Assembly: GCA_029781935.1 (NCBI GenBank)
Contig: JAKOVT010000063.1
Span: 1 to 64,000, forward strand
DNA: 64,000 bases
Direction: 5' to 3'
From: Actinomycetes bacterium
GTDB lineage: Bacteria > Actinomycetota > Actinomycetes > S36-B12 > CAIYMF01
Both the position numbers and the translations under genes were made by a program. A model generated the notes under the pieces. That model did not search any database. It worked only from the letters and a program-made list of their open reading frames with translations, and was not told the origin of the DNA. Below are positions 1 to 64,000 of this stretch, piece by piece (position 1 is the stretch's first letter; each line of letters opens with the position of its first letter).

Positions 1-201
1 GGGTTCGTCATCGAGGTCGCGCTCTACACGCCGTCGGTGCCGGCCTGGGGCTACTGGTTCTTCCTGTTCCACGTCGCCGTGGCGATGGAGCTGATGCTGC
101 TGCTGCCGTTCACGAAGTTCGCGCACGCGATCTACCGTCCGGTCGCGCTCTTCTTCTACTCCCTCGCCGGAGAGAAGGACCGCCAGCTCCAGGACGCGTG
201 A
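1..201 (+). CDS. C-terminus of a membrane protein, NarI/cytochrome-b-like (partial)
   Basis: Open frame from window start to TGA at 199-201; hydrophobic ...GYWFFLFHVAVAMELMLLLPFTKFAHAIYRP... resembles nitrate reductase gamma-type subunits. Confidence 0.45.
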   Translation, partial: GFVIEVALYTPSVPAWGYWFFLFHVAVAMELMLLLPFTKFAHAIYRPVALFFYSLAGEKDRQLQDA

Positions 202-225
202 TCCGCTCGCTCTCCGCGACACCAC

Positions 226-252
226 GGGACCCCCTCTCCTGGAGGGGGTCCC
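226..252. terminator. Rho-independent-type hairpin
   Basis: gggaccccctc / gagggggtccc perfect 11-bp arms with 5-nt loop between convergent genes. Confidence 0.7.
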
Positions 253-265
253 GTCGTGTCGCGGG

Positions 266-436
266 TCAGGCGTTGGCCTTCTTCCGCCCGCCGAAGAGCC
301 GCTCGACCAGGGAGGGCGCCGGCGGGCAGGTGCACCGCTGCGACTTGGGGACGCCCTTGAGGACGTGGTTGACGTGCTGGCCGCAGCCCGACCAGGTGGC
401 CTTGCCGCATCGGCGGCAGGTGACGCGCGTGCACAT
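266..436 (-). CDS. Cys-rich mini-protein (56 aa), paralogue of 3949-4065
   Basis: MCTRVTCRRCGKATWSGCGQHVNHVLKGVPKSQRCTC...; start is internal to the listed 266..766 ORF; operator-like palindrome just upstream. Confidence 0.7.
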   Translation of the reverse strand: MCTRVTCRRCGKATWSGCGQHVNHVLKGVPKSQRCTCPPAPSLVERLFGGRKKANA

Positions 437-472
437 GGGGACGACTCCTCGGTGAGGGGTGGAGCGGCCATG

Positions 473-488
473 ATACCCCAGGGGGTAT
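473..488. promoter_or_regulatory. CsoR/CstR-type operator
   Basis: ATACCCC-AG-GGGGTAT palindrome between divergent genes 266-436(-) and 627-872(+). Confidence 0.6.
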
Positions 489-626
489 ATCCCTCCGTGC
501 TGGGGGCGTCGACGACGAGGTGATGCAGCGCACAGGCCGACGGTGTATCCCTGCGCGCCCCGGGACCGTCGAGGACAGCAGAGGACCCGCAGCGACGCCG
601 ACGGCGTCGGACAACCAGGAGGAACC

Positions 627-872
627 ATGAAGCGCAACGAGAGCAGCGTGGACCGCATCATCCGTGCCGTCGTCGCGATCGCGGCCGTGGCCGGGGCCGC
701 CGTGCTCGGCATGACCACCGTGGCGGGGATCGTGCTCCTCGTCGTCGCGGCGATCATGCTCGTCACCGCGGCCGTCGGATGGTGCCCGCTCTACAGCCTC
801 TTCGGCGTGAGCACCTGCGCCGTCACGACGTCGACGTCGTCGGCGCAGGACGAGGTCGGCGCGGCATCCTGA
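627..872 (+). CDS. YgaP-like DUF2892 membrane protein
   Basis: MKRNESSVDRIIRAVVAIAAVAG...GWCPLYSLFGVSTC; RBS aggagg upstream. Confidence 0.75.
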   Translation: MKRNESSVDRIIRAVVAIAAVAGAAVLGMTTVAGIVLLVVAAIMLVTAAVGWCPLYSLFGVSTCAVTTSTSSAQDEVGAAS

Positions 873-877
873 CGGTC

Positions 878-1666
878 ATGGCCCAGGATCCGCCCCTCGA
901 CCCGGCTCGGCTCAGCGACGCCATCGTCGCCGAGCTGCCGGCGCTGGCGCGCACCGCGCGCGTGCTCGTCCGCGATCCCGCACGCGCCGAGGATCTGGTC
1001 CACGACACGGTGGTCCGCGCGCTCGAGAAGGCGGAGGGCTTCCGGGGCGAGTCGTCGTTGCGCCACTGGCTGCGCCGGATCATGCACAACCTCGCCATCG
1101 ACCAGGCGCGCCGTCCCTCCGAGCTCCTGGTCGACGAGGTCGAGGCGCTCTGGCACCAGGACGAGTACAGCGTCGACGCCGAGGCCGTCGTGCTCCGCGC
1201 GGAGACGCAGGACGAGGTCCTCGACGCGCTCGTCCACATCCCGTACGCCTATCGCGCCACCGTCGTGCTCCACGACATGGAGGGACTCACCTCCCAGGAG
1301 GTCGCCGACGTGATGGACGTCAGCCTGCCCAACGCCAAGCAGCGGCTCCGACGGGGTCGGATGGCGCTGGTGACCGCGCTCGCGTCGGGCCACGAACGGC
1401 GGGTCGCGCTCGACGGGGTGCCGTTGCGCTGCTGGGACGCACGGGCGCAGGTGTCGGACTACCTCGACGGCGAGCTCGAGGCCGGCAGCGCGCTGCGCGT
1501 CGAGCAGCACCTCGAGACCTGCCCGACCTGCCCCCCGCTGTACGCCGCGCTGGTCGGCGTCACCGGTGCGGTGGCCGGAATCCGCGATCGTGACGACGTG
1601 GTCGAGCCGGCGCTCGCGCGTCGCATCCGCGACGTGCTGGAGCCGTCGACGCCGGTCCTCGACTGA
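878..1666 (+). CDS. ECF/sigma-70 family RNA polymerase sigma factor with C-terminal zf-HC2-like domain
   Basis: Region 2 (...ARAEDLVHDTVVRALEKAEGFRGESSLRHWLRRIMHNLAID) and region 4 HTH, followed by YLDGELEAG...VEQHLETCPTC. Confidence 0.8.
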   Translation: MAQDPPLDPARLSDAIVAELPALARTARVLVRDPARAEDLVHDTVVRALEKAEGFRGESSLRHWLRRIMHNLAIDQARRPSELLVDEVEALWHQDEYSVDAEAVVLRAETQDEVLDALVHIPYAYRATVVLHDMEGLTSQEVADVMDVSLPNAKQRLRRGRMALVTALASGHERRVALDGVPLRCWDARAQVSDYLDGELEAGSALRVEQHLETCPTCPPLYAALVGVTGAVAGIRDRDDVVEPALARRIRDVLEPSTPVLD

Positions 1667-1669
1667 CGC

Positions 1670-3007
1670 TCAGGCTGTGCGCTGCCTCGGCACGTGCGGG
1701 CACTCGGTGGTGGTCGTGGGCGCGACCGCTGCCTGGTCGCCGTGCCGCACCCAGGTGCCCTCGGCATCGGTGAGCACGGCGCTGGGTCGCACGCCGGACA
1801 CGCAGCTGGCGACGTAGGCGCTGGTGAGCCCGGTGACGTCGACGACGGTCCCGATCCGGAACAGCGAGCGGGTCTCGGCGATGACGTCGTGGTTCCCGGC
1901 GCGCAGGACCACGGGGAGGTCGGGCGCGACGGCGCGTGCCGTGACCGCCACCGCGACGTTGTCGAGCTCGTCGGAGCCCACGGCGCACAGGGCGAGCGCC
2001 TGGTCGGCGCGGACGCGGGTGAGCACGCGTCGTCTGCTGCCGTCGCCGATGAGGACCGGGATCCCGAGCGCTCGGGCGGTGCGCAGGTTCGACGCACGGG
2101 GGTCCCGGTCGATCCCGGTGACGGCGAGCCCGAGCCCCCGCAGCTCCGCGGCGAGGCGGAGACCGACCTGTCCCATGCCGACGACGATGACGTGACCGCG
2201 ACGGGGGAGCACCCGTCGACCGACCAGCCCGATGAGGCGCCCGGACAGCAGGTGCTCGACGATCCCCGCAGTGAACGCCGCGGTGAGGCCGATGGTGAGC
2301 AGCATCGCGGCGGCCGCGAAGAGCAGGTAGGCCGTAGGTGCGTGCTCGACCGGCACCGGTCCCACCGTGGCTACCGTGCGCACCGCGCCGTGCAGCGCGA
2401 TGACGAACGGCTCGTGCAGGACGGTGAGGCCGAGCACCGTGTCGATCGCGAGCAGCAGCCCGATGCCGGCGAGCCCGGCGAGCAGGAGGGTCGATCCCGA
2501 GTCGTGCGGCTGCAGCTGGCCGAGCAGCACGCCCAGCCGCGCGCGGGCCCGCAGCGTCCCGGGGACCCGGTAGGTGACGGCCGGCGCCGAGCCGTCGGGG
2601 TACGCCGTCCAGCCCTCGTCCGCGCGACCGATGCCGGCGTGGCCGCCGGGCAGGCAGGCGGCCGTGAGCGAGGGCGTCGCGACGTCGGCGGGCGAGGTCA
2701 CCCGGCAGTTCGGGACGACGGAGACCAGCGCCGCGGCGGCGGTCTTGTCGAAGAGCGCGGCGACCATCGGCATGCCGGGTCGCAGGTGCTCGGCGGCCAG
2801 GCAGTACCGCAGCGCCTGCGTGTCGTCGTGCAGCAGCACCACGAGGCTCGTGACGTCGTCGCGCAGGGCCGCGGCGAGCTCGGCGTCGGTCGGCGCATCG
2901 AGGTGGACGACCTCGGCCCCGCGTTCGAGCAGCGCGGCGCACGTGCGGGCTGCTTCCGGGGTCGTGCCGACGAGCACGTGCCGCTCGTTCCCGAGGTGCT
3001 CGTTCAT
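1670..3007 (-). CDS. TrkA-N/RCK domain NAD-binding (potassium channel-like) protein
   Basis: HVIVVGMGQVGLRLAAELRGLGLAVTGIDRD Rossmann motif plus membrane segments. Confidence 0.75.
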   Translation of the reverse strand: MNEHLGNERHVLVGTTPEAARTCAALLERGAEVVHLDAPTDAELAAALRDDVTSLVVLLHDDTQALRYCLAAEHLRPGMPMVAALFDKTAAAALVSVVPNCRVTSPADVATPSLTAACLPGGHAGIGRADEGWTAYPDGSAPAVTYRVPGTLRARARLGVLLGQLQPHDSGSTLLLAGLAGIGLLLAIDTVLGLTVLHEPFVIALHGAVRTVATVGPVPVEHAPTAYLLFAAAAMLLTIGLTAAFTAGIVEHLLSGRLIGLVGRRVLPRRGHVIVVGMGQVGLRLAAELRGLGLAVTGIDRDPRASNLRTARALGIPVLIGDGSRRRVLTRVRADQALALCAVGSDELDNVAVAVTARAVAPDLPVVLRAGNHDVIAETRSLFRIGTVVDVTGLTSAYVASCVSGVRPSAVLTDAEGTWVRHGDQAAVAPTTTTECPHVPRQRTA

Positions 3008-3342
3008 GAGGTGCTCGCTGGGGCCGCGGGATCGACGATCTCGTCGAGCGCGTCGACGCCGCCGGTGCGGTACGCGACCCAGTCGCTGCCCGCGCCGCGC
3101 AGCAGCAGCGTCTCGAGGGCGGTCGACCACTCCTCGCGACCGGTCCGTACGGCGTCGTCGTACGACGCGCCCTTGCCGACCCTGCGCTGCACCTCGCGCA
3201 GCGCCGCCCACCGGCCCTCGGCGTACTTGATGCCCGGCACCGGCGTGCCGGACCGGGTGAACGTGCAGACCGCCGCGCTGCCCGTGGCGCTGTCGAGCGC
3301 GCGAGCGGCCGCCTCGACCAGCTGATCGAGGTCGGCGGTCAT
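3004..3342 (-). CDS. hypothetical protein
   Basis: ORF overlapping both neighbours by ATGA-type junctions; MTADLDQLVEAAARALDSATG... Confidence 0.6.
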   Translation of the reverse strand: MTADLDQLVEAAARALDSATGSAAVCTFTRSGTPVPGIKYAEGRWAALREVQRRVGKGASYDDAVRTGREEWSTALETLLLRGAGSDWVAYRTGGVDALDEIVDPAAPASTS

Positions 3343-3803
3343 GTCGCGCTCGCGGTAGGGGAGGGGCAGGCGATCTCGCCGGCGAGGCGTCGGTGCAGGG
3401 CGTACAGCAGCAGCGCGACGCCCGCCACGGCGAGCAACGGCTGCACCGGTGCGAACCAGCGCAGCGCACCGGCGTACCCGAGCGCCAGCAGCGCGAGCTT
3501 GTTGCAGACCGGGCAGCCGACAGCGAGGTAGGTGAGGAAGCCACCGACCAGACCCGCCCGCGAGGGCGCCGCGGACAGCGTCGCCGGGTGCCGGACGTAG
3601 CTGGCCATGAGCAGGCCCGAGAGCACCGCGGTCACCGCCAGCGCGGGCCACGCCCACCACGTCACGGCCACTTCGCGCCCGAACACCGGGTTGGGCACCA
3701 GCACCGTCGGGACGCCGACCACGAGGACGGTCGCGACGGCGGAGAGAGCGGCCGCGACCCATCGGCGGGCGGGCCAGCCGCGCAGGACGCGCCAGGAGCT
3801 CAT
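3339..3803 (-). CDS. integral membrane protein with GCPVCNK motif
   Basis: Multiple TM segments; ...YLAVGCPVCNKLALLALGYAGALRW. Confidence 0.65.
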   Translation of the reverse strand: MSSWRVLRGWPARRWVAAALSAVATVLVVGVPTVLVPNPVFGREVAVTWWAWPALAVTAVLSGLLMASYVRHPATLSAAPSRAGLVGGFLTYLAVGCPVCNKLALLALGYAGALRWFAPVQPLLAVAGVALLLYALHRRLAGEIACPSPTASAT

Positions 3804-3866
3804 GCGGGTCCGATCCCTTCCCTCGAGCCGGCCGCGTCGGGCGTCGGCCGCGCGGTCCTCGGTTCG

Positions 3867-3892
3867 ACAATATACCCCCCGGGGTATATTGT
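3867..3892. promoter_or_regulatory. CsoR/CstR-type operator
   Basis: Perfect 12-bp arm palindrome acaatatacccc-cc-ggggtatattgt. Confidence 0.7.
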
Positions 3893-3948
3893 CTGCCCCA
3901 GCGCGACGCCGTCCCGAGGTGTCGCCCCCGACTCCGAGGAGCCCCGAC

Positions 3949-4065
3949 ATGTGCCGTCCCGCCGCGTGCCCCGCCTGCCAGAAGACCACCTGGGCCGGGT
4001 GCGGCCAGCACGTCGACGCCGTGATGGTCCACGTCCCGACCGAGCAGCGCTGCACCTGCAAGTGA
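3949..4065 (+). CDS. Cys-rich mini-protein (38 aa)
   Basis: MCRPAACPACQKTTWAGCGQHVDAVMVHVPTEQRCTCK. Confidence 0.75.
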   Translation: MCRPAACPACQKTTWAGCGQHVDAVMVHVPTEQRCTCK

Positions 4066-4079
4066 CGGACCGGTCCGCG

Positions 4080-4418
4080 ATGCATGCCACGCCCGAGGTC
4101 GAGGCGGCCGAGGGGAGCCGGCTCGTCGTCGACGGCGCGGTCCTGCTCGACGTCCGCGAGCCCGACGAGTGGAACGCCGGCCACGCGCCTGCCGCGGTGC
4201 ACGTGCCGCTGGGCGCCCTGGCTGCCACGGCGACCGACGGCTGGGCCGGTCGGCAGGTCGTCGTGATCTGCCGCAGCGGGAACCGGTCGCGCACGGCCAC
4301 CGACGCCCTGCGGGCGCGGGGGATCGACGCCGTGAACCTCGCGGGCGGCATGCGCGCCTGGGAGGCCGCAGGACTGCCCGTCGTGACACCGAGCGGCGAC
4401 GCCGGCCGCGTCGCCTGA
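4080..4418 (+). CDS. rhodanese-like sulfurtransferase
   Basis: VLLDVREPDEWNAGH...VVVICRSGNRSRTATDALRARG...NLAGGMRAWEAAGLPV; active-site Cys present. Confidence 0.9.
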   Translation: MHATPEVEAAEGSRLVVDGAVLLDVREPDEWNAGHAPAAVHVPLGALAATATDGWAGRQVVVICRSGNRSRTATDALRARGIDAVNLAGGMRAWEAAGLPVVTPSGDAGRVA

Positions 4419-4430
4419 TCGAGGAGAGCC

Positions 4431-5180
4431 GTGGAGCTGCTGCTGGCCCTCGCCGTAGGACTCGTCCTCGGGACGGTCCTCGGGCTGCTCGGTGGTGGTG
4501 GCGGCATCCTCGCGGTGCCGCTGCTGCTGGCGCTGGGGCTGCCCTACGCGGCCGCCACGACGACGTCGCTGGTGGTCGTGTTCATCGGCGCGATCGCGGG
4601 TCTCACCACCCACGGCCGGTCCGGACGCGTGGACTGGACCGTCGGCACCATCTTCGGCCTGGTGGGGTCGGCAGGTGCCGTCCTCGGCTCCCGGGCCTCC
4701 ACGGTCGTCGACGACCGGCTGCAGATGGCCGGATTCGTCGTGCTCCTGCTCGTCGCCGCCTGGGCCATGCTGCGCAAGAAGCCGTCGGCCGCCGAGGACG
4801 ACGGCCGACCGGCCACCCTGCGGTGGGGTCGGGTGATCCTGCTGGCGACCGGCGTCGGTCTCATCACCGGCTTCTTCGGCGTCGGAGGCGGGTTCATCGC
4901 GGTTCCTGCGCTCGTGCTCGCAGTCGGCCTGCCGATGCGACGCGCGAGCGCGACAGCGCTCCTCGTCATCGCCATCAACACCTTCGTCGCCTTCCTCGCC
5001 CACGGGGTGGGCGGCCTCGACGTACGGCTGACCGTGGTGGTGGCCGCCGCCACCGCCGTCGGAGCCGTCGCGGGCGCGATCGCGCAGAGCCGCGTCAACG
5101 CGGCCTCGTTGCAGCGCGCGTTCGGGATCCTCCTCGTCGTGGTCGCCGCGTACGAGACGGCCCAGGTCATCACCAGCTGA
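4431..5180 (+). CDS. TauE/SafE family sulfite/sulfur-compound permease
   Basis: Repeated GxLGGGGGxLxVPxL / GFFGVGGGFIAVPALV motifs; GTG start. Confidence 0.85.
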   Translation: MELLLALAVGLVLGTVLGLLGGGGGILAVPLLLALGLPYAAATTTSLVVVFIGAIAGLTTHGRSGRVDWTVGTIFGLVGSAGAVLGSRASTVVDDRLQMAGFVVLLLVAAWAMLRKKPSAAEDDGRPATLRWGRVILLATGVGLITGFFGVGGGFIAVPALVLAVGLPMRRASATALLVIAINTFVAFLAHGVGGLDVRLTVVVAAATAVGAVAGAIAQSRVNAASLQRAFGILLVVVAAYETAQVITS

Positions 5181-5208
5181 ACGCACGGCGAGCCTCCAGG
5201 AGGAACGC

Positions 5209-5511
5209 ATGAGCAAGAACGAGGAGAAGACGCTCGAGGCGGGTCCCGCTGTGTCCGACGACGAGGTCGTGCACGCCGTCGTCAACCGGCTCAAGCGAGC
5301 GCAGGGCCAGCTCGGTGGCGCCATCACGATGCTCGAGGAGGGCCGGTCCTGCGCGGAGGTGGTGCTGCTGCTCTCGGCGTCCAGCAAGGCTGTCGAGCGC
5401 GCCGCCTTCCAGCTCATCGCGACCACGCTGCAGGAGTGCATCGTCGCCTCGCCGCAGGACAGCGGCGAGGTGACCGCCCAGCTGCAGAAGCTGTTCATCT
5501 CCATGGCCTGA
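5209..5511 (+). CDS. CsoR-family (DUF156) regulator, CstR-like
   Basis: NRLKRAQGQLGGAITMLEEGRSCAEVVLLLSASSKAVERAAFQLIATTLQEC; two conserved Cys, CsoR His replaced by Ala. Confidence 0.85.
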   Translation: MSKNEEKTLEAGPAVSDDEVVHAVVNRLKRAQGQLGGAITMLEEGRSCAEVVLLLSASSKAVERAAFQLIATTLQECIVASPQDSGEVTAQLQKLFISMA

Positions 5512-5560
5512 CCGCGGCGACCACCCTCCGGTGCGCGCCGGTCGCGAGTAGCCTCACGAC

Positions 5561-6823
5561 GTGCCTGCCGAGCCGGAGATCACGGTCGCGAACCGCAAGG
5601 AGCTGACGTACCTGCTCAGCCAGGGCGCCGAGCTCGAGCACGCGCTGATGTGCCAGTACCTGTACGCGGCCTTCAGCCTCAAGACGGAGGCCGACGGTCT
5701 CGCGCCGGAGGACATCGCACTGGTCGAGGGCTGGCGCCGCTCGATCCTGCGGATCGCGGGCGAGGAGATGCTGCACTGGGCGGTCGTCCAGAACCTGCTG
5801 TCGGCCGTCGGATCAGCGCCGTACGTCGGCCGTCCGCACCTCCCGCACCAGGCCAAGGGCTACCCGCCCGGGGTCCAGCTGCGGCTGCTGCCCTTCGGCG
5901 AGACGGCGCTGCAGCACTTCATCTACCTCGAGCGCCCGGAGGGCTTCGACGACGTCGACGGCGTCGGCTTCGACGCGGCCGGCGAGTCGCTGGGGGCGAT
6001 GCGGCCCGACGAGATCGTGCCGCGAGGACAGGACTTCTCGACGGTCGGCCACCTCTACCGCTCGTGCGCCCGGGGGCTCGCGCAGCTCGCCGACCGCATG
6101 GGCGAGGACCGGCTGTTCATCGGGCCGGCGTTCCACCAGACCGAGGACTCCGCGTTCGGCTGGGACTGGCTCGGCCCGATCACCACGCTGGCCCAGGCCG
6201 AGGCGGCGATCGCGCGCATCGTGGAGCAGGGGGAGGGGGCGACGGGCGCGTGGACCGACGCGCACTACGGCCGGTTCCTCTCGGTGCGCGACGAGTATCT
6301 CGCCCGGCTCGCGGTCGACCCGTCCTTCGACGTCGTGCACCCCGCCGTGGCAGCCGGAGTCCGCGCGGTCGAGGGCGTCGCGCCCGACGTGTACATCACC
6401 GACCCGGCGACCGCCGCGTGCTCCGACCTGTTCAACGCCGTGTACGAGCAGCTGCTCCAGCTCATCGCCCGGTACTTCGCCTTCGGCCACGAGACCACCG
6501 AGCAGCGCGCCGTGCTCGCCGACGTCGCCGTCGACCTCATGTTCACCGCGATCAAGCCGCTCGGCCTCCTGCTGGCCGGGATGCCGGTCGGTCCCGAGCA
6601 CCCGGGCGCGACCGCGGGCGCCAACTTCCAGCTGCCCTACCGCGGCAACTTCCTCCTGCCGCACCGCCGCGCGTCGTGGATCCGGTTCGCCGAGCGCCTC
6701 GACGAGCTCGCGCTCTTCGCGGACAACCAGGCCTCGGCGTACGTCGAACCCCGTGTCGCCGAGGTCGCCGCTGCCCTCCGCTCCGCGTCTGCCCGTCTCA
6801 CCGCCCACATCGAGTCGGTCTGA
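5561..6823 (+). CDS. ferritin-like, VioB-type (iminophenyl-pyruvate dimer synthase-like) protein
   Basis: ELTYLLSQGAELEHALMCQYLYAAFSLK...GEEMLHWAVVQNLLSAVG; GTG start. Confidence 0.75.
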   Translation: MPAEPEITVANRKELTYLLSQGAELEHALMCQYLYAAFSLKTEADGLAPEDIALVEGWRRSILRIAGEEMLHWAVVQNLLSAVGSAPYVGRPHLPHQAKGYPPGVQLRLLPFGETALQHFIYLERPEGFDDVDGVGFDAAGESLGAMRPDEIVPRGQDFSTVGHLYRSCARGLAQLADRMGEDRLFIGPAFHQTEDSAFGWDWLGPITTLAQAEAAIARIVEQGEGATGAWTDAHYGRFLSVRDEYLARLAVDPSFDVVHPAVAAGVRAVEGVAPDVYITDPATAACSDLFNAVYEQLLQLIARYFAFGHETTEQRAVLADVAVDLMFTAIKPLGLLLAGMPVGPEHPGATAGANFQLPYRGNFLLPHRRASWIRFAERLDELALFADNQASAYVEPRVAEVAAALRSASARLTAHIESV

Positions 6824-6840
6824 CGTCGCAGGTCGGGGCA

Positions 6841-6855
6841 GTTCTGACCAAGAAC
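6841..6855. promoter_or_regulatory. possible MarR operator
   Basis: gttct-gacca-agaac inverted repeat ~30 bp upstream of marR start, followed by another agttctg. Confidence 0.35.
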
Positions 6856-6883
6856 AGTTCTGTGTCAGATGTAATCTGCGGGC

Positions 6884-7459
6884 ATGAGCCCTGCCTCCGG
6901 CCGTTCCGTCGGTGACGCCACGACGCTCGCCGGCCTCGTCACCCGGCTGCGGCGCGCCCTGCGCTCCGGCATCCGCAGCGAGATCCCGTGGGAGCGGCTG
7001 CCGATGGCGCAGGTGGAGCTGCTCCAGCGGCTGCAGGAGGAGCCCGGGCTGCGCGTGGGGGAGCTGGCCGCCCGCCAGCACCTGGCCACGAACACCGTGA
7101 GCACGCTCGTGCAGCAGATGGTCGACGCCGGTCTGGTCGAACGCAGTCCCGACGCCGCAGACCGGCGGGTGCTGGTGGTGACAGCCACGACGGCCGGCCG
7201 GGCCGCCCTGCGCGACTGGCAGCGGGCCAACGCGCGGCGGATCGAGGCAGGGTTGCGGGCGCTCGACCCTGCCGAGCGCGAGTCGCTCACCCGCGCCATC
7301 CCCGCGCTGACCCGGTTCGTCGAGGCGCTCGAGGCGCAGGGGGCGGACCCCTCGCCACCCGCCGCTCGGCCACGGCGTCGGCCCGCGACCGTGGCCCGGG
7401 GCGCGGAGTCCTCGGCCTCCGTCGCCCGCACTGGGCGCGGCTCCGGCCCGAGGTCGTGA
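6884..7459 (+). CDS. MarR family transcriptional regulator
   Basis: ELLQRLQEEPGLRVGELAARQHLATNTVSTLVQQMVDAGLVERSPDAADRRVLVV winged HTH. Confidence 0.85.
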   Translation: MSPASGRSVGDATTLAGLVTRLRRALRSGIRSEIPWERLPMAQVELLQRLQEEPGLRVGELAARQHLATNTVSTLVQQMVDAGLVERSPDAADRRVLVVTATTAGRAALRDWQRANARRIEAGLRALDPAERESLTRAIPALTRFVEALEAQGADPSPPAARPRRRPATVARGAESSASVARTGRGSGPRS

Positions 7460-7467
7460 GGGCGCGC

Positions 7468-8880
7468 ATGCCGTGGGCGGCAGAGCGCGGGCGCGACGCC
7501 GGTTCGCGGTCCGGCCGTGACGACCGGGTCGGGAGGCTCGCGCGCCTCCTCGTCGGGGCGGTGCTCACCGGGATCGTGGCGGGCCTCGGCGGCGTGCTGC
7601 TGCTGTCGCTGCTGCACCTGGTCCAGCACCTGGCGTTCGGCTACACCGAGGAGTCGTTCCTCGCCGGCATCGAGCAGGCCAGTGCGCTGCGGCGCATCGT
7701 GGCGCTGACGATCGGCGGCACCGTCGTCGGCATCGGCTGGTGGATCCACCGCCGCATCGTGCGGTCGACGGTGTCGGTCACCCACGCCCTGCACTCGGGC
7801 ACGGCCCGCATGGCGATCGGCCCGGTCGCCAGCGACGGAGCGCTGCAGGTGGTGGCTGTCGGTGCGGGCGCCTCTCTCGGCCGCGAGGGTGCGCCGCGCG
7901 AGCTCGGCGCGGCGTTCGGCGGACGGATCGGCAGCTGGCTCGGCGTGCCGCTCGCGGATCGCCGTCTGCTGCTGGCCGCCGGTGCCGGCGCGGGGCTGGC
8001 TGCCGTCTACAGCGTGCCCCTGAGCGGCACGGTGTTCGCGCTCGAGGCGCTGCTGCTCACCGTCAGGCCGCGGGCTGTCGTCGTCGCCGCGCTGAGCAGC
8101 GCCAGCGCCACTGCCACCACCTACGCACTGCTGGGCCGGGAGCAGACCTATCGCCTCCCCGCGCTCGAGCTCTCGCCCGTCCTGGTCGCGGCTGCCGTCG
8201 TCGTCGGAGTCCTCGCCGCGCTGACGGCACAGCCGTTCCGCGCCTCGATGACCCATGCGCGCACCCACGCTCCTCGTGGTTGGCGCTCGGCCGTGGCCAT
8301 CCCGGTCGCGTTCGCGGCGACCGGCGTCCTCGCGATCGCGTACCCCGAGATCCTGGGCAATGGCAAGGCGCTGGCCCAGGATCTGTTCTCCTCGCCCGCG
8401 CCGGCGGCCCTCGCGGCCGGGTTCGTGATCGCGAAGCCCACGGCCACCTGGCTGTGCCTGCGGGCGGGTGCCATCGGCGGTCTGCTCACCCCCGCGTTCG
8501 CGACGGGCGCGGCGCTCGGCGCGCTCGTCGCCGCGCTCTGGGGCATGGGCGACGGTGGCAGCGAGACGGCTGAGCTCGCGCTGATGGGCGCCGCCGCGTT
8601 CCTCGCGGTCGCCCAGCACATCCCCGTGACCGCGGGGCTGCTCGCCCTCGAGTTCACCCACGTGGGGCTGGCCTTCGTGCCGCTGCTCGCGCTCGCCGTC
8701 GCCGTCAGCTGGCTCGTCGGGCGCGGTGCCCGCCGAATGCACCCGCTGTCCTGGCCGCGGGTCGCGCGCGTGCGCGCCGCCGTCGGTGCACGCCGGCACA
8801 CCGCGGATCGGCCCGCTGCGGCCGACCAGCCCGACGACGCCGACCCGGCATCCGGAACCGGCACGCCCGGCCGCGCCTGA
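7468..8880 (+). CDS. ClC-family chloride channel/transporter
   Basis: GAGASLGREGAPRELGAAFGGRIG and GAGAGLAAVYSVPLSG motifs; C-terminus of the listed 6988..8880 frame; exact start uncertain. Confidence 0.85.
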   Translation: MPWAAERGRDAGSRSGRDDRVGRLARLLVGAVLTGIVAGLGGVLLLSLLHLVQHLAFGYTEESFLAGIEQASALRRIVALTIGGTVVGIGWWIHRRIVRSTVSVTHALHSGTARMAIGPVASDGALQVVAVGAGASLGREGAPRELGAAFGGRIGSWLGVPLADRRLLLAAGAGAGLAAVYSVPLSGTVFALEALLLTVRPRAVVVAALSSASATATTYALLGREQTYRLPALELSPVLVAAAVVVGVLAALTAQPFRASMTHARTHAPRGWRSAVAIPVAFAATGVLAIAYPEILGNGKALAQDLFSSPAPAALAAGFVIAKPTATWLCLRAGAIGGLLTPAFATGAALGALVAALWGMGDGGSETAELALMGAAAFLAVAQHIPVTAGLLALEFTHVGLAFVPLLALAVAVSWLVGRGARRMHPLSWPRVARVRAAVGARRHTADRPAAADQPDDADPASGTGTPGRA

Positions 8881-8919
8881 CGCGCCGACCGGCTCCCGCA
8901 GCAGCGCTCGTGACACGGA

Positions 8920-8962
8920 GGAGCCCGCACGGGCCGCGGCGGGCGCGGCTCGTGCGGGCTCC
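8920..8962. terminator. hairpin terminator
   Basis: ggagcccgcacg / cgtgcgggctcc 12-bp arms after ClC gene. Confidence 0.55.
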
Positions 8963-9008
8963 GTCCTCGTAGGCGCTTCCGTCCCCGACCCGAGTCAGGG
9001 ACAGGCGG

Positions 9009-9026
9009 GATCAGATGTCGTAGTAG
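9009..9026 (+). repeat. left att-like direct repeat
   Basis: gatcagatgtcgtagtag. Confidence 0.75.
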
Positions 9027-9142
9027 AGCGTCGTGCCGGTTCGTCGGCGCCCGTGACCTGCGGCGACATCACACCTGGTGTGGTGCGGGCGCACGGCTGG
9101 CGCACGAGAGCTCCGGCGGATGCTCGGCAGAGGAGTCGAGCA

Positions 9143-9595
9143 ATGGAAGATCAGACGCGCGTGTGGCGTTGCGATGTGTGCGGCAAACCGGTCAGCCGGC
9201 TGCTGGGGTGGGCGGCCGCTGTCGAGATGGGCGGCACCGAGACTCAGATTCGGCCCGTTGTTCGCGGCTTCTGCGCTGCCCATCGTGACGATGTGCCCGA
9301 GGCATATCGGCGAGAGCTCGAGCAGCTGGGCACGGTCGTGTGGTGGGCGGATGACATCGTGGAGCTGCGCCCGCGCGAGGTCGAGGACTTCCTGCTCGAG
9401 GCGGACCGTGTCCTCGGTACCTTCCGGCCCCCGGGCGCTCCGCCAGCTGATCACTCGAGCACCGACTGCCCGCAGTGCGGAGCCGTGGTGACGTGGGGTG
9501 TCGACCCGCACGTCGAAGACGCGGCGTTGCGCCGTGGCGCACTGGCCTGGCTCTGCTCCGAGTGCGGTTCAGCAGGGTTCGCGTACCTGCTTTAG
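9143..9595 (+). CDS. hypothetical protein with two CxxC pairs
   Basis: MEDQTRVWRCDVCGKPV...CPQCGAVVTWG...LCSECGSAGFAYLL. Confidence 0.5.
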   Translation: MEDQTRVWRCDVCGKPVSRLLGWAAAVEMGGTETQIRPVVRGFCAAHRDDVPEAYRRELEQLGTVVWWADDIVELRPREVEDFLLEADRVLGTFRPPGAPPADHSSTDCPQCGAVVTWGVDPHVEDAALRRGALAWLCSECGSAGFAYLL

Positions 9596-9733
9596 GAGCG
9601 CGGGGCGGGGCGGTGGGGCGACGGGGGATGCCGCAGAGGCTCCGCGCGTCGCGAAGCGACGTGTGGAGGAGCGGCACCGTCCCGCCCCGCGCGGAACGTC
9701 ACTCTGGTTGTGTCGAGCTGATAGAAGTTGTCC

Positions 9734-11557
9734 ATGAGTGCTGCCTCTGGGAGAGAGCGCTTCGACGCTCGGTACGGCGTGGAGCAGGAGAGCTGGGTCG
9801 GTGGGAACGCATCAGCTGTCTCGCTCAAGCTGCGCCGCGCGCATCTGTTCGGTGGTGCGGAGCTGCAGTTCGCCGCGAGTGGAGTCACGGCGATCGTGGG
9901 CGCGAACAACGTCGGGAAGTCCACTCTGCTTCGGGAGATCGTGAACGTCCTGCACCGCGATCCTCAGATCGGCGCCGGAACCTCTGCTGGTTTGATCGTT
10001 GATCGGCTCGAACTCGATGGGGCGGGTACCGTCGCGGACCTGTTCGCTTGGCTGGCAGAGCATTCTCATGTCCGGGAAGTCGACAACGCGCATCTCGGAT
10101 TCGCGAGGATGGGCTCGATGCCCGTTCACCCGTTGAACGTCCTACGACAATGGCAGCCTGAAATGGGCAGCCTTGGGGAAGCGGCGCAGTTCTTCGCACA
10201 CTACGCAGATGGCACAAGCCGTTTGACCACCGCGGTGAGTGTGGAGATGCGTGATGATGCATCGACGCCGGCCTCGCACCCTGTCCATCGTTTGGAGGAC
10301 GATCCGGAGCTCTTCGAGGCCTTCGACGGCATCTCGTTCGAAGTGTTCCGTAAGCATCTCGAGCTCGACCGGTCGGCCCGCTTCATTCGACTGCGAGTGG
10401 GACGCCTAGACATGGAAGCTCCCCCCGTAAATGCGGTCACCCCTGCCTATCGCGCTGCGATGGCGGAGCTCCCTGTATTGGACTCTCAGGGCGATGGCAT
10501 GCGCAGCCTTCTAGGGCTCGTACTTCCCCTTGTGACGTCGGAGTTCCCGATTGTCGTGATCGACGAACCGGAAGCGTTCCTGCACCCGCCACAAGCTCAG
10601 GCGCTCGGTCGAATTCTCGGTCGCATGACCGTCGAGCGCGGTATTCAGGTCGTGCTGGCGACGCACGACAAGAACCTTCTGGCCGGCTTGTTGACTTCGG
10701 GCGCTGGTGTGACTGTGGCTCGCCTGCGCCGCGAGCGGGACGTCCCCTTCATTGCTCAGTTGGACACGGACATTCTCAAGGAGCTCTGGGGAGACCCCTC
10801 CCTGAAGCACACCAACGTTCTTGATGGGTTGTTCCACAGACTGGTAGTCCTGTGCGAAGCGGATGGTGACTGCCAGTACTACGCCAGCACCCTCGACGTA
10901 CGCACGACCGAGGCGCAGGTGCCTGGTAGCGAGATCCTGTTCGCTCCCACGAATGGCAAGGCGGCGATGGCGAAGGTTGCTCGGATGCTTCGTGTGGTCG
11001 ATGTGCCGGTCGTGTGCAGTCTGGACTTGGACTTTCTCGACGATCCCACCATCGTGAAGAACTTGGTTGCTGCAATGGGCGGCGATTGGGCGGAGTTGGT
11101 TGGCCTGTACAGGGACGCCGTGGCCAACTTCGCAGGCGCGGACAGCGGCGTCACATGTGAGCAGGTACTAGATGGTGTTGAGAGCGTTCTTCGTCCACTT
11201 GGCGCAACCCCGTACGACGCGGCCGCAAAGGAAAGCGTGCGGGTCCAGCTCCGGGCCTCGGCGGGCCCTTGGGAGCGAGTGAAGGTTTCAGGGGTTTCGG
11301 CGTTTACTGGCACAGCCTGGACTGCTGCCGATGAACTCATCAGACGCCTTGACTCGCTCGGCATCGTCCTGGTGAAGGAGGGCGTGTTGGAACGGCTGGC
11401 GCCCGAAGTTGCGGTCAGAAAGGGACCTGCTTGGTTGGTCGCGGCGCTGGACACCGGAACACCCGGGAACGCCCTTTCACAAGCCCACCTGGAACGGCTG
11501 CTGACCTCTGGACCGGCAGTAGCTGCCGCAGACTCGTCGGCGGGTGCGCGTCTGTAA
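9734..11557 (+). CDS. OLD-like endonuclease: AAA/ABC ATPase + TOPRIM domain
   Basis: Walker A GANNVGKSTLL; VIDEPEAFLHPPQAQALG; ATHD; TOPRIM-like LCEADGDCQYY...VCSLDLDFLDD. Confidence 0.75.
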   Translation: MSAASGRERFDARYGVEQESWVGGNASAVSLKLRRAHLFGGAELQFAASGVTAIVGANNVGKSTLLREIVNVLHRDPQIGAGTSAGLIVDRLELDGAGTVADLFAWLAEHSHVREVDNAHLGFARMGSMPVHPLNVLRQWQPEMGSLGEAAQFFAHYADGTSRLTTAVSVEMRDDASTPASHPVHRLEDDPELFEAFDGISFEVFRKHLELDRSARFIRLRVGRLDMEAPPVNAVTPAYRAAMAELPVLDSQGDGMRSLLGLVLPLVTSEFPIVVIDEPEAFLHPPQAQALGRILGRMTVERGIQVVLATHDKNLLAGLLTSGAGVTVARLRRERDVPFIAQLDTDILKELWGDPSLKHTNVLDGLFHRLVVLCEADGDCQYYASTLDVRTTEAQVPGSEILFAPTNGKAAMAKVARMLRVVDVPVVCSLDLDFLDDPTIVKNLVAAMGGDWAELVGLYRDAVANFAGADSGVTCEQVLDGVESVLRPLGATPYDAAAKESVRVQLRASAGPWERVKVSGVSAFTGTAWTAADELIRRLDSLGIVLVKEGVLERLAPEVAVRKGPAWLVAALDTGTPGNALSQAHLERLLTSGPAVAAADSSAGARL

Positions 11558-11578
11558 CACAGCACCCGCAAACTGCAT

Positions 11579-12373
11579 TCAGTCGAGCAGGCTGCCGGGC
11601 TCGAAGACGCGAACGATCTCTAGTCCGGCCGAGGTCGCCACCTGATCGAGGAACTTCAGGCTCGTCAGGAACCATTCCGTTCCCCCGGTCCGGGCGGTTG
11701 ACCGGTCGTGGTCGGCAGACTCGAGGAAGTTGTGGAAGTAGCGCTCCTTCGAAGGGAGGTCCTCGGTAGCCGGGTAGACCCTCAGAAGGACTGGTTCCTC
11801 CGGTAGAGCCGTCGTTCTCGTCTGCTCGGTGAACCGCTGGATTACTGAACGATCACTGCGTCCGACCTTCATGAGCGTTCGGTTCGACGAGGCGTCGTAG
11901 GGGTGCCGCAGGTAATGGGGGAGCGCGTAGACGTAGATGCCGGGTGTCGCAGCGCGTTCGGCCGTAGTGGTAACCGCGAGAGCGCGAGCGTCCTCTTCGT
12001 CTCGTGCTTCCCGGTCGTTCACACGCCCCGTGAGATCTGCCAAGCATGACTCGAGGTAGTCACGCGTCTCGAGCGTTAGCCCAGGCGCTCGCAGGAGCCG
12101 ACGGAAGGTTGACGCAGCTCCAGCTGCCACCGTCGGTGCCGTCGGCAGATCTCCCTCGAGGACTGCCTTCGCGATGCGGTTGTAGTTCCAGACGAAGTTC
12201 GGTCGATCCGTTCCCCGAGCCGCCTGGATGTCCTCGGGGCGTTCGCCGGCGCGTGTTCGTCGCCACACATCGCCGAGTGCGGATTGGTCCTGCTGGAGGA
12301 CGCCCTCAAGCTCGGCACGCACCTCTGGTGAGGGCTGTGTTGGCCCGTGAGCGCCCTCGTCCGAGATCGTCAT
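11579..12373 (-). CDS. GIY-YIG nuclease family protein
   Basis: GIYVYALPHY...LMKVGRSDRSVIQRFTEQTRTTALPEEPVLLRVYP...ERYFHNFLE. Confidence 0.7.
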   Translation of the reverse strand: MTISDEGAHGPTQPSPEVRAELEGVLQQDQSALGDVWRRTRAGERPEDIQAARGTDRPNFVWNYNRIAKAVLEGDLPTAPTVAAGAASTFRRLLRAPGLTLETRDYLESCLADLTGRVNDREARDEEDARALAVTTTAERAATPGIYVYALPHYLRHPYDASSNRTLMKVGRSDRSVIQRFTEQTRTTALPEEPVLLRVYPATEDLPSKERYFHNFLESADHDRSTARTGGTEWFLTSLKFLDQVATSAGLEIVRVFEPGSLLD

Positions 12374-12402
12374 CGCGGTAGTCCTCTACACGGTCGGTCG
12401 CG

Positions 12403-14295
12403 CTAGGGCCGCGGCCACAGCTTGATGGCTCGCTTCCACAGGTCTTCGCCTCGCGACTCGATCTCGCTCCGTGTCCACTCGTCCTGAGCCAGGATCGCCG
12501 TCGTCAGCTTGAGTGAGACCTTCGACTCGATCCACTCGCGCTTGACCGAGAACGCGCTGTTGGACAGCTCGGAGTTGTAGGCGGTCAGAGTGAGGTTGCC
12601 AATCGTGTCGCTGAGCAGCTCGATCGTCTCTGCAGGATCGGGGTCGCCCCAGTTGGCGAGATCGACCAGCCAGTGAGTGGGGTTTCGAGGCAGGACGTGC
12701 TCGATGCTGAACTCGGTCGATCCCCTGCCGAACTTGATCACGGGGCATTCCTTGCCCTGCATGTCTTCGGCCAAGCGCTTCAGGATCTGGAACGTCTGCG
12801 AGTTCGTTCGCTTGCGGTACAGGGGGCGCTGTAGGAATGCATTCCTCAGCTCAGAATCACTCGGCCACCGTCGCGCGGGTTCCAGCAGCTCGGCCTTCAA
12901 CGCGTCGATGAAGTCGACCTCGTCGCCCTGAAGTGCAGACAACTTGCCGGCAATGCGCGCGAACACGCTTCGAAGGTCATTGGGAGGTACCTGATTCGCG
13001 TATCGCCGAACGACGAAGCTCTCGAGCCATGACAGCGCTCGTGCTGCCTCCTTGGCGCTCAGAGTCCCGTTCTGGTAGCGAAGCATCACTTCGAGCAGCA
13101 CGGGTCGGAGCGGGACGTTCCCCCACTCTCGAAGGCGCTCGAGCTGTGTCGCGAGGTTGGGCGGCAGGCTGTGGTTAGCGAACGTTGAACGGGCTATGGG
13201 GTCCGTAGGTCGAATGACTGCCGAGAAGGCCCACGCGTCGCTGAGCAGCTGATCCAGGACGTCGCGTGTGGTTGCCGCGCGAAGTTCCTTCAGCATTCGC
13301 TGGTACATGTCCTTCAAGGGGACGTTGTGGCCCCTTCGGATCACCCAGGTGTGGAGGTACGACTCCAGCTGCTGCTTCCCAAATACGGCCTCGAGAGGGC
13401 GCCAGACCTCGTTGTGAGCCTTCTTAGCCTCCTTGTCGCTGAGCAGCATGAACACTGCGTTGCGCACGAGGTCGACTTGCGAAAGCGCCAGGCCGGTGCT
13501 GTTGAGCGAGGCGAAGATCTGGTACGCCTTGTCGTCTGGTACATCGGCGATGGAGACCAGCTCTAACTGCGCGGTCACCACGGTCAGAAGCCGTTCCCAG
13601 TCCCAGACAGCGTTCCGGGCCTCGCTGGACTCCGCTTCCACCGCCACGTCGTCGTCGGAGTCGTCTACCTCCAACTCGTCTCGAACGTCCCCAGCCTCGA
13701 GCGACGCCTCGTCGAGGACCGGTGCTTCTGGAGATTCCTTGCCTTCGTCGGGATCAGACTCCTCGCCGGGTCCCTTCCTGATCTCGTCGACGATGTAGGC
13801 GTACGCGCGAGCGACCTGGCTCTTCGGCTCCTTGACGTCCAGTCCCCGGACGATGCGTTCGTAGCTGTCACGGTCCTTGGACCCCGGCAGCACGCGGGTG
13901 ACGGATTCGTCCCCATCCGCGACAGTCAGATACTCGCGAGTGACCTGGCCGGCCGCTCCGGGAGACGTAGGTGCGATGACGACGTCTCGGATGGCGCACA
14001 GGATCAAGCTCAGTGTGATGAGTCGCTGCTGGCCGTCGATGATGGGGACCTGGGTGGGACCTAGCGCGCGCACTTTGCCGGCGCCCGTCACGACGGAGCC
14101 GATGAAGTGAGAGTCGAGCTCGCCGTCGCCGTCCTCGTCGGGGGAGGAGTACACGCGGGCAATATCGCCCCAGAGCGCCGCCACCTGCTTGCGCGGCTTC
14201 CATGAGTAGGAGCGCTGGTAGTCCGGTACGGCGAAGACCTTGTCGGTCTTTACGAGCTCGGAGAGCGGCCCGTAGTCGACGTCCAGCTTGCCCAT
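12403..14295 (-). CDS. DUF262/DUF1524 protein (GmrSD-like restriction family)
   Basis: YQRSYSWKPRKQ...IDGQQRLITL...SIEHVLPRNPTHW...IGNLTLTAYNSELSNSAFSVK. Confidence 0.8.
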   Translation of the reverse strand: MGKLDVDYGPLSELVKTDKVFAVPDYQRSYSWKPRKQVAALWGDIARVYSSPDEDGDGELDSHFIGSVVTGAGKVRALGPTQVPIIDGQQRLITLSLILCAIRDVVIAPTSPGAAGQVTREYLTVADGDESVTRVLPGSKDRDSYERIVRGLDVKEPKSQVARAYAYIVDEIRKGPGEESDPDEGKESPEAPVLDEASLEAGDVRDELEVDDSDDDVAVEAESSEARNAVWDWERLLTVVTAQLELVSIADVPDDKAYQIFASLNSTGLALSQVDLVRNAVFMLLSDKEAKKAHNEVWRPLEAVFGKQQLESYLHTWVIRRGHNVPLKDMYQRMLKELRAATTRDVLDQLLSDAWAFSAVIRPTDPIARSTFANHSLPPNLATQLERLREWGNVPLRPVLLEVMLRYQNGTLSAKEAARALSWLESFVVRRYANQVPPNDLRSVFARIAGKLSALQGDEVDFIDALKAELLEPARRWPSDSELRNAFLQRPLYRKRTNSQTFQILKRLAEDMQGKECPVIKFGRGSTEFSIEHVLPRNPTHWLVDLANWGDPDPAETIELLSDTIGNLTLTAYNSELSNSAFSVKREWIESKVSLKLTTAILAQDEWTRSEIESRGEDLWKRAIKLWPRP

Positions 14296-14399
14296 GGAGC
14301 CCCCATTCGTGATGACTGACCCCACCCTACGGAAGCGCAGGCCGCATCGCTCGCACCTCGAAGAGGGCTGGCCCGTTGTCGAGTCGCTAGTGTGAGACT

Positions 14400-14807
14400 G
14401 TGACGGACTTCCGATCCGATCGAATGCCCTCCGCTGAAGGGCAGGGCCGCGCGAAAGCCGCCTGGGACGCGTACGCGCGGACCAGCAACAAGGTCCTGGG
14501 GCCAGCGGTCGAGCTCCTGGCCGGCCCGGCGATCAAGAGCTACTCAGCAGCGATGGTCTCCGACCTCATCGGCTTCTGGGTCCTGTGGCAGCTCGAGGGC
14601 GGCTTCGAGGGTCTCCGGCGGATCGGCATGAGCCGGGCGTCGATCTACCGCAAGACTTCGTCTTTTCGGAAGCTCTTCGGAGTCCATCCGGACGAGTTCG
14701 AGCTGCCCGGTCTGACTCTCAGTGTCGAGGGTTATCGAGCCGGGGCCGAGGAGGCCGAGAAGCGTCGACAAGAGGCGATCAAGAAGACGCGTAGTCGCAA
14801 AAGCTAG
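14400..14807 (+). CDS. hypothetical protein, HTH-like
   Basis: ORF with plausible coding; GLRRIGMSRASIYRKTSSFRKLFG. Confidence 0.5.
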   Translation: MTDFRSDRMPSAEGQGRAKAAWDAYARTSNKVLGPAVELLAGPAIKSYSAAMVSDLIGFWVLWQLEGGFEGLRRIGMSRASIYRKTSSFRKLFGVHPDEFELPGLTLSVEGYRAGAEEAEKRRQEAIKKTRSRKS

Positions 14808-14840
14808 ACAACGTTTGTCGGATCTCATACTGTCTCATCT

Positions 14841-15911
14841 ATGAGACTTCACGATCCGGCGCGTCAGCTCGTCGAGCTGACCTCTGGTGTGGATGCCCTC
14901 TATCTGTCGGGGGAGGGAACACTTCCGGCGCGCCTCGTTGAGGACCTGACGCTTGCGCGGGAGGAGGCGCGAGAGACGCGAGCCGAGGCACCGTTCGAGC
15001 TTGGAAACGAGACGTTTCGCGTGAGTTCGGGTGGGCTGCAGCGATACGGCTTCCGCCTCGATCACGTTCGAGGCGTCATCGCCTTCACTGTCAGCGAGGC
15101 GCTGCCAGCGGTTCGCGTGCAGCCTCGAGCGTCGTTCCTGCATGCGGTGGGAGCCGAGTCGGCAGTCCGGTGGTTCATGGAGCTCGTGGAATCGGTCCTC
15201 GGGTCGGTGAGCTGGAAGGCGAGCCGAGTGGACCTGTTCATGGACTCGCATGGCTGGGAGCTGGACGCGAACGACCGCGACAGGTTCCTGTGCCGGGCCT
15301 CGCAGCGAGTCGTGTATGAGGACGATGCCCTCTTCACTGGCCTCCGCTTCGGTTCTGGCAAGTCTGGAGCGGTCATGGCCCGGATCTATGACAAGACAGA
15401 AGAGAGCCGCCAGAAGGGCACCGACTGGTGGCCCGAGAAGTGGGGGGCCGACTACCGGCCGGGGGAGCGCGTGCTTCGGGTCGAGTTCCAGGTGGGGCGC
15501 GACTTGATGCGGGAGGTCGGTGTGTCCACGCCCGGGGACGTGCTCGCCGAGCTCTCGGGGTTGTGGGGCTACCTGACCGACCAGTGGCTGACCTATCGGA
15601 TCCCGTCAGGGGACGCCACGAAATCACGCTGGCTGATCGCACCCGAGTGGCAGGCCGTACAGGCGGCGAGCCTTCGCGGCGGAGCCGTGGGACTTGATCG
15701 CGTGTACGCCGGTGAAGTGTCGGGCTCGATCCGTCGTCTGTTGCCGGCGCTTCGCGGGTATCTCGCCTCGGCCGGTGCGCTCCTCGGGGCCGCGACGCTC
15801 GAGGACACGCTGCACCGCGTCTCCCGACTGCTCGTGCGCGACGAGCAGCTGTCGGGCGTGATGTTCGCTGATCGCATCCTCGAGAAGCGGATCGCACGGG
15901 GGCTCGCGTGA
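14841..15911 (+). CDS. replication initiator-like protein (Rep_trans/phage-type)
   Basis: VSWKASRVDLFMDSHGW...ARIYDKTEESRQKG...WGADYRPGERVLRVEFQVGRDLMRE; next to xis/int. Confidence 0.65.
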   Translation: MRLHDPARQLVELTSGVDALYLSGEGTLPARLVEDLTLAREEARETRAEAPFELGNETFRVSSGGLQRYGFRLDHVRGVIAFTVSEALPAVRVQPRASFLHAVGAESAVRWFMELVESVLGSVSWKASRVDLFMDSHGWELDANDRDRFLCRASQRVVYEDDALFTGLRFGSGKSGAVMARIYDKTEESRQKGTDWWPEKWGADYRPGERVLRVEFQVGRDLMREVGVSTPGDVLAELSGLWGYLTDQWLTYRIPSGDATKSRWLIAPEWQAVQAASLRGGAVGLDRVYAGEVSGSIRRLLPALRGYLASAGALLGAATLEDTLHRVSRLLVRDEQLSGVMFADRILEKRIARGLA

Positions 15912-16126
15912 GCAGCACAGGGGGCCGCCGCGATGAGATGCCCACGCGCCTCTGGACACACGAGGAGACCGCGGAGTTCCTCTCGATCCCGCGAGGAACG
16001 CTGTACCAGCTGAACCACAAGGGGACGGGGCCACGGTTCTTCCGCGTGGGCCGGCATTGCCGTTATGACCCTCGCGACGTGCTTGAGTGGCTCAGACGCC
16101 GTGCATCCGGTCCGCTGCAGGCCTGA
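15908..16126 (+). CDS. excisionase/HTH-17 family protein
   Basis: LWTHEETAEFLSIPRGTLYQLNHKGTGPRFFRVGRHCRYDPRDVLEWLRR; GTG start overlapping rep stop. Confidence 0.8.
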   Translation: MSSTGGRRDEMPTRLWTHEETAEFLSIPRGTLYQLNHKGTGPRFFRVGRHCRYDPRDVLEWLRRRASGPLQA

Positions 16127-16135
16127 GGAGGGTCC

Positions 16136-17320
16136 ATGGCGTCCATCTCGGATCGCTGGCACGTCACCGAACGATCCAGCGGTCGCCGAGTCCGCTCGGC
16201 GCGATATGGCTCGGGCAAGCGTTGGCAGGTCCGGTACCGAGATCCATCCGGCGAGTCACGCAACCGCTCGTTCGATCGCAAGGTGGAGGCGGAGCGGTTC
16301 CTGCTCGAGCTCAGCGCTCAGCTGCATCGGGGTGACTACGTCGATCCCCGGCGGGGCCGGCTGCCCTTCGAGGAGTACGCGGAGGGATGGCTCGGGCGGC
16401 AGATTCTCGAGCCCACCTCGCGAGGCGCTGTCGAGCTTCGACTTCGCGTGCACGTCCTACCGAGCTGGGGACACGTGCCCGTCGCGGCTATCCGCCCGTC
16501 TGGAGTGCAGCAATGGCTTCGCACTCTCCAGGAAACTCTGGCGCCCAGCTACGTGCGGCTCATCCTGACGACCTTCAGTGCAGTCCTGGGCGCGGCTGCG
16601 GAGGATGGTCTGCTCGCTCGCAACCCCTGCAGCTCGCCGGCCGTCAGGCTTCCTGCCTCGCCGCCACGCCGATTCGCTCCGTGGTCTGCCGACCAGACGG
16701 TGACTGTGCTGGACGCCTTGCCTGGTCGCTATCGAGCTCTTGCCGCCACGGCAGCCGGTTGCGGCCTGCGGCAGGGGGAGTGCTTCGGACTCCGGGTGCA
16801 GGATGTCGATTTCCTTCGAGGCGAGCTGCACGTCCGTCAGCAGATTCGCTTGGTCTCCGGCACGCCCACGCCCGCGTTGCCGAAGTACCGCCGCATCCGT
16901 TCGGTCCCGTTGCCCGAGTGGCTGGGTCGCGAGCTGTCCGCGCACATTGCTTCGTTCGAGCCGCTGGCGGGGGAGACGACCAACGCTCCGGGCCTTGGTG
17001 GGCTGCTGTTCTATGGGCGCGAGCGGAAGCCCCTGAACCGCAACTACTTCAACTCGAGGATCTGGAAGCCAGCTCTCGTGGCGGCCGGCATCACCCCCGA
17101 ACGCGAGACCGGCATGCACGCGCTGCGTCACTCCTGCGCTTCGACCTGGCTCGAGCACGGGGTGAGCATCAAGGCAGTCTCGGAGTACCTCGGCCACGCG
17201 GATCCTGGTTTCACGCTCAGGGTCTACACGCACGTCATGCCGTCGTCGGGAGAGAAGGCGCGGGCGGCGATCGACAAGGTCTTCGCAGGCGATGGTCCTG
17301 CGTGTGTATCTAGGGTGTGA
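16136..17320 (+). CDS. tyrosine recombinase/integrase
   Basis: R (CGLRQGE), HALRHSCAS, YLGHAD, YTHVM catalytic motifs. Confidence 0.9.
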   Translation: MASISDRWHVTERSSGRRVRSARYGSGKRWQVRYRDPSGESRNRSFDRKVEAERFLLELSAQLHRGDYVDPRRGRLPFEEYAEGWLGRQILEPTSRGAVELRLRVHVLPSWGHVPVAAIRPSGVQQWLRTLQETLAPSYVRLILTTFSAVLGAAAEDGLLARNPCSSPAVRLPASPPRRFAPWSADQTVTVLDALPGRYRALAATAAGCGLRQGECFGLRVQDVDFLRGELHVRQQIRLVSGTPTPALPKYRRIRSVPLPEWLGRELSAHIASFEPLAGETTNAPGLGGLLFYGRERKPLNRNYFNSRIWKPALVAAGITPERETGMHALRHSCASTWLEHGVSIKAVSEYLGHADPGFTLRVYTHVMPSSGEKARAAIDKVFAGDGPACVSRV

Positions 17321-17323
17321 GGC

Positions 17324-17953
17324 ATGTTCGAGACGCATCCCAACTGGGAAACGGTCGATGGCCGGTTTCCCCGGCCGGACCTCCTGCGGGAGGGCGACCA
17401 TCTCGCCGTCGACCGCGGTTTCTACACCCACCACGGCATCGTGACTGGTGTTGCGTCAGTGGGTGAGCCGACGATCGCGCACTACGCCGGCAGCGACTTC
17501 GGCGGTGAGATCAAATCGACTCCGCTGTCGTCCTTTGTCCAGGGGAGCCGTCGGGTGTTCCTCGTTCTCGAGCGTGACACCGGCTTGCTGGAACCAGCTG
17601 AGGTCGTCCATAGAGCGACCGCACTGGTGGGACACGCTCGCTACTTCCTGACGGACCACAATTGTGAGCATTGGTCGTCATGGTGCTCAACGGGCGTTTG
17701 GCGCAGCCACCAGGTGGAGGCTGCAGTGGATGCCGTGGGTTCGGCCGGGTACGTGGACCTTCTTGGTGGTGCCGTTCAGGTAGCCCGCTGGGGGCTCACG
17801 TCCATTGGCAGATGGTTGGCGAAGCCGGACAAGGTGCCGACCGAGTGTCCTTCCTGTGCTGACCATCACCCCTTCACATGGGTGGCGGATGGGTCGTCGC
17901 CGTATCTGCAGGTGCTTGTGGATCGCCTTCGAGATCTTGAGGGTGCAGCTTGA
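17324..17953 (+). CDS. LRAT/NlpC-P60-like (permuted papain-fold) domain protein
   Basis: REGDHLAVDRGFYTHHGIVTG...FLTDHNCEHWSSWCSTG. Confidence 0.7.
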   Translation: MFETHPNWETVDGRFPRPDLLREGDHLAVDRGFYTHHGIVTGVASVGEPTIAHYAGSDFGGEIKSTPLSSFVQGSRRVFLVLERDTGLLEPAEVVHRATALVGHARYFLTDHNCEHWSSWCSTGVWRSHQVEAAVDAVGSAGYVDLLGGAVQVARWGLTSIGRWLAKPDKVPTECPSCADHHPFTWVADGSSPYLQVLVDRLRDLEGAA

Positions 17954-17981
17954 CCCCTGCGACCCTGCTGCGCAACGCAAA

Positions 17982-18028
17982 GGGCGCTGCGTTCGGCGGT
18001 GGGCGTAGCCCCGCCGAACGCAGCGCCC
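17982..18028. terminator. hairpin terminator
   Basis: 18-bp perfect arms gggcgctgcgttcggcgg / ccgccgaacgcagcgccc. Confidence 0.75.
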
Positions 18029-18153
18029 CTTCTTGGCGCACATGTGGCGCACGAGAGCACCACCATGGGTGTGACCTGATGGAAAGCGTCGGAAGACGTT
18101 TCCGCAGGTCAGGAGCCGTCAGGCTCCATCACTGCTGGTCAGCCGACCCGGTT

Positions 18154-18300
18154 GATCAGATGTCGTAGTAGCACCTGAACCTCCGCGTCGTGGGCCACCA
18201 TCGCGCCCCTGACCTGCAGCGTTGCACACGCCCCTGTCGTCGCACCCGGGACGACGGGGTGTGAACGGGGGTCGAGTTGTGCGAATCCTGTGCCAACCCG
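18154..18300. repeat. att-like core plus ~145-bp direct repeat, copy 1
   Basis: tcagatgtcgtagtagcacctgaacctcc...gtgcgaatcctgtg; about 10 mismatches to 28772-28917 by eye. Confidence 0.8.
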
Positions 18301-18308
18301 GCGGCGTG

Positions 18309-19409
18309 TCACGCGGAGGCGAGCGGCAGCATGACGGCGAACGTGGCGCCGGTGCCCTGGCCTCGGCTGTGGGCGGTGAGAGTGCCGCCGTGCTCGCCGA
18401 CGATCGCGCGGGCGATCGTCAGCCCGAGGCCGCTGCCGGACCCGTCGCCGGCACGGCGGGACGGGTCGACACGGTGGAACCGGTGGAAGACGGCGTCCAG
18501 CTGGTCGACGGGGATGCCGTCGCCGTCGTCCGCGACCCGGATGACGGCGTTCCCGCGGTCGACGACGAGGTCGACGTCGACGCGGGTGCTGGTGTGGCGA
18601 AGCGCGTTGTCGAGCAGGTTCGCGAGGACCTGCTGCAGACGCACCGCGTCTGCGGCCACCGGCACGGGCCCGTCGGGCAGCCGGCAGCCCAGCGTGCGTC
18701 CGGCCTTGTCGTAGCCGGGCCTGGCGGCGGCGACCGCGGCCTGCACGATCGCGCGCGCGTCCTCCGTCTCGAGGTGGATGCCCAGAGCGTGCTCCTCGGC
18801 CAGTGCCGCTTCGCGCAGGTCGCCGGACAGGCGGCGCAGCCGCGCGGTCTGGTCGCGCATGGTGGAGAACGTGCCCGCGTCGTCGGGCAGGACGTCGTCC
18901 TCGAGCCCGTCGATGTACGCCTCGAGCGTGGCCAGCGGGGTCCTCAGCTCGTGCGCGAGGTCGGACAGCAGCTGCCGGCGGGTGGCTTCGTTGTCGGCGA
19001 GGCGGACGGCCATCGCCTCGAAGGCGTCGGTGAGCCGGGAGATCTCGCTGGAGAACGCGGCGTCGGGGACGGCGACGTCGAAGCTGCCCGACGCCAGCGT
19101 CTCGGCCGCGTCGGCGAGCTCCTCGACGGGGTGCGCGACCCGACGGACCAGGAACCACGACACAGCACCGGCCGCGACCAGGGACAGCAGCGTGGCGATG
19201 AGCAGAGCGATCGCGAAGGACGTGGCGAACGCCTCCTCGGCGTGGTGCTGGACCAGCGGGTCGGTCTCGCCGGTCTGGGCGAGGTGGTAGTGGAACAGGC
19301 CCGGCGCGACGAGGACAGCGGCGGCGATGAGCGCGAGCGCGCCGACGGCGATGACGACGACCTGCGCGGTCATCAGCCGGGTGACCAGGCGGGGCGCGCG
19401 GCGGGTCAT
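18309..19409 (-). CDS. sensor histidine kinase
   Basis: HAMP, LAHELRTPLATLEAYIDGL, NLLDNALRHT, GSGLGLTIARAIV. Confidence 0.9.
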   Translation of the reverse strand: MTRRAPRLVTRLMTAQVVVIAVGALALIAAAVLVAPGLFHYHLAQTGETDPLVQHHAEEAFATSFAIALLIATLLSLVAAGAVSWFLVRRVAHPVEELADAAETLASGSFDVAVPDAAFSSEISRLTDAFEAMAVRLADNEATRRQLLSDLAHELRTPLATLEAYIDGLEDDVLPDDAGTFSTMRDQTARLRRLSGDLREAALAEEHALGIHLETEDARAIVQAAVAAARPGYDKAGRTLGCRLPDGPVPVAADAVRLQQVLANLLDNALRHTSTRVDVDLVVDRGNAVIRVADDGDGIPVDQLDAVFHRFHRVDPSRRAGDGSGSGLGLTIARAIVGEHGGTLTAHSRGQGTGATFAVMLPLASA

Positions 19410-20095
19410 CCCGGCCCCATGCCGTAGCCGACGCCGCGCACGGTGCGGACGAACCTCGGTTCGGCGGCGTCGTCGCGCAGCTTGCGGCGCAGGTGGCCGA
19501 CGTGGACGTCGACGACGTGTTCGTCGCCGAACCACTCGCCGCCCCACACGTGCTCGATGATCTGTGCCCGCGACAAGGCCGAGCGGGGCCGTGAGGCGAG
19601 CGCGGCGAGGATGTCGAACTCGGTGCGCGTCAGGTCGACCGGCTCGCCGTCGAGGGTGACGGTGCGGGCGTCCGGGTCGACGACGAGCGCGCCGACGACC
19701 AGTGCAGGCACCGGCTCGGCGGACGTCCGGGGCCGGCGCAGCATCGCCTTCGTGCGCGCGATGAGCTCGCGGGGGGAGAACGGCTTGATGATGTAGTCGT
19801 CCGCGCCGACCGACAGTGCGACGACCTTGTCGGTCTCGTCGTCGCGGGCGGTGAGCATGATGACGTAGGCGTCGGTGAACGTGCGGATCTGACGGCAGGC
19901 CTCGACGCCGTCGAAGCCGGGCAGCATGAGGTCGAGCACGATGAGGTCCGGGCGAAGGGTCCGTGCCTGGTCCACGGCGGACGGGCCGTCATGGGCGAGG
20001 TCGACGGCGAAGCCCTCGCGCTCGAGGTAGCTCGCGACGACCTTGGCCAGCGGTACCTCGTCGTCGACGACCAGAACGCGGCCCAGCGGTTGCAT
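19406..20095 (-). CDS. OmpR-family response regulator
   Basis: VLVVDDEVPLAKVV...LIVLDLMLPGFDGVE...IKPFSPRELIART...winged HTH. Confidence 0.9.
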   Translation of the reverse strand: MQPLGRVLVVDDEVPLAKVVASYLEREGFAVDLAHDGPSAVDQARTLRPDLIVLDLMLPGFDGVEACRQIRTFTDAYVIMLTARDDETDKVVALSVGADDYIIKPFSPRELIARTKAMLRRPRTSAEPVPALVVGALVVDPDARTVTLDGEPVDLTRTEFDILAALASRPRSALSRAQIIEHVWGGEWFGDEHVVDVHVGHLRRKLRDDAAEPRFVRTVRGVGYGMGPG

Positions 20096-20305
20096 GTCCG
20101 GCTCCTTCTCCTCCTCGGGCTGCCCTGCTCGGCGTCGCTCGCCGTGCCAGGACCCATCGTGGTGCACCCGGCCCGCGGGCGCGTGGGCACCTCGTCGCCC
20201 GTCGATCCTGCCGTGCGCGCATCGCCGGGAGGACGCGGACTTCCGTCGCCGAGGCGGTGCGTGATGGCATTCCGATTCCGTGCGACACCCGGCAGTATCG
20301 CCCGG

Positions 20306-20617
20306 GTGAGAGTCTCGCTGCTCTACGTCGAGGGCTGCCCGTCCTGGCAGGTCGCCGCGGCGCGCCTGGACGAGGCGCTACGGCTGTCCGGGCACGCGGC
20401 CCAGCAGGTCGAGCGCATCCTTGTGACGAGCGTGGAGCAGGCTGATGCGCTGAAGTTCGTGGGCTCACCGACCTTTCTCATCGAGGGCGAAGACCCTTTC
20501 CTGGATGACGAGCGGAGACCCGTCGGGCTCGCGTGCCGTGTCTACCGAAGCCAAGAGGGACTTGGCGGCTGCCCGAGCATTGACGAACTGATCGAGGCCA
20601 TCGCTGCCCAGGCGTAG
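20306..20617 (+). CDS. thioredoxin-like/alkylmercury lyase-like small protein
   Basis: VSLLYVEGCPSWQVAAARLDEAL...FVGSPTFLIEGEDPF. Confidence 0.6.
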   Translation: MRVSLLYVEGCPSWQVAAARLDEALRLSGHAAQQVERILVTSVEQADALKFVGSPTFLIEGEDPFLDDERRPVGLACRVYRSQEGLGGCPSIDELIEAIAAQA

Positions 20618-20674
20618 GCACGGCCGTCATCACGCGAGAGCCCCGCAGGGCGCGGAGAGATCCCGTGAGCCGCC

Positions 20675-21592
20675 TCAGTGGTCACCGATCCCCGTGATCC
20701 GATCGGTGAAGGTGGCGCCGCCGTCACGGGACTCCCGCACCGTGGATCCCACGAGGACGGCCATGCTCCTACCGTCTGCGGCGAGAGCCGCGGGCTGGCC
20801 TCCGGCGTTGCCGCGTGCGGTCCAGGTGATGCCGTCGTCGTCGGAGGCGTGGACGGTGCCGTCCGGGGAGACCCCGATGAGCCCGCCCTGGGTCCAGGCG
20901 ACGAACGCCACCACCGGCGCCCCGGCCAGCGGGCTCCACGAGGATCCGGTGTCCTTCGAGGCGATCGGACCGGTCTGCGTGGTGGCGACGGCGCGGGTCG
21001 GCTGGTCGGGGTCGAGAGCGAGATCGAACATCCCGGGGTTGGTCAGCGTGGTCCAGGTGACGCCGCCGTCGCTGGAGCGCAGCAGCGTCCCGTCGTGCGC
21101 GGCCACGCCCAGGACCGTGCTGCCCGCGGCGGTGAGGCGGTGGAAGTCGACCTCGCCGAGCAGGCTGACCGTCGTCCAGGCGCGTCCGTCGGTGGAGGCG
21201 CGCAGGCCGAGATCGGCAGGGAGGTCCTCGCCCTGCCCGGGGTGGCCGGAGGCGAGCCAGCGCGTGCCGTCGTAGGCCAGACCCATGACGTCGAACGGGG
21301 TCTCGCTCAGCAGGGCCGGTGCCTGGCCGGGCTCCTGCCGGTACAGGCCCTCGTGCGTGCCCAGCAGCAGCGCCGTGCCGTCGTAGGCGAGGTTGTGCAC
21401 GTGCGCCCATCCGGCGCCGTCCACGTCCACCGCCTCGGCGGCGTCGGTGTCCGAGGGTGCGGTCGACGCGGACAGCGACGGGGTGCTCGACCGGTCGCCG
21501 CTGCTCAGCGAGGGCGACGTGGACGAGGCGGTGCCGCAGGCGGCGAGCAGCAGCACGCCGGCGGCGAGCGCCGTCAGACGTGCGGCGCTCAC
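20675..21592 (-). CDS. F510_1955-type BNR-repeat lipoprotein
   Basis: Lipobox LLLAACG; SSDGGVTWTTL, ASDDDGITWTARG, SRDGGATFTDR repeats; GTG start. Confidence 0.7.
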   Translation of the reverse strand: MSAARLTALAAGVLLLAACGTASSTSPSLSSGDRSSTPSLSASTAPSDTDAAEAVDVDGAGWAHVHNLAYDGTALLLGTHEGLYRQEPGQAPALLSETPFDVMGLAYDGTRWLASGHPGQGEDLPADLGLRASTDGRAWTTVSLLGEVDFHRLTAAGSTVLGVAAHDGTLLRSSDGGVTWTTLTNPGMFDLALDPDQPTRAVATTQTGPIASKDTGSSWSPLAGAPVVAFVAWTQGGLIGVSPDGTVHASDDDGITWTARGNAGGQPAALAADGRSMAVLVGSTVRESRDGGATFTDRITGIGDH

Positions 21593-22212
21593 GAGGCCAG
21601 GAGCTTCTGCATCGTGGTGATCTCGGCCGTCTGGCCGGCCACGACGGCCTCGGCGAGCTTCTTGACCTCGGGGTCGTCGCTGGCGGCGAGGACCTGGTTG
21701 GCCATCGCGACCGCGCCCTGGTGGTGGGCGATCATCATCTGCAGCCACATGCGGTCGAAGTCGGCGCCGGAGGCGTCCATCAGCTTCTGCATGTCTTCGG
21801 CGCTCATCATCCCGGCCATCGACATGCCGCCCATGTCCATGCCGGAGTGGTCCATCGACCCGTCGGAGGCGGTGGCGCCCTCCATCTGCTCAGGGGCTCC
21901 CCACGCGGACAGCCAGCCCTTCATCTGCGCGATCTCGGGGTCCTGCGCGGCCTTGATGTCCTCGGCGAGCTTCTTCACCTCCGGGCTGCTGGCCTGGGCG
22001 AGGGCGAGGTCGGCCATCTCGATGGCCTGCTCGTGGTGGGGGATCATCAGCTGGGCGAAGGAGATGTCCGCGGTGCGGCCCTCCCCGGCGACGACGGCCG
22101 TGCTGGCGCCGCCGCTGGTCATGGCGGAGTGGTCCCCGGAGCCGCAGGCGGCCAGCGTGAGGACGAGGGCGAGGCCGGTGGCGGCCAGGGCGAGGGGGCG
22201 TCGGGCGCTCAT
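21589..22212 (-). CDS. DUF305 lipoprotein
   Basis: LAACGSGDHS; FAQLMIPHHEQAIEMADLAL and LQMMIAHHQGAVAMANQVL. Confidence 0.9.
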   Translation of the reverse strand: MSARRPLALAATGLALVLTLAACGSGDHSAMTSGGASTAVVAGEGRTADISFAQLMIPHHEQAIEMADLALAQASSPEVKKLAEDIKAAQDPEIAQMKGWLSAWGAPEQMEGATASDGSMDHSGMDMGGMSMAGMMSAEDMQKLMDASGADFDRMWLQMMIAHHQGAVAMANQVLAASDDPEVKKLAEAVVAGQTAEITTMQKLLAS

Positions 22213-22280
22213 GGCGTTCGCTGTCTCCTTGCGTGGTCGTCGCCGGAGCACGGTGCCCCGACGCGTGGAACGGTGTCGGG

Positions 22281-23795
22281 TCAGGTCGTGTAGTCGAGGC
22301 GGGTCATCATCCCGGCCTCCATGTGCACGGCGGTGTGGCAGTGGAGCATCCAGCGGCCGGGGTTGTCGGCGAGCACGGCGACGTCGACCGCGCCCATCGA
22401 GGGGACCAGGACGGTGTCCTTGCGGGTGCCGGAGCCGCCTGCGGCGCCGAGCTGGAACGTGTGGCCGTGCAGGTGCAGCGGGTGGGCCATCATCGAGTGG
22501 TTCATGACCCGCAGCCGGGTCGTCTGCCCGGCCGCCACTGTGAGGGGGACGGTCTCGTCGTAGGTGCGGCCGTTGATGGTCCACACGTAGGGGGCCATCG
22601 ACCCGGACAGGACGACGTCCTGGCTGGTGTCGGCGTCGGCGGCCGGCAGCGCGGTCCCGGGCGCGGCGCTGAGCACGTCGGCGGTGAGCGGGTAGCCGGA
22701 CAGCTCGGTCGGCTGGAACGACGCCTCAGGGACGGTCCCGGCGCCGGTGCGCACGAGGGCGCGGGCCAGGCCGGGCTTGCCGTAGCGGCGGGCGACGAAC
22801 GGGAACACGCCGTCCTCGAGGGTGACGACCGCGTCGTAGCGCTCGCCCATCCCCAGGCGCAGCAGGCTCGTCGGGACCGGGTTCACGGCGTAGCCGTCGG
22901 TGTGGGTGATCAGCAGCTGGTGGCCGGCCAGCGCGACGTCGAACACGGAGTCGGCGGCGGCGTTGATGATGCGCAGCCGCACCTTCTGCCCGGGTTCGGC
23001 GGTCAGGACGTCGGGGTCGGCGGGCGCGCGGCCGTTGATGACGTAGAGGGAGTAGTCGACGTCGCCGCCGTCCATGTTCATGCCGCCCATCCCGGACCCG
23101 CCCATCCCGGACCCGCCCATGCCCATGCCGCCCATGTGGCCCATTCCGTCGCCGTCCTTGCCGGCGGCGACGAGGGCGTCGTAGGACTCCATGAGGCTCG
23201 GGCCGATCCCGTCGGACCAGTCGTCGAGCACGAGGATCCACTCGTGGTCGTAGCCGCCGGGCTCGTCGGCGGCGTCGACGATGAACGGGGCGTACAGGCC
23301 GCGGTCCACCTGGGCGCCGTGGTGCGGATGGAACCAGTGGGTGCCGGCGTCGGGGACGACGAAGTCGTACTCGAACGCGCCGCCGGCCGCGATCTCCGCA
23401 GTGGTGAGACCAGGCACGCCGTCCATGTCGTTGCGGATCGCCAGGCCGTGCCAGTGCACGCTGGTCGGCTCCGGCAGCCCGTTCTGCACCATGACCTGCA
23501 CGCGGTCGCCGACGGTGGCGCGGATGGGCTTGCCGGGGACGGAGTCGCCGTACGCCCAGGTCGTCACGATGCGGCCGGCGAGGTCGACCTGCAGCGGGGC
23601 GGCGGTGAGGGTGACGCGCTGGAGCGTGCCGGTGGTGGGTCGGGACTTCTCGGCGGCGGCGACCGCCGACGCGAGGGCCGCCGGGTCGCTGGTCGCGGTG
23701 TCGGGGGCGCACGCAGCCAGCACGCCGACGGCGCCGGCGCCGAGCGCCCCGGCGAGCAGCTGGCGGCGGCTGACGCACGCGTGGCGGATGGTCAT
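22281..23795 (-). CDS. multicopper oxidase
   Basis: TSVHWHGLAI, HWFHPHHG, HPLHLHGHTFQL, HCHTAVHMEAGMM copper ligands; Tat-like SRRQLLAGALG. Confidence 0.92.
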   Translation of the reverse strand: MTIRHACVSRRQLLAGALGAGAVGVLAACAPDTATSDPAALASAVAAAEKSRPTTGTLQRVTLTAAPLQVDLAGRIVTTWAYGDSVPGKPIRATVGDRVQVMVQNGLPEPTSVHWHGLAIRNDMDGVPGLTTAEIAAGGAFEYDFVVPDAGTHWFHPHHGAQVDRGLYAPFIVDAADEPGGYDHEWILVLDDWSDGIGPSLMESYDALVAAGKDGDGMGHMGGMGMGGSGMGGSGMGGMNMDGGDVDYSLYVINGRAPADPDVLTAEPGQKVRLRIINAAADSVFDVALAGHQLLITHTDGYAVNPVPTSLLRLGMGERYDAVVTLEDGVFPFVARRYGKPGLARALVRTGAGTVPEASFQPTELSGYPLTADVLSAAPGTALPAADADTSQDVVLSGSMAPYVWTINGRTYDETVPLTVAAGQTTRLRVMNHSMMAHPLHLHGHTFQLGAAGGSGTRKDTVLVPSMGAVDVAVLADNPGRWMLHCHTAVHMEAGMMTRLDYTT

Positions 23796-23876
23796 GGCGG
23801 CAACTCCTCCTGCGGGCGCCGTGCCGGCGTCCTTGTTCAAGCATCGGTGCCGTGGGCGGGTGCCCCGGTCCGGGAA

Positions 23877-23895
23877 CGATGAAGGTCCGATGAAG
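23877..23895. promoter_or_regulatory. candidate response-regulator box (direct repeat)
   Basis: cgatgaag-gtc-cgatgaag, 11-bp period; matching inverse copy at 25725-25743. Confidence 0.5.
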
Positions 23896-23973
23896 ATGAG
23901 GCCGGAAGGGGCCCCGCGGGGCGCTCCGGGCGCTGGCGGCGTCCACCATGTCGGTGAGCAGGAGGTGGACGGC

Positions 23974-24303
23974 ATGGTCGAGTGGCTGGTGGCTGCCGTG
24001 GCAGCGGCCGGGGCCGGCCTGGTCGTGTTCGGCCTGGCGACCGGCCGGCTGGACCGCGACGCGCAGGGCTGCTGCCCGGCCGACCCCGCCCAGGACCTGC
24101 GGATGCGGCCCGTCGCCGACGACGTGACCCGGGCCGGGGCCGCCGCAGGTGCGACGGCCCCTGGCCCAGGAGCCGGTCAGGCTGCTGCCGGCTCGGTGTC
24201 GCGCTCCGCCGCGGCGCCCGGCGTCGAGGACCGGAGCGTGACCGCGGCGAGGACCGCGCCCACCGCGGCGATCGCGGCGGACCCGACGAGCGCGGCGGAG
24301 TAG
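23974..24303 (+). CDS. small membrane protein (overlaps MFS gene 3' end)
   Basis: MVEWLVAAVAAAGAGLVVFGLATGRLDRDAQGCCPADPAQDLRMRP; true 3' extent uncertain. Confidence 0.4.
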   Translation: MVEWLVAAVAAAGAGLVVFGLATGRLDRDAQGCCPADPAQDLRMRPVADDVTRAGAAAGATAPGPGAGQAAAGSVSRSAAAPGVEDRSVTAARTAPTAAIAADPTSAAE

Positions 24304-25607
24304 CCGCCGGTCAGGTCGAGTGCGTCCGCCCCGGCCGTGGCGCCCGCCGCCGCTGCGACGGCGGTCATCCCCGCGAGGCCGAGCGCGGACCCGATCTGGT
24401 AGCTGGTGTTGACGATGCCCGACGCGAGGCCGCCCTCCTCGGGCGCGGCGGCGGACAGGGCGGTGCCCAGCGACGGGATGAACGCCATCGCCATGCCGGC
24501 GGCCGTGACGAGCGTCGCGGGGAGCACGTCGACCAGGTAGCTGCCGTCGGCGTCGATGCGCGAGAGCCACAGCATGCCGACCGCGAGGGTCGCCAGGCCT
24601 GTGACGGTCATGCGCTTGGGGCCGAACCGGCCGATGAGGCGCGGAGCCGCCACGACCATCCCGATCATGATCGTCACCGTCAGCGGGAGCAGGGCCGCGC
24701 CGGACGCGAACGCGCCGAGGCCGAGGACCTGCTGCAGGTAGAGGTTGACGAAGAAGAACATCGGGATCCACGCCGCACCCAGCAGCAGCTGGGCGACGTT
24801 GGCGGCCGCGAGGTTCGGCGCGCGGAAGATGCCCAGGCGCACCAGCGGGGCCTTGCGAGTGGCCTGCAGGACGACGAACACGACCAGCAGCGCTGCACCA
24901 ACGGCGGCCGGGACGAGCGTGGCCGCGGAGGTCCAGCCGTTCTCGGGCGCCGAGACGACGGCGTACACGACCGCGGCGAGGCCGCCGGTCACGGTGGCGG
25001 CGCCGAGCCAGTCGATCGAGCCGCGCTGCGCGCGACCGGCGGGCATGACCTTGGGCGTGGCGATCAGCACTGCGGCGGCGATGGGGATGTTGATGAAGAA
25101 GACCCACGGCCACGACAGATACTCGGTGAGCACGCCCCCAAGGAACACGCCGGCGGTGCCGCCGGCCGGTGCTGCGGCCCCGTACAGCGACAGGGCGCGG
25201 GTGAGCTCGCGCGGCTCGGACCCGAACACCATGAACAGCAGCGTCAGCGCCGACGGCGCGATGAGCGCCGAGCCTGCGCCCTGAACGGCGCGACCGACCA
25301 GCTCGACGGCCGGGGAGCCGGCCAGACCGGCCACGAGCGAGCCTGCGGCCAGGACGAGCCAGCCGGTGGTGAAGATGCGTCGCGCCCCGAGCAGGTCTGA
25401 GAGGCGTCCGCCGAGGAGCAGCAGCCCGCCGAACGCGACGACGTAGGCGTTGAACACCCACGACAACGACTCGGGGCTGAACCCGAGGTCGGCCTGGATG
25501 TGGGGCAGGGCCACGCCGATGATCGACGTGTCCATGATGACCATGAACTGGGCCGTCGCGATGACGGCCAGGGCCGCGCCCTTCGACGCGGCTGACGAGG
25601 ACGGCAT
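24177..25607 (-). CDS. MFS transporter (DHA2-like)
   Basis: [24 protein letters not shown]...[12 protein letters not shown]; many TM segments. Confidence 0.85.
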
Positions 25608-25674
25608 GTCCCCTCCTTCGTGAATCCCCCCGGTGGTGCGCCGCTGGACGGCGGCGCGTTGACGGGGGTTCCAA

Positions 25675-25691
25675 GTACCCCAGGGGGGTAT
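25675..25691. promoter_or_regulatory. CsoR-type operator
   Basis: gtacccc-agg-ggggtat upstream of MFS gene. Confidence 0.5.
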
Positions 25692-25724
25692 CTGCATTCC
25701 CGGTCGTCCCCGCTCCGGGCGGGT

Positions 25725-25743
25725 CTTCATCGGATCTTCATGG
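25725..25743. promoter_or_regulatory. candidate response-regulator box (direct repeat, inverse orientation)
   Basis: cttcatcg-gat-cttcatgg, 11-bp period. Confidence 0.5.
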
Positions 25744-25762
25744 AAGAAGCCCCCACCGACGG

Positions 25763-25783
25763 GCATACCCCGGGAGGGTATGC
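25763..25783. promoter_or_regulatory. CsoR-type operator
   Basis: gcataccccgggagggtatgc palindrome 38 bp upstream of copper operon start. Confidence 0.6.
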
Positions 25784-25820
25784 AGTTGTCAGGGGTACCA
25801 CCCGATCGAGAGGACACGAC

Positions 25821-26072
25821 ATGAACACCCAGCGCGCCCTGCTCCAGGTCGGCGGCACCCGGTGGGCCGCCCGTCCCGCCACCGTCCGCGACGCCCTGTA
25901 CAGCCGCCCCGGCGTCCTGGGCGTCCGGACCAACCCGGTCAACCAGACGGCGCTGGTGTCCTTCGACGCCGACCGCACCACGTTCACCCAGCTGTCGGCG
26001 TGGGTGCGGGAGTGCCGTCGCCACTGCGCCGGCCAGACCGAGCCCGCGCACGAGTGCGCACTCACGCCATGA
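25821..26072 (+). CDS. HMA-like small metal-binding protein
   Basis: betaalphabeta-type sequence [36 protein letters not shown] without the N-terminal CxxC; ATGA overlap with copA. Confidence 0.6.
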
Positions 26073-28429
26073 CCGGCATGCACCCCGCCGCAGCGGGCGC
26101 CCCGACCACGAGCCACACACCGCAGGAGCACCTCATGAGCACCCAGACCGACACCGGCACCGCCGCCGGCCCCGGCACGCGCACCGTCGACCTGCAGATC
26201 GGCGGCATGACCTGCTCGTCGTGCGCCGCCCGGATCGAGAAGAAGCTCAACAAGCTCCCCGGCGTCCACGCCGAGGTCAACTTCGCCACCGAGGTCGCCC
26301 GCGTCGAGGCACCGGCCGACGTCGACGTCGACCAGCTCGTGGCCACCGTGGAGGCCACCGGCTACACCGCGGCCGTCCCCCGCCCCGCGCACGAGACGAC
26401 CGGGGCCGACACCGGCGGGCACGACCACGGCGGCGGCGAACCCGCCCAGCTCACCAGCCTCCGCCAGCGCCTCGTCGTCTCGACCGTGCTCACCGTCCCG
26501 GTGGTGCTGTTGGCGATGATCCCGGCGCTGCAGTTCCCCAACTGGCAGTGGCTGTCGCTCACCCTCACCGCCCCCGTCGTCGTGTGGGGCGCGTGGCCGT
26601 TCCACAAGGCCGCCTGGACCAACCTGCGCCACGGCGCGGCGACCATGGACACCCTCATCAGCCTGGGCGTGTCCGCGGCGTTCCTGTGGAGCCTGTACGC
26701 GCTGTTCTTCGGCGACGCCGGCATGACCGGCATGACGATGGGCTTCGAGCTCATCCCCAGCCGGGAGAACGCGTCGGCCCACCTCTACCTCGAGGTCGCC
26801 GCCGCCGTCACCACCCTCATCCTGCTTGGGCGTTTCCTCGAGGCCCGCGCCAAGACCCGCTCCGGCGCCGCGCTGCGCGCCCTGCTCGACATGGGCGCCA
26901 AGGAGGTAGGCATCCTGCGCGACGGCGCCGAGGTCCGCCGTCCCGTCACCGAGCTCGCGGTCGGCGACCTGTTCGTCGTGCGGCCCGGCGAGAAGGTCGC
27001 CACCGACGGCGTCGTCGTCGAGGGCGCGTCCGCCGTCGACACCAGCATGCTCACCGGCGAGCCCGTCCCGGTCGAGGTCGGCACCGGCGACCCGGTCGTC
27101 GGAGCGACCGTGAACACCAGCGGCCGTCTCGTCGTGCGCGCCACCCGCGTCGGCGCCGACACCCAGCTCGCGCAGATGGCCAAGCTCGTCGCCGACGCCC
27201 AGAACGGCAAGGCGCCCGTCCAGCGCCTGGCCGACCGCGTGTCCGCGGTGTTCGTGCCCATCGTCATCGGCATCGCGCTGCTCACCCTCGTCGGGTGGCT
27301 GATCGCCGGCGCCGGCCTGGAGTTCGCGTTCACCGCGGCCGTCGCCGTCCTGATCATCGCCTGCCCGTGCGCCCTGGGCCTGGCCACCCCGACAGCGCTG
27401 CTGGTCGGGACCGGGCGCGCGGCCCAGCTCGGCATCCTCATCAAGGGCCCGCAGGTCCTGGAGTCCACCCGCCGGGTCGACACCGTCGTCCTGGACAAGA
27501 CCGGCACCGTCACCACCGGCGCCATGAGCCTGGTCGAGGTCGTCCCCGCCGACGGCATCACCGCCACGGACCTGCTGCGCTACGGCGGCTCGCTCGAGGA
27601 CGCCTCCGAGCACCCCATCGCCCAGGCCATCGCCGACGCCGCCCGCACCGCCCTGCCCGAGCTGTCCCCGGTCGAGTGGTTCGCCTCCACCCAGGGACGC
27701 GGCGTCGCCGGCATCGTCGACGGCCACGCCGTCGTCGCCGGCCGCACCGCCTGGCTGCGCGAGGACTGGGCCCTGGCCGTCCCCGACGACCTCGCCACCG
27801 CCCAGGAGGCGGCGGAGGCCCTCGGCCGGACCGTCATCGGCATCGGATGGGACGGGCAGATGCGCGGCCTGGCCGTCGTCGCCGACACCGTGAAGCCGAC
27901 CAGCGCCCAGGCCATCGCCGAGCTGCGCGAGCTCGGGCTTACCCCGGTCCTGCTCACCGGCGACAACGAGCGCGCCGCCCGCGCCGTCGCCGCCGAGGTC
28001 GGCATCGACGAGGTCATCGCCGAGGTCCTCCCGTGGGACAAGGTCGACGTGGTCAAGCGGCTGCAGGCCGACGGGCGCGTCGTCGCGATGATCGGCGACG
28101 GCGTCAACGACGCCGCCGCGCTCGCCCAGTCCGACCTGGGCATCGCGATGGGCACCGGCACCGACGTCGCCATCGAAGCCAGCGACCTCACGCTGGTCAC
28201 CGGCGACCTGCGCGCCGCCGCCGACGCCGTCCGGCTCTCCCGGCGGACCCTGCGCACCATCAAGGGCAACCTGTTCTGGGCGTTCGCCTACAACGTCGCC
28301 GCCATCCCGCTGGCCGTGCTCGGCCTGCTCAACCCGATCGTCGCCGGCGCCGCCATGGCGTTCTCGTCGGTCTTCGTCGTCACCAACAGCCTGCGGCTGC
28401 GCCGCTTCACCGGCCGCACCGCTGCCTGA
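26069..28429 (+). CDS. copA: copper-translocating P-type ATPase
   Basis: [19 protein letters not shown] domain; [29 protein letters not shown]. Confidence 0.93.
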
Positions 28430-28455
28430 CCCACCCACCACCAGGAGGAACCACC

Positions 28456-28668
28456 ATGAGCACCACCACCTACCCCGTCACCGGCATGACCTGCGGCCAC
28501 TGCGTCACCGCCGTCACCGAGGAGGTCGGCGCCCTGCCCGGCGTCACCGACGTCGCCATCGACCTCGTCCCCGGCGGCACCTCCCAGGTGACGGTCACCA
28601 GCGACGAGCCCCTGGACCGCGACGCGGTCGCCGCCGCGGTCGACGAGGCCGGCTACCAGCTCGCCTGA
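28456..28668 (+). CDS. copZ: copper chaperone, HMA domain
   Basis: YPVTGMTCGHCVTAVTEEVGALPGVTDVAIDL. Confidence 0.9.
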   Translation: MSTTTYPVTGMTCGHCVTAVTEEVGALPGVTDVAIDLVPGGTSQVTVTSDEPLDRDAVAAAVDEAGYQLA

Positions 28669-28692
28669 GGGGCTCGCCCGCTCCCGCAAGCA

Positions 28693-28724
28693 CGAAGCCA
28701 GGCCCCGGACGGGGCCTGGCTTCG
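28693..28724. terminator. hairpin terminator
   Basis: cgaagccaggcccc-ggac-ggggcctggcttcg perfect 14-bp arms. Confidence 0.8.
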
Positions 28725-28771
28725 CGGGTGCCTCGCGGCGCTTCGGAACGGGCTGGTGTCAGCCGGACCGG

Positions 28772-28917
28772 TCAGATGTCGTATTAGCACCTGAACCTCC
28801 GGGTCGTTGGCCACCATCGTGGCCCTGACCTGCAGCGTTGCACACGTCCCTGTCGTCGTACCCGGGACGACGGGGTGCGAATGGGGGTCGAGTTGTGCGA
28901 ATCCTGTGCGAACCAAC
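28772..28917. repeat. att-like core plus ~145-bp direct repeat, copy 2
   Basis: tcagatgtcgtattagcacctgaacctcc...gtgcgaatcctgtgcgaac, same orientation as 18158-18300. Confidence 0.8.
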
Positions 28918-29179
28918 CGGTTGACCGAATGCCACCCGATGCGGTCACAAGGTCAACACCATGACGCTCGGCACGTCCTCCTGCGCCCGCGTAGCGACTC
29001 CCGGGCTTCGTCCCGTGCCTCGCGCGCCGTGCTCGCCGAGCAGCGACCGCAGCGCCCACATCGCCTGCTCGTGTCAGCAGATGGGGCTCGTCGGCCAGCA
29101 CGTCCCGGCAGCCCGGGCTTTCGTGTCGGGACTCGCCGCTCCCGTCCAGGCTGTCGCCGCCCCCTGCCACGCTGACCCC

Positions 29180-30079
29180 ATGACCGACGACCTCGCCCAA
29201 TGGATCACCGGACTGGCCGCGCGCCTCGAGACCGCCGGCCACCTCGTCATCCCGCGCGTTCTCATCGGCCCCGCCGCGAACGGGACGGTCACCTACACCG
29301 GACCGGACGACACCGACGCCTACCTCACCGACCTAGCCCGACTCGGCGCCCGCACCGTCCACGCTGGCGTCACCCGGTGGACCGCGGACGACTCCCAGGA
29401 CCTGCACGACCAGATACGGACCGCGCGCCGCCGCGCCGGCACCCCGTTCCCCGCCCCCGGCGACACCGACATCCTCGCGACCGCCGCTGCCCACGAAGGC
29501 GCGCCCTGCTACGCCCTCGCCGCCGCCGTCGTCGACGGGATCCGGTACCTGCTCGCCGCCACCGCCGAATGGGTCACCGCCCTCGACCAGGCCGTCGACG
29601 CCGCGCTGCGCACCGCCGACACCCGCAACCGGGCCGCCGACGCCGCAGCCGACGCCGCCTGGGCCGCCGAGCTCGCCGCCCTCGAAGCGATCCGGGCCCG
29701 CCTGGACCGGGCCCTCGACGGTCTCGTCGACGCGCTGCAGACCGACGAGGAGTTCCTCACCAGCGCCGGCCGCGCGGACACCACCCGCCGCGCCTACGCC
29801 CACGCCCTGCTGCGGGAACGCTCTGGCGTCGACGACCTGCCCGCCGACGTCCGCGGCCAGGCCAGCGCCGCCGCCGAGACCGCCTGGCGCTGGTGGAAGA
29901 CGACCGGCCGCCCCGCCCGCACCGCCGCCCTGCGGGACAAGATCCCCGGTTTGACCGGCCACCCCGACCTGACCGGGACCCTCGCCCAACGGCGCGCCAC
30001 CGCCAAGCGGCTCCTCACCGACCTCGACCCGGCAGCCGTCACCCCCGACCTCGTCGAGGAGCTCGCACGCAGTCGCTGA
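29180..30079 (+). CDS. hypothetical protein (300 codons)
   Basis: MTDDLAQWITGLAARLETAGHLVIPR...; upstream of and codirectional with TerB operon. Confidence 0.6.
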   Translation: MTDDLAQWITGLAARLETAGHLVIPRVLIGPAANGTVTYTGPDDTDAYLTDLARLGARTVHAGVTRWTADDSQDLHDQIRTARRRAGTPFPAPGDTDILATAAAHEGAPCYALAAAVVDGIRYLLAATAEWVTALDQAVDAALRTADTRNRAADAAADAAWAAELAALEAIRARLDRALDGLVDALQTDEEFLTSAGRADTTRRAYAHALLRERSGVDDLPADVRGQASAAAETAWRWWKTTGRPARTAALRDKIPGLTGHPDLTGTLAQRRATAKRLLTDLDPAAVTPDLVEELARSR

Positions 30080-30467
30080 CCGGCAACGAACCCTGCACCA
30101 GTCCTGCCCGGTTGCCCACGCCACCGGCCACGTCCGCCGGATGGCCAGCGCACTCGAGAACATCGAGCCCGCTAGCTCTCCGACGAGCTCGAGCTGTGCC
30201 CCACGCCAGTATCGGCCCCTCCCTCTCAGTACCCGTTCTTGACGCTGACGAGGCGGTGGGCCAGACCTCAGGGAGCCGACCGCCCCATGGGTCGCCGCGG
30301 CCCTGGTGAATCGACCGCAGAAGGACGACGCCGGTGAGAGCGCGGTCGCTGATGCAGCGGTGCGTTCACGCGGCCGGTGCTCGCACTACGCGTCAGTAGC
30401 AGTCGCTAGCCTGCTCGCGACGGGGGACGTTGCCGATCAGCCTCCCCGCGAGTGTGCGAGGAGCGCG

Positions 30468-33074
30468 ATGAGTACCCCGGACAGGCCCGCCGCCTGGTAC
30501 CCCGACCCCATCGCCAGCGACCAGTTGCGCTGGTGGGACGGGAGCGCCTGGACGACGCATACCCATCCGGTCGCGTCCGCCTCCCGGACTGCCCCCGCCG
30601 AGGGCTCGTGGCCAGCCGGATGGTACCCGGACAGCACAGCGCCGGGAATGTTGCGCTGGTGGGACGGCACGGCATGGACCACGCAGACCACCGCAGCCAG
30701 CGGAACCCCCGCCCCGGGTGGGGCGTCCGCCACCTCCCGCGTGGCACCCATCGCCAAGCACGCCGCACCCGAGCCGACCAAGGAGAAGCGCGGCTCATGG
30801 TTCAGCCGCCTCCTCGGCGGCGCCTCTGACACCGGCACTCCGCCGACGCCGCAGAAGCCCATCCCCTCTCCCAAGCCGCGCCCCGCACGCAAGCCCGCCG
30901 CGGTCCCGACGAAGCTCACGAACAAGCAGCCGCGCGCAGCCCGACCGGCCGCCACGTCGGCGCAGTTCCGCGACAAGCAGGACGCTGCCACCGCGAAGAG
31001 CTCAGCCGGCGTCTGGGTGCCCGCCGGCCAGTACACCTCGGTGCAGAACCACACCCTGCCCGGCGGGATGCTCTACGTCGGTAAGCGCCTCCCGGCAGCC
31101 AACCGGCAAGGCCCCGACCCGGCCCTGATCAACCCCACCCTGCCCATCGACGTCCGCAACCCCGACACCTACGCCAACACCACCGACTACTGGCCGTCGT
31201 ACTCCACCATCACCCCGCGCGCCCGCGCCGCCTACCTCGCGTGGCTCGCCGGCGGTCGCCGGGACCCGCGCGCGCCCGTGACGTGGCCGTTCCTGTTCTT
31301 CTACGGCCTCGAGCGCCGCGCCCTGGTCGAATCGCCCGTCGACCCCGCCGCTCGCGCGGACCTCCCGATCATCCGCGCCGAGGTCGAGCGGCTCCTGTCG
31401 ATCTACGGCAGCAACGGCTCCTTCCACGGCTACGCCACCAGCTTCCTCGACGCCGTCGACGCGCTCACCGTCAGCGACGCCGAGCCTGCGCTCCCGCCGC
31501 GCACCCGAGACCGGTGGGACGTCCCGTTCGCGCTGCGCCAGGGACTCGGCCTGTTCGCCCAGCGCGGCGAGCCCGTCCCCGCCGAATGGGCGCTCGCCTG
31601 GGCCAACTACTCGCCGGAGGTCGGACTCCGTACCCCGGCGACCCGATGCCCTGAGGAGTTCGAGGCGCTGTTCCGCATCCGCTACCGGGCCGCGCACAAG
31701 GACGGCCTCGTGCTCAAGCCGGGCAAGACCACGATGCGGGTGCACTACCGCCCCGCCAGCGCCGGCATCTCCGCTGTGCGCCTCGACCTCGGCATCCCCG
31801 ACGTGTTCGAGCAGGCAGCGCCCGTCCGCAAGCTCGCCGTCGTCGTCGAGGACACCACGGGGTCGCTCGACGCCTACAGTCGTTTCCTCGGCCGACGACC
31901 CGACGAGCGAGGCAGTCTCGCCGCGGTCGCGCTCCTTCCGCCGGAGCTCGTCGCAGGCGACGACCCCCGTCTGGCCCGACTCACCGATCTGGTCACCAGT
32001 CGTCTCGGGACTGCCGACCGTGCTGTCGTCCCCGCCGACGATCTGCTCGCCTTCTGGCCCACAGCGACCGGCAAGCTCGCCAAGGCCGACGCCGTCGCGC
32101 TCGCACAGATTCTCGCCGCGCGCGGATTCGGGCTCGAACCCGACGTCCGCATGAACGGACCCGTCCCGACCGTCGGCACTTCCGTCGTCCTGTTCAAGGC
32201 TCACCCTGACCAGGGAGCGACCCTCACCCCGGAGTACGCGGCCAGCGCCGTGCTCATCCAGCTCGCCGCGACCGTCGCCGGCGCCGACGGGCACGTCTCC
32301 GATCACGAGACCGGTGTCCTCCATGACCAGGTCGACCGAGCTCCAGGGCTCGACGACGCCGAGCGCACCCGACTGCACGCGCACCTGGACTGGCTGCTCG
32401 CCGGCACGCTCAAGCTCACCGGCCTGTCCAAGCGGCTCGCCACCCTGTCCCTGCCCCAGCGCGAGGCCATCGCCGACTTCGCCGCCAGTGTCGCGACCGC
32501 CGACGGCGTGGTCACCCCCGCCGAGATCCGGACCCTGTCCGACATCAGCAAGCTGCTCGGCCTCGAAGCAGGCTCGGTGTACAGCCGCGTCCACGCCGCC
32601 ACTACCGGCCCCGCGACCGCACCCGTCACCGTGCGCCCCACCACCCCGGGGACGTCCGGCCGCACCATCCCGCCGCGCCCCACCGAGCCGCAGGTCGCTC
32701 CCGCAGCGACAGGCGTCGTGCTCGACCCCGCCGTCATCGCCGCCAAGCTCGCCGAGACCGCCGAGGTGTCCAGCCTCCTGTCCTCGATCTTCACCGAGGA
32801 AGAGCAGCCGCCCACGGCCCTAGCGGCGCCGGTCGTGGGGGACACGGTCGCCGGGCTCGACGTCGCCCACTCCGAGCTGCTGCGCCGCCTCGCCACCCGG
32901 GACACCTGGACCCGAGCCGACATCGAGGCCGCGTGCGACGAGCTCGGGCTGCTCACCGACGGTGCGCTCGACACCCTGAACGAAGCCGCCTACGACACCG
33001 CAGGCGACCCGCTGTCCGACGGGGACGACCCCGTCGCCATCGACACCCACGTAGCGCAGGAGATGCTCGCATGA
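30468..33074 (+). CDS. TerB-domain protein with two N-terminal DUF2510 repeats (SngA-like)
   Basis: AAWYPDP...LRWWDGSAWTTHTH and GWYPDS...LRWWDGTAWTTQT; TerB_N-like WPSYSTITPRARAAYLAWLAGGRRDP; TerB-like VTPAEIRTLSDISKLLGLE. Confidence 0.75.
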   Translation: MSTPDRPAAWYPDPIASDQLRWWDGSAWTTHTHPVASASRTAPAEGSWPAGWYPDSTAPGMLRWWDGTAWTTQTTAASGTPAPGGASATSRVAPIAKHAAPEPTKEKRGSWFSRLLGGASDTGTPPTPQKPIPSPKPRPARKPAAVPTKLTNKQPRAARPAATSAQFRDKQDAATAKSSAGVWVPAGQYTSVQNHTLPGGMLYVGKRLPAANRQGPDPALINPTLPIDVRNPDTYANTTDYWPSYSTITPRARAAYLAWLAGGRRDPRAPVTWPFLFFYGLERRALVESPVDPAARADLPIIRAEVERLLSIYGSNGSFHGYATSFLDAVDALTVSDAEPALPPRTRDRWDVPFALRQGLGLFAQRGEPVPAEWALAWANYSPEVGLRTPATRCPEEFEALFRIRYRAAHKDGLVLKPGKTTMRVHYRPASAGISAVRLDLGIPDVFEQAAPVRKLAVVVEDTTGSLDAYSRFLGRRPDERGSLAAVALLPPELVAGDDPRLARLTDLVTSRLGTADRAVVPADDLLAFWPTATGKLAKADAVALAQILAARGFGLEPDVRMNGPVPTVGTSVVLFKAHPDQGATLTPEYAASAVLIQLAATVAGADGHVSDHETGVLHDQVDRAPGLDDAERTRLHAHLDWLLAGTLKLTGLSKRLATLSLPQREAIADFAASVATADGVVTPAEIRTLSDISKLLGLEAGSVYSRVHAATTGPATAPVTVRPTTPGTSGRTIPPRPTEPQVAPAATGVVLDPAVIAAKLAETAEVSSLLSSIFTEEEQPPTALAAPVVGDTVAGLDVAHSELLRRLATRDTWTRADIEAACDELGLLTDGALDTLNEAAYDTAGDPLSDGDDPVAIDTHVAQEMLA

Positions 33075-34450
33075 CCGCCGCCCCGGACAACGCCGCCACC
33101 ATCCGTCCCCGCGAGCGCGACGCCATCGTCCAGGCCCTGCGCGCCGGTGTCGTGCCCCGCGTCGGCCAGCAGCACATCCAGGTCGGGCGTGCCGAGGAGG
33201 TGCGCGCGCTCGTCTCCGACATCGAGCGCATCGCCGACGGCGGGTCGGCGTTCCGCCTCACCATCGGCGAGTACGGGTCGGGCAAGACGTTCTTCCTCAA
33301 CCTGGTCCGCTCCATCGCCCTCGAGCGCAAGCTCGTCACCGTCCACGCCGACCTCTCGCCCGACCGACGCCTGCATGCCACCGGCGGCCAGGCCCGCTCG
33401 CTGTACGCCGAGCTGATGAGCAACATGGCCACCCGCGCCAAGCCCGAAGGCGGCGCGATGGGCAGCGTCGTCGAGCGGTTCATCTCCTCCGCCCTGACCG
33501 AGGCGCGCGAGTCCGGTCAGACGCCCGAGCACGTCATCCGTGCGCGGCTGCGCGACCTCTCGGAGATGACCGGCGGCTACGACTTCGCCGAGGTCATCGC
33601 GGCCTACTGGCGCGGCCACGACAGCGGCAACGAGCAGCTGCAGAGCGACGCCGTCCGCTGGCTGCGCGGGGAGTTCTCCACCCGCACCGACGCCCGCAAC
33701 GCGCTCGGCGTGCGCACCATCGTCGACGACGCGTCCTTCTACGACCAGCTCAAGCTCCTCGCCCGGTTCGTCACCATGGCCGGGTTCAACGGCCTGCTCG
33801 TCTGCCTCGACGAGATGGTGAACCTCTACAAGCTCGCCAACACGCAGGCCCGCAGCGCCAACTACGAGCAGATCCTGCGCATCCTCAACGACAGCCTGCA
33901 GGGCAGCGCCGCCCACCTCGGCTTCGTGCTCGGCGGCACCCCCGACTTCCTGCTCGACACCCGCCGCGGCCTGTACTCCTACGCGGCCCTGCAGTCCCGC
34001 CTGGCGGAGAACGCGTACGCCACTGGCGGCCTCGTCGACTACTCCGGTCCCGTGCTGAACCTGGCCAACCTCAGCCAGGAGGACATGTACCTGCTGCTCG
34101 GCCGGCTCCGCCACGTGTTCGCCGCCGGCGACCCGTCGGCCTACCTCGTCCCCGACGAGGCGCTGACCGCGTTCATGAACCACTGCTCGAGCCGCGTCGG
34201 CGACGCCTACTTCCGCACCCCGCGCACCACCATCAAGGAGTTCGTCAACCTCCTCGCCGTCCTCGACCAGAACCCGGGAACCGACTGGAACGCCCTCATC
34301 GGAACCGTCGAGCTCGCCCCCGAGACCAACCCCGACCTGCTGCCGCTCCCCACCGACGCCGAGCCCGACCCGACGTCGACCGCCACCTACCTACCGCCGC
34401 CCGTCGACCAGGGAGGCGCCGGCGATGACCTCGCTACCTTCCGGCTCTGA
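33071..34450 (+). CDS. BrxD-like/DUF2791 P-loop ATPase (SngB-like)
   Basis: IGEYGSGKTFFLNLVRSIALE; LLVCLDEMVNLYKL; ATGA overlap with upstream gene. Confidence 0.8.
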   Translation: MTAAPDNAATIRPRERDAIVQALRAGVVPRVGQQHIQVGRAEEVRALVSDIERIADGGSAFRLTIGEYGSGKTFFLNLVRSIALERKLVTVHADLSPDRRLHATGGQARSLYAELMSNMATRAKPEGGAMGSVVERFISSALTEARESGQTPEHVIRARLRDLSEMTGGYDFAEVIAAYWRGHDSGNEQLQSDAVRWLRGEFSTRTDARNALGVRTIVDDASFYDQLKLLARFVTMAGFNGLLVCLDEMVNLYKLANTQARSANYEQILRILNDSLQGSAAHLGFVLGGTPDFLLDTRRGLYSYAALQSRLAENAYATGGLVDYSGPVLNLANLSQEDMYLLLGRLRHVFAAGDPSAYLVPDEALTAFMNHCSSRVGDAYFRTPRTTIKEFVNLLAVLDQNPGTDWNALIGTVELAPETNPDLLPLPTDAEPDPTSTATYLPPPVDQGGAGDDLATFRL

Positions 34451-36764
34451 CACCGGCGCCGCCTCCGCGGCGTTCGAGCGCCTCCACCCACGCATCCAGC
34501 GGTGGGTGTGGGAGCAGCAGTGGACCGAGCTGCGCGACATCCAGGAGCGCGCCGCCGAACCCGTCCTCGCCGGCGACCGCGACGTCGTCATCTCCGCCGC
34601 GACCGCCTCCGGCAAGACCGAGGCCGCGTTCCTGTCCATCTGCTCGGTCCTGCTGCGCGACCGCGAAGCCCGCGAGCACACCCTCGGGCCCGGCGACCGC
34701 ACCGGGGTCCTGCCCGCGGGCGGGGTGCAGGTGCTGTACGTCAGCCCGCTCAAGGCGCTCATCAACGACCAGTTCGGCCGCCTCGACGCCATGTGCGAGG
34801 CTCTCGACATCCCCGTCCACCGCTGGCACGGGGATGTCGCCGGGTCCCGGAAGTCCAAGGTCGTCCGCGAGCCCGACGGCATCCTGCTCATCACACCCGA
34901 GTCCCTCGAAGCGCTGCTCATCACCCACGGGACCCACGTGAGCCGCATCTTCGCCGGGCTGCGCTACGTCGTCATCGACGAGCTCCACGCCTTCCTTGGC
35001 AGCGAGCGCGGCGCGCAGCTGCAGTCGCTGCTCAACCGGGTGGAGCTCGCCGTCCGTCGCCGCGTCCCGCGGATCGGGCTGTCGGCGACGCTGGGCGACA
35101 TGGCGGCCGCCGCCGAGCACCTGCGCCCCGGCGGCGGTCACCAGGTCACCATCCTCGTCTCGACCGACGGGTCCCAGGAGCTGCGGCTTCAGTTGCGCGG
35201 CTACGAGAAGACCGACCCGTCCCTGGCCAAGCCGCACGGCGAGGCCACCGACGCCGACGGGGAGACCGTCCCCGCCGACGACGCCGACACCCCCACCGAC
35301 GCCGTCACCATCGCCGACGACCTGTTCGCCCTGCTGCGCGGGACCGACAACCTCGTGTTCGCCAACTCCCGCCGCCAGGTCGAGGAGTACACCGACCTGC
35401 TCGCGCGCCGCTGCGCGGCCGCCCGCGTCCCGAACGAGTTCGTGCCCCACCACGGCAGTTTGTCCAAGGACCTGCGCGAGGACGCCGAAGCCCGCCTCAA
35501 GGACCGCTCGGTCCCGGTGACGGCCATCTGCACCTCGACCCTCGAGCTCGGCATCGACATCGGGTCGGTCACCTCCATCGCGCAGGTCGGCGCGCCGCAC
35601 ACCGTTGCCAGCCTGCGTCAGCGCCTCGGACGATCCGGACGGCGCGGCGACCCCGCCATCCTGCGGCTGTTCATCAGCGAGGAGTCCGTCTCGCCGCAGA
35701 CCGCACCGCCGGACGCCTTGCGCGCCCAACTCGTCCAGTCCATCGCGATGGTCGAGCTGCTCCTGCAGCGGTGGAACGAGGCCCCGGACTCGGGCGGCCT
35801 GCACCTGTCCACCCTGATCCAGCAGCTCCTATCCCTCATCGCCCAGCACGGCGGCGTCACCCCGCGCGAGGCGTACACCACCCTGTGCTCCCACGGCCCG
35901 TTCTCCGGCGTCTCCACCGACATGTTCGCCGCCCTGCTGCGCGCTCTGGCCGGCGAGCCAGGCAAGTACAACGACATGCTCATGCAGGCCAGCGATGGGC
36001 TGCTCCTCCTCGGCACGGCGGGGGAGCGGCTCGTCGGCCACTACTCGTTCTACGCGGCGTTCCGCTCTCCGCAGGAGTACCGCCTGGTCGCCCACGGCCG
36101 CCAGCTCGGCATGCTGCCCATCGACTACCCGGTGCTCATCGGGTCGCTGATCATCTTCGGCGGCCGTCGCTGGAAGGTCGTCGACGTCGACGACCGCGCC
36201 AAGCTCATCGAGCTTGAGCGCTCGTCGGGCGGGAAGCCGCCGGCGTTCACCGGCGACGGGGGTGCGCAGGTCGCCGACCGCGTCCGGCAGGAGATGCTCG
36301 CGCTGTACTGCCGCGACGAGGTCCCCGCCTACCTGGACGCGTCCGCCGTCCGCCTCCTCGGCCAGGGGCGCGCGAACTTCACCGCGTACGGCCTCGCCGA
36401 CAACCGGCTGCTGCGCTTGGGATCCGACACCCTGCTGTTCGGGTGGATGGGGGACCGCATCATGGGCACGCTCGCGGTCGCGCTGACCAGTGCCGGTGGC
36501 GATGTCTCGAACGACGGCCTATGCCTGACCGTCGCCGGCATGGCACCCGCTGACGTGTTCGAGATGCTCGACGAGCTCGCCGCTCAGGGCCCGCCCGATC
36601 CGGTGGGGCTCGCGGCGATCGTCCCGACGAAGGTCGCGGAGAAGCACGACGAGCTCCTGACCGAGCCTCTGCTGAACGCCGGCTACGCCTCCCGCAGCCT
36701 GGACGTGCTCGGCGCGTGGAAGCTCATCGACGATCTGCTGGCCACGCAGGTCTTGCGGGACTGA
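34425..36764 (+). CDS. DEAD/DEAH-box SF2 helicase, Lhr/BrxH-like (SngC-like)
   Basis: ISAATASGKTEAAFL; VIDELHAFLG; LSATLGD; SLRQRLGRSGRRGDP; 26-bp overlap with upstream gene. Confidence 0.85.
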   Translation: MTSLPSGSDTGAASAAFERLHPRIQRWVWEQQWTELRDIQERAAEPVLAGDRDVVISAATASGKTEAAFLSICSVLLRDREAREHTLGPGDRTGVLPAGGVQVLYVSPLKALINDQFGRLDAMCEALDIPVHRWHGDVAGSRKSKVVREPDGILLITPESLEALLITHGTHVSRIFAGLRYVVIDELHAFLGSERGAQLQSLLNRVELAVRRRVPRIGLSATLGDMAAAAEHLRPGGGHQVTILVSTDGSQELRLQLRGYEKTDPSLAKPHGEATDADGETVPADDADTPTDAVTIADDLFALLRGTDNLVFANSRRQVEEYTDLLARRCAAARVPNEFVPHHGSLSKDLREDAEARLKDRSVPVTAICTSTLELGIDIGSVTSIAQVGAPHTVASLRQRLGRSGRRGDPAILRLFISEESVSPQTAPPDALRAQLVQSIAMVELLLQRWNEAPDSGGLHLSTLIQQLLSLIAQHGGVTPREAYTTLCSHGPFSGVSTDMFAALLRALAGEPGKYNDMLMQASDGLLLLGTAGERLVGHYSFYAAFRSPQEYRLVAHGRQLGMLPIDYPVLIGSLIIFGGRRWKVVDVDDRAKLIELERSSGGKPPAFTGDGGAQVADRVRQEMLALYCRDEVPAYLDASAVRLLGQGRANFTAYGLADNRLLRLGSDTLLFGWMGDRIMGTLAVALTSAGGDVSNDGLCLTVAGMAPADVFEMLDELAAQGPPDPVGLAAIVPTKVAEKHDELLTEPLLNAGYASRSLDVLGAWKLIDDLLATQVLRD

Positions 36765-36915
36765 GCCGGACCCGGGACGGCGTAGCCGAGGGTCGATGAG
36801 GAGAGCTGTGTCGGTGCCTCCCGCTACCGTTGATCTTGGAGCTACTGGCCCGCACTGGGCGCACTGGCCCCAACATGAAAGCCGGTACAGCCGATAGAAC
36901 CTGGGGGAACTTGCC

Positions 36916-38022
36916 GTGTCTAGCGTGCGCATCCTGCACCTGGCCGACGTCCATCTGGACACGCCGTTCACGTGGGCAGGGCACGGGCAGGGCCGCGCCC
37001 GCCGGCAAGCGATCCGCGACGCGCTCCGCGCCGCGTTCGACCTGGCCGCCGCTGAACGCGTCGACGCCGTCACGATCGCCGGCGACCTGTACGAGCACGA
37101 CCGCGTCACCGACGACACCGGCGCGTTCCTCGCCGACCTCGCCGCCTCCATCGCCCCAATCTCGGTCCTGCTCGCCCCCGGCAACCACGACTGGTACGGG
37201 CCGTCGTCGCTGTACGCGCGGACCGTGTGGCCCGCCAACGTGCACGTGTTCACCACCGCGCGCCTCACCCCCGTCACCCTCACCGACGGGTTCACCGCCT
37301 GGGGCGCCGCGCACACCGGCCCGGCCAACACCCCCGGGTTCCTCGACGGGTTCACCGTCGACCGCGGCGGCATCCACGTCGGGGTGTTCCACGGCGCCGA
37401 ACGGTCCGCGCTGCCGCGCGAAGGCGTCGAGAAGCTCCCGCACGCCCCGTTCCACGCCTCCCAGATCCGCACGTCCGGCCTGCATCACGCGCTCGTCGGC
37501 CACCTGCACACCCCCGACGACGCAGCCCACCACACCTACCCCGGCAACCCCGAGCCGCTCACGTTCGGCGAGACCGGACAGCGCGCCGCCGTCCTGGTCG
37601 ACGTCGCCGACGACGGGACCGTGCGCCGCACCCGCCACGTCGTGTCCCGCACCGCGATCCACGACGTCACCGTCGACATCACCGGCCTGACCCACACCGA
37701 CGCGGTCCGCACGGCCGTCGCCGACCAGACCGCCGGGCTGACCGGCGTCGTGCGCATCACCGTCACCGGCGAGGTCGACCCGCGCCTGGACGTCGCTCCC
37801 GACCGGTGGAAGCCCGACGCCGCCGGCATCGACGCGCTCATCCTGCGGGTCGGGGACCTGCGGCCCGCGCTCGACCTCGACGCGATCGCGACCGAGGCGA
37901 CCGTGCGCGGCCAGTTCGTCCGCGACGTCCTCGCCGCCTCCCTCGACCCGGACGTGCAGCGCCGCGTCCTCGGGACCGGGCTGCGCGCCCTGGCCGGCGA
38001 CCCGGACCTGGAGGTGCGCTGA
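36916..38022 (+). CDS. metallophosphoesterase, SbcD/YhaO-like nuclease
   Basis: ILHLADVHLDTPF; IAGDLYEHD; APGNHDWYG; ALVGHLHTP; GTG start. Confidence 0.85.
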   Translation: MSSVRILHLADVHLDTPFTWAGHGQGRARRQAIRDALRAAFDLAAAERVDAVTIAGDLYEHDRVTDDTGAFLADLAASIAPISVLLAPGNHDWYGPSSLYARTVWPANVHVFTTARLTPVTLTDGFTAWGAAHTGPANTPGFLDGFTVDRGGIHVGVFHGAERSALPREGVEKLPHAPFHASQIRTSGLHHALVGHLHTPDDAAHHTYPGNPEPLTFGETGQRAAVLVDVADDGTVRRTRHVVSRTAIHDVTVDITGLTHTDAVRTAVADQTAGLTGVVRITVTGEVDPRLDVAPDRWKPDAAGIDALILRVGDLRPALDLDAIATEATVRGQFVRDVLAASLDPDVQRRVLGTGLRALAGDPDLEVR

Positions 38023-38023
38023 C

Positions 38024-40756
38024 ATGCGCGTCACCGAGGTCACCGCGCACGCGTTCGGCCCCATCGTCGGGCAGACGCTGCAGTTCGACGACGGGCTGAC
38101 CGTCGTCGTCGGCGGGAACGAGTCCGCGAAGTCGTCCTGGCACGCCGCCGTGTACGCCGCCATCTGCGGCCGCCGCCGCGGGAAGGGCGCCACCAACGCC
38201 GTCGACGCCCGCTTCGCCGACCTGCACCGCCCGTGGGACCGGGAGGAGTGGAAGGTCACCGCCCGCCTGCGCCTGGACGACGGGACCCTGCTCGACGTCG
38301 TGCAGGACCTCGCCGGCAAGGTCAACTGCCGCATCGTGGAGCTGCCGCTGGGCACCGACCGGTCCAACGAGCTCACCTACGACGGGTCCGTCGACGGGTC
38401 CCGCCTCGTCGGCCTGAACCGCAAGGCGTTCGCCGCGACCGCGTGCGTCGCCCAGACCGACCTGCTCGGCCTGCTCGACAACGCCGGCGCCCTGCAGGAG
38501 ATGCTGTCCAAGGCCGCCACGTCCGCCGACGCGGACGAGTCGACCGCCCGCGCGCTGTCCCTGATCGACAAGTTCAAGTCCGAGCACGTCGGCCTGGACC
38601 GGTCCAACTCCAGCCGGCCGCTGCGGGCCGCGCTCGACGCGGTCGAGAACGCGACCGCCGCGCTGCGGGACGCCGAGGCCGCCCGCGCCGACCTCGAGGA
38701 CCGCATCGCCGCCGCCGGCCGGCTCGCCGCTGCGGCCGCCGCCGCGCACGCCGACCACGACTACCACCGGGCCGCCGCCCTGGCCGCGACCGCGGCCGAG
38801 CTCACCGACCGGGCCGCGAAGGCGGCCGCCCTGGCCGACCGGCTCGGCCCCGACCGGCCGGCCGCTGCCGGGTCGCGCGCGGGGCTGGTGCAGGCGGTCA
38901 CCGCCGCCGTGTCCGCGTGGCGGACCCGGCCGACCCCGGTCACGCCGACCGACGACGTCGACGACCTCGCCCGGCGGCTCGACGACCTGCCGGCCCTGCC
39001 CGACCACGACACCGCTCCCGCCGCCGCGGTCAAGCAGGCCGCCACCGCCTACCAGCAGCAGGTCGCGCTGCTGACCGCGCACGACCGCAAGCCGGAACGC
39101 TCGATGATCGTCCCGCCGGTCACCGGGCCGACCAGCGCGCAGCTGAAGACCCTGGCCGGCGACCTGTCCCAGCTCCCGGCCGCTGCCCCTGCGGCCACGT
39201 CGACCGTCACCACGGCACCGGCCCGCACGCCCGGGCTCGCCGCCGCCGGGCTCGGCGTCGTCATCGCGCTCGCCGGGATCGTGCTGTCGATCCCCGCCCT
39301 CACTAGTGTCGGCGCGCTGCTCGCCGTCGGCGGGCTCGCGTGGGCGTTCACCCGCAAGCCGACCTCCACCACAGTCACCGACCCGCACGCCGGCCGCGCC
39401 GCCGCCGACCTCGCATCCCGCCGGTCCGCGTTGGAGTCGACCGCCGCGTCCTACGGCGTCCCGCTCGACATGCCGGCGCTCCTCGCCGCGATCACCGCCG
39501 CCGACGACGTCGAGAAGAAGGCCGCCGCCCGCGCCTCCTGGGTCGCCGTCCGCGAGCAGCTGGTGGGCGATGTCGACGCGGCCGCCGCGCTGCTCGCCGA
39601 CGCGCTCACGGGCCGCGGCCACCCGTGCCAGCCGTCGGACGCCGCCGCCGGATGGGACGCGTACGAGGCCGCGTGCACCGCTGCCGCCGCCCAGCTGGCC
39701 GCCGCCGGTCGCCGGGCCGCGCTCCAGGAGCGCCTGAACGCCGCCGAAGGCGCCCGGTCCCGGTACGACCAGGCGGTGCAGGCCGGACGTGACGCCGCCG
39801 ACGCGCTGCGGGCCGCCGCCCGGCAGGCCGCCGCCGTCCTGCCCGCCGACATCGCCGCCCTCGCCGACGACCCCGGCAGCGACCCCGACCGTCTCGCCGG
39901 GGCGCTCGACGCGTGGACCGCGCAGGTCGCCGCCGACGACGAGGCCGCCGCCCGCACCGCGGAGGAGTGGACGACGCTGACCGGCCTGCTCGGCACCGAC
40001 ACCCTCGAGCAGCTGCAGGCCCGAGCCCGCGCAGCGCAGGCAGCGGCCGACGCCGCGGCGGCCGGCCTGGACCCGGTCCGGCTCGCGGCGACCCCGGTCG
40101 TCGACCCGGCCGAGCTCGCGGTCCTCGCGGCCGACGCCGCGAACGCCGACGGGGAGGCGCGGGAGAACGCCGGGAAGGTCGCCGAGTTCGCCGCGTCGCT
40201 GCCCGACGTCGCCGCCGCGGAGGAGGCCCTCGCCGACGCGACCGCCGAGCTGGCCCGGGTCCGGTCGCTCGAGAGCGTCCTGGACCAGACCCGCGCGTTC
40301 ATGGCCGCCGCGCAGGAACGGGTCCACAAGGACATCGCGCCGGCGCTGCAGGCCCGCCTGCAGACGTGGCTGCCGGTCATCACTTCCGGCCGGTACACCG
40401 AGGCCAGCGTCAACCCGCAGACCCTCGCCGTGCAGGTCCGCGGCGCGTCCGGGGTGTGGCGTCAGGCGGCGCTGCTGTCGCACGGGACCGCGGAGCAGGT
40501 GTACCTGCTGCTGCGGCTCGCGCTCGTCGAGCACCTCACCGCCGGGCACGACACCTGCCCGCTGCTGCTCGACGACGTCACCGTCCACGCCGACACCGCC
40601 CGCACCCGCGAGGTCCTCACCCTGCTCGGGCAGGTCGCGATGCAGCGGCAGATCGTCCTGTTCACCCAGCAGGACATGGTCGCCGACTGGGCGCGCGCCA
40701 ACCTCGGCGGCGTCGTCGGCAAGGTCATCGAGCTCCGCGACCCGGTCCCAGCATGA
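38024..40756 (+). CDS. SbcC/YhaN-like AAA coiled-coil ATPase
   Basis: Walker A-like VVVGGNESAKSSWHAAVYA; LSHGTAEQVYLLLRLALVEHL signature; PLLLDDVTVHAD; Ala-rich coiled coils. Confidence 0.8.
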   Translation: MRVTEVTAHAFGPIVGQTLQFDDGLTVVVGGNESAKSSWHAAVYAAICGRRRGKGATNAVDARFADLHRPWDREEWKVTARLRLDDGTLLDVVQDLAGKVNCRIVELPLGTDRSNELTYDGSVDGSRLVGLNRKAFAATACVAQTDLLGLLDNAGALQEMLSKAATSADADESTARALSLIDKFKSEHVGLDRSNSSRPLRAALDAVENATAALRDAEAARADLEDRIAAAGRLAAAAAAAHADHDYHRAAALAATAAELTDRAAKAAALADRLGPDRPAAAGSRAGLVQAVTAAVSAWRTRPTPVTPTDDVDDLARRLDDLPALPDHDTAPAAAVKQAATAYQQQVALLTAHDRKPERSMIVPPVTGPTSAQLKTLAGDLSQLPAAAPAATSTVTTAPARTPGLAAAGLGVVIALAGIVLSIPALTSVGALLAVGGLAWAFTRKPTSTTVTDPHAGRAAADLASRRSALESTAASYGVPLDMPALLAAITAADDVEKKAAARASWVAVREQLVGDVDAAAALLADALTGRGHPCQPSDAAAGWDAYEAACTAAAAQLAAAGRRAALQERLNAAEGARSRYDQAVQAGRDAADALRAAARQAAAVLPADIAALADDPGSDPDRLAGALDAWTAQVAADDEAAARTAEEWTTLTGLLGTDTLEQLQARARAAQAAADAAAAGLDPVRLAATPVVDPAELAVLAADAANADGEARENAGKVAEFAASLPDVAAAEEALADATAELARVRSLESVLDQTRAFMAAAQERVHKDIAPALQARLQTWLPVITSGRYTEASVNPQTLAVQVRGASGVWRQAALLSHGTAEQVYLLLRLALVEHLTAGHDTCPLLLDDVTVHADTARTREVLTLLGQVAMQRQIVLFTQQDMVADWARANLGGVVGKVIELRDPVPA

Positions 40757-40834
40757 ACACGCAGAGACGCGCCTGCTGACTGGAGTCTGCTCCGCCTCAC
40801 TGCGACTCGAGTCCGCACTCGGACGGTCGACGGT

Positions 40835-41008
40835 ATGGAACGGGACATCGAGGGTGTTGCAGCACCCGCCGTGGTGGCAGCGGCATGGGGTCAGCTGCAA
40901 AGGTCAGACGCGGTTACGTATGAGGAGTTGCTCGCGCTGTTGCAGGGGCGCTTGCTCATCGAGATCGATCTCGCGAGCGACGCTCATGACGACGTGGTAA
41001 ATGGCTGA
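40835..41008 (+). CDS. small hypothetical protein (57 aa)
   Basis: MERDIEGVAAPAVVAAAWGQLQRSDAVTYEELLALLQGRLLIEIDLASDAHDDVVNG; not in supplied ORF track. Confidence 0.3.
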   Translation: MERDIEGVAAPAVVAAAWGQLQRSDAVTYEELLALLQGRLLIEIDLASDAHDDVVNG

Positions 41009-41130
41009 CCTGCGGAAACGGTAGCCGCGGTGACCTGTCTGCAGAGGCTTCCGAAGCCCACATCTCATTTCGTAGCGTTCTGGGCTTCCGAACTCAGTGG
41101 CCGATTGACAGGGGCTGTCGTCCCGGCACG

Positions 41131-44100
41131 GTGCAGCGCATGAACGGTGCGACGCAAGGCTGTGACGGCATGCTGTGGGGTGTCATCCCGCTGGCCCGAA
41201 CCACCGAGGTGGCGGAGATGGCGTATGTGCGCATGTCCGACAGGGAGGCTAGGGCCGAGCTGGGCCGCATGGTGGATGCACTCCGACGCACCTCGGACGG
41301 CGAGATGGCTGAGGTGCTTGCGGCGCTCGGGCCGTCCATCACGGAGGAGGGCGAACGAGGAGACGGGGACCGTTCAGCCGCCGGGCTTGTGCCGGTGACC
41401 TTGGCTGACCTCGATCCCCGCGCGAAGCCGAAGTTGTTGGCCTACGTCGGTGTGCGCGGCAAGGTACTCGTCGTCATCGTTCCCAGCAGCGCCATCGAGG
41501 ACAACCTCCCAGTCCTGCAGGGCGATCGCACGAAGACCGAACGCAACGCCGCCACCGAGTTGATCCTTGAGGCCGTCAACGTCCTGCCCCGCCTCGAGTT
41601 CCTCTGCACGCCTCGACTCGAACGCCTGTTCCGCACACCGAAGGGGCAGGGCGCCATCCTCGACGCATGCCGGGACGCCGACGTGCTCCTGGTCATCGAG
41701 GGCGTTCCGCGCGACCTCGCAGACACCGGCCAGATGATGACCACCTCTGTCGAGGGAATGGTCAAGGGCGACGCCGACGCCATCGCGCGCAAGAAGAACA
41801 TCATCGGGGGTCGAGTCGGCATCGTTGCGGCCGACTCCAAGGAGCACTCACAGCGTGATTTCGGTTACCACCAGTGTCCCTTGGGCTACCGACCCGAGCT
41901 CCGCACCGGTCCTGACGGCGTGACCGAAGTGGAGCGCGGCTCCATCCTCCTCAACGAGGAGCATGCGCCTGCCCTCAGGCGCATGTGGACGGAGTTCGCC
42001 AAGGGGACCCCAGTCGCCCACATCGCGGAGCTGGACGTCGTCAAGGACCTTCCGGCTCGCGACCGCAGTGGTCGGACGTTGCGAGACCTCACGAAGGGTA
42101 ACCGCCACAACGCCGTGTACCGGTTCTTCACCAGGACAAATCTCGAGTTGTACCGAGACGGGACATGGTGGCTGGAACGCAAGACCGGCGCTCCACTGAA
42201 GCAGGTCTCCGGATTCCCCCTCGTGAAGAGGGGCAAGAAGCGCGTTGCGACTGTCAAGGGATCCCTGCCTGTCCTTATGGTCGATGGTCTGCCCTGGGGT
42301 GTGCCAGACGAGTCCTGGAACTTGGCGGAGAAGCGGCTTCGGGACTCTGCCGACGAGACACCGGCGCAGCGTGGGGGCAAGCATGGCGAGGCTCTGCTCG
42401 CCTCCTCGGCTCCTTTCACGATGGACGGGGATCTGTACCGCGTCGTGAAGGAGCACAGCACGTTTCAGCTGCGTCGGATCGACGGTGGTGCGGGTGGTCG
42501 GTGGGATCCGAGCCAGTCTGTTCTGGTAGCGGCGGCCAACTGCCGCACCTTCTGGCAGTCCTTCGGACGTGCGCTCGGGGAGGGTTTGGTCGAGGTGGCC
42601 GGGCGGCTGAAGCCACTGACCTACGGCTCGGTGCGCGCGACCACTCCGGAAGGCATACCCGATTCCGTCGAGCGTCTCCTGGCGGACGCAGCCCAGCACG
42701 CGTCCGAGGCAGACGAGTGCGCCGAGAACGCGCGCGTGGCAAGGGCCGAGGGTAACGACCTCGTTCGTCAGCATTGGGAGCGCCAGCAGAACGGGTTCCT
42801 CCTCGAGGCGGAACGGCTCACGAAGGAAGCCGAAGCCGCACGTGAAGCATGGCTCGCCGCTCAGACCAAGACACCCGGGAACGTCCTCGACGTCGCTCAC
42901 CCGCTGGCTCTGGCCGCGGCGCTGGCGAAGTGGGACGGGTCGTACGACCCGGAGCTGCAGGCGGCAGTTCGTGCTCTGAACGTCCCGCCGAGCTTGACCG
43001 CCGAACTGACAGTAGCCGGCGAACTCCAGGTGACGTGCCGCGTCGAACTGGCATCGCTGGACGGAGGCAGCCTCCTTCTGGACATCACCTTCCGAGTTGC
43101 CAACACCAGCAACCAGCGAGACCTCGGACCGGACGCCGATCGCCTGGTGGCCCTCTGGGCCAGCACCTCTCTGACCATCCCAGAGCTGGCTGAAGCGACC
43201 GGCTACGCGCCGCGCACAGTCCGCAAGACCGTCTACTCCTGGCTCAAGCGCAACGGTGTGCCGGTCTTGGCCCTCGCACTCACGCTCTGCCCCGTCCAGG
43301 CCACGCGTGCTGCTGTCGCGTCGCATCTGCGTCCCGATCTGGTGGAGCCGCCGACGGTGGACGAGAGGGGCAATCCGGTCTCCGATGTCACACGGAAGTT
43401 CCTCGTCGCCATCTACCTCGCTGAGTCGCCCGGCGCCTTCCTCAAGGGCTGGACGCCTGCCGACCAGAGCGACGAGAGGCGAGTGGTGATGGCTCTCCGC
43501 CACGCCAATGCCGCCTGTGACGTGTCCCTGCTCGCCGCGGCAGCAGGCGTCGGCGTCGACTGGTCGCCCAGTAAGGACCGACCGCGCCCGTTCACCCTGG
43601 TCGGTGGCCGCCGGCGCCGACTCCTGGAGTGTCCCCATGAGGACTGTTCGTCAACCGTCGCCGATCACGTCCTCTACACACCCGAGACGGCGGTCGCTGG
43701 CGTGCTGTGTCGAACCTGCCGACGACTTCCGATCAAGGAGCTTGCCGACGTGGTGCTGCCGGTCGAGTACCTCGCTCTCTGGAATCGGGATGTTCACGCC
43801 GGGCGGGCTGACACAGTTCTGTTGTCCGCGGAAGAGATCAGCCCAGTTGATCTCGAGCTCGCCATGCGCGCAGGGAGGCTGGTGCGCATCCGAGAGGCCG
43901 CAAGGTTGGTCGGCCTGTCGGAAGACGCGTTCCGTGACCGCATCACGCGCGGCGAGCAGCCGGTGCACGTCACAGCCGGATCCAGTCGGTTCTTCGATCC
44001 GCACTTGCTGAAGGATGTCAGCGGGCCGCGGAAGGGCCCGCCGACGGTGCCCGCTGGATGGCTCTCCGTGGCACAGGTCGCACGACGTCTCGGGGTGCCC

Positions 44101-44397
44101 GAGTACCGGGTGCGCGAGTACTGCCAGGAAGGTCTCCTGGCGTTCAAGAAGGTCAGGGGGCGTATCTGCATCTCTCCCGCTGCGATGGCGGCAGTTGTCG
44201 TGCCGGAAGGAGACCTCCTGAGCTCGCTCTCCGTCGTCCAACTGGCGCGAGAGGCCGGCAAGACCAGGGGCCAGGTCGACTACGCGATGCAGCGCGGCTA
44301 CATCGCCACGGTCTACACGAGCCAGGGAACGCCGATGATCTCACGAGACGAGGCGAACCGATGGCTGTTGCGCATCAACGCTGCAGCGAAGGGCTAG
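41131..44397 (+). CDS. large protein: divergent serine-recombinase-like N-terminus plus Zn-knuckle and C-terminal HTH array (start uncertain, maybe 41218)
   Basis: PRLERLFRTPKGQGAILDACRDADVLLVIEGVPRDL...EGMVKGDADAIARKKNIIGGRVG...GYHQCPLGYRPE; CPHEDC..CRTC; SVAQVARRLGVPEYRVREYCQEGLL. Confidence 0.45.
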   Translation: MQRMNGATQGCDGMLWGVIPLARTTEVAEMAYVRMSDREARAELGRMVDALRRTSDGEMAEVLAALGPSITEEGERGDGDRSAAGLVPVTLADLDPRAKPKLLAYVGVRGKVLVVIVPSSAIEDNLPVLQGDRTKTERNAATELILEAVNVLPRLEFLCTPRLERLFRTPKGQGAILDACRDADVLLVIEGVPRDLADTGQMMTTSVEGMVKGDADAIARKKNIIGGRVGIVAADSKEHSQRDFGYHQCPLGYRPELRTGPDGVTEVERGSILLNEEHAPALRRMWTEFAKGTPVAHIAELDVVKDLPARDRSGRTLRDLTKGNRHNAVYRFFTRTNLELYRDGTWWLERKTGAPLKQVSGFPLVKRGKKRVATVKGSLPVLMVDGLPWGVPDESWNLAEKRLRDSADETPAQRGGKHGEALLASSAPFTMDGDLYRVVKEHSTFQLRRIDGGAGGRWDPSQSVLVAAANCRTFWQSFGRALGEGLVEVAGRLKPLTYGSVRATTPEGIPDSVERLLADAAQHASEADECAENARVARAEGNDLVRQHWERQQNGFLLEAERLTKEAEAAREAWLAAQTKTPGNVLDVAHPLALAAALAKWDGSYDPELQAAVRALNVPPSLTAELTVAGELQVTCRVELASLDGGSLLLDITFRVANTSNQRDLGPDADRLVALWASTSLTIPELAEATGYAPRTVRKTVYSWLKRNGVPVLALALTLCPVQATRAAVASHLRPDLVEPPTVDERGNPVSDVTRKFLVAIYLAESPGAFLKGWTPADQSDERRVVMALRHANAACDVSLLAAAAGVGVDWSPSKDRPRPFTLVGGRRRRLLECPHEDCSSTVADHVLYTPETAVAGVLCRTCRRLPIKELADVVLPVEYLALWNRDVHAGRADTVLLSAEEISPVDLELAMRAGRLVRIREAARLVGLSEDAFRDRITRGEQPVHVTAGSSRFFDPHLLKDVSGPRKGPPTVPAGWLSVAQVARRLGVPEYRVREYCQEGLLAFKKVRGRICISPAAMAAVVVPEGDLLSSLSVVQLAREAGKTRGQVDYAMQRGYIATVYTSQGTPMISRDEANRWLLRINAAAKG

Positions 44398-44444
44398 CGA
44401 ACAACGGCACGCGCCGCTGGCCTGGAGCATCACCGCCTTGACGC

Positions 44445-44933
44445 TCAGGTCCTTGAAGTCCAGCCGTACATGTCGCGGACGGCGTCGACGGCGTCGTTCA
44501 AGCTGCCGAGCTCGCGGATGAGGATCGCGGCTGTCTCCCAGGATGTAGGCGGGGTCCGACCGTCCACGGCTAGCTGGCTGGCCGCCAGCTCAACGTGGCG
44601 CGGTGAGTCGAGCACCCGACTGGTGCCGATGCGGTCACCACAAGAGCAGCGCCCCCGGGAACGGGCTGACGGTCGGGCCGAGGTTGCCATCAGGATGTAC
44701 CAGCGGCGGCAACCTTCAGGAAGAAGGCGGAACAGCTGCTCCTCGAGCAGGTCGCAGGGGTGCCCGCAGACATGGCCAGGCCTGTATAGGGAGCCGACGC
44801 TGAGACAGACGATGCAGAAGTAGGTTCGCGAGGTCACATCCCGATCGGTGCGCCGACGGCCGATCCTGTCAGTCGCCCGGTCGGCGGCACGTTGCTTCTG
44901 CCATCGGTACGGGTTGGTGGTGCCCGCAGGCAT
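44445..44933 (-). CDS. hypothetical Cys-containing protein
   Basis: TYFCIVCLSVGSLYRPGHVCGHPCDLLEEQLFRLLPEGCRRWYILM; start uncertain. Confidence 0.4.
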   Translation of the reverse strand: MPAGTTNPYRWQKQRAADRATDRIGRRRTDRDVTSRTYFCIVCLSVGSLYRPGHVCGHPCDLLEEQLFRLLPEGCRRWYILMATSARPSARSRGRCSCGDRIGTSRVLDSPRHVELAASQLAVDGRTPPTSWETAAILIRELGSLNDAVDAVRDMYGWTSRT

Positions 44934-45343
44934 CGAAGGGCTACTCGCCGATAGCCCGGCAGTCGGACCTCAGACGGGCCACAACAACGGACTGTCTACT
45001 CATCTCGTTCACTGGGACCACCGTGAGCCCCGTCCTGCACCACAAGCCCACGCAGGTCCGAGCGAGCCTTCCGCCCTGATGGTCACGCCCCAGCCTCTGA
45101 AGACGTTGTTGTGGCGGCTAGGACTTGACGCTGACCGTCCTGACCAGCGGCGAGGCTGCAGGAGTCCGTGCTCGAGCCTCCGATCCGCGGTAGGGGCTGG
45201 CAACTGGGCCAGCTGACCCGGGGGAGAGGGGTCCGGGAACGCACGGCACGGGTACCGCCTTGACCTCTAGTCCCGGCGGCTGTCGGACGCCGACCTTAGA
45301 GTGGCTGCGTCTGGACGGCCTGCGGACGAGGGGACCAACGGGG

Positions 45344-48300
45344 ATGAGCAAGACCGGCCACAGGACTCGCATCAAGGGGCCCATCGGCGCGCCGCACTCC
45401 TGCGACGATCTGTACGTAGACGGGCACGACTGCCCGGCCCGCCTCTTCGGGCACGCCGCAGACCATCTCGCCGACGACGACATCGTCGAAGCGTTCGCGC
45501 TCCTGGCCCACGGAATCAGCACCGACGACCTGGCCGCCGCCCTGTCCCTCATGCCGCGCGACTACCGCTCCAGCGTCCTGTCGCACTTCAACGTCCCCCC
45601 GGTGCGCAAGGTCGGCAGCGCCAGCCTCGAGCAGCTCCACCGTCGCGCCACCACAGGTGCCCACCAGCCTCGCTGCTTGATCGAACGGATAGCGCCGCCG
45701 GTGTACATGGCGCTCACGAACCTCGACATGCTGGGAGAGGACGAGCTGGTCGCGGCGCTCGACCCGACCCTGGAGCCGAATCGGGACTCCTTTCCGTTCC
45801 TGCTTTCGGCGCTGGGCTCCCGCCAGCTGCCGCCCACCGTCGTGCGGGCAGCCCTGGCCGGGACCCTCCTCGACGACAGCGTGCTGTCCCCGCTGGCCAT
45901 CGGATGGCTAGCGGAGGACCCCGGGCCCCTCCCCGACCAGCTCGTCGCCAGGCTCGCCGCTGCCTGGGCTGCGGTCCGTAGCGACCATCCGTCGCTGCCG
46001 CCGTCGCTGCGCCCCCTGTACGACCTCGTCCACAAGGACCACAACGACGCCCCGGTCGCACGCACCGCAGCGCCGGAGCCCGCCGCCGAGGCAGCGACCG
46101 CACCGCCGGAAGGAAGGGCCGAAGTGACCGAGCTCCCCGACGTGACGACGCCGGTCGCCCCCGAACGGGTCGAGGCTGCCCCGTCGCTGCCCGATGCTCT
46201 CGGGGACATGCTGGCCGCCGTCGAGGGGGCCGTCGACGGCATCGCCGACCGCCTCTCCGTCCTGGCCGCCCAGCTCGACGACGGCGTCTACCCGGACAGC
46301 ATCGCCGACGACGCCGCAGCCCTCACCGCGCTGGCCGTCGAGCTGGCTGGCGTCCGCGGGACCGGTGTCGTGCTGCGCACCAGCGCGGACATCGCCAGCC
46401 TCCGCGCGCGGCTGTCCGAGGGCTCCGAGCGTGCCCGCCGTCTCGCCCGGGCAGCGAGGATCGAGGGCCCCGAGAAGGTGGAGGACCTCCTGGCCGAGGT
46501 GCGCACCAACGCCCACGACCTCGCCGAGCACGCCGACGCCGTCCTCGCGCTCGTCGACCTCGTCGACCACGTCGCCGCCCGACCGCAGGACTCCGACGGC
46601 CTCGACGACCGGCACGCCGCCTTCGTCGGCGCCCGACCTGCCCACTGGGACCCGCTCACCCTGTACGCGGTCACCGGACGGCTCTCCCTGCCGGACGGCT
46701 CCCAGGAGCCGGTCATCGCGGCTGCGGAGGACGGGTCCGGGGAGCTCGACGATCGGTCCGCATCGGGGTCTGCCGGGGACGAGCCGGGGACGGCGCAGCC
46801 CGAAGCAGCGCCCGCACCGGCTCTCGACGCCATCCTCGACGACCTGGCCAGCTGGGCCGCAGCCCCGAACCCGTCGCCTGTGGGCGAGGCTCAGGCCCCG
46901 ACCCAGCCCAAGCCCGAGCCGGAGCCGACGGTCGAGCCGGAGCCCGAGCCCGAGCCGGAGACCCCGGCGCCCTCGCGTGCGGAGACGCCCGGCGAGACGA
47001 CGCCGGCCGACAGCCAGCCGCGGGATGGGACCGCCGCCACCGGCGCCGAGCAGGCGCCGACCCCCGCCGCCACCGACGACGGCACCACGACCACCCCCGC
47101 CGAGGCCGCCGCCGGGGACGACGCGCTCGCCGCCCGGATGATGGACGAAGGACGCGTCGGTCTCGCCGCCTGGCTCGCCGACGCGACCGGTGACCCCGCG
47201 CTCGCGACCGCCCGCCGCATGGCAGCCCTCGCCGGCCAGGTCCGCTCCCTGACCGGGCGCTGCGCCGGTGCCGTCGCCACCCTCGCCAGCACCCTCGACC
47301 TCGACGACCTCCCCGACGACCCGCGCACCCGGCTGCTGCTCGCAGCAGCAGCGGCCAGAGCCGGCATCGTCGCCCCGGGCCCGTCCACCACCGCCGCCCT
47401 CACCACCGTCGCACCCGCACTGGCCCCCACCTACCCGCGCACCGCTGCCATGCTGTCCGCATACGCCCAGGCCGCCGCCACCGGCGTCCTCATCCTCCCC
47501 GTCGCCGACACCGCCCGAGCCGCCAACGAGGCCGCCACCTCCCGCGCCGAGTCCTCCGCCGCAGCCCGACGCCTGCTCGTCGAGGGCCCCAGCCGCACCG
47601 TGCGCTACCAGCTCGCCACCGCCGTATGGACCACCTGGATCCGCCCCGACGGGCTCCTCGGCCGCGCCGTGTCCGTCGCAGCCGACGACGACGACGACAG
47701 AATCGACATCGTCGACGAGGTCCTCGACAAGCTCGGCGACGACCACCGCATCGACCGCGAGGTCGACCTCGCAGCCACCGCGCTGCGCCGATCGAGCAGC
47801 CGCAGCGAGGCGATCATCTCCCGCGCCCGCGAGAAGCTCCTCGCCCTCATCGCGGAGGCGCTCGACATCCTGCGCCAGTGGCGCGACGACGTCCGCGAGT
47901 GCGAGGTCGTCGAGCAGGCGTCGCCACGGTCTTGGCAGGCGGGCCCGCTCGCCGAGCTGCGCAAGGCGGTCGCCGAGCACACCGACGCCAGCGCTGCGGA
48001 GACCGACGGCGACGGTGACGTCGCCGAGGCCGCACGCCTCATCGCCCAGGCCGGCGCCATCCTTGCCGGCACGGCCGTCGAGGGCGACGAGCCCGACCCC
48101 GACCGCATCCTCAACGGCGAGCTCCTCGCCATCCCCGAGCTCCCGCTCGAGAGCACCCGCCTGGCCCCCGTCCGAGCCGCCACCCTCGACGAGGTCGCCT
48201 CCGCCGCGCAATGCCCGCCCGACCCGCTCACCTGGTACGAGCGGCGCGCGGCCGTCGACGACCACCAGGCGACCGCCGTCCTGCTCACGATCATCCGCGA

Positions 48301-51300
48301 GACCGACCCCGACACCGCCGCGCGCCTTGCCGCATCCCGGGAGCAGGCCGTCGCCGGCGCCGTCGCCCGTCGCGAGACCGAGCACGCCCGTCTTTCGTCC
48401 GAGATCGACTCCGCCCTGCGCCACGGCCTCCTCGACGACGCCGAATGGGGCGTGCTCACCGCCAGGCTCGCAGCGCTCGCAGCCCCCGGTCGACTCGACT
48501 TCTCCACCGTCGCCGCCGGCCACGCCGCCCTCGCGTCCGCGCTCGACGTCGGCCGCGACCGCGCCCGCGACCGCGCCCGCGCCCGCCTCGAGGATAAGGC
48601 AGCTGCCGACCAGCGCGTCGCCGCCATCCGCGACCGGCTTGCCGAGCGCATCGCCGACGACGACCTCACCGCCTTCGAGGAGTACCTCGCCCTGGCAACC
48701 ACCGGCCAGGATCTGCCCGCACCGCGTAGCACCACCGACCACCTCGCCCGCTTCTTCCCCTCGTTCCCCCGCACGGTGCTCGCCGCAAGGACCGGCCGGT
48801 CCCGCAGCAGCGTCGAGATCATCCGCGCCCTCGAGAGCGCCCTGGCCGCACCCGCCACCGCCCACGGCTCCGACGCGCTCTCCGAGCTCCTCACCAGCGC
48901 CGGGATCGCCCTGGCCGCCCTCCCCGAAGCCCGGCGCGTCAACGCCGCCAGTGCCCTTGCCAAGTGGCGCGGCCTGTCGCAGGGACCCAAGAGCGGCCAG
49001 CCCGAGACCGCGCTGCACGCCGTCCTCGCCCTCGCCGGGCTGTCCTTCACCTCCGTCGAGGCGCTCGCCGAGGGCCGCGCCCGCGACCGCCAGATGTTCG
49101 AGCTGCGCGGGGTCTCTGGGTCCGGCCGGGCGATGCTGCCCGCGTTCGGCAGCGCCATGAGCCCCACCGGCGACACCCTGCGCGTCGCGATGGTGTGGGG
49201 CGCCCCCGACCCCGTCACGCTCGTCGACGGATACAGCGGCCAGCCGACCGACCGCACGCTGCTCACCCTGTACTTCGGCACCCTCGGCGTCGACGAGCGC
49301 CGAATGCTCGCCACCGCTGCCCGCCGCCGCCGCCGCCCCCCCGTCGTCGTGTTCGATGACGCCTCCCTCATGTACCTGGCCTGCCAGGACACCCACACGC
49401 GAGAGGCTGCGATCGCGGTGCTCGCCCCGTTCTCCGGGGTCGCGCCGTTCACCCCGCTCATGGCCGGCGACGTCCCCCGCGAGATGTTCTACGGGCGCAC
49501 CGAGGAGCTCGCCTCGGTCATCGACCCGCACGGCTCCTGCTTCGTGTCCGGCGGCCGACAGCTGGGCAAGTCAGCGCTGCTGCGCGCCGCCGCCCGGCGT
49601 TTCGACGACGGCTCCACCAGGCGCGCCGCCGTCGCCAGCATCTTCAGCATCGGGAGGTCCGCCGAGACCGACCGGCTGTGGCCGACTCTGTGGGCCCAGC
49701 TGGCCGACATGGGCGTCCTGGACGGCGTGTGCCCGCTGGACGACCCCGCTCAGGCGTTCCGCGACGCGGTCGCGACCTGGCTGGCCGCAGACCCGCACCG
49801 CCAGTTGCTGCTCCTTCTCGACGAGGCCGACGCGTTCCTCGACGAGGACTCCCGCGACGGGCACTTCCCGTGCGTGCACCTGTTCCGCCAGATGATGGAG
49901 GAGTCCGGCCGACGGGTGAAGATCGTGTTCGCCGGCCTGCACCAGACCGCCCGGTTCGAGCAGCTGGGCAATCAGCCGCTCGCCCACTTCGGCAGCCCCG
50001 TCTCCGTCGGCCCGCTCAACGCCCAGGCCGCCTACGACCTGCTCACCGAGCCGATGCGGACGCTGGGGTACCGGTTCGCCGACGAGAGCGTCCCCAGCCG
50101 CGTCCTGGCACTGGCGAACAACTCGCCCGCCCTGATCCAGCTGTTCGGCGCCGCGCTGCTCGAGCGGCTGATGAAGGTCCCCATGCCCGTCGACGGGCCG
50201 CCGGTCACCGTCACCAGCGACGACATCGAGCAGGTCTGGGCCGACCAGGAGCTCATGGACGACTTCCGCAGCCGCTTCGAATGGACCCTCAACCTCGACC
50301 CGCGCTACAAGGTGATCGCCTACCGCATCGCGTACGGGGCGCTGGCCGACGGGCCCGATACCACCATCCGCTCCGCGGACCTGCGCGCGTTCTGCTCCGA
50401 GCTGTGGCCCACCGGCTTCGCCACCTGCACGACAGACGAGTTCCGCGGCCTGCTCGGCGAGTGCGTCGAGCTCGGCGTGCTCACCAAGGTCGGCGACGGC
50501 TACCGGCTGCGGTCCCCGAACGTGCTGCGGCTTCTCGGCACCCTCGACGAGGTCGAGGCCGTGCTGCTCGAGGCGCAGAACTACCCGGCGCCTGCGGTGT
50601 TCGACGCCGCCGCCTACCGTCCGCCGTTCGCCGGCAGCGTGCGCCGCAGCCCCCTGTCGGACGCGCAGTCCCGCGAGATCCTCGCCCGCCGCGACCAGAT
50701 CCACGTCGTCTCCGGCTCCGCCGCGCTGCGCCTCGAGCGCGTCCCGAAGGCCCTGGAGGAGGCCGCCGCCCAGACCGGGCACGTCACCGTCCACCACGAC
50801 GGCCGCAACGGCAAGCTCGCAGCGCTGGCCGCACGCGCCGCGGCCGGCGACGGGCACCACGTGCTCGTCGTCGACCTCGCGCGCACCGGGACCGCCGACG
50901 CCGACGCGGTCGTCGCCGAGGCCGTCTCCGTGCTCGCCGACCCGCACCGGGGGACCCTGTCCGTGGTGCTGCTCGCCGACCCGGTCCACGCCCCGCTGTG
51001 GCTGGCCGCCGGGCGCGGCGACAGCCCTGCATCCCTGGTCGAGCTCGGCCGTCTCGACGCGACAGCGGTCCGGCTCTGGATGGCCGAGGCCCCGCTGCCG
51101 TTCCAGAATGGGACCTCCCAGGCAGGCTTGGTCGCCGCGACCGGAGGATGGCCGCTTCTGCTCGACCGTGTCGTCGAACCGATCTCGGAGGGCCTGGCGT
51201 CCCCCGACGCGGAGCTCGCCACGCTGTCGTCCCGCCTGGACGACGCCCAGTACGCGGGCGACGTGCTTACGGCCGCCGGGCTGACCGGCGACGGCCCGCT

Positions 51301-51535
51301 CGCGCAGGCGTGGAAGGCCCTCGTCGAGCTCGACGAGCCAGCCAGCGCCGTCGAGCTGGCCGCCCTGCTGGAGACCTACGACGAGCTGACGCCTTCGCGC
51401 CTGGCCGGCGCCGGCTACCGCAGCGTCTCCGACGTCGTCGAGGCCCTGCGGATCGCCGGGGCGCTCGCCGTCGACGCCACGGCCCGGTTGTCCTGCGAGC
51501 CGGTGCTGGCGCGTGTCACCCGGACCGCGTCGTGA
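45344..51535 (+). CDS. 2063-aa P-loop ATPase (AAA/STAND-like) with long N-terminal region
   Basis: Walker A SGGRQLGKSALLRAAARR; Walker B RQLLLLLDEADAFLD; PEPEPEPE linker; start at ATG 45344. Confidence 0.8.
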   Translation: MSKTGHRTRIKGPIGAPHSCDDLYVDGHDCPARLFGHAADHLADDDIVEAFALLAHGISTDDLAAALSLMPRDYRSSVLSHFNVPPVRKVGSASLEQLHRRATTGAHQPRCLIERIAPPVYMALTNLDMLGEDELVAALDPTLEPNRDSFPFLLSALGSRQLPPTVVRAALAGTLLDDSVLSPLAIGWLAEDPGPLPDQLVARLAAAWAAVRSDHPSLPPSLRPLYDLVHKDHNDAPVARTAAPEPAAEAATAPPEGRAEVTELPDVTTPVAPERVEAAPSLPDALGDMLAAVEGAVDGIADRLSVLAAQLDDGVYPDSIADDAAALTALAVELAGVRGTGVVLRTSADIASLRARLSEGSERARRLARAARIEGPEKVEDLLAEVRTNAHDLAEHADAVLALVDLVDHVAARPQDSDGLDDRHAAFVGARPAHWDPLTLYAVTGRLSLPDGSQEPVIAAAEDGSGELDDRSASGSAGDEPGTAQPEAAPAPALDAILDDLASWAAAPNPSPVGEAQAPTQPKPEPEPTVEPEPEPEPETPAPSRAETPGETTPADSQPRDGTAATGAEQAPTPAATDDGTTTTPAEAAAGDDALAARMMDEGRVGLAAWLADATGDPALATARRMAALAGQVRSLTGRCAGAVATLASTLDLDDLPDDPRTRLLLAAAAARAGIVAPGPSTTAALTTVAPALAPTYPRTAAMLSAYAQAAATGVLILPVADTARAANEAATSRAESSAAARRLLVEGPSRTVRYQLATAVWTTWIRPDGLLGRAVSVAADDDDDRIDIVDEVLDKLGDDHRIDREVDLAATALRRSSSRSEAIISRAREKLLALIAEALDILRQWRDDVRECEVVEQASPRSWQAGPLAELRKAVAEHTDASAAETDGDGDVAEAARLIAQAGAILAGTAVEGDEPDPDRILNGELLAIPELPLESTRLAPVRAATLDEVASAAQCPPDPLTWYERRAAVDDHQATAVLLTIIRETDPDTAARLAASREQAVAGAVARRETEHARLSSEIDSALRHGLLDDAEWGVLTARLAALAAPGRLDFSTVAAGHAALASALDVGRDRARDRARARLEDKAAADQRVAAIRDRLAERIADDDLTAFEEYLALATTGQDLPAPRSTTDHLARFFPSFPRTVLAARTGRSRSSVEIIRALESALAAPATAHGSDALSELLTSAGIALAALPEARRVNAASALAKWRGLSQGPKSGQPETALHAVLALAGLSFTSVEALAEGRARDRQMFELRGVSGSGRAMLPAFGSAMSPTGDTLRVAMVWGAPDPVTLVDGYSGQPTDRTLLTLYFGTLGVDERRMLATAARRRRRPPVVVFDDASLMYLACQDTHTREAAIAVLAPFSGVAPFTPLMAGDVPREMFYGRTEELASVIDPHGSCFVSGGRQLGKSALLRAAARRFDDGSTRRAAVASIFSIGRSAETDRLWPTLWAQLADMGVLDGVCPLDDPAQAFRDAVATWLAADPHRQLLLLLDEADAFLDEDSRDGHFPCVHLFRQMMEESGRRVKIVFAGLHQTARFEQLGNQPLAHFGSPVSVGPLNAQAAYDLLTEPMRTLGYRFADESVPSRVLALANNSPALIQLFGAALLERLMKVPMPVDGPPVTVTSDDIEQVWADQELMDDFRSRFEWTLNLDPRYKVIAYRIAYGALADGPDTTIRSADLRAFCSELWPTGFATCTTDEFRGLLGECVELGVLTKVGDGYRLRSPNVLRLLGTLDEVEAVLLEAQNYPAPAVFDAAAYRPPFAGSVRRSPLSDAQSREILARRDQIHVVSGSAALRLERVPKALEEAAAQTGHVTVHHDGRNGKLAALAARAAAGDGHHVLVVDLARTGTADADAVVAEAVSVLADPHRGTLSVVLLADPVHAPLWLAAGRGDSPASLVELGRLDATAVRLWMAEAPLPFQNGTSQAGLVAATGGWPLLLDRVVEPISEGLASPDAELATLSSRLDDAQYAGDVLTAAGLTGDGPLAQAWKALVELDEPASAVELAALLETYDELTPSRLAGAGYRSVSDVVEALRIAGALAVDATARLSCEPVLARVTRTAS

Positions 51536-53562
51536 GCAGGCGCAGCAGCGACCGGGCGCTGGTCGTCCGGGCGCTCGGCCCCGCGCTCGCGATGCTCGAG
51601 GAGCGCCTGCCCGGCATCACCTCCGACGTCCCGGCGCTGCTCGCCCACCGCGGCGGCTCCGTCGTCGACGCCGCTGCCGCCGCCGGGCTGGTCTCAGGAG
51701 CCGAGCTGGTCCGGCTGCGCAAGCTCGTCGCCGACGACGGTCTGCGCGCATCGGTCCTCCTGCCCGCCCTCGCCGCCCCGTCCGAAGCTGCTGAACCGTT
51801 AGCGCCGCCACCCGCCGCCCCGGCGTGCACCGACACGACGCATCGGCGGCTGCTCGCCAAGGTCGACGACCTCACCGCCAAGCGCGACCTGTGGAAGGGG
51901 CGGTACGACAACCTCGTCGCCGAGCGCGACGGGCTGATGTCGGAGTCCGCGACCCTCAACGCCACGATCTCGGCGCTGCAGGCCACCCTCGACGAGCGGG
52001 ACCGCCTCCTGCGCCTGGCCGACCAGCGCGCTTCCAGCGTCTCCGACGTCGCCCGCACGCTGAGCGACCTGCTCTCCGGCGCTGGCGGCGACCCGCGCGA
52101 GATGGAGCAGCGCGCGCTCGGCCAGGCCGACGACCCCGTTGCTGCCTCGCTCGAACCGACCGGGGTGACCCGCGAGCAGCTCGCCGCCGCCCTCGACGGC
52201 CTCGTCGCAGGGCCCCCCGCGCCCGTCGTCGTCGTCCGCGAACGGACGTTGCGCGTGACCCCGCTCGGCGGCGGGACCGAGATCGGCGGCTCCGCCATCC
52301 TCGTCGAGGCCGGCGGCACCCGGGTCCTCGTCGACGCCGGCATCCGCCCGCAAGGCGGAACCAACGCCGAGCTGGCGCCGCCGCAGATCGCCGCCGCGCT
52401 CGACGGCCCGCTCGACGCCATCGTCGTGACCCACGCGCACAACGACCACGGCGGATACATCCCCGCGCTGCTCGCGCAGCGTCCCGGGGTCCCCGTCCTC
52501 GCCAGCCCCGGCACCGCCGCCCTCCTGCCGACCATGTGGCGGGACTCGGCGAAGGTGTACGCCAACCGCACCGAGACCGAGCAGCGGTACGGCCTCGCCC
52601 GCGACGTCCTGTACGGGCCCGTCGAGGTCGCCCTCGCCGAGAACTGCCTGCGCAGCGTCCCGCTCGGCCGCCCCACCGCCGTCGGTCAGCTCACCATCGA
52701 GCTCTTCGCCGCCGGGCACATCGTCGGCGCGGCGGGTGTCGTCGTGGCCGCGGGCGGCGAGCGCGTCGTTGTGACCGGCGACATCGCCGGCTTCCCCCAG
52801 GCGTCCGTCGGCGGCTACGCGCTGCCCGAGTCGGCCGTCGGCGCGGATCTGCTCGTGCTCGAGACGACGTACTGCGGGGAGGCCCACCGCCGCCGCGAGG
52901 ACGAGGTCGCCCGCCTGATCGCGACCATCGCCGACGTCGTGTCCGCCGATGGGCGGGTCCTCGTGCCCGCGTTCGCCCTCGGGCGCGCGCAGGAGGTCGC
53001 GCTGAGCATCCACCAGCACCTGCCCGACGTGCCCGTGCTCGTCGACGGGATGGCCCGCGAGGTCTCGACGCTGGTCACCGCCCACACCGGGACCGCGGTG
53101 ATCACCGGGAACATCTCACGAGTCGGGGACCGGGTCGCCGCCATGCGTAACTTCCGCAGCGGCGTCGTCATCTCGACCTCCGGCATGCTCACCGGCGGAC
53201 CCGCCGTGGCCTGGGCCCACGAGATTCTGCCCGACCCCGCGGGCGCCCTGCTGCTGTGCGGCTACCAGGACGAGGAGTCCCCCGGCCGCGCGCTGCTCGA
53301 GCTGGCCGACTCCGCCGGGGACCGCAAGCTCCGCCTGCCCGGCCGGGACCGCGACACGGTCGTCGACGTGCGCGCTCGCGTGGACCGGTTCGGACTCTCG
53401 GCCCATGCCGACCGCGACGGGCTGCGGCGGATCGTCGACGAGGTCTCGCCGTCAGCCGTCATGCTCGTCCACGGGTACCCGGCCAAGCAGCGGCAGTTCG
53501 GCGAGCTCCTTGCGATGCACGGGCACGCGGTCGTCCCCACCGGGCCGTGGGGCGCCGACTAG
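51532..53562 (+). CDS. beta-CASP metallo-beta-lactamase nuclease with N-terminal coiled coil
   Basis: VVTHAHNDHGGYIPAL; GHIVGAAGVVV; VVTGDIA; GNISRVGDR; FGLSAHADRDGL; GTG start overlaps upstream TGA (GTGA). Confidence 0.85.
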   Translation: MSRRSSDRALVVRALGPALAMLEERLPGITSDVPALLAHRGGSVVDAAAAAGLVSGAELVRLRKLVADDGLRASVLLPALAAPSEAAEPLAPPPAAPACTDTTHRRLLAKVDDLTAKRDLWKGRYDNLVAERDGLMSESATLNATISALQATLDERDRLLRLADQRASSVSDVARTLSDLLSGAGGDPREMEQRALGQADDPVAASLEPTGVTREQLAAALDGLVAGPPAPVVVVRERTLRVTPLGGGTEIGGSAILVEAGGTRVLVDAGIRPQGGTNAELAPPQIAAALDGPLDAIVVTHAHNDHGGYIPALLAQRPGVPVLASPGTAALLPTMWRDSAKVYANRTETEQRYGLARDVLYGPVEVALAENCLRSVPLGRPTAVGQLTIELFAAGHIVGAAGVVVAAGGERVVVTGDIAGFPQASVGGYALPESAVGADLLVLETTYCGEAHRRREDEVARLIATIADVVSADGRVLVPAFALGRAQEVALSIHQHLPDVPVLVDGMAREVSTLVTAHTGTAVITGNISRVGDRVAAMRNFRSGVVISTSGMLTGGPAVAWAHEILPDPAGALLLCGYQDEESPGRALLELADSAGDRKLRLPGRDRDTVVDVRARVDRFGLSAHADRDGLRRIVDEVSPSAVMLVHGYPAKQRQFGELLAMHGHAVVPTGPWGAD

Positions 53563-53614
53563 CCGAAGGCCAGCGAAATGGACGCTGGCGAGGCCGGGAC
53601 TGCTGCCCGCGGCG

Positions 53615-54865
53615 TCAGTGTCGCCGAGGAGCCCCCACCTCGACGTCGGCGAGCAGCTCCGGCAGCAGCGATTCCTCGAACACTGCAACCCCCGCCGCCG
53701 CGATCGCGGCACGCAGTTCGTCGTCCCAGCATGACGCGAGCGCCACATGAACCTCTGCCGCCCCGCCTCGTGAACGCCCGAGCTCGTAGTGCGCGGCATC
53801 CATGCGCCACGGCACCGCACCCGGCACGCCCGCGAGCAGCGCACCCGCGATCGCCAGCCCTGCCCCGTCGAAGTCCGCCCGCACCGCCACCCGCCAGCCG
53901 GCGGAGACCAGGCGCGCGACCGCCTCCACCTCCAACGCCGACACCGTCCCCGAGGTGCACAGCACGCGGGCCCGCGGCGAAGCGGCTGAGGCCGCGGCAG
54001 CGGTGAGCACCGAGGGGTTCTCCGTCACGAACACCCACGACCCCGACACCGCCGGGCGCTGCCAGACGCAGTCGCGCAACGTCCGCGGGGGCAGCGTCGC
54101 CACCGCCCCGTCCGGCAGGCTCCAGCCCTTCGGCCAAACACCCAGCGACACCAGCCCGCCGGTCAGGTCGTCGCCGAACACCCCGAGCGTCTCCCATGTC
54201 CTGGCGCCGCGCCGTCCCGCGAGCCCGGCCAGGGCCAGCACCAGCCCGGCCAATGGGGAGCCCGCGTCGAGGGCGTGCGGGTCGCCGGGCACCAGCGTGC
54301 GTCGGTCCACCTCGCGTCCCGGCTCCGGCAGCCGCGCCAGCACGTCGAACGCAGACCGCAGCGCAGCCTCCGGGGTCGGCCCGTTCTGCAGCCGCGCCAG
54401 CCACCCGGAGCGGGCGAACGCCTCCCAGGTCAGCACGTCCGGCGCCGTGGCCGGCAGCTGCGAGCGGAGCTGCCCGAACACCTGCTCCAGCGACGCGCGC
54501 TCGCTGCGGTGCGCCTCCTGCTGCGCCGCGCGGACCGCCAGGGGCCGCCCGACCGCGTGCGCCGCGACCGCCCCCGGCGTCAGGTCGGCACCGCGCATCC
54601 GCACCGCCGCCGTCAGGTGCTCCAACGGCAGCCGTCGGGTCTGCCCGGCTGCCAGCGGCTTCCCTGGGACGAGCCCCGCGGCAACGGCGCGCTCCTGCGC
54701 CGGGACGGGGATCCGCAGCGTCACGGTGCCGAGGGTCATCGTCGCATCGCCGCGCCGGTCGCCCGCTGCCGCGACCTGCTCCCACAGCCAGAGCAGCGAG
54801 GGGACGAGCAGCGGGTCGAGGTCGGCGCCGCCGCACGCACCGCCGCACAGCCGGCAGCTGCTCAC
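53615..54865 (-). CDS. jetD: DUF2399/TIGR02679-like protein (Wadjet JetD-type, TOPRIM-like)
   Basis: GWRVAVRADFDGAGLAIAGALL...PWRMDAAHYEL; GTG start overlapping the jetC-like stop. Confidence 0.8.
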   Translation of the reverse strand: MSSCRLCGGACGGADLDPLLVPSLLWLWEQVAAAGDRRGDATMTLGTVTLRIPVPAQERAVAAGLVPGKPLAAGQTRRLPLEHLTAAVRMRGADLTPGAVAAHAVGRPLAVRAAQQEAHRSERASLEQVFGQLRSQLPATAPDVLTWEAFARSGWLARLQNGPTPEAALRSAFDVLARLPEPGREVDRRTLVPGDPHALDAGSPLAGLVLALAGLAGRRGARTWETLGVFGDDLTGGLVSLGVWPKGWSLPDGAVATLPPRTLRDCVWQRPAVSGSWVFVTENPSVLTAAAASAASPRARVLCTSGTVSALEVEAVARLVSAGWRVAVRADFDGAGLAIAGALLAGVPGAVPWRMDAAHYELGRSRGGAAEVHVALASCWDDELRAAIAAAGVAVFEESLLPELLADVEVGAPRRH

Positions 54866-57800
54866 AGGTACGCCTCGTCGCCGGGCAGGTCGTCCTCGCC
54901 CCGGACCAGCATCGGGAACGCGACGACCATCCCGTCGCTGGCCGCCTCGAGGTCGTGGGCGTCGACGCCGTCCCACGCACCCGGCGCCCCGTCCCACAGG
55001 TAGGACGTGCAGATGAGGTCTAGGTCCAGCGACGCGATGTAGCGGGCCAGGCCTTCGCGGCCGAGCTCGTCGACCTCCGCGGGCACCTCGTCCAGTGCCG
55101 CCAGGCGCAGGCTGCGGGAGTCGAAGTTGTCGAACGTCGCCGCGAGCGCCGCCAGCATCGGGGCGAGGACGACCAGGCGCCTCTCGCCGCCGGACAACCC
55201 CGTGCGGCCCGTCCACCGCTCCGGGGCCCGGCCCGGCCGCTGGACCTGGTAGGTGACGTCGAGCCAGTCCCGGATGTTCACCGCCGCGGCGACCCGCTCG
55301 ACCATCGTCTCGCCGGGTGCGGAGTCGATCAGCCGGCGCAGCGCCTGGCCGACCTCGACGCGCTGCTCCGGGGAGCGGACAGCGTCGGAGATCTTCGCCG
55401 CCAGCTGGTACACGGTGCGCTGGGTCGCGTCCAGGTCGTCGCGCACGACCGAGCGGACCTGCACACCGACGCCGGAGGACGCCGACGCCTCACGCATCTT
55501 GCGGTTCACGACGTCGACCCAGTCGGTGACGGTCGTGAACGCCGTCCCGATCTCGGTCGGGAGCCGTCCGATGACGAAGTCGTTGAGGGCCGTGGTCTCC
55601 GCCGCGGTCAGCGCCTCCTCCGCCCGCTTGCGCAGGTCCTCGGCGCGCGCGGCTGCCTCCGGCGGCGCGTAGCGGGTGTCCTCATGGGTGGCGACGAACG
55701 TTGTGAGGTCCAAGTGCTCCTCGCCGAAGTCCAGGCTCCACACGCCGGAGAGGGCCGAACGGACCGCGTCGAACCGGGTCACGATCGAGCTGCGCGTCAA
55801 GGTCCGCCCACCGATCCGCGACTCGACCAGGTCGAGCAGCTCGTCGTCAGGCGTCTCGTCGAACGCCGGCAGCGTCAGCGCGTCGGCGACGCCGGGCCCG
55901 CGCAGCAGCAGCCGCAGCTCCTCGACCCGTTGCGTCGCGACCGGCCCCTGCTCCTCCTGCGCGATCTGGAGGCTGCGCAGTTGCTCCTCGACACGCGCCT
56001 GCGTCTCGCGCGCCTCGGTGACCTCCTGGGCCTGGCCGGGCCTGCTGTCGCGGAACAGCTTGTGGGTGGTCTGCGCCTCCTCGAGCAGCTTGATGACGTC
56101 GACCGAGCTCTTGGCCGCCGCCTCCTCGCGTGCGGCGATCGTCGCGTCGAGACCGGCGAGCTCGGACTGGTCGTCGCGCAGCCGCTGGACGCTGCCGGGC
56201 AGCGCCTCGACGTGCCCGGCGAGGGAGGAGACCCGCCGCCCGAGCCGTGCAGCGCTGCCGCCGATCCGGTCGCGCAGCTCGCGCGCGGCCCCTTCGAGCG
56301 CCCTCGCGCCGCGCTCTCCGCGGCTCTCGATGCTGCGCAGCCGGTCGACGTCCGCAGGGAGGTCCTGTCCACGGGTGCGTGACGCCCACGTCGTGGTCGC
56401 GGTGTCCAGGTCGGTCTGCGCGTCCCGCTCGTCGGCCTCGGCCTCCTCGAGCTTGGCCTGCGAGACGTTTGCCGCCTTCGCGGCCTGCGAGCGCTCGGCC
56501 TCCGCTGCGCGAAGCCCACGCAGGTCGGGGAATCGGGAGCTGAGCGTCTCCACGCGCGCGGCGCGGGCACGAATGCCCCGCGCATCGGCCTCATGGTCCT
56601 GCGCCTGCTCGTCGAGCGCGGCTGCCTGCTCGTCCAGCCGAGCTGCCTCCTGCAGGGCGCGCTCGCGTCGCTGACGGCTGCCGATGAACTGGCTCGCCGG
56701 TGCCTGTCCCGGCCCAACCGGGTCCGCGGTCAGCACCCCCGCCCGCCAGGAACCGTCGACCGCGACGGCCAGCGCGCGGTCGCCTGCGTCGGCGAGCCGG
56801 TCGAGCAGCGGGATCCGCTCGAGCACCGCTGCAGCGGTCGCGGCGCCGGGGTGGTCGGCGTCGACGGTGATGACCTGGGCCAGCGAGCGGGCCGCCGGCT
56901 CGCCGGTGGCCGTGACCGCCCAGCTGTCGGTCGCGGCCCCGTCGGCGCTCAGCGACGCCGCCAGGGCGCCCATGCTCGCCAAGGCGGCCTCGACCCGGTC
57001 GCGCACCGCGGCGGGCGCGTCGTCCCGCCAGTCGAGGGCGGCGCCGAACGCCCGGTCGTCGTCCCCGTCGCCGGCCCATGCGGGCCGGGGGAACGGCAGC
57101 AGCTGACCGTCGCGCAGCGACTGGGCCGCGTCGCGCAGCCCGGTGGCCTCGGACCGCAGCGTCCGCGCCTGCACGTCGAGACCCTGGGCCTCGGCCCGCA
57201 GGGTCGCTGCGGCGGTCGCGGCGGTCGCGGCGACCGAGGCGGACCACGTCTCGAGCGCCGCCAGGACGCCGCTGGGCTCATCGGTGCTGTCGAGCTCGAC
57301 GAGCAGGTCGTCCCGCTCGGTGTCGACGGCGTCGGAGAGCAGCGCCGCCGCCTCCTCGGGCGTGCTCCACGCGACGAACGCCTCGCGGGCCCCGTCGCGG
57401 GCCTCGTTGGCCGCAGCCGTCGCCGAGGCGCGCAGCGTGCGCCGGTCCTCCGCCTCGGTCTCCGCCCGCTGCCGCTTCTCCACGGCCGTCCGCAGCCGGC
57501 GCTGTGACGGCGCGACGGAGGACTCGTGGTCGCCCAGCGCCAGGGACGCAGCCCGCGCCCGGCGGCGCTGCTCCTGCGCCGTCTGCTCGCAGCGCGCCCG
57601 GGCTGCGTCGAGCGCCTGCTGGTCGATGGCGACACGGACGTCGGGGCCGGGGTCGTAGGAGTCCTCGCCGATCTGGATCACCGCGCGCGGCGCCTTCGTC
57701 GCGGTCACCACCGGGCTGGTCTCGACGTCGCCGAGGTGCTCGGCGACACCCGCGAGCAGCGACGCGAACTCCGACTGGAGCGCCTCGGCGGCTTCGGCGA

Positions 57801-58974
57801 CGTACTCGCCGTCGTCGTGGACGGTTCTGGTCAGGCGCACCAGGTCGGTGGCGGCCTGCTGAGCCTGCGACACGAGCCCCACCCGCCGCTCGCGCATCTC
57901 GCGCAGCTCGCCGGCGTCGCGGTACTCGTCGCTGCCCTTATACCCCTCGATGGTGGCCCCGAGCTCGAGGATCTGTGCGTCGATGTACTGGAGCCGCTCC
58001 TCGGCCTGGTTCGCGGTGTCCTGCGCCTTGCGCAGCTCGCGCAGCTTCCCGGCGACCTGGCTCTGCGTGCGAGCGTGGAGCGCACGGGCCTCCCGCGCGG
58101 TATGCAGCCGTCCGCGAACGGTGTCGCCGACGTACGCCGCCCAGTCGTTCGCGAACTCAGCCAGGTGGCGCGCCGCTTCACGGTCCCGGTCGAAGGCCCG
58201 GCGGGTCTCCTCGGACTCCTCGAGCGCGTCGGCGGTGGCCTTCACGATCTCGTCGCCGACGCCGGGCAGCGACTGGCGCAGCGCGTCCGCGGCACCCTGC
58301 GGGGAGATCTCGCCGAGCAGGCTGGGGTTGCGCACCTGCCGGATCTGCTGGGCGAGATCGCGGACCGCGGCGCCCTCCACGCCCCACACGGCGCGGGCCA
58401 GGTCGTTGATGTAGGCATCGTCGGACGGGAACACCCGACCGCCGCCGTCCTCGACCAGCGAGGCGAACTCGTCCGGCGACAGCGTCGTGGTCGTGGGGAT
58501 CGCGAAGGTGTCGAACGGGATGCCCGGGACGGTGAACGGGACGACCTTGACCTGCGGGGAGGTGTTGGGGGAGTACGCCAGCCGGACGCCGTAGGAGTGG
58601 ACGGCCTGCTCGTCGGGTGCGGCGAAGCTCAGCCAGGCGAACCCGACCCGGCGCTTCCCGTCGGCGCCCTCCTTCATCAGCGACGACAGGTTCGTCCGGC
58701 GGGCGGTGCCTGCCGACAGCCGCTGGGCGTTGAGGTCCAGCAGGTACGGCCACAGCGCCTCGAGTGCGGTGGTCTTGCCGGTACCGTTCGGTCCGCGCAG
58801 CAGCAGCCTGCCGCTGGGCGCCGGGAGGGTCAGCAGCCCGTAGCGCCATACCTGGAACAGCCCTGCGCCGACCAGGCGCCAGCGGCCGCCGAACCGGTCG
58901 GCGTTCCCGGCCGGCGGGGCTGACGGCTGGTCGTACAGGTCGTCGAGGTCGCCGGGGTCCAGCGTGGTCGTCAT
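54862..58974 (-). CDS. jetC: TIGR02680-like SMC/SbcC family ATPase (Wadjet JetC-type)
   Basis: GRLLLRGPNGTGKTTALEALWPYLLDLNAQRLS; long coiled coil; TGLSGGERRLVVLAPMLAALAATFD; LAALDEVPAEVDELGREGLARYI. Confidence 0.88.
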   Translation of the reverse strand: MTTTLDPGDLDDLYDQPSAPPAGNADRFGGRWRLVGAGLFQVWRYGLLTLPAPSGRLLLRGPNGTGKTTALEALWPYLLDLNAQRLSAGTARRTNLSSLMKEGADGKRRVGFAWLSFAAPDEQAVHSYGVRLAYSPNTSPQVKVVPFTVPGIPFDTFAIPTTTTLSPDEFASLVEDGGGRVFPSDDAYINDLARAVWGVEGAAVRDLAQQIRQVRNPSLLGEISPQGAADALRQSLPGVGDEIVKATADALEESEETRRAFDRDREAARHLAEFANDWAAYVGDTVRGRLHTAREARALHARTQSQVAGKLRELRKAQDTANQAEERLQYIDAQILELGATIEGYKGSDEYRDAGELREMRERRVGLVSQAQQAATDLVRLTRTVHDDGEYVAEAAEALQSEFASLLAGVAEHLGDVETSPVVTATKAPRAVIQIGEDSYDPGPDVRVAIDQQALDAARARCEQTAQEQRRRARAASLALGDHESSVAPSQRRLRTAVEKRQRAETEAEDRRTLRASATAAANEARDGAREAFVAWSTPEEAAALLSDAVDTERDDLLVELDSTDEPSGVLAALETWSASVAATAATAAATLRAEAQGLDVQARTLRSEATGLRDAAQSLRDGQLLPFPRPAWAGDGDDDRAFGAALDWRDDAPAAVRDRVEAALASMGALAASLSADGAATDSWAVTATGEPAARSLAQVITVDADHPGAATAAAVLERIPLLDRLADAGDRALAVAVDGSWRAGVLTADPVGPGQAPASQFIGSRQRRERALQEAARLDEQAAALDEQAQDHEADARGIRARAARVETLSSRFPDLRGLRAAEAERSQAAKAANVSQAKLEEAEADERDAQTDLDTATTTWASRTRGQDLPADVDRLRSIESRGERGARALEGAARELRDRIGGSAARLGRRVSSLAGHVEALPGSVQRLRDDQSELAGLDATIAAREEAAAKSSVDVIKLLEEAQTTHKLFRDSRPGQAQEVTEARETQARVEEQLRSLQIAQEEQGPVATQRVEELRLLLRGPGVADALTLPAFDETPDDELLDLVESRIGGRTLTRSSIVTRFDAVRSALSGVWSLDFGEEHLDLTTFVATHEDTRYAPPEAAARAEDLRKRAEEALTAAETTALNDFVIGRLPTEIGTAFTTVTDWVDVVNRKMREASASSGVGVQVRSVVRDDLDATQRTVYQLAAKISDAVRSPEQRVEVGQALRRLIDSAPGETMVERVAAAVNIRDWLDVTYQVQRPGRAPERWTGRTGLSGGERRLVVLAPMLAALAATFDNFDSRSLRLAALDEVPAEVDELGREGLARYIASLDLDLICTSYLWDGAPGAWDGVDAHDLEAASDGMVVAFPMLVRGEDDLPGDEAYL

Positions 58975-60194
58975 GCGAGTCCTCCGTGCGGCTCGTCGGC
59001 CGTCTCGCGGGTGGTCGGGGTGCGCCGTCCGTGCGTCGCGGGCGGCTTCCATCGGGCGGCCGCTGGCGACAGCCACCAGGTCGCGTCATCGAGGCGGAGC
59101 AGCGCGAGCCCGGTCAGCAGTCGGGCGATCTCGTCGGCGAGGTGTGTCAGGTCGGTGGCGTACTCGGCGGCCCACCCGCCCTTGCCGGTCGAGAACCGCA
59201 GGGAGAGCTCGCCCAGGCGGGCCAGGACGTCCTCGTAGTCCAGGCCCCGCCAGCCGAGCCGTTCGGGGTGGGGGCGTCCGGCGGCGAGGATGTTGTCGAT
59301 GGTGAGCAGAGTCGCCTGCCCGACGGTGCCGGGCACCGGGAACGGGAACGGCCCCAGCTCGTGGGGGTGGCGCCACACGCCGTCGGGGACGACGAACGCC
59401 GCCCCTTCGCTGCGCCGCTCGAGCCGCAGCCCGAACGCTGCCGCCAGCGGCTGCCCGTCGTCGCCGCGGACGCGGCGCCGCAGCCAGTCGGACTCGTCCT
59501 CGTCGAGGTCGTCGGCGTGGATCAGCGTGTCGTCGACGAGCCGGCGCCGCATGCGGCGGGCGGCGTCGCTCTCCCGCTCGGCCGCGTTCAGCCAGCCCGA
59601 CGGGTTCTCGATCGGGTCGAGCGGCGGGAAGTTCGCGACCACCTCGAGCAGGCGCGTGTGGTGGATGGCGAGCAGGACGTGCGCCTCCTCGACGTGGAGG
59701 TAGGTGGAGACGTCGCCGTCGACCTCCTCGATCACGCCGCGTTGGTCGAGCATCTTGAGCGCCTCGATGATCGCGCGCCGCTCGTCGATGAGGCCCGTGG
59801 ACGGCACCCCTGCCTCCGCGGCTGCCGCCCGCGCCGCGCTGACCAGCGAAGACATCGCCACGCGCGGTGGGAGCGTCTCCGCGCCGGCGACCAGGCAGTA
59901 GTACCAGGCGGCGGTCAGCGGCTTGGGTCCGTCAGCGGCGAACTCCGTACGCCGCGGCGGCGGGGACTTGCGCAGCCGGACGAAGTCGCGCTGGACGACC
60001 AGGGCCCAGCCGAGCCGGCCGAAGGTCTCACCGAGCTCGGCGCGGTGCCGGCGGACGGCGGCGATCGCGTCGTCGTCCCTGCCCGCAGACAGCCAGCAGC
60101 GCCGCGCCAGCAGCCGTGCGAGGTAGGCGCGCTCGTCGTCCGCCTCGGGCGCCCACGCCTTGCGCCGCCGGACCTCGGGCCCCGTGACGGTCAT
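58971..60194 (-). CDS. jetB: DUF2398/TIGR02678-like protein (Wadjet JetB-type)
   Basis: ERAYLARLLARRCWLSAG...FGRLGWALVVQRDFVRLRKSP; ATGA overlaps on both sides. Confidence 0.8.
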   Translation of the reverse strand: MTVTGPEVRRRKAWAPEADDERAYLARLLARRCWLSAGRDDDAIAAVRRHRAELGETFGRLGWALVVQRDFVRLRKSPPPRRTEFAADGPKPLTAAWYYCLVAGAETLPPRVAMSSLVSAARAAAAEAGVPSTGLIDERRAIIEALKMLDQRGVIEEVDGDVSTYLHVEEAHVLLAIHHTRLLEVVANFPPLDPIENPSGWLNAAERESDAARRMRRRLVDDTLIHADDLDEDESDWLRRRVRGDDGQPLAAAFGLRLERRSEGAAFVVPDGVWRHPHELGPFPFPVPGTVGQATLLTIDNILAAGRPHPERLGWRGLDYEDVLARLGELSLRFSTGKGGWAAEYATDLTHLADEIARLLTGLALLRLDDATWWLSPAAARWKPPATHGRRTPTTRETADEPHGGLA

Positions 60195-61750
60195 GCGACG
60201 TCCTCGGTGTCGGTCCGGACGAGCAGGACGGCACGCTCGTCGGCGTCCGCCGCTGTCGGCTCGGTCGGGAGCGCGGCGCGGGTCCCGGGTCGGTGGAACA
60301 CCGCGGTCCGGCCGGGGGTGAGGACCCGCCAGGTGCCGGCGTCGATGACGCCGTCGCTGCCCGGGGTGCGGAATAGGGTGACGGCCAGGCCGTCCTTGGC
60401 GGCGTAGCGCGCCCCGTGCCGGCCCGATGCGTGCGTGCGTGCGGCCGCCATCAGCGACGCGAGCGCGACGGTGGCGGCACGCCGTGACAGCCGCGCCCCG
60501 GGTGTTGCGGCGAGCACCTCGGCGACAGCGGCACGGTGCCGCGCTTGCTCGCGGGACCGGCGTGCGGCGACCTGCTCGCGTGCGCCGCGGTCGGATTTCG
60601 GCGCGGGGTTGCGCCCCCGGGCTCCGTTGCGTCCTGTGGTGCGCAGCATCTGCGGCACGTCGGTCCTGGGCGCGTCGTGCCAGGACTGCAGCCGCAGCCC
60701 GTCGTCCTCGGTCTCGCCGTGCAGCTTGCGCCACGGGTGGTCGCCGTTCGCCGCGAGGAAGATCGCGGTCCCGTACGTCGGGTCCAGGCAGGCCTTCGCC
60801 AGTGCCAGTGCGCGGGCTCGCCCGGTCGCTGTGCCGGTCGAGGTGTGGAGGCGCCGCAGGTTGGAGTGCATCGCCGGCAGGGCGCGGATCAGGCGCAGGG
60901 AGAACGCGCGCGCCCGTCCCGACGTCGGGTGCAGCCACGCGGCGAGAGCGTCCCAGTCGCCGACCGCCCCGCCGCGGGCCGCGACCAGTGCGCCGCTGGT
61001 GATCAGCTCGGTCGCGGCGGAGTCGTGGACTGCGATGGTCGCCAGCTCGGCGAACCGGTGGCGCAGGGCGCTGAGGCTGGCGGTGGCGCGCGCCGCACCG
61101 GTCTCGAGCTCGTTCGCGACGTGGGTGGCGTAGTCGACCAGCAGTCGCTTGAGCTCGTGGGTGTCGTCCTGCTCGAGGTCGAACCGGTCGATGAGGTCGA
61201 CGAGCCGGTCGGCCGCTCCGACGAGCGCCTGGTCGAGGTCGTCGTGCGCGGTGAACAGGGTGTTCACGAGCGTCGCGACCTGGGCCCACGTTCCGGTGCC
61301 GTCGAGGTCGAGCTCGGCGAGCGATTCGAGGCTGATGACGACCGCGTTCAGTGACCGCAGGGGGATCTCCCGTGCGGTCTGCGGGCCGGTGAGGTAGCGC
61401 GCCCAGAACCGGATGGTGTCGCGCCCGGTGCTCGTGCCGGTCCAGCGCCAGTTGCGTGCGAGCAGGTCGGAGTAGCGGGCGAGTTTCGCGGTCCCGTCGG
61501 CTCGTGCCGACACGGCTCCCCAGTTCTTTAGCTGGTCGAGCCGGGTCTGGGCGAGCGTCTCGTCGAGGACCGCGCCCCGCGCCCGGAGCTCGGTGACGAT
61601 CTCGTCGAGCGTCATGTCGTTGGGGGAGTCCAGGACGCTCATGATCGCGATGTAGTCGTCGGACTCCTGGGCGACGAGGAACGACACGACGGCCCGTGCG
61701 TCCTGACCCGCAGCGGCGGGTGCGGCCGGGGCGGTGTCGGGCTGGTCCAC
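60191..61750 (-). CDS. jetA: DUF2397/TIGR02677-like protein (Wadjet JetA-type)
   Basis: YIAIMSVLDSPNDMTLDEIVTELRARGAVLDE...LDQLKNWGAV; first gene of four-gene operon; GTG start. Confidence 0.8.
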   Translation of the reverse strand: MDQPDTAPAAPAAAGQDARAVVSFLVAQESDDYIAIMSVLDSPNDMTLDEIVTELRARGAVLDETLAQTRLDQLKNWGAVSARADGTAKLARYSDLLARNWRWTGTSTGRDTIRFWARYLTGPQTAREIPLRSLNAVVISLESLAELDLDGTGTWAQVATLVNTLFTAHDDLDQALVGAADRLVDLIDRFDLEQDDTHELKRLLVDYATHVANELETGAARATASLSALRHRFAELATIAVHDSAATELITSGALVAARGGAVGDWDALAAWLHPTSGRARAFSLRLIRALPAMHSNLRRLHTSTGTATGRARALALAKACLDPTYGTAIFLAANGDHPWRKLHGETEDDGLRLQSWHDAPRTDVPQMLRTTGRNGARGRNPAPKSDRGAREQVAARRSREQARHRAAVAEVLAATPGARLSRRAATVALASLMAAARTHASGRHGARYAAKDGLAVTLFRTPGSDGVIDAGTWRVLTPGRTAVFHRPGTRAALPTEPTAADADERAVLLVRTDTEDVA

Positions 61751-61964
61751 GGCGTCCCCCTTCCCTGCGTGCCGCTGTTGGCTTCCAGACGTGATCTTGA
61801 GGATACGGCCGCCCCCCGACACGCCGCTGACCTGCAGGAACGCGCTCCGACCACGACCGGTCTGCCCCTGGACCTGACGCCGACGGCGGGCGCCCCGCAA
61901 CCGCCCGGCGACCTTCCTTCGTTGCGGTGGGTCCCACTGCAGACAGGGGTGCACGTGGCCATGA

Positions 61965-61983
61965 GGCCCGGTGTACCCGGGCC
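61965..61983. promoter_or_regulatory. inverted repeat in divergent promoter region
   Basis: ggcccgg-tgtac-ccgggcc between jetA(-) and 62024(+). Confidence 0.35.
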
Positions 61984-62023
61984 AGGAGGCCTAGGGACAC
62001 CCGACCCAGGGAGACACCTGGAG

Positions 62024-62359
62024 ATGCCCAACAACCAGTACGAACAGATGCTCGCCGAACGGATCTCCGCGGGGGAGCGCCTGATGCAGGCGCTGGTCCA
62101 CGCGGAGGCCACGGACGAGATGAGCGCGCTCTGGCGTGCGGTCGTGCGAACCGAGGAGCCGCTGCTGCGGTTCAGGCGGTACATGCGCGACTACGCCGGA
62201 CGCGTGATGCCCGCGGAGGACAGCGTCTTCCACCTGCCCGATGAGGACGGTGACGAACGGGCCGATTGCCCGTGGTGCGCCAGGCGCCAGTTGCGGATCG
62301 CCGAACCGATCCCGCTTCCCGCACCCGTGCTTGTCGTGGGCGATCGGAGGTCGGCATGA
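62024..62359 (+). CDS. small hypothetical protein with CPWC
   Basis: MPNNQYEQMLAERISAGERLMQALVHAEATDEMSALWRAVVRTEEPLLRF...ADCPWCARRQL. Confidence 0.6.
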   Translation: MPNNQYEQMLAERISAGERLMQALVHAEATDEMSALWRAVVRTEEPLLRFRRYMRDYAGRVMPAEDSVFHLPDEDGDERADCPWCARRQLRIAEPIPLPAPVLVVGDRRSA

Positions 62360-63627
62360 GCGCAACCAGTCGCGAGCGCGGTGAGATCAGCCTGCGCGCT
62401 GACCGCCTGACGGTCGAGGCGTGGTCCACGGACGACGTGTCGATCATCCGCGCGGCGGCCCGCGCCAGAGACGCGAAGACATCGTTGAGCACCTGGATGG
62501 AGGCCTGCCTCCGCTCAGGGGCGGCCGCGACCGAGGTTGCCTCCACCAGCTCGGACCTCGTCAGGGCTGAGGCCGCGCTTGATCGGTTGACGGTCGGTGT
62601 CGGCCAGCGTCTCGATCAGGCGATGAGCCGGCTCACCACCAGCGTCGACGAGGCTATCGATCCAGCCTCGGGGGCTCTCGCCGTAGCGGTCCAGGAGCAG
62701 GTGACCCGACTCGCCAACGGTGTCGGCCAGCTGCTGCTGGGGCCGGAGGCACCAGTGCCGAGTCGGCTTCGGCACGAGATCGACTCCGCGTCGCAGGCGA
62801 TGCTCGGCGAGATCCAGCGTGTGCTGGCGGCCCAGCGGGCCGCCGTGGAGCAGTCCGTCCGCGTGGAGCGCGCGCAGATGGCCGAGTCCGTCCGGGCCGT
62901 GGTCCAGGGCCAGCACGCCGAGATCATCGCCGGTCTCGCCGAGGTCAGCCAGGCCGTGGCTGTCGCAGCCGAGACCCGCCGAGGGCTCGCTCTGCGAACC
63001 GCGGCCGGGACGGAGTTCGAGGGCGAAGTGACCGAGCTGCTGGGTCTCATCGCCGCCGACGCAGGTGACGGTGGAGCAACTCCCACCGGCACCACCGCGG
63101 GAGTGGACGGAAGCAGGGCCGGCGACGCGGTCGTCGACCTCGCCACCGGCGGCCGCCTGGTCATGGAAGCCAAGCACCGGGCATCCGGCATGAGCGTGGA
63201 TGCCTGGCGCAAGGAGCTCGCCCGAGCCAGGGCGGCCCGTTCCGCCGACGTGGCCCTCGGGGTCACGACGCCTGAGCTCATGCCGGTCACGGGACGCACC
63301 CTGCTGGTCATCGGAACCGATCTCGTCGTGGCCTACGACGAGACGGCCGCGGACCAGAGCTTGCTTGTCGCGGCGTACCAGGTCGCCCGGCTGCTCGCTC
63401 GCACCCAGGGCAAGGCGGACGCCAGCACCGACCTCGCTGTCGTGCGACGTCATGTGCAAGCCGTCGTCGACGACCTCGAGCAGCTGGCCGCCGCGCAACG
63501 GCAGGCGAGCAGCATGCGCAACGCCGCCGACAAGCTCGCGACTTCCCTAGCCGCCATCAGGGAGACCATCGCCGAGCGAGTCACCACGGTCAGTGCGCTC
63601 CTCGACGGACGCGACCGCGCCGCGTAG
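62356..63627 (+). CDS. coiled-coil protein with RmuC/PD-(D/E)XK-like nuclease region
   Basis: GTEFEGEVTELLGLIA...GDAVVDLATGGRLVMEAKHRASGMSVDAWRKEL; ATGA overlap with upstream gene. Confidence 0.65.
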   Translation: MSATSRERGEISLRADRLTVEAWSTDDVSIIRAAARARDAKTSLSTWMEACLRSGAAATEVASTSSDLVRAEAALDRLTVGVGQRLDQAMSRLTTSVDEAIDPASGALAVAVQEQVTRLANGVGQLLLGPEAPVPSRLRHEIDSASQAMLGEIQRVLAAQRAAVEQSVRVERAQMAESVRAVVQGQHAEIIAGLAEVSQAVAVAAETRRGLALRTAAGTEFEGEVTELLGLIAADAGDGGATPTGTTAGVDGSRAGDAVVDLATGGRLVMEAKHRASGMSVDAWRKELARARAARSADVALGVTTPELMPVTGRTLLVIGTDLVVAYDETAADQSLLVAAYQVARLLARTQGKADASTDLAVVRRHVQAVVDDLEQLAAAQRQASSMRNAADKLATSLAAIRETIAERVTTVSALLDGRDRAA

Positions 63628-63632
63628 GAATA

Positions 63633-63668
63633 CTGAGGGCCGCCACGCAACCGCGTGGCGGCCCTCAG
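63633..63668. terminator. hairpin terminator
   Basis: ctgagggccgccacgc-aacc-gcgtggcggccctcag perfect 16-bp arms. Confidence 0.85.
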
Positions 63669-63746
63669 TCGTGCTCCTCCCCACCCATGCCGCCGATTCG
63701 CCGGCCCTCTGCTCCGCCGCGTGAGCGCGGACAAGCCTGAGGGGCG

Positions 63747-64000
63747 TCAGTCCCTGCGAGCCAGCCAAGCCAGGAAGGTGAGTCCTCCGGCTACCAGCGC
63801 AGCGGTGATGATGTTGCCCGCGCGCATCTCCTGGTCGAACTGCTCCTGCCGTTCAATCGCCTGAGCCGACCCCGGCCTGCCGTCCCTCTCCCAGTAGGCA
63901 TGGGTGATGTCGTGGTACGCCCGGCCGCAGCAGTCGTGGTCGGCACTCGCCCCGGGCCGCGCCTTCTTGGCGCACCCGCTGTGCTCGCATCCGACGTACC
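63747..64000 (-). CDS. Cys-containing, C-terminally membrane-anchored protein (partial, runs off window)
   Basis: Reverse frame ...YVGCEHSGCAKKARPGASADHDCCGRAYHDITHAYWERDG...AGNIITAALVAGGLTFLAWLARRD*. Confidence 0.55.
   Translation of the reverse strand, partial: YVGCEHSGCAKKARPGASADHDCCGRAYHDITHAYWERDGRPGSAQAIERQEQFDQEMRAGNIITAALVAGGLTFLAWLARRD

Follow-up and report, generated by a model that had tools for sequence, protein, structure and literature searches.

Genes and features of the locus

The window, by which we mean the whole 64,000-nucleotide stretch of actinobacterial DNA analysed here, carries a gene for a giant ATPase (P0001) followed by one for a beta-CASP metallo-beta-lactamase (P0002), and this pair has Shango-, Wadjet- and restriction-like genes around it. 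The relevant features are given below, with the basis of the assignment in brackets.

36916-40756: SbcD/SbcC-like pair, between Shango and the ATPase/beta-CASP pair
41131-44397: HTH gene, 1088 aa, upstream of P0001
45344-51535, + strand: P0001, giant P-loop ATPase gene, 2063 aa (reading frame open at these coordinates)
45344-47104, + strand: P0001 residues 1-587, helical N-terminus of weak conservation, with a low-complexity Pro/Glu linker (conservation profile)
47105-49033, + strand: P0001 residues ~588-1230, conserved all-helical region (AF2 pLDDT ~92)
49037-49393, + strand: P0001 residues ~1232-1350, putative small alpha/beta domain with a PAFGS-MSPSGD motif
49478-50185, + strand: P0001 residues ~1379-1614, AAA+/STAND-like P-loop ATPase domain (AF2 pLDDT 91.9; Foldseek)
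49550-49576, + strand: Walker A GGRQLGKSA, P0001 residues 1403-1411 (sequence)
49805-49843, + strand: Walker B LLLLLDEADAFLD, P0001 residues 1488-1500 (sequence)
50216-50530, + strand: P0001 residues ~1625-1729, winged-helix-like lid (secondary structure of the AF2 model)
50660-51529, + strand: P0001 residues ~1773-2062, second AAA-like alpha/beta domain, then a helical/winged-helix end (AF2 model)
51532-51535, + strand: GTGA, 4-nt overlap of the P0001 stop and P0002 start (translational coupling)
51532-53562, + strand: P0002, beta-CASP metallo-beta-lactamase gene, 676 aa (reading frame open at these coordinates)
51532-52236, + strand: P0002 residues 1-235, variable N-terminal part resembling a coiled coil by eye (alignment conservation)
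52249-53511, + strand: P0002 residues 240-660, CPSF73/aCPSF1-like MBL, beta-CASP and RMMBL nuclease domain (Pfam; structure and HMM relatives)
52432-52449, + strand: HAHNDH metal-binding motif, P0002 residues 301-306 (sequence)
53615-61687, - strand: Wadjet, directly after the pair

An earlier note on this DNA had described a 2063-aa protein with intact Walker A and Walker B motifs and a 4-nt GTGA overlap between the two genes, and both were found at these positions. It had also placed the pair between a Shango-like and a Wadjet-like locus; Wadjet does follow directly, but the SbcD/SbcC-like pair and the HTH gene separate the ATPase from Shango. The HTH gene itself was rejected as a third component, a relative being present in only 1 of 40 pair loci (L040). 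Neither P0001 nor P0002 had a PADLOC match, including to the Sng and Jet models for Shango and Wadjet and to the Avs models (E <= 0.01), and neither reached an NCBIfam cut-off, in keeping with the earlier impression that the pair is not a named system. P0001 had no match in the phage collection.

Domain architecture of the two proteins

Across 60 homologues of P0001, the GGR, L, G and K of the Walker A motif and the catalytic D of the Walker B motif are invariant, and the Walker B E is kept in at least 90%. The best PDB matches of this domain, from Foldseek on the AF2 model, are 2QEN, 2QBY and 2FNA, and Pfam gave a weak AAA_22 match under the curated cut-off (residues 1396-1533, E 1.7e-4). Of the features of STAND and AAA+ proteins, Walker A and B, an AAA-like fold and a winged-helix lid are all present; on the other hand, the C-terminal superstructure-forming repeats of STAND proteins were not found in P0001, in which the helical region is N-terminal and a second AAA-like domain occupies the C-terminus. 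The C-terminal part, which the earlier note had left unassigned, is predicted from the model to comprise a winged helix, an AAA-like domain lacking a Walker A motif by sequence, and a helical/winged end. A fold search with the N-terminal helical region (~588-1230) gave no PDB match with E <= 0.001. The small alpha/beta domain that follows it looks restriction-endonuclease-like by eye, and no (D/E)xK motif was seen in it.

Beta-CASP nucleases have central roles in processing mRNA 3' ends in eukaryotes and in termination in archaea. P0002 matches Lactamase_B (PF00753), Beta-Casp (PF10996) and RMMBL (PF07521) above the Pfam cut-offs, and its HxHxDH, GD, SAHAD and LVHG motifs are kept in almost every one of 41 paired copies, which bears out the claim that its C-terminal half has all the hallmarks of a beta-CASP enzyme. 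The N-terminal third, described as coiled-coil, is plausibly so by eye around residues 104-170 only, residues 1-235 as a whole being poorly conserved. Searches by structure and by HMM place it nearest to aCPSF1/FttA, Int11 and CPSF73; for example, the FttA-type structure 3AF5 was matched with E 2.8e-39, and PDB 8YHD was also among the structure matches. Model scores, each under its cut-off, were 197.8 bits for aCPSF1 (cut-off 580), 185.9 for the Cas14 model NF045584 (800), 71 for the DNA-repair exonuclease model TIGR04122 (325) and 30.5 for RNase J (400). From these similarities the enzyme is probably a nuclease, likelier an RNase than a DNase; because DNases also occur among beta-CASP enzymes, the choice between RNA and DNA as substrate cannot be read from the sequence.

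Conservation and distribution of the pair

The pairing of the two genes is genuine and conserved. A beta-CASP gene lies directly 3' of the ATPase gene in 40/40 of the nearest homologues of the ATPase recovered from other actinobacteria, and conversely ATPase and beta-CASP genes stand together in 71 of the 73 fetched loci holding a beta-CASP match, the two without an ATPase being a housekeeping-type paralogue and a DISARM-like operon; two ATPases (L121 and L024) had been missed by tblastn and were recovered by HMM. The start codon of the P0002-type gene falls at exactly -4 in 32 of 33 fully called loci and at -8 in the remaining one. ATPases with a beta-CASP partner form a single clade (SH-aLRT 100), and P0001 and P0002 distances are congruent (Mantel r 0.93, reached in 0/2000 permutations).

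The pair is patchy, occurring in 1/11 genomes of its own genus, 10/395 of the class and 23/201 of the Streptosporangiaceae (with two copies in one genome of this family), and its neighbours differ from genome to genome. An alternative would be housekeeping or regulatory RNA processing, with the beta-CASP protein acting in termination or mRNA decay like archaeal aCPSF1/FttA or Integrator and the ATPase as a remodelling factor, as the best structural and HMM relatives of P0002 would suggest. Because of the patchy distribution, however, we regard the homologues as probably not housekeeping: the pair lacks the near-universal presence in a lineage of RNases such as aCPSF1 and RNase J, and its variable neighbourhood, the partner swapping and plasmid carriage of the ATPase family and the recurrence of DISARM neighbours (see below) make this alternative very improbable. 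P0002 shares with aCPSF1/FttA, Int11, CPSF73 and TTHA0252 the MBL, beta-CASP and RMMBL architecture and the catalytic motifs, but it is accessory, operonic with an ATPase and far from the aCPSF1 cut-off. In a defence-island comparison in the Streptosporangiaceae, the PADLOC families matched were 127 versus 34, owing partly to a few kinases and helicases, and this comparison is only suggestive of defence.

The wider ATPase family and the DISARM link

A genome scan with alignment A1 returned at least 556 loci of the ATPase family, which is also found on 27 plasmid records. In other lineages of the family the partners are HEPN RNase-like proteins, DinG/RecQ helicases, a PLD-helicase or, in Azospirillum, a pPIWI_RE module fused to the ATPase. 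The RNx[LI][AS]H motif is present in 8/8 HEPN partners of the sister lineages, and hhalign gave no support for a domain shared by these partners and the second AAA-like domain of P0001. The Azospirillum fusion is the link to pPIWI_RE systems (PMC3702460); no PIWI gene was found beside the window pair, and a term search of that paper gave no mention of a P0001-type ATPase.

DISARM-like genes lie 3' of the pair on the same strand in 7 of the 40 loci, from several actinobacterial families and in the same order: the helicase gene drmA, then drmB where the contig reaches, and in some a drmE-like gene. Scores were 2e-104 for DrmA (PADLOC), 8.6e-31 for DrmB and 1.1e-11 for DrmE_fam, the DrmE and DrmB matches being under NCBIfam cut-offs. 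DrmA and DrmB were found at the relatives L015, L018, L020, L039, L040 and L043, and at L136, where a beta-CASP relative directly precedes DrmE-A-B inside an operon without an ATPase. On the tree, the seven DISARM-linked pair loci need at least 4 changes. Of six extended loci, five have a PLD-motif gene after DrmB, so the idea that the beta-CASP protein replaces DrmC was dropped, and a motif scan showed no obvious methyltransferase after drmB in the six. ATPase and beta-CASP proteins are not DISARM components, and the window has the pair alone, its genome having no match to the L039 DrmA (E <= 1e-60). The adjacency could also reflect chance clustering within defence islands without functional cooperation, since defence genes cluster and the fetched flank of 33/40 pair loci has no DISARM genes. 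The shared strand and order in the seven loci, the small gaps in some (at L039, a Geodermatophilus operon of the pair and drmE-A-B-C, 29 nt from the beta-CASP to the DrmE-like gene and 8 nt from DrmA to DrmB), the rarity of DrmA of this type (only 5/395 class genomes) and the arrangement at L136 argue against coincidence, which we consider doubtful.

Interpretation

Our analyses suggest, with a probability of roughly 0.6, that the two genes form one anti-mobile-element module, most likely anti-phage, in which an ATPase gates a nuclease that is likelier an RNase. That this is an unnamed antiviral machine is probable because the pair travels together through actinobacteria, sometimes inside DISARM-type operons; we infer its defence function, the physical complex, the gating and the substrate. 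This supports the earlier note, which had proposed that an ATPase sensor controls a nuclease, and the outcomes it had named as counting against the pair did not occur: the two genes recur together in other genomes, are patchy in distribution and match no PADLOC family. The giant ATPase would act as sensor and switch, its long helical N-terminal region binding or recognising an invasion signal, a role proposed from architecture since that region has no fold match. ATP binding or hydrolysis in the AAA+/STAND-like domain may then change the assembly state, together with the winged helices and the second AAA-like domain, which has no Walker A. The ATPase would bind the co-translated beta-CASP protein, perhaps via the variable N-terminus of the latter, keep the nuclease off and, on infection, release or recruit it, and the activated CPSF73/aCPSF1-like zinc enzyme would cut nucleic acid, with RNA, be it transcripts of the phage or of the host, a likelier target than DNA. 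Some actinobacteria may combine the module with DISARM-like DrmE-A-B-C proteins that would be loaded onto foreign DNA.

Defence could instead be aimed at DNA, the beta-CASP protein being an SNM1/Artemis-like DNase that degrades invader DNA once the ATPase or DrmAB has unwound or marked it. DISARM acts on DNA (PMC9142583) and the pair stands beside DrmA/B in 7 loci. Wadjet and the SbcCD-like genes nearby also have DNA as their target, and the relatives of the ATPase core include Cdc6/Orc1-like AAA+ proteins with winged helices. However, P0002 resembles the RNase branch (CPSF73/aCPSF1, type VII Cas14), falls far short of the TIGR04122 cut-off and has counterparts in sister lineages that are HEPN proteins with an RNase motif, all of which makes a DNase rather unlikely. 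A two-gene toxin-antitoxin or abortive module, with a nuclease directed at host RNA, an ATPase that simply inhibits it and a role in keeping plasmids or islands stable instead of detecting phage, would fit the overlapping genes, the occurrence of the ATPase family on plasmids and a nuclease-like partner. We find it quite unlikely, given an ATPase gene that comes first, encodes 2000 aa with conserved catalytic motifs and in some loci adjoins DISARM genes; the antitoxins known to us are far smaller than this.

Among known systems, the proposed ATPase-gated nuclease recalls those coupling a P-loop ATPase to a nuclease (STAND/AVAST-type, Avs, Septu, Gabija, Hachiman-MBL). MBL-fold nucleases accompany Avs, Lamassu, Hachiman and DRT, where they resemble ComEC, are encoded upstream and are switched on by a trypsin-like protease (PMC12799240), whereas the putative nuclease of the window is a beta-CASP enzyme, downstream, without a protease and without a PADLOC match. 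For beta-CASP nucleases as such, the only use in prokaryotic defence that we know of is type VII CRISPR. Its effector Cas14 employs a CPSF-like beta-CASP domain as the defence nuclease (PMC10910872), and P0002 shares this domain, as the NF045584 and 8YHD matches indicate; it differs in scoring far under the Cas14 cut-off, in its giant ATPase partner and in carrying a variable N-terminus in place of the Cas10-like C-terminal domain of Cas14, and no Cas7 or Cas5 adjoins the pair, the flanking genes on both sides being assigned otherwise.

The ATPase family with exchangeable partners and its DISARM link appear to be undescribed so far. More speculatively, and at less than even odds, a widespread, unnamed class of giant ATPases may act as a common controller of several antiviral effectors with beta-CASP, HEPN, helicase and pPIWI_RE partners, the beta-CASP branch being the CPSF-like RNA-cutting arm of a methylase-free DISARM (ATPase-betaCASP-DrmE-DrmA-DrmB-DrmC) that joins DNA recognition to RNA destruction. 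This raises the question of how methylase-free DISARM-like operons tell self from non-self. If true, a non-CRISPR defence pair built on the beta-CASP fold would be a second route of a beta-CASP enzyme into immunity and would define an ATPase family able to exchange HEPN, helicase, pPIWI_RE and beta-CASP proteins as its partners.

Assignment of the paired proteins

The pair consists of a giant P-loop ATPase (P0001) and the beta-CASP metallo-beta-lactamase encoded directly after it (P0002), whose GTG start shares four bases with the TGA stop of P0001.

45344-51535, + strand: P0001, 2063 aa
51532-53562, + strand: P0002, 676 aa

Neither protein was matched in the PADLOC search. Lactamase_B, Beta-Casp and RMMBL exceeded the Pfam cut-offs in P0002, and its NCBIfam matches were all sub-threshold, the highest being aCPSF1 (197.8 bits, cut-off 580), with type VII Cas14 at 185.9 bits (under the cut-off of 800). 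Among solved structures, archaeal FttA/aCPSF proteins, Integrator 11, TTHA0252, and CPSF73 come closest. Together with the NCBIfam scores, this assigns P0002 to the CPSF73/aCPSF1 type and not to the RNase J type. For P0001, a weak AAA_22 hit was the sole Pfam match, the NCBIfam search gave none, and no PDB relative was found by sequence alone. An AlphaFold model of residues 1090-2063, based on a 60-homologue alignment (mean pLDDT 91.9), can be read in order as follows: a helical segment leads to a small alpha/beta domain and then to the AAA+ domain, which holds Walker A and B; beyond this come a winged helix, a second AAA-like domain lacking Walker A, and a helical/winged end. The names other than AAA+ are based on secondary structure and order, not on separate fold matches. 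Its top fold matches were the archaeal Walker ATPases 2QEN and 2FNA and Cdc6/Orc1. By eye, the modeled alpha/beta domain would resemble restriction-endonuclease folds; no catalytic (D/E)xK was seen in it. Residues 588-1230 are confidently predicted to be all-helical and matched no solved structure at E <= 0.001 in a fold search; conservation of the first 587 residues is weak.

Conservation and distribution of the pair

Scanning GTDB species genomes with an alignment of P0001 relatives (A1) returned 556 ATPase relatives, of which 80 were kept. A beta-CASP gene lies directly 3' of the ATPase gene in all 40 of the closest relatives (L011-L048, L052, and L064). Where the ATPase is fully called (33 loci, including the window), a start codon in the beta-CASP frame is at -4 in 32 and at -8 in one, and the ATPase and beta-CASP protein distances correlate with r 0.93, a value as high being reached in none of 2000 permutations. 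The beta-CASP-partnered ATPases form one clade (SH-aLRT 100). A profile search found both proteins in 71 fetched loci; as some genomes were fetched more than once, 40 plus the window is a more conservative total. The same search found a beta-CASP match without the ATPase in two fetched loci, L136 and L002, the latter being a different, housekeeping-type paralogue; the profile scores of the L002 and L082 proteins are inflated because both were included when the profile was built.

The pair is accessory. A search for P0002 relatives (E <= 1e-60) was positive in 10/395 genomes of the class and in 23/201 genomes of the family of G169, to which Streptosporangiaceae such as Microbispora and Planomonospora belong; one genome of this family carries two copies. 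In its own genus P0002 was found in the window's genome only, the other match being the L002 paralogue. The genes adjoining the pair vary from genome to genome; ATPase relatives are present in 27 plasmid records, and a search of the phage collection returned none.

Partner exchange in the ATPase family

The ATPase family swaps partners between lineages, and the partner types show strong clustering on the tree (11 changes versus a shuffled mean of 31.8).

L005:20862-22016, L006:21024-22157, L053, L073, L077, L080, L082, L089: HEPN-like partner directly 3' of the giant ATPase, diverse phyla
L049-L088, e.g. L054:3-12832: three-gene set of DinG/RecQ-like helicase (~1400 aa), 750-800-aa protein, and giant ATPase
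L009:7752-20925: pPIWI_RE module fused to the giant ATPase, 3256 aa, Azospirillum plasmid

In the HEPN-type lineages the ATPase precedes a protein of 325-408 aa that in 8/8 cases carries the HEPN RNase motif RNx[LI][AS]H (as RNxLAH, RNxLSH, or RNRIAH) at its C-terminal end. In other lineages the ATPase follows the helicase and a protein of some 750-800 aa, for which PADLOC and Pfam gave no name. A pPIWI_RE_Z ATP-binding protein precedes the Azospirillum fusion, a PLD-SNF2 helicase comes after the ATPase in Brasilonema, and in Edaphobacter (L082) the ATPase is flanked by a distant beta-CASP protein upstream and a HEPN gene downstream. On a Salinibacter plasmid the HEPN-like partner is near a type I-E CRISPR locus. 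An 895-aa uncharacterised protein immediately 3' of the giant ATPase on a Euzebya plasmid (L007:20517-23204) is possibly another partner type.

Genomic neighborhood and association with DISARM

In the window, the pair neighbors Shango, an SbcCD-like pair, and Wadjet.

12403-14295, - strand: 630-aa protein, strong PADLOC matches to Orf5/HEC-06/type IV methyl-directed restriction/SspE
30306-36764, + strand: Shango-like locus, TerB_N/TerB_C protein matching SngA (4e-89)
36916-40756, + strand: SbcD/Mre11-like phosphoesterase, then SbcC/SMC-like ATPase, directly after the Shango genes
41131-44397, + strand: protein of up to 1088 aa, several HTH domains including excisionase/MerR-type (mad1 9e-15)
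53615-61687, - strand: Wadjet-type operon (PADLOC JetC E 0, JetB 8.8e-146)

The Shango-like locus also contains a BrxD-like ATPase (NCBIfam BrxD 5e-44) and an SngC/BrxHI helicase (SngC 1e-277), and the SbcD/SbcC-like genes may be an extension of it; JetA and JetD are assigned from position only. The HTH protein has a 25% relative upstream of the pair in L040 only. When 19 pair loci of the G169 family were compared with 20 arbitrary loci drawn from five of those genomes (123 flank genes per set, PADLOC family match threshold 1e-15), 127 versus 34 PADLOC families were matched, a difference at most suggestive of defence-island enrichment because kinases and helicases match many PADLOC models.

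A DrmA helicase is encoded 3' of the beta-CASP gene on the same strand in 7/40 pair loci (L015, L018, L020, L038, L039, L040, and L043), with matches (PADLOC 2e-104 in L015; NCBIfam 1.7e-96 in the Geodermatophilus operon L039) that are both sub-threshold for the NCBIfam equivalog. A DrmB-like protein follows in six of the seven (PADLOC 8.6e-31 in L039), the L038 locus ending before that point. A DrmE-like protein of ~800 aa precedes DrmA in L039, L040, and L043 (NCBIfam DrmE_fam 1.1e-11 in L043, under cut-off); proteins of comparable size and placement are encoded in L038 and in L018, the latter without a DrmE match. Six of the seven loci were extended to view the genes after DrmB, and in five a 207-277-aa protein right after DrmB carries a PLD-type HxKxxxxD motif, motif evidence that would fit the expectation for DrmC; a motif scan showed no obvious methyltransferase after DrmB in the six. 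Because DrmA of the pair-linked type is rare (5/395 class genomes) and the adjacency needs at least four changes on the tree, chance placement is hard to credit as the explanation for seven cases among 40.

L136:7308-18720: beta-CASP gene directly before DrmE-like, DrmA, and DrmB genes

The L136 beta-CASP protein shows 52% identity, and no ATPase was found in the 20-kb region. In L012, L013, L016, L017, and L019 (Nonomuraea, Planomonospora, Planotetraspora, and Microbispora), the pair lies opposite a divergent set of kinase, DrmD-like helicase, and IIG-type or DrmMI-like methylase, the model matches being those of L016. DISARM genes of the pair-linked type are absent from the window.

Proposed mechanism and relation to known systems

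The most economical reading would be a nuclease under ATPase control. The translational coupling suggests a complex, in which sensing or binding would probably fall to the helical N-terminal region of P0001, switching to the AAA domain, and cleavage to the beta-CASP enzyme. RNA is the likelier substrate, since the nearest relatives are RNases and the sister partners carry the HEPN RNase motif; DNA, for which the association with DISARM and the possibly DNA-binding winged helices would leave some room, is a rather unlikely target. Loading of DrmAB on DNA, with methylation dampening its action, has been reported (PMC9142583), and in loci with DrmAB the ATPase-controlled nuclease could act downstream of this DNA recognition.

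No paper linking DISARM and beta-CASP or describing the pair was found in the literature searched, most subscription papers and preprints being outside its range, and a term search of the pPIWI_RE paper (PMC3702460) turned up no such ATPase. In Avs, Lamassu, Hachiman, and DRT, the known metallo-beta-lactamase nucleases resemble ComEC and are activated by a protease (PMC12799240), whereas P0002 is CPSF-like. Defence by an ATPase plus a nuclease is in general a known kind; what appears new is an ATPase family with exchangeable partners and the probable use of a CPSF-like nuclease outside CRISPR.
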